Positions 1 to 41,388 of a stretch of 41,388 nucleotides of DNA are shown one piece after another (the stretch's first letter is position 1; each line of letters begins with the position of its first letter). Below the pieces are notes generated by a model. That model made no database searches. It had not been told where the DNA came from and was given only the letters and a program-made list of their open reading frames with translations. Both the position numbers and the translations under genes were made by a program. Source of the stretch: Saccoglossus kowalevskii (taxonomy: Eukaryota; Hemichordata; Enteropneusta; Harrimaniidae). Where the stretch lies: NCBI RefSeq assembly GCF_000003605.2, contig NW_003158725.1, positions 415,914-457,301 of the forward strand, read 5' to 3'.

Positions 1-2710
1 ACTTTTAATACAATGTATCAAAAGCATGTACATGTATTCGCATTTTTTCCTCATCTCAACATATTTTATATCAGTATATGATCAGGAAATCTAAAATAAT
101 TTATTCATGGGGGAAAGATTTAGCCTCCAGAAATTCCACTCATTACAATCCTAATGCGCTGTGTACCAACAGTATAAAATTACATTGACTTGTCAGTTTC
201 TGACTCATTCTTACTACATACATGTATATTTTCAGTTGTAGATAAAATCTGATGCACATTTTTAGTCCTCTATCTCTTAAACAGAGTACAAACTGTTACT
301 GTAAATTGTCAAAAATAATCACAGGACAACAAGTCTGTAGTTACTGGCAACAGTCTTTCTTTAGAATATTATCGTCATTTTCTGACTGGCTGGATAGTAG
401 GGTGTTCTTTCTTCATGTTTTTTATTCAATTTTCTGGATCAGTAGAGTGAACGGTACAGTAGAAAAATGGGGACGTGAATGAAAATTAATGGCTGTCAAA
501 ATTCAAATTGACTAATCCAGAAATGGTATTGTGACATAACAGAGCAAATAGGAGAGGGATTACAAAATTGTCAGTATCGAACATGTTCCATACTATCTTT
601 TAATAGTAGCGGATGTACTGAAGTAAATTAAAGAGGTGTTTCTATGAAAGTAAGATCAATAGAAGAAATTATGTTAATGATGGAGAAAAATAACAAATGT
701 GATTATTGCTAATTATTGTTGATGCACTTCCAATAGAGCGAATACAGTAATTTTTCACTATTTTATTAATGTCTACGAGTACATTCACATATATCATGAC
801 ATTTTCACAAGTATATGCGTCAGTTGGCACATTTGTCCTGCGATGACTGACATGATTAAATCAATAGCAGTCCCACTCTGGGCCGACAAAACGTGAAATG
901 ATCCGCCAGTGATGGAAACAACACCTACGAAACACACAAGATACCAATTACAGGCGAATGTAGTGAGAATTAGTCAACACATGGATCTGCAAGGTTAAAT
1001 ATGTAATCCATTTTTTACACTCATTACACGCCTGAGCAAACCACCCTGTGGCATGTACAGGTACCTGTATATTACAGCGACCACTCCTATATATAGTTTA
1101 TATCATTGATCACGAGGACCACACCAGACAGTGTCAACATAGAAGACTCGTACAAGATATGAAGATAGGTAATCTTAAATATTAATTCTGTACATACATA
1201 TGTACATACATATAAATACATCCTGGATCAACAAATGTCGTCAGTCTCATGAGAAAAATTGCAAATGGTGACGAGTTAATGGAATTGTGAAAAGTAAAAT
1301 CAATCAAGTATAAATTACCTGCTGAATTTTTGTAAAAACTATTTTTATAAATTTGTTTTTGGTTGTTTTGATTTATTTATTAATTAATTATTACTTTGAA
1401 ATATATAAGAAATAGTTTTATACAGTTTTTGTTCATTGTCATAATTATTGTATGTACATGTAATATATTCATATTTCTGGTGAAAGAAATTTTACTTCAC
1501 TTCATTTTTTGCCAGGATCTGTATGTAAAGTATATGCCCACAATCAGGAAAAAATGGAGATTTGGGGAAAAACGCGAGTTCAAAGAAAAACTAATGTGCA
1601 TTAATAGGTCTCACTGAAAATGCAACAAAAAGATAACACACAAAACCATGCTTGGTTATCGCTATTCAACACATGGCAACCTGTATACTACATTTGGGTA
1701 AATTGCCTTTAACAAAGTTTTCCCATAATGAGGATTACTGTAAGTATTCAACGTTGAAGCAAAACAAGTTGTAGACCACAAATATAATCAATACAGCCTA
1801 AAAAGCTTGCAACAAGTCAAGATTGGGGAAAGTTCCAGGTGAACATGGTGTCGGAAACTCAACAATACCATGCCAAAATGGCATCTAGCGAAGAGGTAGA
1901 CACACGCATTATTGAAAATCACTGTGTTCTATTACTTTATGAATATTCATGAGCTTGCATTTACACAGTATACTCCATAGAGAATTTGAACGTTTTTCAC
2001 TGTTTCTTTCAGACTGCCATTTTTATTAAATCTTGCATGACAATTCCAATTGTTTTTATTGTATGTAAAAATGCATATTTTATTTTATAAACATGTATAA
2101 ATATATTTATTAAAACCGTTATTGAGTTTATTTTATTGAATGATATCGTAGGTAGTAACTGCGTGTAGTGTGGTGGTGCGTAAATACATTCTGGCGGGTC
2201 TGTATATGTATATAGTCAAAACAAAATAACACCAGTGTGCCTCAAGTACCACCACGCCCTACCCCTTTCCCAACGGACAAAATGACCCCTATACATGCAG
2301 GTCACACATCCTGGCATTCAGGGCTAATACAATCCTTGTGTTCAGCGAGTAGAACAGAAGAAACCATACAATATACATGTGGCATGTTTAGCATTCAGAG
2401 TACAGACAAATCTGCATTTTCCAATAATCAATAAAATGATCATAGCTTTATAACGTTTCAATGTTTTCTTTTATAAATGTAATACTAATCCAACTCTGTT
2501 TATGCACTGAATCAGAAATAATAAAGCTGCATTTGGCTGAGATTACCACTGCATTGATTAATCCCAATTACTGCTTCCAAGACTCTAGACTAAAGCTTGT
2601 TAGGGAATCCCCTGATCTGTGGTACATACATTTTGTTAGACTCGCTATTATTCAAATATTTTCTTATCAAAGGGGGGGATTTTCCCTCATTCGTATCAAA
2701 TATAATTCTC

Positions 2711-2752
2711 TGTGAAAATAGAAAATAGAATAGAATAGAAAAATAGAAAATC
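2711..2752. repeat. TAGAA-type microsatellite
   Basis: A run of variants of AATAGAAAATAGAATAGAA is visible. It is a short imperfect pentanucleotide-like repeat with no other signal. Confidence 0.7.
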
Positions 2753-4489
2753 TCCATGTTTTCAGGTAATTCAAATATACTTGAGAATAGACATCACAGT
2801 TTCCATACCAAGAACTCTTCGAAGTGGAGGCAGAAACTTCTTCACATGACAAAACATTCTATCACACATGTATTAGTGTTTAAACTTAAAATACCATTTT
2901 AAAAATGGTCAGTGGTTTATTTCTAGAAACTAAATCATTAACTAAAAATAGAAATGACAATGCTTTTTATATTCGAAAGGGTCATGTTTTACTTTTTTCT
3001 TATAAAGCCTGTGTATTAATATAAAAATACAATTTTCTCAAAAACAAGGTCAGTTACCACCATTTTTTATCATTACAATGTACTAATAGATTACCAGTAT
3101 AATAGATTAATCAATCTTCTAGTAAACCAAAAATTAGAAAATTGTTGATGATTTTACGAAACAGTATTGAACATCCTTTAGTTAAATATTGGTTGGTGTC
3201 ATTAAAAAACTTAACACAGTTGCATGTGCTTATGGTGTTCACAGTTCAGTGATGTAAACACTGGATTTAATTATGACTAAAGTCCAATGTCCCTTTTACC
3301 CATCATAATGCAACATGTGCTGTATAATTGTTCCCTGTACTCATGGTGGGCCCTGATACTTTGCAATAATAAAATAAATCTCATTATGATAAGTAAATAA
3401 CATTTTTCTTGATAGGGAAACCTATTTATGAGAATCGAGTGCAAGACAGTTTTATTATGTTTTTCAAACATGTATCCACTGATTTACAGCGAACATTAAA
3501 CTAGTTCAATAAAAAGGGATGGACTAGTGAAAATCATGATGCTTCAGAATTTCATTTACTCTGTACCACCTTCTTTTTGATTGCAATTTCAGGAAGGGAG
3601 AGAATCTTTAAATTTGTCAGTTTACACATAAAGTCAAAATTTGTGAATTAAAAATAAAAAATAAAATTTAAACAAAGCAACTACCCCGGTAGTGCTGTGA
3701 TAAATCCTTTATATTCCAGAATTACATACACAACTGTGACAACATGTGTTCATTGATTCCATAATATATAATTCGAAAACAAACTTAATGGTTTGACATG
3801 ATTACTATATTATTTACGTGATGTACAATGTATGCAGCATGGTAACACAAAATTAAAAATTTATTTATCGGTATACTATTTTAAAGTGAAATTTAAAATA
3901 CTGGATTTGGTCTATTAGATGTACAAAATGTATCCTACAGTGTATAACAAAAATTATATTTATTTTGCATGGAATCACCAAAGACCATAGAACATCTATT
4001 CTATTTAGTAAACAATAAGTAAAGTATTTTCTCATCACCCACTGGGAATACATGTACTGCATTTTGACACTTTTGACAACTGAAGAGTTGATCAATTTTC
4101 TACTACTGATAATTGGAGTAATTATAGTGCGAAAATGTCTTTTTGAGGAGCTCTTGTAGAAATGACACATACATATGTTAATATGTACTACAAAACACAT
4201 CTGGTGAAAACACTGGCATTATTATATCAAATACTAGCATATGATATTCAGGTATGTATTAGACACAAATTACCATATAACATTTGTTTACCTCTGTTGA
4301 TAGTTGAATAAAATATGGTTGAACTACTGTAAAAACAGCATTTCCATGGTTGTAATATTTAGATTTTGGAATTTGTTCTATTTTCAACTTTAAAATCTCG
4401 CTATTATTTTTCAGCACTCTCTCTTCCTTATGATTTCAATTGGCACATCCCTTAAAATACACCAAAAGTTCAAACTGTCTGATCAACGA

Positions 4490-4570
4490 TGTCACATTAG
4501 CCGAATGGTAGTACCAATCTCTGACTAAGATGAGATCTTGAATCATTCATCAAGAATCTCTCACATATTA
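4490..4570 (+). repeat. Possible degenerate tRNA-derived SINE head
   Basis: TAGCCGAATGGTAG resembles an RNA polymerase III A box. About 35 bases later ATCTTGAATCATTC resembles a B box. The spacing is right for a tRNA head, but no cloverleaf can be closed and the B box lacks the canonical GGTTCGA. It may be an old SINE fragment or coincidence. Confidence 0.3.
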
Positions 4571-7500
4571 ACTATTTTCATCAACACATGGTAGTGTGAT
4601 ATCGATAAATCTATTTTTAGTTTTATTACGTCATTTCTATTCATTTTTTAAACATCATTGGCAAGGACTGCAAGTGGTTGGCAAATTAAGTCCCCCCAAG
4701 TTTAAAATTAACAAAGCAAAAATAAATGCAAACTTTGACAGGAAAAGTTACGACGCTCGAAGGGTTAACAGACTATACCGAGTCAAATGAGTACTATTTA
4801 GTACATTTAGTACACTTGTCTATCCCTAGTTCAAAAGACCAACCACATGTCGAGTTGAGTCTCCTACATATCAGCATCATCTGCAAATTATATTCTCAAA
4901 TGTTCTCTACCTGATCAGAATACCTCATTCTAAATTTGTTTCAACCCATAAAACTGTAGTTGACATGATACATAAAATATGATTTCTTAAACTCAAACGA
5001 TTCTCTTTATCAGAACAGCCAAGAAAATTGCAATTGGGAAAATATTGAGTCATACGAGTCAAAACTAAATTATCAGTAATATAATAAATCAGACAGACTA
5101 GCTTGAATGGTAGAGCTAGGCTTAGAATCAACTACTGCTGTATAATTCGGTGAACTGGGATTGTAGACGGTTCATACCTTATTAGGTATATATCTCTAAT
5201 ACATGTAGAAGCACACATACAGGATCGTTAAAATGACCTATTTTGACCATTTATGTAAGTGCAAATACGGTTGTTATGTACCGATATGTACATTATAGAA
5301 AAGTGTTTTGAGTGCTTAGATTTAGTGCTTTTCAAGCTTCAAGCATCAACTATCAATTTATCGTGCGTTATGGTCGCAACTATATGAAGAGGATTGGTCA
5401 TGGTATTGTCAATCAGTGAATTATGTGGGAAATAAAACTAATCAACTGTACATGTACTGTCATATCAATCAAGTAATTAAGCCTAAATATTAGAAATGAA
5501 AAAAAATGATGGACAATAAAAATTATGAATTTCAGAATTTTGCACAATGTTCTGTACAGCGCGATGATATTTCTCCATTTCTAGCATAGATAAGCACTGT
5601 AAACAACACGCACCATAACATATTTCCTTGTTAATACATTGATAAAAAGATTTTCTCATGTCCGATGATGCATTGACTATAAATCCCAAAAGCATATCGA
5701 TTCATATTCAGTTGACATAGGATATTTGTCTCAACTATATGACCTTGACAGGTATACAATGTTTATCTCCATTATAAAACGTGCTTTCCACACTAGTCAA
5801 TAATCACTCAGCCACTGACAGGATACAATGGGCACTGTAATCTCTAGAGAATAAAATTACTAATTTTACTGTGAACGAAAAAACAACCTTACAAGTAGTA
5901 ACTAAGTATTGCATTATAGCTTCACAGACAAAATAGCAATATTGATAATTTAAATGTAACAGTTTGTAATTGTAAGCTGTTACTTTGTTAGCAAAATAGT
6001 GACCTTATATATTGAAATACTATTGGTTTGGTTGCAAATTCTTGATATTTAACTTTTTAAACCACCAGTTACCTCTTTTCATCACAAAACAGTCTTGTTT
6101 ATATTCTGCACTTTCGTTCAGAAAATTGGGACAAAAGTAGCCAAATTTTTGGAGTAATAACAGAAAATTGACTCCAATTTTGTCAATTGGGCGAGATGGT
6201 CTGGTGGTGAAAAGGTTAACACATTGCCTACTGATGCCATTTTAAACCATTCATATTAGCTATGGAGGCTATCAACCGAAGATGTGTTTTGGCAATGAAG
6301 ATAATATTTTGTGACAAAATCTGTCTATAATTGATTAATTAAGTGTTTTACTATAAATCAACAATTTGGACTTTTTTTAATTACTGTCAATCTTGTTTTT
6401 TTTCAGAAAAACTGTCAAGCAATTTGCATGAAATGGAAATCTAGCATAGTTTTTTTATCAGTGTATTTCATTTTTTTTATCCTTCTACATACATGAAATA
6501 TACACATAGCTAAAAATAACATTTTTATTTTCAGGTAGTATTCTATCATGCCCATAAAAGTCTAATTGACCACTGAAGAGAACATAATTAGCATAATAAA
6601 AAGTGAGTCGGGCAACCCTTATGATCATTGAATGAGTCAGTCGCACATGGGTTGGTTATTTACAATGAATACCTGTATTCATAGACACATACTGGTACGG
6701 AAGCACAGTGCCAAGAATTACTTTACATAATTTAATTCTTTATATAATAATAGAGGTATACCATCCAGGCAGCGGTAAGGGCATTGACTCACTAGTATAT
6801 CGTGTTATCCATAACATTTTCTATCATAATTTAGTATACACTTACATGTCAAATTATGGTGCAGCTGGAAATATGGGGTAACTCGGGCATAGACAGTCAA
6901 TTTTTAATAGTGTAAATTGTTTTTACTTTTCAGCGATAAATAAGGAAATAAAATACGATATCAGGTTTATATATTTCTTTTGTCACTGCTAAAGAAAATG
7001 CCCTGAATTTATCAGTTCTCGTGAAATACAAAATAGAACACTGGAGCATTTGGAAAACCCCTATTGCCATAAATGAGAACTACAAATCAACTAAACTACA
7101 AGACACATAAGCAAAACCAATAGTATAAATCCAACAAAACTGATACATGAAAACCAATATTTTGCTCTCAACAAAACTGTACCACCATTTCTAAATATTT
7201 ATGAATATAAAATATGCATTCATTCAAATCAAAACAAGGTCTATTCAACATAATGTTCGTGAACCCAATGACAACCAGCAATACAACATTTCAAATGCAC
7301 AATCACGCAGATTGGTGTCAAATATGGCTTTCAATGGTCGAAAAGTGTCGAACACAGTTTTGTTGAAAATGCAATAATAATTTATCATCCCAGAAAGCAG
7401 GCTTTAACAAACCTAGTGGATGAAATTTATAAAACCAGTCCATGATCAGATAATGAAATCATTAATGTTTTCCAGATTAGTTGACTGTGAAAACAGTACT

Positions 7501-8167
7501 GTACTGAAAGTACTAGAAAAAAGGACTGTTATGAAGCCACTTTAAACAAAACACTACGATTACACATAATTGAAAGCAAAAACTCACATTTTTTTACAGT
7601 CATGTTAATAAAAGGGTATTTTTCTGATCAAAACAAATTACCATAGAAATCATCTGATTTCAAATTTATAATGGCATTTTTTCATTGATCACTGATTAGC
7701 AGAGAAGTAGAGACAGAGCGTATCCTGAAATTTGTCGTCCGTAGTCCAAACAAACAAAAATTTAGGTCATTGGAATATTAAAATGTCCTGACTTCCTATC
7801 TTTATTTGACAGGAAATGACACTGACAGAGACCATGACTCTATGACACTTCAATTTATGATCATGTTTCGGGGATTTGCTAACTACCAATTATTTAAAAT
7901 AATAATCGCATAACTATAAACTGTCAGTGGTACAACATTTTCTCAAGACATACATGTACATCCATGTCCATGATAAAGAGAAATTATTTCCACATTTGTT
8001 TTCATAATACTCCTCTGAGACCGCCTCACCTTATCTCTTGCCATAAGCAATATTTAGAGAGTCAACTCAACAAACCCTGACCATGTGTATTGATATTATC
8101 ACTTTGAAAAACAAATGAATTAATAGTTTCTGATTTTCAAGTTTAGCATAATTGTTTAGATTCTTAC

Positions 8168-9123
8168 CTTGAAAGAAAGCCAGACAGTCCTTTTTTCTTG
8201 GGCTTTGCTCCTTGAGCTAATGCTAACTGTTCATCGTATTTGAATACCCCAGTAGCCGGGTCATAAGAGTTTCTAGTGTGAAGACTAACATCCACAAACC
8301 CTGCCGCCTCAGTGTCATTTAAAAACGTGTGACCTTTACTGTCACTTGTTTCCTCTGCAGATATACTGGATGAAGGTTCTGTACTTATACTTGAAACACT
8401 TGTAATAGATGCGTCACTTTGAAATGATTCTCGCGTACCAGATCGCTGTAAATGTTCAAGTTCAATCTCTGGTGAGGAATTCCTGGAACTTGCACAATTT
8501 TCTCCATCCTCACTTTTTGTTTCGGATTGGTCATACGAATTGCTGCTTTCTTCACTTACACTGCTTCCGCATGTGTTCTCGATAGACACCTGCTCAGCAT
8601 TGCAAGCGCTGAAGTCTGCCCAGTTTTCACACTCGTAATCTGGGATTTTATTTACAAAATGTTCATACCTCTCTGATTCCGGTTTGTCGTCGACATCTTG
8701 TGCATGTTCAACAGAAGGCTGTTCTGCATCTTGTCGCACAGTATTATTACAAATTACATTCCTATCGCAAACAGGCTCGTCAACAGCGTTATCGACAGTA
8801 TTATTCGATGGCATTTCTGGTAAATTTTGGTCGCTGTCACACGAATTGTCTTCACATCCACACGAGTCTTCATTGACAACTACACAATTGTTTTCATCGA
8901 GGCAAGCACTACACTGAGATTTGTCAGAATCGTTGCTGATTTTAACAGTCATTTTAGAATCTTCTTGCAAAGTTACTCGATTCAATCCATCGTCAACAAA
9001 ACAATCGTCGACGGTACCGGCGTTGCCATTTTCGTGGTTCACTGCATCCGTTTTGGGCATAGCCCAACGGTCTTCTTCCAACCTTTCGACCACAACATCA
9101 GACGTGGAATTGACTGAGTCCAT
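8168..9123 (-). CDS. First coding exon of a TBC1D12/TBC1D14-like gene (partial; continues beyond left edge)
   Basis: The exon encodes about 319 residues from an ATG at 9123 (MDSVNSTSDV) to a phase-2 donor after 8168. The product is acidic and Ser/Asn/Asp-rich, apparently disordered, with a cysteine cluster in its first third and a final part reading DVSLHTRNSYDPATGVFKYD, then KKKGLSGFLSR. From memory of the family, human TBC1D14 has a similar order in its N-terminus: a SVSS-rich acidic stretch, an FTNVTLS-like motif, then a basic segment with NFFARN. Family members carry a C-terminal Rab-GAP TBC domain and act in Rab11/autophagy membrane traffic. No TBC domain is visible here, because the rest of the gene would lie to the left. 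The assignment rests on short, low-complexity similarity. The open frame also extends upstream, but with TTG rather than ATG, so I start at 9123. That the exon is coding is much surer than its family. Confidence 0.6.
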
Positions 9124-9750
9124 TTCCCCTACCCCTCGATTGCCGTTGTGCACATTCTTACCTTTCAAATCGCGGGGGATGTGTTCCAGCCCCTCCTTCG
9201 TTGGCAGAGGTTTGGCATGGACTTTTTATCAGAAACATTTTCGCGATTTTTCACATCTTTGGATAGTTGTCTCATTCCTAATCCATTTGACATAAATCCT
9301 AATCTTCGATTTTGTAGAGTTGCCCTCAGACCGGCGTTAAAAACCTACTCAATTCCCTTTGTTTATAGCGTGTTTTCAGTGAATTTATATGTACAGGGGA
9401 AAATTGTACAAGCGGTCGCCATCTTTGACATACGAAAAGACAAGTCACGCAAATTACCGCGAGAACTAAAACGGTTTCTCAAGGTTGAAGTTCACGGAGA
9501 GTTCAAAGTTCAAGGGCCAGTCAGACTAACTAGTATGTGCAGAAAGTGTAGCTTGCTTTTGAAATTTATTGTTTTGCGGTGCTGTTAAAGTTAATTTGCA
9601 CAAACCAAAGAATTTGCCATGGAAAATAACCCTTCGAAAATAGTTATGATGAGCATAACCATTACTGGCCAATAATTTACAAACAAATTAAAATCATTGT
9701 GCTAGGGAGTCATTGAGAGCGCGCGAGTTTAATGGGTATATTCAGAAACT
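9124..9750. promoter_or_regulatory. Candidate promoter / 5' leader region between two head-to-head genes
   Basis: The left gene starts its coding at 9123 on the minus strand, and UIMC1 lies to the right on the plus strand. This stretch has visibly more CpG than its surroundings (for example 9412-9480). It contains a YY1-type site (9415-9425) and a CCAAT box at 9669-9673. It is a plausible shared or adjacent promoter, but the 5' exon(s) of UIMC1 were not identified, so bidirectionality is only inferred. Confidence 0.35.
9415..9425 (-). promoter_or_regulatory. YY1-type site near presumed start of the left-hand gene
   Basis: The minus strand reads AAGATGGCGAC, a near-consensus YY1 core. In many animal promoters this motif lies just downstream of the transcription start, in sense orientation. 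Here it reads in the direction of the minus-strand gene and lies about 290 bases upstream of its ATG, which fits a 5' leader. No transcript evidence is available. Confidence 0.4.
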
Positions 9751-12014
9751 TGTGCCTTGTCATCACCATAAGATCGTAGTGTTTTATTTTCAATATTTCC
9801 GAACGCTTTTGAGGTATTTTTTTTTTCATTTCATAACCATAGTTCAGTTACACTTATATGTGAAGTATTTTATAGTAAATGCAAGCAATATTGTATGTGG
9901 CGCAGTTTTCTGACAGCTGACAAGTGACGTATTGGTCACAACATGGAACTAGTCCAGTAGTCGTAATGGTAGATGTATATTTACTAGTAACTCTTGTATA
10001 CCACAATATAATTTGCCAGCTCAATTTACTGAACTGATCTATTTTGATTCAACTGTATAGCCCTGTTTTCATGACACGGGGGGCAACCCTGCAAACAGTC
10101 CTAAAAACTTATGGCTGAATGAGTTTATTTGTTTATGGTCTTGTGTCTCTATTTTTACAATCAGATTACTGGTGTTATTCGGAATATTGCTCCGATCAAC
10201 AAAATAAAGCCTCAGAGCCGCAAACCACAGCTAAACTTTAAGTTATATTATGAGATATATATTTCAAGGCTTAATGTTAACATTGAAACTTGCTTGTCCG
10301 AAATGTTGCCTCTATATTACATTTCTATTCAGTTGTCTAAATAACAATTTTACTATAAATCTACCCTACCCCTGTTTTTGTTTGTAGCCTTATAACCTCA
10401 ATAACGATATTTGCAAGATATTCAACGAGAAGTTTTTTTATGTATCTTTCAATTTCGCAATAGCCCGGGGGGGGGGGGGGCTACTTCCACATTAAGTGGG
10501 TTAGGGTGTGAAGCCCACCTCTCGTAAACCATACTCACTTCTAAACCATTTTTTTCTATTTATGTACCCACTTCTAAACACAAGTGTTTTCAGCGAAAAA
10601 AAAACCAGCTCACAACTTTCGCAACCAGTGAGCGCATCCGGGCGACGCATTTTATTCAGCCTTTCCAGTATCTGGCTTTGAATATAAGGACCTGTGAAAA
10701 AGTAAATAAATGCTACACACTTCTAAACCAAACCATTGATAAATAACTACCCACTTCTAAACAAAATAACGTGAAATGACACCCCAGTCATACCCATATT
10801 GCACTTCTATGCAAGTAGCCCCCCGGGCGCAATAGTGACATGCTATCATGCTATCTGCTGTCTTCAGTGCTGAGCTTGACTTTTTTGATCATAAATGTCC
10901 ATACATGTACATTTTGAAGCAAAAACGGGTCTTAAATTTCTTATGCTGACCCTCTAGAGGGTCTATGGCTGAATCCACTATATACCTTACATAATTCCTC
11001 TGAGTGACAGGATTTTCCAACTGACAATTTGAACCATCTTCTAAATGCTTGAAGTTTTTCCTATTAGATATTAGACTGTTTTTCTGTACCTGTGCATTTA
11101 TGCCCCTTTTTAATTTATATGACAAATCTAAGGACAGTGGACATACTGCAGCGTCTTATAGTGACGTACACAACACATGTAAAATACTAGTACATTATTT
11201 GCATGCAATTCAAACACGCACTGCGCAACGACCACTGCACAGACTTTGAACATTAAACATTCCATAATCCCAAAGTTAGTTACCAGTGAGATTATAAACC
11301 GCTAAACATGATCTTTAAAATGTTGTCCAGATAAAACTTAATTAATATGATTCCACTAACATGCATAAATGTGACCTTACTTTTAAAGACACCCTCACCT
11401 ATCACATGCTCAGTTGAACACCTAGAATAGCTAATTATCACACTTAGATCACCGTACTGTTGTTTAGATTACTGACTTCAATCAAACTCCTCTATCTCCT
11501 TGAGGTTAGAGATAATAATTTTGATATTCTGACAACATTCCTGTTGCTTCAAAGCATAAGGGAGTAATCTAAAATTCATGTTATTTAAACTGAAACTCAA
11601 TTAGTACAATCTGTAAGCCATCAGAGATTTTTTTTTTAATAAAATTCAGAAATTGAAATGCTATTTGTTCAAATGTTAGATGACACGACATTGTAGATGA
11701 CTAGATTAGAAAGTAGGAAGCCAAAACGTGACACTTTGAAATATACAAAGTAGCCAGCTGAACAAGTTACAGCTATTTAGTAGGAAGCCATTTAGTGGCA
11801 ACATATAGAGACAAGTCTGTATTTTGTAAGGGTACTAAGGTAAACTTTTGAGGCATCAAGGCAATTACCTTTGATATCTCTTTGAAGCTTTAGCTTTGCA
11901 TTCGGTTTAAGGAATCCTATTTAATGCATGTACATTGTATCAAGTCTGAACAAACGTTTCAAGCATTTCTTTCAGTTTATACCACTTCAAATCTGCTCTG
12001 TTTTTTTGTGTTAG
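9751..12014 (+). other. Upstream region / 5' intron of UIMC1
   Basis: The first coding exon of UIMC1 is preceded by a splice acceptor (polypyrimidine run, then TTAG at 12011-12014). A 5' untranslated exon must therefore lie upstream, probably somewhere in this stretch or near 9.4-9.7 kb. I could not place its donor. Apart from the hAT-like element at 10464-10827, no coding or RNA gene is evident. Confidence 0.45.
10464..10827. mobile_element. hAT-like MITE with perfect 8-bp target-site duplication
   Basis: The 364-bp element starts CCCGGG followed by a long G run and CTACTT. It ends AAGTAGCCCCCCGGG, the inverted counterpart. The octamer CGCAATAG flanks it directly on both sides (10456-10463 and 10828-10835). 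The interior carries several copies of CACTTCTAAAC-type sequence and has no open frame of interest. Eight-base target duplications are typical of hAT and some other DNA transposon superfamilies. It is non-autonomous by size. Confidence 0.75.
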
Positions 12015-12015
12015 C

Positions 12016-12102
12016 ATGCCACGAGACAGAAAATCTAAAAAACCTGTTATCATCGTTGATGATGATGATGATGTCATCGAGGAGGATGGAGACAATGATT
12101 TT
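12016..12102 (+). CDS. UIMC1: UIMC1 exon 1: start codon and SUMO-interacting motif
   Basis: The exon has 29 codons, MPRDRKSKKP then VIIV followed by five Asp and further acids. A hydrophobic patch followed by an acidic run is the SIM pattern, and human RAP80 has FIVI followed by SDSD at the corresponding place. An acceptor lies one base before the ATG (AG at 12013-12014) and the donor is GTAAGT. The GAT repeat encodes the Asp run. Confidence 0.9.
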
Positions 12103-15100
12103 GTAAGTATGGCCATTTTCAGTACAAAATAATATTGCATAATGTGCACTGAAACATCACCTTTATGTGTCTAAATAAGATGTATCAGTTTATTTGCAGG
12201 GTGTAAAATATGTGTTATGTTCAAATTTTATATATTCATTATCAGGGGTTTTTCTAGAAAAAAACTGCAAGAGAGAGCACTGCAATTCAGCGGTGCCACC
12301 AAGTGGGGGAGATAAGGTTCTCCCTACCAGGGTGTGGAGTTTTTGATAAGTTAAAATGGAGCATTCTATGGCTTCCTTGGGGCCAAAATTACTATCAGAC
12401 AGGTCACAGTTGAAGACTATGGTCACATGTGATCCCTGGTCAATCTGAATTTTATTGTTGCCAGAGGATCTGCTCCCCAGGGTAAGGGGGCGCATGGCCA
12501 TGGCATGAGGGCACTACGCCACTGTGTCCTTGTTTAAAAAAATCCCTGCAATATACATTATGTCATAGATGTACAGATATATTGGTTTGATGATCTAATT
12601 CAAAATGGCTGAATGGTGGCCATTTTGGTGCTGAAAAATTATGGCATTCCTGAACCTGATCTCGGCATCTGACATTATAGGTTCCTGATGCACATCATTT
12701 TGTTTGTCAGATCTGATTTATAATATCTGACTGGTGGCCATTTTGTTTTAATGAATGTGGTTCGAGAGCCATATCTCTGACATACTTTGACTGATTATGT
12801 TTATTTATTTATTTGTTGCTACCCTTTAACATCAGGGGCTCACTAAGTTATTAGGAGCTACAACAAAATTATTAGAAAAGGCACATACTAGTACTATATA
12901 AATGAAAAAAAAAAACAGACAATTTAAAACTTAAAGGAAGTACAAAAAATGAAACTTTTAAACTTAAAGTGAATACAGGAAATAAATCTAATCTACATAA
13001 TCTTTTCTATAATCCATGGCATCAATAAGGAATCTTTTCACAACGAATATTTGTCATGATAATACCCCCATGTGTTTTGTAGCTTTCACACAGAACAAAG
13101 TGTTCTAGAGTTTCATCACCTTTCTTGCAGCATGGACATGTAACAGTACAATAATGGACATGTTCAAATTTTAAATATTTATTATACATCATGTCATAGG
13201 TAAACAGATATTGCTTTTGACAATCCAATTCAAAATGGCCGACCAGTGGCCATTTTGTTTTAATTAATGCTGTTCCAATATCTCTCAATATGGACAAGTA
13301 ATCATTTGATGATCAGATACAAGATAACTGAATCTCAATCATTTTAATGTTAAAAAATCATCATAATCATTCATAAACAAAGCTATATATATATCTTAAA
13401 TGTTGACTGTGCCATGCATGGCTTGTTAAATTTGGGACCAAATAGTCACTGCAAGCTTATCAACTTTTTTTGACCGATTATATTTTGAGAAGACAAGTTG
13501 ACTGGGTATTGAAGTAGTTAATATTTATTGTTGATTCCATGATCATGTATTTGACCAATCATGGTAACAGTTACTGATAGTGGTTATTGACAAAGTACCG
13601 TAAAATCTGTATTAGAAGCCGCATCGCTAATAGAAGTCACACCCATTCTTTTTGAATAATTGAGAACCAAAAATTCATCATTTCTCATATGTGTAGATGC
13701 TCTAATAGAAGCCGCATGCCCTCTGTTGCATTGTACTATTTTAATAGAAGCCGCGGTTTCTAATACAGATTTTACAGTACCTATACATAATGCGTTTTGC
13801 ATCTTTACTATAACTAGACTTCTAATGTTAGAAGTGACCGATCAATAAGGAGAAGGAATTTAGAATCTCGAAAACAAGAAGAAGAAAACATTGCACAGCA
13901 AGAAGAAGATGAGCTGGAGGTAGTTTTACTGATTGTATTGTTAGCATAAAGTTTGGCATTTCAAACTTATATTTGTGCGTGGCAATTTTGTGTAGGGACA
14001 ATATAAAAAAATTGTTTTTTTTCTTCCCAAGATTCACCTGGTAACAGTACTTTTTAATTTTTGTGCATCCAGCATCATTTTGATAATTGCTGATTATTTT
14101 GTGCAGCAGTTTGGTGTATAATAATTAGTTTATTTGCATATTGAGGTAGTCTACATATCTAATTACTTTGAGGTTCAGTCAATGTATAATAATTAGGTCA
14201 TTTGCATATTGAGGTAATCTACAATGTACATATCTAATTACTTTGAGGTTAAATCAGTGTATAATAATTAGGTCATTTGCATATTGAGGTAATCCACAAT
14301 GTACATATCTAATGACTTTGAGGTTCAGTCAGTATATAATAATTATGTCATTTGCATATTGAGGTAATCTACAATGTACATATCTAATTACTTTGAGGTT
14401 CAGTCAGTATATAATAATTAGGTCATTTGCATATTGAGGTAATCCACAATGTACATATCTAATTACTTTGAGGTTCAGTCAATGTATAATAATTAGTTCA
14501 TTTGCATATTGAGGCAATCTACAATGTACATATCTAATTACTTTGAGGTTCAGTCAGTATATAATAATTAGGTCATTTGCATATTGAGGTAATCTACAAT
14601 GTACATATCTAATTACTTTGAGGTTCAGTCAATGTATAATAATTCGGTAATTTGCATATTGAGGTAATCCACAATGTACATATCTAATTACTTTGAGGTT
14701 CAGTCAGTATATAATAATAAGGTCATTTGCATATTGAGGTAATCTACAATGTACATATCTAATTACTTTGAGGTTCAGTCAGTGTATAATAATTCGGTAA
14801 TTTGCATAGTGAGGTAATCTACAATGTACATATCTAATTTGAGGTTCAGTCAGTGTATAATAATTAGGTCATTTGCATATTGAGGTAATCTACAATGTAC
14901 ATATCTAATTTGAGGTTCAGTCAGTATATAATAATTAGGTCATTTGCATATTGAGGTAATCTACAATGTACATATCTAATTACTTTGAGGTTCAGTCAAT
15001 GTATAATAATTCGGTAATTTGCATAGTGAGGTAATCTACAATGTACATATCTAATTTGAGGTTCAGTCAATGTATAATAATTAGTTCATTTGCATATTGA

Positions 15101-18100
15101 GGCAATCTACAATGTACATATCTAATTACTTTGAGGTTCAGTCAGTATATAATAATTAGGTCATTTGCATATTGAGGTAATCTACAATGTACATATCTAA
15201 TTACTTTGAGGTTCAGTCAATGTATAATAATTCGGTAATTTGCATATTGAGGTAATCCACAATGTACATATCTAATTACTTTGAGGTTCAGTCAGTATAT
15301 AATAATAAGGTCATTTGCATATTGAGGTAATCTACAATGTACATATCTAATTACTTTGAGGTTCAGTCAGTGTATAATAATTTGGTAATTTGCATAGTGA
15401 GGTAATCTACAATGTACATATCTAATTTGAGGTTCAGTCAGTGTATAATAATTAGGTCATTTGCATATTGGTAATCCACAATGTACATATCTAATTACTT
15501 TGAGGTTCAGTCAATGTATAATAATTAGTTCATTTGCATATTGAGGCAATCTACAATGTACATATCTCATTACTTTGAGGTTCAGTCAGTATATAATAAT
15601 TGGGTCATTTGCATATTGAGGTAATCTACAATGTACATATCTAATTACTTTGAGGTTCAGTCAGTATATAATAATGCACAAATATAATTCATTTAATCTA
15701 CATATCAGATTCTTTTCTGGTGCAATGCTGTGTATAATTATCAGTTACTTTGCATATTGCTTCTCAGTTTTGCTTGCATCATAAACAGACTACAGTCTTT
15801 CATAGAACTTCTGAGCACTTCTGTGGATTATTCTAATGGATTGAGGATTTTTTTTTTTAGAAAGCACTGGCACTCAGTCGTCAAGAAATGCAGAAGCAAG
15901 CCAAAATAAGTGAATTATTTCAAGAGCAAGAAGATTATGTGAAAAAGAAACAAACTCCAACCAAAGACAATACAGCTTCTAACAAGGTATATTGATGAAA
16001 ACAAGTAAAAGTGCACTTTGTTAGATGCCTTGTCATACTTTAAATTGACATGTATTGAACAGGGTTACATGTGAAGAATCTTATAGAGGGGTTTAATCAT
16101 AACTTTGCATCAAAATATAAAAATTGGGCAAAAATTTGTGTTTGCCATAATCAATCTACAAAGAAGTTACCAATTGAAAAACGAAAATCAACACAGCTAG
16201 CCTAGATTGAGTATGACTATTGCACAAGTACGTTATCATGTAGCTATTTAAAATGTTTTCAATGAATTCATCAAAGTTTGAAAAAATGCAGAGAATTGCC
16301 TTCCTGATTGAATATCGATAAAAAGTTTGTAAAGACACTTCTTGAAAAAATGTCTTCTATATTTCTAAATCATCATCACAACATTTTACAGGAAATTGTA
16401 TCAAAAACAATGTACCATCTGACCCAATGCTTCATGAAATTTATGTAGAGTTGGATTATCATTCAAACACGCTGATATGCTGATAAAACTATGATGATTT
16501 GGAAAGCATCAAGCAAACTAACTTGGAATAACTGAGTCTCATAAGTTTATTTTATCATGCAGGTAACCTCCAGCACAGATGCTACTGAAAGCAAGTCTTC
16601 AAGTTCCCATTTTGTATCAGATGATAACTGTGGGAGGAAAATTACCAGTCATATTAGTGAAATTACACAGGAGTCAGAGAATAATATGAAGGTTGGTTTT
16701 CAGATGTAATAGTTGTGAACACTAAATGAGATCTATATACCATTTATATCTCAGTGTTTTACACATTCTATTCAGTGAGTCTTAGTAAATAGGCCACTTT
16801 CATGAGCCCTAATGCCTACACATCCTGGTACTTGTGTTGGTATGACTGCATTAAAAACATAAATGAATTCATTTTTGATTTTCTTACCAACAAAAGTACC
16901 AGGATGTCTGACTTTTTAGAGGTCACGAATTTGATCTATTGCAAATGCCATAATAGGCCTGATGCATTACCTTCAAAAGGTCACACATCCTGGTACTTTC
17001 TAGGGGTACAAATAAAGCATCAATGAGAATTTCCCTCCAAAATGCAAGCAATGTACTGTTTTGGAGTTCAAAAACATGAAAAAACATTTATGTATAAAAT
17101 TGGACATTATTGCTGTTGTAGGGCAATAGAATCTTTTGATCACAACCTATGAACTGTGTTAAATTATGTGCAAGTTGTTGTATCTTTGACTTTGCTATGG
17201 TTTCTTATACTTTTATTCATTGAGTTAGGGTTACATAATCACGGGCATGACCATGACCTTATTAGCAAATCACATTACGCCACGTATGTTGTCCTGAGCT
17301 GATCACGTGTTACGCAATAAAGAGTGGCACTTCACCGCTAACCTACAACCCGTTAACTTGTGTGTACATCTCCCTCTTTATTCTGATATGTGAATTTTCA
17401 CTTTAATAATTAAGTTTACTTTGTAGCAACGAGCTACAAAACAAGTATGTTCTATTAAATTTCAGAAAATAAAATTAAAAACATTGACAGTGAAAGGTTG
17501 AATATAGTGGTACAGCTTATTGTGTGTAACTAAATATTTGTGGTTAACAAACACAGCAACAGTCTGATAAAGTTAATATGTTGCAATTTAAGTTTTCTTT
17601 TGTTTATTCATGAATATTTTTAGGTTTTACATGCCGTCATTAACTGTTTTTATATATATCGTATCTTGGTAGTTAAGGTTACAGGGATGTGATATAAAAA
17701 AAAATCATAATATAAAGTAAAACCACAACAAAAAATACTGTGGAATACTTTATTTTTGCTGGAATTAATTTTCGTTGAAAAGGCTTTTTGGGCGTTTTGC
17801 TTGGAATTTATGAAAATGAAAATAGCGAATAAAGTATTCTACAGTAGTCATAAATATACACAAATAACAATAAAAAAATATATATACACTGTATAAAAAT
17901 AAAAAAAATCTGATTGACACTGCAATATTTTGTAATCATTATCAGAATTATAATTTGATTTACATTCCTTTTTCAGGAAATGGATTGTTCCACAACACAT
18001 GTTACTGCCTATGCTAATGACAACAATGCAGATAGGTAAGATGATCTATTTTTTTCAATACCTCTATACTACGGTAGTGGGGATTTATTCTGATTCTGAT

Positions 18101-21100
18101 GTAACAATCAAATTTGGTTGTAATCATTGTGTGATAGGGAATTCTCATAAATAAAAATGTAGTAATTCAGTCAAGGTTCAAGATGGAAACGTTGTAGTGA
18201 AAGTTAGGGAGGAATCACAAATTATTTTTATATTTTTAAATTATGCTCATTCACCAGTCAGCTTTGATTACCTGATCTAATGCATTAATAACTGATGCAG
18301 GTGGCAGTAGAGATATTTATGCTGGTTAAAAAAAAGTTAATATGTTTAATTATTCACTGGGTTTAATTTTTGCTGGTAGCTAAATGTGCCAGAAATCCGA
18401 TTATTATGCAAAGCTAACCATTGAATGTTATGTTTCACAAACCAGTGAATTTAAAACGTAGCGAGTATTCATTGAACATAATGTAAAATTAAATCCAGTG
18501 ACTATTGCTCCCTAAACAGTATTTTTACATTAACATTACATCTCTAGGAATCAGGATCATCCAAAACCAAGCAGATTTAAATTTCGAAAGAGGAAGATAG
18601 ATCCTCCACAGGAACCAATTCTTCATATTAGTAAGAAAGCTAAAGTGGAACCAGATATGCCAGAACAAGATAACATTTCTTCGGAGTATAAACCTATGGT
18701 TAGAAAAGTTAAATCAGATTTCCGAGTTAAACCTACAGTGAAGATGCGGCAATTAGTTGATAAAAGGTGAGAGGTGGATTGAGTGGGCGAAAATTTTGAA
18801 AATGTGTACTACAGAATGAAATGTCCTAAAAAGAAGCCAGTCACAGTGACTGTCAGTGTCATCCTCATGAATATCCTTAGGTTAGAGCGAAATTGACAAA
18901 TTATGTCATTTTTGTCAAACAATACATTCATTATTATAGGTTAATGCCATAAAGATGTATTAAATGAAAAATATTTGGGTCTAATATATCATAGAAAATG
19001 ATAAAAATTTGCATTTTCTGACTGTTTCTTCATGTATGAATTTTGCCCAATGATTTAGAATAAAATAATCATACGTTATTATTAAGATTCCTAATATTGT
19101 TAAAATTTTCAGCAAATTTATAATCAATTTAGCCAGTTTCCAATATGATAAGGTTTTCTATTTTATGCACTGAGAAGTTATTTCCCATAATGCATTGCAT
19201 ATATATGCAGTAACATGCTTAGGCCAAACAAAATTTAGATCTGTTTTTGTCAGTGTCAGTTTGAAAAGTCCTTCTCAAAAATTGATAAAAGAAGTGTTGT
19301 GTTTGCCGTCAGTGGCAAAACTTATTGTTTACGCATGCACACATAACTTCTTTATGTTTCATATAAAAAAAAAACGCATGACAAATTTGAATTTGGTTTT
19401 TATTGCCCTAAATCATAAATTCATATAAAGGTGAAAATTACATCTGCTAATGGAGACGAGAAGTGCGTTTCCATGATGCAAATGATCACTGAGATCTTGT
19501 GAGTAAAAAAATCACATGACTTGTTTTATCACCTCAGATACTGAAATAATGTTTCTCTGATACATGAAACCATGATATTTAAAAAAGCAGATGCAATGAA
19601 ACGCTGCTTGAGGGGGCAAAGATACGTCATGTGATTCTCTCGTTCCCAAGATCTTGGAGCCATTAGCATCTAAATTCTATTGTTACGTCCTATAGTTCAT
19701 TCTCAATGTCAGTCATACTAAAGTATCCAAAATCCTACATATAAATATTATTATATTTCCCGATTTATTGTCATGACAGATGTAAGAAACATATATCGGT
19801 ACTTGTACAATGACTTTGGTGTTTTTGTTTAATAGTTTGTATGTTTTTTCTCTCTTCTCATGAATATAGATTATTGAAATGCAAAAGGGTAAGTAAATAT
19901 ACGATATCACTGTTTTAGTCTGATGTGTTAGTTATGTTTGACTCTATATCAATATGAATACAACTAATTAAGTGAAAACACATTTAATCATTAATTAAAT
20001 TTGCATCTAGGGGCTAGAAGGTGGGGGAGGGGTGTCTCTGTGGGGTAGGGCATTTCAAAAATCTATTTGTCTCTCAAATAAGTGGAGAAAGTACAAGTTG
20101 TTAAGATGAAGTGGTGAGTTGATTCCATGACCTGTCCTATATAATGCAGTTCACCAGATTTTAAGCTTAGAGATTATCTTGTGGACATATGGATCAGATA
20201 CCAAAATGACACAAATTGTGTTATTTTACTTTTTCATTGTTTTACAAACGAGGATGACTACAATACAACATGTTTGGTACTAAACTATATTATTTTATTC
20301 TTATTTTTATTGTATTTGTATTTAGAATTGTCCTAATCTTGTAATACCTTTTATTTTAATACCATACTGAACCCGCTGATGGTTCAGTAATGTAATAAAG
20401 TTATTATTATTATTATAATATCATGATAAAACTCAATATAACTGGATATACATTATCAATAAACATATGGGAAACCCGTTTTGATAATGATGTTGTGACT
20501 GTGGTTCATAAATAAGCAGTATGTTATATATACACATATAGGTATCACATTCAAACTTTCCTCACTCTCATATATCAATTATTTTTTGTAGGCAAGAAGA
20601 CATTTTTCTTTCTCAAAACATTTATATGCACCGAATGATGTTGATCCAAACGTCTATACCAATGTTATCATTGCAATGTTTGAACAGTATCGATTAGCGG
20701 TGAAAGTAGAGCAGTCAAAATCCTTTTATTCGTGTAATACTTTTTTTGGCACCCCAATCAAACCTGGGTATCATATGAGTAACACGCTTGATGCAAGATT
20801 ACGAAATTCTAACCAGCCGATGTATGATGTCTATATTGTGAATGAAGGAGAAGATGATGACTTGGAAGTAATGGAAGAGAAAAAAACAGCAAAAAATCTT
20901 AGTCCCATTAACATGGAAGATGAAGAAGAAACAATCGACCCATTTCAGAGACCTTGTCAAGCTAGGGACCAAGAAACTAAGGTTCTTGAGTCTGACCAGA
21001 GTTCATCTGATGCAGACAACTTTCTGACCATTGGCAGAAAGCATCACCCCTCACGAAAAGCTTTGGATTTTAATTCAGCATCGCAGAATAAAGATGGCAG

Positions 21101-24100
21101 TCAAAGTAGCAATGATGAAACATTGTCAACTACAGTGAAACAAACAAGCCGTGTTATTGATTTGGCGAACGATGACACCCAGGAATTTGACAATCAGTTT
21201 GGCGAGGTAGAAGATTTGGATATAAATGTGAACAATGTCTCACAGGAGATTGCTGGAAAGAATGATTCTAATTCCATGTCAAACAAAGTCGTTCCTTCAA
21301 AGAATACTGTTGTGCGAAATGAGGATGCAGAAAATGATAGTGAAGAATATGAAAATGAGACAGGCCTTGCAATAAAAGTCAATGAAGTTGAGTTATCAGG
21401 TGATGATCTGTTTGGAAATGCTGGCTCTGATGATGAGAGTGCTGTCAGTGTGAAATCAGGTACTAAAATTGATACATCAAAGAAACGTGATGAGTGTACT
21501 AGCAGCAACATAGCAGCGCCAGTTTCCAGTGGTAGCCCACTTATCAAGAATGTTGCTGCTTCTGAGTCAAATACAAATCCGTTTGCAAGCTGGAAAACTG
21601 TTCATGATAAAACAAAACTTTCAGGATCTCAAGAAAATGGTCAAGATATCAAGTCGTCATCCCAAAACTCTATAATAAAATACTCAGAACTATGCAGTAC
21701 GGATAATATTAGCAAGAAATTATGTTACGAAGAAAAAAGACTAGTTCATTATTATCAGAAGAACCTTTTTTCAAAAGGAGCGATAGATGAAGCATTTTAT
21801 GTTTGTGATGAGGAGCCAGAGGATGCCGGAAATGAAGGGACAGATGAACAAATAGATGAAAAGCGGAAGGAATCAAACGAAGCAGAGGAGGTCAGTGTTA
21901 TTACCTGTTTATATATCTTGCAAAGTCACTTTTCGATGTCGGACATAATTGATTTGATGGGTTATTCCACAAAGCCTCACTTTGATATGAAGGGTGCCCT
22001 CAACATGCCAACATTGAATTTCAGTTTTGGTTAACATTTATCCATGTCTAACACTGATGGCTGATTTTAATTTTTTTTTAATATTTGTCGATTGTCTACA
22101 TTTTTTTCCCTCAATACCTAATATTCCCGATATGTAAACGCCTATATCAAGCTGACGCATTCAGTAACTATGACATGATGGCTCTAATCCCAGGATTTGT
22201 TACTGCTGCTTCCTTGCTGTTTCAGGAATTTAAGACAGTGCCCACCAGTTCGATGCTGAAGTATACTACTGACCAAAGTGATGTAGAAGAACCAACGACC
22301 AGTGCTGATGTGTCGCAACCAAGCCCTGAAAGGTACGTGATAGTTGATAAAATGATGATTAATACTATCTAGTTCATACAAATCACCTGTCTTTTCGTTG
22401 TGAGCATTTATTAGCTTTGTATCAATCATTTTTAACACAAAAATTGAAGTAATGCATCTTCTTGATGCCTCTCCCTTCAAAATACTTTCCTCTTGTTGTA
22501 TGGTTCTTTTTCACAACACTCTGAAATTGTTGCCTAGATTTCCCTCCAGTGGTCAGTTGTCAGATGATCGTAATGTCGATTGGCTGATAAATTGGAATAT
22601 GCTAATTTTCTGAACAATGGATGCTAGTTGTACATTTTCCCAATGTGTCGACTGATAGCTGCTACTGAGACTGAAGTACGATCGCCCCATTCCATCTTTG
22701 TGAGCTTGCAATAAATTTACATGGTTATTGACAAAAACAATTCTAGATGACTGTGGAGAGGACCCACAAACCAATGAAACACCAATAAGTTCACCAGGCT
22801 ATCTAATGTCTGCACTTCCAATATCGCCGGGCTCATTGAAACATTTGCACTTTCCATCAAATGATTGAATCATTATATAAGTGTGAATAAATGAATCGCT
22901 ATTTAAAATTTCTTGGATATTACAAAATGAGCACATCATTCCACTGTGACCTCACGGTTACATAGACTATGTTTCATTACTGATGGGATATTTTATTTTG
23001 CTCTATAGGAGTGATTCTACAACCATTCCAGTTTACGAAGTAGACAAAAATGTGAGAGACTCTGAGTCAGAACTTATTGAAGACCCTGAATCACCACAAC
23101 AGGTACTGTTTCGTCATCTGTATGACATGTTCTAGTGTACACAAATATATGGCTATAATAATCTATAGTCACTGCTTCAAGTGTACTTTTGTGCTTACAC
23201 AAAATATAGACCTAAGTCATCATCATACTGAATGAAACAGTGAAATAGCGATTGCGTATGAATTTTTGTCAACAGTAAGGCTGGCTCAAGTAGTGTATGT
23301 ACATTGGGTCAACACATGTAAATTTTGGTGTACGATCGACAGTCAGCTTTTTGGTTGAGATGCAATCCGAAAACAGGAACTTGTGCGTGTGCCCTTGTGT
23401 GCATGCATCTGTGCGTCCCCACCTGCATCTTAGAGATGCCTGGCCTGATATACATCATACCTCATACCTTATGTCTCATATGTGCATATTTATTCTTTTG
23501 GTTATCTGTTGCAAAATGGCCAAAATTGCAGTTGTTTTAATAATAGAAATTCATGAAAAATATTAAACTATGTAAATTGAACTTTATGGGACCTGAATGC
23601 ATGTATCCTTGTTTGTCAGATCCGATTCAAAATAACCAACTGGTGGCCATTTTGTTTTAGTGAATACACTTTTGTGGCCATAGCTCTGACACTCTGACTG
23701 TTCATATTCAAACTTTATATTTTTCATAAACTTGAGAAATCACAGAGACTACATATTGCAATTACTTGTATTATGTTATTGAATGCTAATAGTCAAGGTT
23801 TTGAGCATCGTCATGATTATATTGCTGGGAAGATTATTTTTCAATTATTCTGAAAATCAAAATTTTATGTTCCCGTGTATTTTACTGAACATATCCTACA
23901 TATACACATAACTGTATCAATCGTCAATCTCATCAACTGGCTGTACTTGGTTTATTTACAGGGCACTGAGTGTCCACTGTGTGGTGTGATGTTTCCACAA
24001 ACTGAAATAGAAGTACATGCCGCTGATTGTGATGGTACTGTACCAGTCAAGAGAACCAGGCCAGGTATGTATTACGTGCTTTAAAGGCGATTTAATTAAA

Positions 24101-27100
24101 TGACACTTGTCGCAAGACATGCTCAGTTATGGGCGAAGTCGAATCATAATCATCATAATCAAGCATCAGCTGCGGGATCTATATCTCTGAACATGTTTAT
24201 GTTAAAACTATATTACAATAAACAAAACTATTATAAATTTGTTTGTTCTAATTTGTTCAAGCTAAAGAAAGTGCCAAGTCATCTTTTCCTGAATTGATAG
24301 AAGCAAGAAAGGAGAAGTTTGGCAAACCTAAACGTCCACCAGTTGTCTGTGTGTCACCTGTTACAGAAGGTCTTGACTGGATAAATGAGTAAGTTTTCAT
24401 GTTTGAAGTTACACTGGTGTCACTGTATCCAATGTAAAACTGTGTATAGTGACTACTACCATTGTTATTTGTAAATTGTTCTTTATAGACAAGTGGTTTT
24501 TATATAAATATAACGATATAGGGTGTGTTTGAATATGCATGCGCGAGTTATGAATATAAACCAAGATGGCACACTGTTGTGCAGACCAGTGAGTACAAAC
24601 TGAAAGATTACCAATTTTTGACTCCCGTGTGCGAAGCACAAAAGGGAGTCTTTGCAGTTACCCTGTCTGTATGTATGTATGTCTGTATGTATGTATGTAT
24701 GTCACTTTTTTTGTTCCACCGTTATCTCAAGAACCACTGATCAAATTTTCGTGAAACTTGGTACATAGATGCTCTGGGATGATGCGCAGAGTTNNNNNNN
24801 NNNNNNNNNNNNNNNNNNNNNNNNNNNNNNNNNNNNNNNNNNNNNNNNNNNNNNNNNNNNNNNNNNNNNNNNNNNNNNNNNNNNNNNNNNNNNNNNNNNN
24901 NNNNNNNNNNNNNNNNNNNNNNNNNNNNNNNNNNNNNNNNNNNNNNNNNNNNNNNNNNNNNNNNNNNNNNNNNNNNNNNNNNNNNNNNNNNNNNNNNNNN
25001 NNNNNNNNNNNNNNNNNNNNNNNNNNNNNNNNNNNNNNNNNNNNNNNNNNNNNNNNNNNNNNNNNNNNNNNNNNNNNNNNNNNNNNNNNNNNNNNNNNNN
25101 NNNNNNNNNNNNNNNNNNNNNNNNNNNNNNNNNNNNNNNNNNNNNNNNNNNNNNNNNNNNNNNNNNNNNNNNNNNNNNNNNNNNNNNNNNNNNNNNNNNN
25201 NNNNNNNNNNNNNNNNNNNNNNNNNNNNNNNNNNNNNNNNNNNNNNNNNNNNNNNNNNNNNNNNNNNNNNNNNNNNNNNNNNNNNNNNNNNNNNNNNNNN
25301 NNNNNAGCTTTTGATATTTCAAGTAGTAATGATCATGTTTCAATGAAACTTGGTACATAGTTACTTGAGGACTGTGCAGAGACTAATTAGTTTTGGGTAA
25401 ATATTTGTGCATATTAATCACCTTATTAGCATAATTAGTTAATTTTCAGCTTTTCACCTGATATCTCAAGTACTAATCATCACATTTCATTGAGACTTGT
25501 TACATAGATATTCTAGGACTGCAGAGACCTGATTAATTTTGGGATAAATAATTGTGCCTATTAATTACCTAATTTGCATAATTAGTTAATTTTTTGCTGT
25601 TCTATGGCTGTTGCACTGATGTCTAAAAGCCACTCATTGGATTTCAATGAAACTTTTAAAGAGTACCCATCACATTTCAATGAATCTAGGACTATACCCC
25701 ATATTAGTTTTTGGTAAATATTTATGCTTCTTAATCACCTAATTAATATAATTAATTAATACTGATATCTCAAGTATTGATCATCACATTTGAATAAAAC
25801 TTGGTACATAAGTGCTCTAGGACAATAGACAGCCTGATTAATTTTGGGTTAAAATCTGTTCATATTAATTCTCTAATTAGCATAATAATTAATATTATTT
25901 TGGTTCTAATCACATTTCAATGAAACTTGTTACATTGTGCAGACCTTATTAGTTTTACACTTAAATCTGTTCATATTAGTTACCTAATTTGCATAATTAG
26001 TTTTCTGCGTTTCCATCATCTCAAGTTCAAGTAATTTTGAATGTGTCTCCAATACTCTCAGCACACGGGAGTTCTTTCTAAGCTTTCTTTGATTTAATAA
26101 TGTTAATAACATTAATAAAGGTAATTTTTTAAATGGCTGGAAGACATCCAAAGAGGCGCCGGGGGTAATTAGTGCAAGTGGTGCCCAGGTCAAAACTTGT
26201 CATCAGATAAGCGCATTGAATGTTGTACATGCACCGACCAGCTATTTACATGTTATTCATTAGTAAACCAAAGTGAGAACAGAAATGTACTGGTAATCGC
26301 ATGTATTAAATAATATTTGTTGAGGAATACACGTTCCTGTAAGTAGCACCCCCTGGTGATGCAGCGCTTCTGTCACGTCAAAATGACATAGGATATACAA
26401 ATTGTATTTACTTTATTAGTTGCCCTTCGTACTTGTACGTAAACTACAGAAACGTTTCTAGTACAGTCAAAATAAATCATGTATTAATGATTCAGTATAT
26501 AAATCATGCAATTATCAGTTTAGATGCTTCTACAGTATTTGCTCTATTAAAAGTGCATCTTTGATAGAAGCACTCGTTATCCTACAGTTGCGTTTGTTTT
26601 ATACTGATAGAGCAAATACAAACAAATGTTATTTTATTTGTACAAAATAAACCACTCACGACACTGAAAGGATTTTGTTTCACTTTAATGTTATCCATTG
26701 AAGGGCATAACTTGGAAAGGCAAGTTTCACATATGCTTATATGGGAAAGATTGAGAAGAGAATATGCATTGTGGGTAATCACAGCTTACTGGTACAGATA
26801 TTGGAGACTGCCTGTGGTTGCAAACCACTCACTTTTGTAGAAAAATTAGTTTGAAGGCAATAGTGTATTTGACCAAAGTAAAAAAATATGCTGTATATTT
26901 TCTGTGTTTACATAATTAAGTCTTAATAGTTTTATTTTTGCTTTCTATTGTAAACAGTGAAGGTCCTAGTACAAGCACGGCAAATGACTTCAGTAAACCT
27001 GTTCGCGGCCATAGGAAACCTGGTATAAAACGAAAATGGATCCAAGGTGAGTAAAGACATACCAGTACTATCAGTATATGAAACTTTGAACATGTTTCAA

Positions 27101-30100
27101 AATCTACGTACAATAATAACACTTTAGAACACCAAATGGATTGTGGCAATTGTTAGATTTTGTTTGATGAGGAAAAGGGGTTTAGGTTTTACATCTGGTT
27201 GTGGAGTCTATGGAATTGAGGTTACCTTTTGCCACAATTACCTCCAGATCACCTTTAGGCAAGGTGTAGTACCTGTCAGCCTTGGGTGCCAACTTCCCGC
27301 ATAACAAGTTTGGTTGACGTCAGTAAGGGCATACATTTGGCAGGGGGGATCCTAACTTCTTGTAGTGAGAACCAGTGTGACTGGCCTGCTAACAGGACGC
27401 TAAGGTTTTCAAAGTAAAAGTCACATCCGTTAATGTGATTTCGTTTTACTTACCCGTAAATCAAAAAATCACTATAATTCTATAATAACTATTCATAGAC
27501 AACATTGTAAACAATTTTACACATTGCGTCAATAAGTCTAGTCAAATTTTTTTTTAAAAATATAAGAGTTGTTTGTCTAGTTTGAAATTGAATTGTAAAC
27601 TGCATGATTATAGGAGTTGAAAGTGCTGATTCAACTCTGTAAAATACTTTGTTTTTGCTATTTTTCCTGAAGTGATGATTCAGTGAAAATAAAAACCAGT
27701 GAATTATACCTTTCTTCCTTTATTTTACATTCAACACATTAAAAATCAGTGAAAATAAACTCCATACAAAACAAGAAAGTTATTTCAGCTAAAAAAAGAA
27801 GTATTTTACAGTACATTACTACTGGCATGCTGGTGGTTGAGTATTCACTGTGAATGAATCAGTCCGCCATTTCAAAACCAGTTAGTTTTTTGCTAAAATT
27901 ACACTCACATATGTCAGGCTTGTTGGTATAAAATAAAACAGTTCGTAAGAAGTTGCTTTCAACTTAGTATTTTAACTTCAAAAAAGAAGGGTTTTCATTC
28001 TTTTGTTCTCCATGTGATACAAATTCTAAATGTAGTGTGAAACCTTGAACTACCGGTTTATGATTTGACAGGTTTTAGTGTTGGATGACACTTCGATGTC
28101 AATGTGAATGTCATAACTCATAACATTTGTAAATTAAGGACAGATTCATTAAAAAATATCGAATGAGTGTTGAACTCAAAGATAATGTTACTTATTCCCT
28201 GTTGATTTCAGATAGTGATAGTGAAGAAGAGTCAGCTATTAGTAAAATAGTGAAAACACATAATAGGTAAGTATTCAGGAGTTTACTAACCCCTATATTA
28301 GAACATAATTCTTCCCACATACATGTACTCACATGCATATTTCTTGTTTTTTCAGTATTTTTTTTACATGAACAAAAAAAAACACCTACAATTTCTGGAT
28401 AATGTTTTGAAATTATTTGTTGATAGTGTGAATAAATAAAGATATCAACAGACCTATGTTTGTAAGGGGGTGCACATAAATTTTGATTTAGGGCCTTACA
28501 GAAAATCAGCCCTGAGACTATTATTATTGCTTAACAGATGATTACTTTGTCATACATGGGCCAATATAATGGCTTGTGTCATTTTATCGAATCACATGAA
28601 ATCTTGGGCTGGAAGTGGTCTATAAAGTTATTCAAACTTAGTACACAGACAATTCTATTTTTGTTGTGGATTCCTGTACATTTTTCTATCATGGACTTGT
28701 CATACTCGGACTAATCAAACTTGCCAGTGTACAATTTCATTGGATCTTTACTCAGAGCAGATTTTAAACTATGGTGCCAGCTTGCTGTCATGTTGTCATG
28801 TTAAAATGAGTAGCAGATCATTACACATCATTTGATTGTTGTATATGAATATATTTCAACGAAGATAATGTCTTTTTTTATGCTGATCAATTTCATTCAA
28901 TATTGTTAATAATCTGATATTTATTTCTCACCTCATCAGAATGTGTGTTATTTTGCAACATCTCCATAAGTTCATTATATTCATCACTCATCATATTTTT
29001 AGTGAATCGTCATCTCCGAGTGCACACAATGACGCTATAGAAGATATGTTGAAAGACGGTATTATACAAGTTGCTGAGAAACGAATGACGAGAAGACAAA
29101 GACTGAGAATATTTCAAGAGAAGCCGAGAAATCGTGCACCATCCTCATCATCAGCGGCAGCGATGGTGGATGTAACACGACAGAAACAAAAGTGGGTGTG
29201 TCTGATTATTGGTGGTTTAGCAATCAAATCAAACGTCTATTTATGTTGACTGACTAAGTCAACATACAAATGATTGAACTATTGAACTTGCATGGATATG
29301 TCAGTGCTCAATATTCTGCCTGCGTTATATATTGTGTTCAAATTATTCATTCCACGTGATGGAGTCCAGTTGAATGGCATGCCCTCAAGATGATATACTT
29401 AATTATTTTCTCGTCTTTGCTTTCTTAATTTCAGAGTGAAAACAGAAGAGAGACTAGAGCAGTGTTTTATTTGCCATAAAATGATACCTCATTCCAAATA
29501 TGCTCAGCATGTACAGGAAGAGGTTGACAGGCAGAGTGCTCCGTAAGTGGACATTCATCAGTTAATTGTACCGTTGTGTTTACCAAATATGCAAATATCA
29601 TCGAATAAATTAGTTTGTCGCCTTTGATGTATGAAGTACTGTGAAATAATTTATTTTTACTGGAATTAATTTTTGCTGAAAAAACATTTTGGGTATTTTG
29701 TATGGAATTTATTTTCACTGATTTTTGGTGAGTTGAATGTAAAATGTAGGAAAAATGGTATATTCGCTGAATTTTATTTTCACTGAATCACTCCTCCAGC
29801 AAAAATTAATTTTAAGTGAAAATAAAGTATTTTGCTGTATAGTTCCAAATGCTAAAATTACAGTGTTGACAAGAAGTTTTTGTATATTTGGTTGTGATTG
29901 AGTTTTCAAGGTGGGACCAATAATTTGAATACATTTTTTTAGTAATTCAAAATTTATTACGCAGTCATTTCAATATGATAGTTTGCAATGAATGATTTCC
30001 AGTACTTGGGCATTTTAGAGTCTCTTCCTTCCGAATTTACATGTCTGTTTTACATGTCTGACATAGCGTCCAGACTAACTTTGAACATAAAACATTTTGT

Positions 30101-30684
30101 ACTTCCTATCTTCCAACATAGTTCATCTCAATATGTTGTGTTCATTCAAAATTTTGTAATCCACCTTAAATATAACACCACATGAATAAGATCTCCTTGC
30201 CCTGTTATAATCAAATATGGCCAGTCTGATAGTTATTATTAAATGTTGATGTGAAAACAATGAATCCAGTATTTTATTTTATCTCTATTTAAAAAAAATT
30301 CAAATTGTGTATCTGTACAGTTCTACCTGACATTATTTCTCATGTATCAACACATCTGTACCTGTGGTTTGCACCTGCCTAATAATGTGATCTACTGTGG
30401 CATTTTTCAAATATTTGTTTATGCATGTCACGTTTGATTTCTATTCAGCATGGTGTATTTCATTGAATCCTTACTGTGTATGATTTGCATAAAATGTCAT
30501 GACAGTGTAAATGGAATGTCATCCACAATTATTTTCATTCTTCTTATAAAGTAGTAATAGTAGTGGGGTGATTTTACAAATATTTAAACCCTTTCTGTTC
30601 TATTTTTCCTATTATTTCTAGAAGTCAAATAGAGGATGTCGAAATACTTGATGATAGCGACGATGACAATGCCAGAAACCATGG

Positions 30685-30715
<31 letters not shown>

Positions 30716-31033
30716 AATTATAATGATGATGATGATGATGATGATGGAAATGATGCTGATGTAGATGATGATAGTGGTACTGAAATTAATTGGAATGAAA
30801 TAAGCGATTCACCTATCAAAGCTTTCCGTGGCATTTCTAAACAACAAGACTCTTTGATTGATTATAAAAATCAGTTTAAGAAGAAAACCAGGACCTCAAA
30901 AGCCAGTAGCGATGGCTACAGTGCTGTCCCTAAAAAGAAGTTCAGCAGAGGGGGGAGTAGAGGTAGAGGGGGAAGGGGCAAAGGTCGAGGGAAGTGGAAG
31001 CGACGTGGCAGTAGAAAAGCGTGGAATAAATGA
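12016..31033 (+). CDS. UIMC1: RAP80 / BRCA1-A complex subunit UIMC1 (16 coding exons, about 1,099 aa)
   Basis: RAP80 recognises K63-linked ubiquitin (and SUMO) at DNA breaks and recruits Abraxas-BRCC36-BRCA1. Exons: 12016-12102, 13818-13919, 15861-15986, 16563-16691, 17977-18035, 18548-18766, 20597-21890, 22226-22332, 23009-23102, 23962-24064, 24262-24388, 26958-27046, 28212-28266, 29003-29191, 29435-29542, 30622-31033. They sum to 3,300 nt with matching phases. Domains in order: N-terminal MPR start and SIM (VIIV then DDDDD, residues 11-19); UIM at about 58-74; Abraxas-interacting region at about 244-285 (NDVDPNVYTNVIIAMFEQYR, against human DGVDPNQYTKVILCQLEVYQ); C2HC UBZ finger at 743-762; second finger-like motif at 937-956; C-terminal SDSPIKAF...DYKNQF, like human NESPVKSF...DFKKQ; RG-rich basic end. 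The protein is longer than human RAP80 (about 719 aa), mainly through acidic disordered segments. The start is chosen because MPR plus a basic stretch matches the human N-terminus. The exon 7 acceptor and the weak donors of exons 4 and 14 are the least certain points. Confidence 0.9.
12243..12550. mobile_element. Probable DNA-transposon MITE nested in an older repeat
   Basis: The segment begins CAGGGGTTTTTCTAG and ends with AAAAAAATCCCTG, short inverted ends of a hAT-like kind. Its left flank (GTTCAAATTTTATATATTCA) and right flank (ATACATTATGTCATAG) together match a continuous stretch at about 13160-13195 in the same intron. That stretch looks like an uninterrupted relative of the insertion site. 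Target duplication is decayed. No coding frame is convincing. Confidence 0.5.
12555..12795 (+). repeat. Dispersed repeat carrying GGTGGCCATTTTG
   Basis: Two tandem-like copies of a sequence with CAAAATGGC...GGTGGCCATTTTG followed by ATATCTCTGACATACTTTGACTGAT. Relatives occur at about 13158-13290 and 23590-23720 in the same gene. Family identity is unknown; no open frame. Confidence 0.6.
12796..13160 (-). mobile_element. 3' end fragment of a non-LTR retrotransposon
   Basis: On the minus strand the fragment reads TCPCCKKGDETLEHFVLCES, then a stop near 13022, an AT-rich 3' untranslated stretch and a terminal (AAATA)n tail at about 12798-12815. The C-x2-C...H-x4-C arrangement after a short linker is the usual C-terminal zinc motif of non-LTR reverse transcriptase proteins. 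It is 5'-truncated, as these insertions usually are. The clade is not resolved. Confidence 0.55.
13158..13292 (+). repeat. Copy of the GGCCATTTTG dispersed repeat
   Basis: CAATTCAAAATGGCC, then AGTGGCCATTTTGTTTTAA and ATATCTCTCAATA match the copies at 12555-12795 and 23590-23720. Its left part supplies the uninterrupted counterpart of the insertion site of the element at 12243-12550. On the minus strand the open frame of the neighbouring retrotransposon fragment reads partly into it, so the boundary between the two is uncertain. Confidence 0.5.
13596..13779. mobile_element. Foldback MITE with about 27-bp terminal inverted repeats
   Basis: The left end TACCGTAAAATCTGTATTAG is mirrored by the right end CTAATACAGATTTTACAGTA, with GCCGC continuing the match inward. 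TA at both ends would suit a Tc1/mariner-type TA target. The interior repeats AATAGAAGCCGC several times. The right end stops only 38 bases before UIMC1 exon 2. Confidence 0.75.
13818..13919 (+). CDS. UIMC1: UIMC1 exon 2: basic linker and acidic half of the UIM
   Basis: The exon has 34 codons, phase 0 at both ends, ending EEDELE just before donor GTAGTT. An acceptor after ACTAG at 13816-13817 is the one that keeps the frame open. The stronger-looking TTAG at 13830-13831 would shift phase. The acidic end is completed by KALALSRQE in exon 3. Confidence 0.8.
14110..15680 (+). repeat. 75-bp satellite array, about 21 units, with higher-order structure
   Basis: Each unit contains TCAGTGTATAATAATTAGGT, CATTTGCATATTGAGGTAAT and ACAATGTACATATCTAATTA. 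Successive ACAATGTACAT landmarks are 75 bases apart (14221, 14296). Some units lack four bases (TACT), giving 71-bp forms. Variants recur in the same order: the block starting at AATTAGTTCA (14491) is repeated from 15079, 588 bases or 8 units on, and partly again from 15533. The array sits in UIMC1 intron 2. It has no spacers and is not a CRISPR. Confidence 0.95.
15861..15986 (+). CDS. UIMC1: UIMC1 exon 3: rest of the UIM
   Basis: The exon has 42 codons starting KALALSRQEMQ, which completes a UIM with exon 2: acidic EEDE, Leu62, Ala65, Ser69, Glu72, matching acidic-phi-x-x-Ala-x3-Ser-x2-Glu. The acceptor has a ten-T tract. The remainder is charged (SELFQEQEDYVKKK). No second UIM follows, unlike vertebrate RAP80. 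Confidence 0.9.
16563..16691 (+). CDS. UIMC1: UIMC1 exon 4: Ser/Thr-rich segment
   Basis: The exon has 43 codons, phase 0 at both ends, acceptor TGCAG, and encodes SSTDATESKSSSS then charged residues. The donor is GTTGGT, weaker than average, so this end is less certain. No domain is recognised. Confidence 0.75.
16820..16907. repeat. 22-bp inverted repeat pair around ACATCCTGGTACTT
   Basis: The left arm 16820-16841 and right arm 16886-16907 are reverse complements with one mismatch, separated by 44 bases. A third half-copy (CACATCCTGGTACTTTCT) follows at about 16983, and CACATCCTGG also appears near 2306. It is probably a fragment of a foldback repeat. Confidence 0.6.
17736..17846. mobile_element. 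Foldback MITE, family A, short copy
   Basis: The ends TACTGTGGAATACTTTATTT and AATAAAGTATTCTACAGTA are inverted. It matches the family seen at 27636-27813, 29637-29840 and 32114-32338, with characteristic TTTTTGCTGGAATTAATTTT. It lies in UIMC1 intron 4. Confidence 0.75.
17977..18035 (+). CDS. UIMC1: UIMC1 exon 5
   Basis: A short exon, 59 nt, EMDCSTTHVTAYANDNNAD then a split Arg codon. Acceptor TTTTTCAG and donor GTAAGA are both strong. No motif recognised. Confidence 0.75.
18548..18766 (+). CDS. UIMC1: UIMC1 exon 6: basic segment with likely nuclear localisation signal
   Basis: The exon encodes 72 full codons, including RFKFRKRKIDPP and HISKKAKVEPD, basic clusters that could act as nuclear localisation signals. 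It ends in VDK and a split codon before a strong donor GTGAGA (phase 2). This phase does not fit the best-looking acceptor of exon 7; see that entry. Confidence 0.8.
19435..19676. repeat. Imperfect foldback element
   Basis: CTGCTAATGG...GATCTTG...AATCACATGAC on the left is mirrored by GTCATGTGATT...CAAGATCTTGG...CCATTAGCATC on the right. A related fragment, CAAGATCTTGACAGCCATGG, occurs near 34484 outside this gene, so the sequence is dispersed. It lies in UIMC1 intron 6. Confidence 0.55.
20280..20420 (+). mobile_element. 3' tail of a CR1-like non-LTR retrotransposon
   Basis: A T/A-rich stretch leads to ACCCGCTGATGGTTCAGTAA and AATAAAG, then a (TTA)n tail of about five units. This arrangement is typical of severely 5'-truncated non-LTR insertions. 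No coding part is retained. Confidence 0.45.
20597..21890 (+). CDS. UIMC1: UIMC1 exon 7: Abraxas-interacting region and long acidic segment
   Basis: The largest exon, about 431 codons. It begins HFSFSKHLYAPNDVDPNVYT and continues with NVIIAMFEQYRLAVK, clearly similar to the human Abraxas-interacting region (CPDGVDPNQYTKVILCQLEV). The rest is acidic and Ser-rich, with SIM-like VYIV-NEGEDDD (319-322) and VIDL-ANDD (427-430). Acceptor choice is a problem. TTTTTTGTAG at 20582-20591 is strongest, but joining it to exon 6 shifts the frame to an early stop. AG at 20595-20596 (exon from 20597) or 20598-20599 (from 20600) keeps the frame. The alternative is an unseen exon, or a different exon 6 donor. 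The donor is GTCAGT. Read-through would add about 47 codons before a stop at 22032-22034. Confidence 0.85.
22226..22332 (+). CDS. UIMC1: UIMC1 exon 8
   Basis: The exon encodes EFKTVPTSSMLKYTTDQSD and a Ser/Pro/Glu-rich stretch ending in a split Arg codon. Acceptor TTTCAG, donor GTACGT. Phase 0 in, phase 2 out. No domain is recognised. Confidence 0.8.
23009..23102 (+). CDS. UIMC1: UIMC1 exon 9: acidic linker before the zinc finger
   Basis: The exon encodes SDSTTIPVYEVDKNVRDSES and ELIEDPESPQQ. Acceptor CTCTATAG, donor GTACTG, ends in phase 0. It leads directly into the UBZ exon. Confidence 0.8.
23590..23720 (+). repeat. Third copy of the GGTGGCCATTTTG dispersed repeat
   Basis: CTTGTTTGTCAGATCCGATT, then AACTGGTGGCCATTTTGTTT and ATAGCTCTGACACTCTGACT align with 12690-12795. 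It lies in UIMC1 intron 9. Confidence 0.6.
23962..24064 (+). CDS. UIMC1: UIMC1 exon 10: UBZ-type C2HC zinc finger
   Basis: The exon encodes TECPLCGVMFPQTEIEVHAA followed by DCDG, with zinc ligands Cys743, Cys746, His758 and Cys762. Human RAP80 has CPLCDQCFPPTKIERHAMYC at this place, so the finger, its spacing and the FP turn are conserved. This motif is used in ubiquitin and damage-site binding. Acceptor TTTACAG and donor GTATGT are strong. Confidence 0.92.
24262..24388 (+). CDS. UIMC1: UIMC1 exon 11
   Basis: The exon encodes AKESAKSSFPELIEARKEKF then GKPKRPPVVCVSP and ends GLDWINE at a GTAAGT donor. The segment just after the UBZ is basic. No named domain is recognised. Confidence 0.8.
24667..24704 (+). 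repeat. (TATG)n microsatellite
   Basis: A run of CTGTATGTATGTATGTCTGT followed by more TATG units, immediately after the head of the modular repeat. The second copy of that element has (CTGT)n at the same place. Confidence 0.85.
24794..25305. other. Assembly gap (512 N)
   Basis: Unknown bases inside the modular repeat in UIMC1 intron 11. Flanking exons 11 and 12 join in phase, so no exon is required here, though a phase-neutral exon cannot be excluded. Confidence 1.
26958..27046 (+). CDS. UIMC1: UIMC1 exon 12: basic segment
   Basis: The exon encodes EGPSTSTANDFSKPVRGHRK then PGIKRKWIQ. Acceptor TAAACAG, donor GTGAGT. The basic end could contribute to DNA or nucleolar/nuclear retention, but no family motif supports that. 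Confidence 0.8.
27636..27813. mobile_element. Foldback MITE, family A
   Basis: CTGTAAAATACTTTGTTTTT at the left is mirrored by AAGAAGTATTTTACAGTA at the right. Internal CAGTGAAAATAAA occurs in both orientations relative to other copies. It lies in UIMC1 intron 12. Confidence 0.75.
28212..28266 (+). CDS. UIMC1: UIMC1 exon 13: acidic micro-exon
   Basis: A 55-nt exon encoding SDSEEESAISKIVKTHN and split codons at each end (phase 1 in, phase 2 out). Acceptor ATTTCAG, donor GTAAGT, both strong. Confidence 0.75.
29003..29191 (+). CDS. UIMC1: UIMC1 exon 14: basic helical segment
   Basis: The exon encodes DAIEDMLKDGIIQVAEKRMT, RRQRLRIFQEKPRNR and a Ser/Ala run ending QKQ plus a split Lys. The charge pattern suggests an amphipathic helix followed by a basic patch. 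The donor GTGGGT is weak but gives the phase needed by exon 15. Confidence 0.75.
29435..29542 (+). CDS. UIMC1: UIMC1 exon 15: degraded second zinc finger
   Basis: The exon encodes EERLEQCFICHKMIPHSKYA followed by QHVQEEVDRQ. Cys937, Cys940 and His952 match the second C2HC motif of human RAP80 (CYLCKSLVPFREYQCHVDSC), but the final Cys is Glu956. His941 and His946 are extra histidines and might substitute. Acceptor ATTTCAG, donor GTAAGT. Confidence 0.85.
29637..29840. mobile_element. Foldback MITE, family A, full-length copy
   Basis: The left end TACTGTGAAATAATTTATTT and the right end AATAAAGTATTTTGCTGTA are inverted. TGGAATTAATTTTTGCTGAA inside is mirrored by CAGCAAAAATTAATTTTAAG. It lies in UIMC1 intron 15. 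Confidence 0.8.
30622..31033 (+). CDS. UIMC1: UIMC1 exon 16: SIM-like motif, Asn/Asp tract, conserved C-terminus, RG tail
   Basis: The terminal exon, 136 codons and TGA at 31031-31033. It starts SQIEDVEILDDSDDD (SIM-like VEIL plus acids), then an Asn/Asp run coded by AAT/GAT repeats, then SDSPIKAFRGISKQQDSLID and YKNQF. These last match the human C-terminus (ESPVKSFVSIS...DCLVDFKKQ). The final 30 residues are Gly/Arg/Lys-rich (SRGGSRGRGGRGKGRGKWKR), while human ends TKAGRGRRRKF. The terminal conservation strongly supports orthology. Confidence 0.9.
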
Positions 31034-31154
31034 AATGTACTTGCCATACACTGTTATTATGTTTACTGTGTATGTAAAAAATCACCAATGATACTTATTT
31101 GAAGGGCAGTGGTCATTGTGAAGCACATGTTCAACCTTTGTGTTGCGCTCTTAT

Positions 31155-31160
31155 AATAAA
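31155..31160 (+). terminator. Polyadenylation signal for UIMC1
   Basis: AATAAA lies 122 bases after the stop codon, a normal distance for a short 3' untranslated region. It is the first such hexamer after the stop. Confidence 0.6.
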
Positions 31161-32113
31161 AATCATGAATACAAGTTTTGATGTGGGCTGGACATGCACT
31201 AAGTTCCGTTGATGACTCATTTGATACCTTCCAATAACTAAAGAAATTAGCTAGCTAAAGTTTGGCGGCAACTCAGTTTGTACTAGCTGGTCTGCATAAA
31301 TCCAAGTTGCCATCTTTATTCGTATGAGACCCATATCGTGGTCATGGGTGGTGCAACGATCACCACCCTTTAAGACAAAGTTCTTTCTAACATATTTTAC
31401 AAGGGAGAGTTCACATGAATTCCTACATGTTATTTATTTATCAAAATAAATTGAATCAATACTAGCAGGTGTACCTCTGTGTCTCAGGAAATATATCTTC
31501 TATGCATTACTGCACCACTCGCCAAATTTAAATGATAATCATCTGTGTTTACAAAGTAGGTGAGCTATTAATTGTAGCAGAACAAAATACTGGTTGTAGT
31601 GACAAGTCCCCTCTACAATTTAATTTTAGTAAAGATTTTACTATATATTTATTATATGTAGAGATTATTGTTTTCAATTGATATGTTTCCCAATGCTCAA
31701 TACAACATTAAGAATTATGTTGCGTATGCCTTTATTTGTTAAGATAATATTTTTATTGACTGGGGAAACACATTTAAATAAAGGCATAGTCCCTATATTA
31801 AGAAATATACTGCCATATTTTTGTCTCTGCATAATCTGTGTCACATTATTTCTGTAATCTGAGTTATACTTGTGTTTTGTTTGTAGTTTAATCCACTCTG
31901 CAATGTGACAACGCTTGGGGATAAACTATACACATGTATTGAGGTAAACGGACACGTTTGCTGTACTTCATAGTACTCGATAAGCAGAGAAATCTGAATT
32001 TTAATTTGGTATATTTATGATTATTATATTGACTACATTTACATCATTTAGTATAACATTATTTGTCTCTAGAGGGCGCTTGTCAGCGTACATACATTGG
32101 TGGAAACATGTAT

Positions 32114-32338
32114 TACTGTAAAATACTTTACTTTTGTTTGGAGTTAATTTTTGCTGAAGGAATGATTCAGTGAAAATCAAATCCAGCGAATGTACCTTTT
32201 TTCCTATATTTTATATTCAACTTGCCAGAAATCAAGAAATCAGTGAAAATAAATTCCATACAAATCATCCAAAAAGTCTTTTAAGCAAAAATTAATTCCA
32301 GCTATTAAAGATAAAGTATTATACAGTAGTTACATTTG
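32114..32338. mobile_element. Foldback MITE, family A, full-length copy
   Basis: The ends are TACTGTAAAATACTTTACTT and AAGTATTATACAGTA, with TA at each boundary. The interior (GATTCAGTGAAAAT and its inverse AGTGAAAATAAATTCC) matches the 27636 copy. It is downstream of UIMC1. Confidence 0.8.
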
Positions 32339-33844
32339 CCTACGTCCTGTTTACAATAGTGCCCCCTAGAGGTAAATAATTGTAATCAAAACTGGAGATA
32401 GTTTACTTTATACAAAAGTTTGCTTTATTTGAAAAAGATATTTAAATTATGTTGTTTTTACATGTTGAATACCGGTAAGTACAAATATGCAAATCAATCT
32501 TTAACGTCAGCAATCTTAGAAAGCTTTGTAACTCTGTAAGAATCTCTGTTCACTCTAGGTACATGGTATTGTTTGCAAGGGTTGACACAGATGGATGAGA
32601 ATGTTGGTGACACTTTCGTACCTTTCTCTCACTACTGTCAATGTAGGAATCATGAAAAAAAAATGTCCATCCCTGTCACCCCTGAAAAAACTTAACTTGT
32701 ACACATCCAAATAATTGTTCAGATCATTGCTCATGTCAGTTAAAAATGTGCACATGAAAAAATCAAATCGAAAGACAATGACAAATTTGAAAGACTTTGA
32801 AAACAGAAAAAGGCATTTCAGAGTTGCACATTTTCACAACTTTCAGACATGATGTGAGTTCATGAAATCCTTAAATTAACTGATTGCATCCATTAGTTTT
32901 CGTTACATGCAATTATATTGTCACCATCAAAAATCATGATTTCCTGAAAGTAGATTATAGATTGATATTTATACATGGAAAATTATGTACAAACTTATTA
33001 AAAATGATTTTTGAAATTTTATATCTACTAGTTGATTATTCGTGCATGTTTTACTATCTAGTTATTAAAAGCACATCACCAGTTATGATTGCTTTATCAG
33101 GGTATTGTATGCTTGCAGTCTTCCAATAATAGTCTGACATTGTGCATTGATCATGCGGCTTTATGTTTTATATAAATTTTTCTCTGTTTTAAATGTACCA
33201 AATGATATAAAACAATGGCCAGCTCTTTCTCTCAGTATAAGTGTTTTCTGATTTTTACTGACAACAACATGTTGATTGTTGGAAATTTAAGATGAGCTGC
33301 AATGCTGCTAAACTATTGGCCAGAATGCTGTTCAAATGACGTGTTCAGAGCTCCATGGAAAACTGAATACAGTATGTACAGTGTTCACTCATTTGTTCAC
33401 TAAATGCTCAGTAACCTAACCAAGTTGATCAGACACTTTTATTTTTGTTTCACTCTGATACTATTCCTAAACCTTTTTTGATCTTGACTCTTTGACATGT
33501 TTAATGATATGAATATTCACACATAACAAGAAATATTTGATGATTCTCTGGATTCTGAATTACTATGGTAATTTGGAATGGAGATGAATCTTTGTTGAAT
33601 CCATGCGTGCCAAAACACGAACATGAAAACTGAACAATCAAATGGGAAACCGAAATTATCAACATTCTGAGCATCATAAAATTTTCTTATTTCTCATACT
33701 AGTCTCAAGACCTCAATGAAATTTTAGAAATAAACTAAGAATTATTCTGACTTTTTTGTAGAAAATATAAAAAATTTTATAAGTGAAGGAAATGTGAAAT
33801 AGTACAGTAGCCTGAAGTATATTGCATAGCTATTCTAAGAACCC

Positions 33845-33991
33845 CGAAAAAAGTTTCTGGTCAGCATGGCACACTACCAAAAAAGTGCGAGGTGATTTTT
33901 AACCACTGCCCTAATATGCACAATGTGTACCCATCATATATTTTAGAAGAAACAAAATCTCATCATTTTTGACCAGAAACTTTTTTTTTCG
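33845..33991. repeat. Foldback with AAGTTTCTGGTCA arms
   Basis: CGAAAAAAGTTTCTGGTCA at 33845-33863 and TGACCAGAAACTTTTTTTTT at about 33970-33989 are inverted, about 107 bases apart. On the minus strand they fall within 200 bases after the LDLa stop codon, so a transcript could form this hairpin in its 3' untranslated region. Confidence 0.6.
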
Positions 33992-34033
33992 CTTGGCCTA
34001 AAAGTTTGAAATGGTCTCTCGTACAAAACAGTT

Positions 34034-34233
34034 TTAGTCGAGGATCACACCACGCTGTGGTGATACATGATACATTGTACAATTGTCAAGATTAATCTTT
34101 GTGCAGTCTAATTCATCGGAACCATCAACGCAATCTTTAACCCCATTGCATAGACGACATTCTTCTACACACATGTCATCAGCACATTTCCATCCATTTA
34201 TTGCCTTATTTTCAAAACCCTCGGCACAGTATT
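34034..34233 (-). CDS. LDLa gene exon 3: second LDLa module and C-terminus
   Basis: The exon encodes YCAEGFENKAINGWKCADDM, then CVEECRLCNGVKDCVDGSDE and LDC, with eight Cys in total: six for a standard module plus Cys in VEEC and DNC. The additional pair may form an extra disulfide. Stop TAA at 34036-34034. Acceptor TTTCAG. Confidence 0.8.
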
Positions 34234-36700
34234 CTGAAATGAAAAACAAACATGAAATTCATGTGAGAAATGTGTTGGTAGATTCCTGCTTCCAATGTTC
34301 AACAAAGTTTTTGCATGAGTATTTATTTGTCATGCCCCCAATAAACCTTAGATACAAAGGACCATTCTCTTCTGTCGTCACAACTACCGTTTCCCTGATC
34401 TGTGTTAACCATGGTAATTGAACAGTGGATGTGATGATAGTACAGAATGGAACATTTAAGGGGGGAAAAAAAGTCTCTTGCTCTCAAGATCTTGACAGCC
34501 ATGGCTAATGGATGATTTTTCTTTTACTGTGAGACCTTACATATTGCGCGAAAGACGCAGGCTGAATGTCTGCGGCAAAAATCAAACAATATGATTTTGA
34601 ATTTTTTGTGTCATAGCTCAATGTCTTTGAGAGGGGAATATTGATAGAGATACCCTTACTTCATCAAAGTTGACCATCACCCGAAGTGAATAACACATTA
34701 TTAAACATGAAAATACCCCCAAAATATTTAAACTTGTGTTTGTCGAATTCCATGTGATGCTTTGATAACTTTTGTTGACTCCTGTGTGCGAAGCACAAAA
34801 AAGGAGTTTTTGCAGTTAGTATGTCTGTCTGTGTGTCTGTTCCACTGATATCTCAAGAACCATACATTGATTTTTAATGACACTTGGTGCTTAGATGCTC
34901 TGGGCCAGTGCGCAGATTTGATTAGATTTTGGTAAAAATCCATGCATATTAATTACCTAATTAGCTGATTTTTAGCTGTTCCATGATTGTTCCACTGATA
35001 TCTAAAGAACCACTCATTGGATTTTGATGAAACTTTGCACATAGATGCTCTGAACTAATGCACAGATTTGATTAGTTTTGGGTAAAAATCTGTGCAATAT
35101 TAATTACCTAATTTGCATAATGATTAATCATTTTTTGGCTTTTCCACTGATACCTCAAGTACTTATCATCACATTTCAATAAAACTTGGTACATAGATAT
35201 CATAGGACACTGCACAGACCTGATAGTTTTTAGGGTAATATCAGTACATATTAATTACCTAATTTGCATAATTTTCAGCTTTTCATATTTCAAGTAGTAA
35301 TCATCACATTTCAATAAAACTTAGTACATAGATGTCATAGGACACTGCACAGATTGTTTATTTCTGCTATGTTTCGAAAAAACAGCACTTTTGAAGCGAC
35401 TACTTTGCTTGCCCTCAGACCTCATTTGCATATGGGGTGTCACCGTGTGAAAATACCGATTTTGATTTCAGGGACGAATCAAAAGAAAACTGTAGTATAT
35501 ATGGAATAATCTTTATTTCTCATCACGATTGATGATGTATGTGTGATCATGGATAGTACAGAAATCTTACCTTGATGTTCTGCTTTACATATGATGGCGT
35601 CCTCATCAGAGCCATCTTCACAGTCAACTCTACTGTCGCACACTAGACGTGGTTCTAAGCATTCTCTTAAGGGGTCCTTGAAATTAGTGCAGCGAAACGG
35701 TTCACCCAAGAACTGAGATAACCCTTTGGATTCATACTTTTCACAGGCTGTCAATAAATATGTAAAACTTCAGTTCAGGGCGAGTTCAAACTTTTGCAGT
35801 ATAACAACATTGGTGTGTACTCAAAAACAGTTGAAAAAATAAATTTCATTCAAAAAGATCTTATCCTTGATAAAAACATGTTAATTTGGGACATTGACAC
35901 ATATTTTCAATTCTGATTTTCAAAAGGAATTTGTTTACTGTGTATACCACTTCTCCATTATTTGAACAAGGTGATAATAAACCTTCAAAATATTCTCAAT
36001 TTAAACATGTTTCAACTGAATATGTTTATTAGTTATTTTGTGGAGCAAAAGATGCTAGTAGTCAATTTCTATTCCTCAAATTTATGGCATTCCAAATACA
36101 TGTGAAACCCAACTATTGTTACTAGATTGCTGGTAAGTAAAAAAAAATCTGTAATCTGAATCAGAAGAAATATTTTGTGGTGATACCTGTGAAGGCTGCC
36201 TCATTATTTTTCCAGTTTAGTGATTTCATTGGTAAATATGCTCAATGATGATGACAGATGGAGAAATGTGTTTTAAAAGGTGTAAAGTTAAAGTAATTTG
36301 ATTGGAGGAAGATTTTCACAGAGTCATATTTTAAACATCTGCATGTATACATGGTACAGGAATATCAAATTGGTTTAAAGGCACATGATGCTCTGTTGCA
36401 AATTGTCTATGTGATGGGCACTCTGAATTTGAATTTAATCTGGATGATGCAATGAGCCTTTAAAGATCCCTAATTGTTTCATAGTCTGAAGATACATATG
36501 CACAACAGTAACAAACAAAAGACTGACAAAGATACGTGATGTAATCAATGAGGGTTATGCATAGTCCCATGGTTGGAATACTGGGCATTTAATACTGTAC
36601 ACTTTAACATGTGAAGATACTTACTCATGTAAATATCCGGGATTGTACAACTCACTAATGTTATATATAATATAACCACTGCACACAGTATGGACTTCAT
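34034..36700 (-). CDS. Small secreted protein with two LDL-receptor class A modules (3 exons, 150 aa)
   Basis: Exons on the minus strand: 36700-36625, 35747-35571 and 34233-34034, total 453 nt, with phase-1 introns throughout (usual for LDLa modules). The ATG at 36700 begins MKSILCAVVILYITLVSC, a clear signal peptide. Module 1 has six Cys and ends VDCEDGSDEDAIIC. Module 2 reads NGVKDCVDGSDELDC, with the Asp/Glu set that binds calcium. The last stretch, about 20 residues after module 2, holds another Cys and ends GVILD. LDLa modules bind ligands outside the cell. No membrane segment or GPI signal is seen, so the product is probably free and secreted. I cannot assign a named orthologue. Confidence 0.8.
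34234..35570 (-). other. LDLa gene intron 2, largely repeat-filled
   Basis: Contains the second modular repeat (34777 to about 35360) and a fragment of the CAAGATCTTG foldback near 34484. No exon is needed, since phases of exons 2 and 3 agree. Confidence 0.6.
34777..35360 (+). repeat. Hairpin-headed modular repeat element, copy 2
   Basis: It starts GACTCCTGTGTGCGAAGCAC with AAGGAGTTTTTGCAGTTAGT, the same head as at 24620. Four modules follow, beginning near 34843, 34993, 35144 and 35285 (spacing 150, 151 and about 140), each with TGATATCTCAAG, a CATAGAT motif and CCTAATTTGCATAAT. No inverted right end was found, so this copy may be truncated. Confidence 0.75.
35571..35747 (-). CDS. LDLa gene exon 2: first LDLa module
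   Basis: The exon encodes TCEKYESKGLSQFLGEPFRC, NFKDPLREC, LVCDSRVDCEDGSDEDAIIC and a linker KAEHQ. Six Cys in LDLa spacing with the DCxDGSDE calcium site. Acceptor TTGACAG and donor GTAAGA are good. Phase 1 on both sides, so the module is symmetrical. Confidence 0.85.
36625..36700 (-). CDS. LDLa gene exon 1: signal peptide
   Basis: 25 codons plus one base: MKSILCAVVILYITLVSCTI then PDIYM. Lys at position 2 is followed by a hydrophobic core, with cleavage likely near VSC. The donor is GTAAGT. A TTTAG acceptor-like site about 40 bases upstream suggests a further 5' untranslated exon. Confidence 0.75.
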
Positions 36701-37282
36701 GGTTGCTATGACAATCTTAGATTCAAGTTGACCTAAAGTTGGTTTACAGAGACAATCATTAAGAATTGGAAATCAAAATATGTAACATTGTTACCAGCAC
36801 ACTGAAACTAACTACTAGTAATTTCTTTAAATGAAAGTTGCATTCTGATTATGCAAATCTGTGGGTGCCATCTTCTGATCAATATATACACAATAACATG
36901 TTAGATTATGGATTTAGCTGCAGGATGTGAATTAAAGGTACATGTAGCAACAGAGGAAAACTAAAATTGATCCGTGATTCAGATATTCACTGAAATGATT
37001 GCATGCTTACTATAACAACCTATTCATCATCTGAAAGCTTAGATATAGATGAATACGGTAGTACATATACCAATGTATATGTACCAATGTTTTTCTAAGG
37101 AATTACCTGTCAGCAACTTTCACTATTATGTTTTTTGACTAATGACAGTTTTTTTCTAACGCTTTCCGTCACGCGAAAGACCTGTGAAATGCACAGAACG
37201 TTTATGCCATGTTTTTTTTTGTCTGCCTCACAGACGTGCTGCCGATAATCCAATCCAACAGGTGGTCAGGGTTATGTATTGG

Positions 37283-37355
37283 ATCATGGAGCTAAAAAAA
37301 GCTCCATGATTGGATGTATAACATTGAGCACAGTCCCGTGATAGAGGGACTGTGC
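37283..37355. repeat. Two adjacent perfect hairpins
   Basis: ATCATGGAGCT (37283-37293) pairs with AGCTCCATGAT (37300-37310) over a 6-A loop. GCACAGTCCC (37328-37337) pairs with GGGACTGTGC (37346-37355) over 8 bases. Function is unknown. It could be a foldback repeat or structured RNA. Confidence 0.6.
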
Positions 37356-38241
37356 ATTGAGGTAAAAGTGTCTCCAAGGTACAAGATTGATACCAATAGC
37401 CACAAATTGAAGTGTTACTTGTAATAGTACAATGTATATATATGTAATGTAGTTGAACTAGTATTTCGTATATCTCACTGTATATATTTATATAAAACAC
37501 CTTATACCGTACTAAAATACCTCTGTTGGACAGAGCCTTTGGTTATATTGCCATATGCGTACGATACTGCGCGGCCCTGTGTCATAACATTGATCGCAGT
37601 TCCACACAATCAAGTGTATCGTTAACTGCGCTACACAGAGTCACAATACGTACCAAGCTCACGGGCGTCGAATCAAGTCGATCGACTACCAATTGTTTCC
37701 CTTGTACGTCATTTTGTGTTACAACTCAACATTTCGAACGGCAAATAAATTATGACAGAAATACCTTCGCTTGAAAATAGTCAACCGCGCCCAGGTAGAC
37801 AACAATGGTGTTATTCGTTAGGTGGTGCGTAAGTATTTTGTGAGATTCGGGAATGCCAGACTTTTTATGTTCGTGATTTCGATAGGGGTGATATCTCCGA
37901 TGACAAATTCGAACAAGGTTAAATTCAATTCATACTTAATGTAGACAATTCGTAAAACTTACCCGAACGACAAGTGAAAGTGATATTTACAATGAGTGCG
38001 TAAAACCAGTAGCCGTCATCTATTTTACATGAAAATACTCCACGAAGGTCAATTTGCGAATGTAATTAGAGTGCGCCCTCAATAGTTTGATAACACCACC
38101 AAGTCAGTTTACATGAGTTGAAATATATGTTCTCACACACATTTTTCCCGAGCCTAAAATTGTGTGTTTGGTTCATGTAGATTATGTTATGGTCCTAGTG
38201 ATCCCTTTACTTGTAAATGATATACGCGCTGCTTTTAAACT

Positions 38242-38317
38242 AGCCCTGAGTACAGTCCTGTACGGGGGCCGAATGATCAGAGGAAGAAGGCCAACCTACA
38301 GGACTGTACTCAGGGCT
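38242..38317. repeat. 21-bp perfect inverted repeat with 34-base loop
   Basis: Arms 38242-38262 and 38297-38317 are exact reverse complements (core CCCTGAGTACAGTCCTG). CTTTTAAACT occurs outside each arm as a direct repeat. No coding content is recognised. Confidence 0.75.
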
Positions 38318-38964
38318 ACTTTTAAACTGGCCAATGAACCGACTATTTTACTTCCAGGACTTTGAGTTGATGATAGCGGAAAAGTAATAATCAGTTGGGG
38401 GAGGGGGGTGTCCGGGTACAGTCAATTACTGATGGCATAACAATGAGTATTTGATGCAGCCCCCCCCCCCCCCATTTAGCACAGTTTCTAGCGAAATACC
38501 ATTGGTGATTGGAAAGAAGTTGTTACTGTGATTGAAAAAGCAACCGCAACATCATATAGTTCAAATGTAAAACATAAAATTTCTACTTTGTTGGCATGAC
38601 TGAGCTATATTGCTAAACTGTTGATTGGTTGTTTTTTGTTCACAGTGATGCATCCCCACAAGCCATGTTTTACACACAAAAAATGAATTGAACGATGCGT
38701 CGATTTCACAGCGGAAGACTTTAAATTATTTTAGAGAGAAGTAGCGATGAAAAATCGGGAACAAATTATTAAATAGTGCTTATCTATTTACTTGAATGTT
38801 CAACCCTCAAGTGATTCCGTGTATCAATCCTTTGTAATCATAATATGAACTTTCTGACTTATTTAACGAGAGACAAACACTTAGTACAACAAAGCCGTAA
38901 AGTTTCCAATTCAAACTAAAACTAGAGGTTTATTGTTGTTGTTTTTTTTCCCATATTATACAGT

Positions 38965-39420
38965 AGAAGTAAGTAAGTAAATAAATAAATGTACATGTAT
39001 AAATAAATAAACAAATGAATAAACACACAAATAAATAAACGAACGAAGGTATAAGAAAGTATGTATAATACGACTGGGAAGCAGAAATAGCTATAGCGAA
39101 GCTAGTCAAGCCTGCTCCCCAGAGTTTGACCCGTATGTAATCTTAAATGAATGAAATATAAAAGGCGACAAAAGGGGCATATTGTTCTTATAAGGATTGT
39201 CTAAGGTAAAAAAAATAAATAAATAAATAACATAAATATTATACACACAAATAAATAGTAACTAAATAAGTAACTTTATAATAAACTAAATAAATAAATA
39301 TCAGAAAAAAACATGTAGCGAAATTATACGGCATAGGGCACCGGCAAACAAACACAGTGCCATACCATACCTTGTTATCCAAATAAACAAATAAATAAAT
39401 AAATGAAAATAAAAAGGAAA
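38965..39420. repeat. AT-rich (AAAT)n-type simple repeats in retrotransposon 3' region
   Basis: Runs of AAATAAATAAATA occur at about 38975-39050, 39208-39300 and 39380-39405. Between them is a GC-richer segment with GGGAAGCAGAAATAGCTATA and CCTGCTCCCCAGAG. On the minus strand this follows the reverse transcriptase reading, so it is probably its 3' untranslated region. Confidence 0.6.
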
Positions 39421-39479
39421 ATGTTGAAAATACACAGAAAAAACATGCTTATATAAAAGAGATGGAATATGGGGAGATC

Positions 39480-40790
39480 AAGTAACCTTTAGTTCTTTTT
39501 TAAAACCGGTTCGACTAACAATGTATTTTACACGTGCTGGCAAATTATTCCAGAGTTTAGCGCCCTGGAAGTCTATTGAAAATTGGCCAAGATTAGTATT
39601 CTTAGGGGGAAGTTTGAAGCTGGATTGCGATGAAAACGGGTGCAGTGCTGATGATCAGGTAAAGTGAAGTAATTTTCTGTTATCCGAGGGAGTCTATGGT
39701 GGTGCAGATCATGGATGAAAATGCATAGTTTGTATTTGAATAGGTCATATATATTCAACATTCCCAGTGAGTGAAATAATGGTTTACTGTGTGTGAAATT
39801 ATCTTTGAAAAGTAGGATACGTGTTAGTTTTATTTGTAGCTTGTATATTGGGTCCAATGTTGTTTGATACGTACTACCACAAACTTCAAGTCTATTTGAT
39901 ATGTGCGGTAAAATTAGGAAATTATATATTATTAAGAGAATTATAAATTTGAGGAGAAGATAGCGTACTTTGGCAATCAGTCCAATCGGGGTGTAATTTT
40001 TTTTCATAATTTTGTTGATGTGGGGTTTCCCTGCAGGTTAAGTGATTGTCAATAGTTAAGCCAAGATATGTTGTGGTGTTGGTTTCATTTATGGAGTACC
40101 TAAGTCTGATAATTTCTGTTGTGCAAATGAGAATATCATGAAGTTGGTTTTATCTGTGTTGGCTGTGCACCAAAGGCTAACCAAGGAAGGTTCGAGTCTA
40201 TGTCAAGTGAATTAGGAATAGGATTGTTAAAAGAGTGAAACCGGTTAGAATCGTCAGCAAAAAACGATGAGGAGGAGGGCGGATCATTTATATAAACCAA
40301 AAAGAGTAGGGGGCCTAGAATAGATCCCCGAGGAACACCATACCTAATGGGGAGGGGTGTGGAATTACAACCATATGAATGAACATACCGAGTTCGGTTA
40401 ACAAGATAATTTTCAAACCAATTTAGGAGAGTACCTCGATTGCCAATGTGGGATAATTTGGAGAGGAGGATATTGTGGTTGATAGTGTCAAAGGCCTTTG
40501 CAAAATCAAGGAAAACACCAAGGACTATATTACCTTTGTCAATGTCTTCAATAATTCAGGGCGAGTTTACTGCTGTACTTTTTACGAAAGCCATATTGAT
40601 TCTTGTGTGTGTAAGTTTTGTTTTTTGAGAAATTGCTGAAGTTGTTTGTTAATACATTTTTTCTAAGATTTTTCTGAGTACTGGCAAAATAGAAATCGGT
40701 CTGTAATTACAGGGCTGGTGAACTGCATGCTGATTGGCTGATTACATTTATTGTATTCAAGTACTGGCTCAACTGCAGTTTATAATATTT
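39480..40790 (-). pseudogene. Decayed non-LTR retrotransposon reverse transcriptase (CR1/L2-like)
   Basis: Read on the minus strand, standard reverse transcriptase blocks appear in order: NYRPISILPVLRKILEK (about 40715-40665), NQYGFRKKYSS (about 40600), VFLDFAKAFDTINHNIL (about 40515-40465), GVPRGSILGPLLFLVYIND (about 40350-40300) and FFADDS (about 40265). Downstream are the thumb and C-terminal blocks (TNFMIF; LEVCGSTYQTTLDPIYKLQI; GMLNIYDLFKYKL; GAKLWNNLPARVKYIVSR near 39560-39510). The frame is broken in several places: a stop after ALNY near 40555, another near 40140, and shifts between 40140 and 40010. The copy is therefore dead. No endonuclease domain is visible, so it is 5'-truncated or decayed beyond recognition. 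Confidence 0.8.
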
Positions 40791-40799
40791 CCAAAGATG

Positions 40800-41388
40800 G
40801 TGGCCTTGTACCGAGAGTACTATTTAAATTGTCGGGATTTTCAATGACAGCTTTGATTCACTACAATACCCTTTTCAAGTCAAAAGTTCAAAAGTGCAGT
40901 AAGCAAAATGACAATGCTCTCCTTGAGGAGGAAACTCAATGAAGAGTCCGGGGGGGCAGTTGATACATAGCTGGGTAGGGAGTGCCCCCGAGTGCTCAAA
41001 AGTGTGATCATTTTTATACCTGGATAGTGACAAAATCTATACCCATATTTATACCAAAGTACCATTTCTGTCATCGCTGTTTATTCCAATAGAAGCACAT
41101 GTAAGCCAACAGTTGCATTGTATATTAATTTATTAAAATATGTATTTTGACCACAGAAACACCCCTGTCACTTACATAAAAGTATATTATTAACGCAATG
41201 TTAATAAATATTACCAACATTTATACCTATCTTGACTAGAAATCCTGACGACGACTTTTGCCCCGAAAATGCACCCAGGTGTTGAGTCACATGTGGAACA
41301 CGTTTCAGTGATGGATCCAGCAAAATGTATTGGGGGGGGGGGGGGGGCAAAATCGCAAAAAACTATGCGAATCCCAAATAATATAATT
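40800..41388. other. Right-edge noncoding region
   Basis: No coding exon is recognised. There is a GGGGGGG...TGCCCCC pairing between 40950 and 40990 and a long G run at about 41331-41347. The latter may be the start of another G-rich-ended repeat cut by the window edge. Confidence 0.4.

Follow-up and report, generated by a model that had tools for sequence, protein, structure and literature searches.

A predicted RAP80 (UIMC1) orthologue with a single UIM divided between two exons

Vertebrate RAP80 reads K63-linked chains through two UIMs joined by a rigid helical linker, and its tandem UIM is a textbook case of how spacing between motifs can select for linkage. The locus described here, which lies in a window of 41,388 nucleotides (the whole stretch of DNA that was analysed), had been read in an initial annotation as a RAP80 orthologue with only one good UIM. 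This raises the questions of whether the gene is indeed RAP80, whether a second UIM is hidden in it, lost from it or degenerate, and from where a protein with one UIM would draw any linkage preference.

Joining the exons from the sequence gave a 17-exon gene on the forward strand, from the ATG at 12016 to the stop codon at 31033 of the window, with a predicted protein of 1107 amino acids; the frame is open, the phases are consistent and the introns have GT donors and AG acceptors across the 17 exons. The only run of N is a gap at 24794–25305. The borders annotated for the two exons that carry the UIM (13818–13919 and 15861–15986) proved exact, both in phase 0. When the predicted protein was searched against the 572-Mb assembly (4830 contigs), 15 of 15 matches at E ≤ 0.001 fell within this single locus, and the search showed no second copy or haplotig of the gene. 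The parts of the gene model that are needed below are as follows.

12016–12102, + strand: exon 1, residues 1–29, with an MPR start, presumably as in human RAP80, and the donor GTAAGT
13818–13919, + strand: exon 2, residues 30–63, basic linker and acidic half of the UIM; phase 0–0, AG/GT borders
13920–15860, + strand: intron 2, phase 0, mostly a 75-bp minisatellite (14152–15675, 20.6 copies)
15861–15986, + strand: exon 3, residues 64–105, Ala/Ser half of the UIM and the helix-prone segment after it; phase 0–0, AG/GT borders
16563–16691, + strand: exon 4, residues 106–148; phase 0–0
20592–21890, + strand: exon 8, residues 248–680, which carries the Abraxas-interacting region (AIR)

On comparison with the PDB chains, the best match of the protein was RAP80 9sqy, with E = 1.3e-4 for the whole chain and five colinear blocks at residues 4–121, 259–306, 699–785, 940–963 and 1028–1058 (N-terminal, AIR, ZnF1, ZnF2 and C-terminal, respectively). 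Taken singly these blocks are weak, with independent E-values of at least 0.84 and with 1.5 bits for the N-terminal block. The second match was the RAP80 chain 6gvw_E over the AIR, with E = 0.0041, the only other match with E < 0.01, and the third and last was of low complexity (E = 5.5). The C-terminal motif searched alone found RAP80 as its only match at E ≤ 10 (E = 0.05). We take 9sqy_I and 6gvw_E to be human and mouse RAP80. These matches support the annotated orthology, and the locus would accordingly be read as encoding a RAP80 (UIMC1) orthologue, a case that rests on the order of the blocks and on their summed score. The protein shares with the two RAP80 chains the order of SIM, linker and UIM region, AIR, two CxxC finger regions and a C-terminal SP-K-F motif, but it has one UIM where they have two and is longer, at 1107 residues against 719 (PMC7692841). 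In a published survey UIMC1 is stated to have appeared 'much later before vertebrates' (PMC3969565), and a review dates the split between Abraxas and ABRO1 before the cyclostomes and places BRCA1-A in all vertebrates (PMC7692841). Among the papers listed by a literature search, which was not exhaustive, none dealt with the UIMs of invertebrate RAP80.

The modules of RAP80 that are kept are the SUMO-interacting motif (SIM), the basic linker, the AIR, the first zinc finger and the C-terminal motif. Those outside the UIM region, together with the remnant of the second zinc finger, lie at the following positions.

12046–12072, + strand: SIM VIIVDDDDD, residues 11–19, aligned with FIVISDSD of human RAP80
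20601–20765, + strand: AIR, residues 251–305, covered by the 6gvw_E match and the 9sqy block 259–306
23971–24030, + strand: zinc finger 1, residues 751–770, C-x2-C-x11-H-x3-C, with all ligands (C751, C754, H766 and C770)
29463–29522, + strand: zinc finger 2 remnant, residues 945–964, C-x2-C-x11-H-x3-E (C945, C948, H960 and E964)
30791–30883, + strand: conserved C-terminal motif, residues 1028–1058 (SPIKAF..IS..DSLIDYK), from the PDB matches

The SIM precedes the UIM region, as expected for RAP80. Three SIM-like sites were found in all, the other two at 327 and 977. Two kinds of shuffled sequence averaged 0.62 and 0.74 such sites, and 25 and 42 of 1000 shuffles had as many as three, which is only suggestive of several SIMs in the protein. 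The basic linker (residues 34–48) has a net charge of +5, compared with +7 in human. An AIR that would serve for docking into BRCA1-A appears to be present. Zinc finger 1, whose human equivalent is, we assume, called UBZ4-type, gave no Pfam zinc finger above the cut-off. Zinc finger 2 is without its last Cys, with Glu964 as the last ligand at a position where the human residue is presumably Cys; this change is taken as divergence, a four-ligand finger not being counted as defining the gene family. The sequence thus contains candidates for both of the alternative sources of selectivity named in the initial annotation, the SIM and a UBZ-like finger.

Among possible partners, the core subunit BRE is hinted at in the same genome by one short match (27.1 bits against a cut-off of 25.8, E = 6.6e-4), which spans only the final 39 of the 320 positions of the profile. 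Neither the human Abraxas protein nor PF21125 gave a match, in an exon-wise search of the assembly that is insensitive and whose emptiness is uninformative. On the mitochondrial side, the 17,037-base contig C4830 holds COX1, with seven TGA codons inside the matched stretch. In frames of this contig that we take to be ND1 and ND2, AGA is read as sense once within each gene, with the starts as placed here, and AAA stands at what is presumably a conserved lysine of ND1; no ND1-length frame was found on the forward strand of the contig with the vertebrate code. AGA is a stop codon in the vertebrate mitochondrial code, and AAA codes for Asn in the echinoderm code. From AGA as sense and AAA at the lysine position there is thus a thin indication of a mitochondrial code that is neither vertebrate nor echinoderm, on the assumption that C4830 comes from the same animal, which is probably no vertebrate.

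The UIM itself is encoded in two pieces.

13902–13919, + strand: acidic half of the UIM, EEDELE, residues 58–63 (Leu62), exon 2
15861–15893, + strand: core of the UIM, KALALSRQEMQ, residues 64–74 (Ala65 and Ser69), exon 3

The canonical motif EEDELEKALALSRQE, at residues 58–72, fits the pattern Ac-Ac-Ac-x-Leu-x2-Ala-x3-Ser-x2-Ac. A phase-0 intron cuts it between Glu63 and Lys64, leaving the acidic half with Leu62 in exon 2 and Ala65/Ser69 in exon 3, just as the initial annotation had placed them; this intron position may be ancient or recent. Only one site in the 1107 residues fits the strict UIM pattern, in agreement with the annotated single good UIM (Leu62/Ala65/Ser69), and no forward frame of the 16 introns or of the stretch 9600–12015 contains another. 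Elsewhere, the medium pattern matches at 10644 and 27213 only, and the loose pattern matches at six places in intron 1, none of the six frames being preceded by an acidic stretch, and at residues 303 and 436. The nearby EEENIAQQ had rightly been said to lack the Ala-x3-Ser core. A UIM score matrix gave 28.3 at residues 59–73 and 5.0 at the next best place, the matrix being built from 16 UIMs that include those of human RAP80 and ataxin-3 and hence not independent.

The profile search that had been proposed as a check recovered the motif in part: the Pfam UIM family (PF02809) scored 21.9 bits on the isolated 20-mer, above its cut-off of 21, but 17.6 bits on residues 1–105, in which UIM and UIM_2 were both under the cut-off. 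With the whole protein UIM was unlisted, and only UIM_2 appeared, at 14.5 bits and under the cut-off. The tandem family RAP80_UIM (PF18282), for which the human control scored 116.1 bits, gave no match at E ≤ 10, and since there is also only one UIM the protein is not filed in that family. Genome-wide searches with PF02809 and PF18282 returned no match and are uninformative, as PF02809 misses even the split UIM that is present. When residues 43–93 were searched against the PDB, the best match was UIM1 of ataxin-3 (2klz, E = 0.092), with which the core (R/K)ALALSRQE is almost identical, and no RAP80 chain was found at E ≤ 10; ataxin-3 is, however, a different protein, and its 2klz chain bears a second UIM-like stretch. 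Descent from UIM1 and from UIM2 are not told apart, because 28 and 40 of 500 shuffles scored as high as the alignments to the two human UIMs, and 56 of 500 as high as the alignment over both UIMs. The IAQ before the motif and the QE after its Ser hint at UIM1.

A second UIM might have been missed on an exon that is unassembled or collapsed, most plausibly in the minisatellite of intron 2, or that has unusual splice sites. The repeat makes up most of this intron and assemblies may collapse there, and exons 2, 3 and 4 are all phase 0–0, in which setting an extra cassette would keep the frame; against this, introns 1–3 are free of N. To look for the UIM exon that, according to the initial annotation, might have been overlooked in the region from 12102 to 16563, open phase-0 AG..GT intervals of 18–300 nt situated 60 nt or more inside the intron were scored together with the flanking exons, and 0 of 84 such intervals in the genomic sequence (34, 43 and 7 in introns 1, 2 and 3) gave two UIM-like sites above 8 bits. 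Since the flanking exons were included, a cassette in intron 2 that completed two half-motifs would have shown; the best interval there leaves a single UIM-like site, with a score of 16.0. The best frames of introns 1–3 scored 0.5, −1.9 and −3.8, compared with 95% levels of 4.8, 3.0 and 4.7 from 100 dinucleotide shuffles per intron, and neither the strict nor the medium UIM pattern had a site in these introns. A missed exon is in our view very unlikely, the segment after the UIM being, moreover, already about as long as in human.

This length also makes the annotated alternative of a lost UIM exon unnecessary. On a simple propensity scale, the helix-prone stretch covers about residues 33–94 here and about 59–120 in human, and because the part after the UIM is of about human length the UIM2 position looks filled, not deleted. 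The segment concerned is the following.

15912–15962, + strand: segment that would lie near the human UIM2 position, residues 81–97 (ELFQEQEDYVKKKQTPT), placed by comparison of the sequence with the human chain, with an EQED acidic patch and no Ala-x3-Ser

The 25-residue spacing of the human UIM cores, counted on the sequences, leads from Ala65/Ser69 to Val90/Gln94, where the Ala/Ser core is absent, and the EQED patch (residues 85–88) precedes this expected core. The UIM2 position thus looks occupied but degenerate. The only matches to inverted-UIM patterns of our own design, at 548, 648, 825 and 958, are distant from the UIM, and no part of the protein matched a rough pattern for a double-sided UIM. 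A double-sided UIM was also rejected by eye: what we take to be the Hrs pattern calls for a hydrophobic residue and Ser in the second register, at positions that here hold Lys64 and Gln71.

How a helix with one recognised motif might still select K63 is illustrated by UDM2 of RNF168 (UAD-MIU2), which has one known motif, MIU2, and is reported to prefer K63 through a flanking contact on a continuous helix (PMC5766498). By analogy, the helix that carries the canonical UIM could make a further contact with ubiquitin that has gone unrecognised, like the UAD beside MIU2, and the long helix-prone stretch, in which acidic residues flank the UIM core on either side (49–61 and 85–88), would suit such an arrangement. 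The MIU of RNF168 runs opposite to a UIM, however; the inverted-UIM matches lie far off and the double-sided pattern matches nowhere, which leaves helix propensity as the one support, and we regard a second contact as doubtful. Lineage-specific decay of an ancestral tandem, which would leave a reader of mono-ubiquitin or SUMO with relaxed linkage choice, is possible but tentative: the EQED patch near the UIM2 position could be a leftover, and the last Cys of zinc finger 2 is gone as well, yet a motif that never formed would look identical. It may conversely be, and this too we would put forward only tentatively, that the ancestral RAP80 carried just one UIM and recognised mixed SUMO-ubiquitin marks by avidity in a dimeric complex, the tandem K63 ruler being added later, perhaps around the Abraxas/ABRO1 split in early vertebrates.

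The reading that we prefer, with a probability of roughly 0.6, is a RAP80 orthologue with one canonical UIM in which linkage preference comes from the whole assembly and not from a tandem-UIM ruler. Through the AIR the protein would join a BRCC36-type deubiquitinase complex, SUMO would be bound by the SIM and the basic linker, and the single UIM on its long helix would bind one ubiquitin, weakly. Affinity would be gained by adding SIM and UIM together on mixed SUMO-ubiquitin chains and by two RAP80 copies per dimeric complex, a copy number suggested by the dimeric core. K63 preference would then be a property of the assembly, from chain geometry, BRCC36 and perhaps zinc finger 1, and the helix-prone sequence without an Ala/Ser core at the UIM2 position would represent a motif that either never formed or decayed in the lineage. 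Published work on the human protein is in keeping with parts of this scheme: SIM and UIMs are reported to bind mixed chains far better than each alone, at about 200 nM compared with 17 µM for K63-diubiquitin (PMC7692841), the linker 59–75 has been proposed to aid SUMO binding (PMC8585875), and the core complex is described as a dimer of four-subunit units that is K63-active without RAP80 (PMC5199339). However, loss of either UIM is reported to perturb the foci of human RAP80 (PMC3767628), and one UIM might therefore not suffice.

In conclusion, the locus is judged to encode, at the genomic level, a single-UIM RAP80 orthologue, and on its best reading the predicted protein is likely to read SUMO and ubiquitin with a single UIM; any linkage preference that it has may arise from SIM and UIM avidity, from the dimeric complex or from a second weak contact. 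A true orthologue would place the RAP80 gene outside vertebrates, and if it truly has a single UIM, recruitment to SUMO-ubiquitin marks would be separable from K63 selectivity, offering a natural test of how each of the two arose. The two-UIM grip may thus not be universal to RAP80.

Outside and within the gene for the RAP80 orthologue, the window holds the following features.

8164-9225, minus strand: acidic open frame of 353 aa
12001-12015, plus strand: acceptor-like TTTTTTTGTGTTAG, ending 1 base ahead of the RAP80 start codon
14152-15675, within intron 2: minisatellite, 75-bp unit, 20.6 copies, 92% matches
24794-25305, intron 12 of the RAP80 gene: run of 512 N
30791-30883, plus strand: C-terminal motif SPIKAF..IS..DSLIDYK, conserved with human RAP80
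34034-34258 and 35479-35769, minus strand (the RAP80 gene lies on the plus strand): a pair of LDL-receptor class A domains
40136-40555, minus strand: reverse transcriptase fragment, PF00078

The reverse transcriptase fragment is likely to be a retroelement remnant, and the acidic open frame, for which a comparison with Pfam gave nothing convincing (best E = 0.12, below the cut-off), is possibly the end of a gene. On the mitochondrial contig C4830 of the same assembly, positions 8000-16000 contain frames on the strand opposite to COX1 that we take to be ND1-, ND2- and COX2-like.

In the RAP80 orthologue itself, the final residue of zinc finger 2 (29463-29522) is Glu rather than Cys. The C-terminal motif has the human counterpart SPVKSF..IS..DCLVDFK; to our knowledge, this motif has no known function. 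At the other end of the gene, the acceptor-like sequence just before the start codon suggests an intron in the 5' UTR. The N run is the sole gap in the window, and the minisatellite takes up most of intron 2.

Exons 2, 3 and 4 (13818-16691) are each of phase 0-0, and therefore each could be skipped without a change of frame; a transcript lacking exon 2 or exon 3 would encode only half a UIM.
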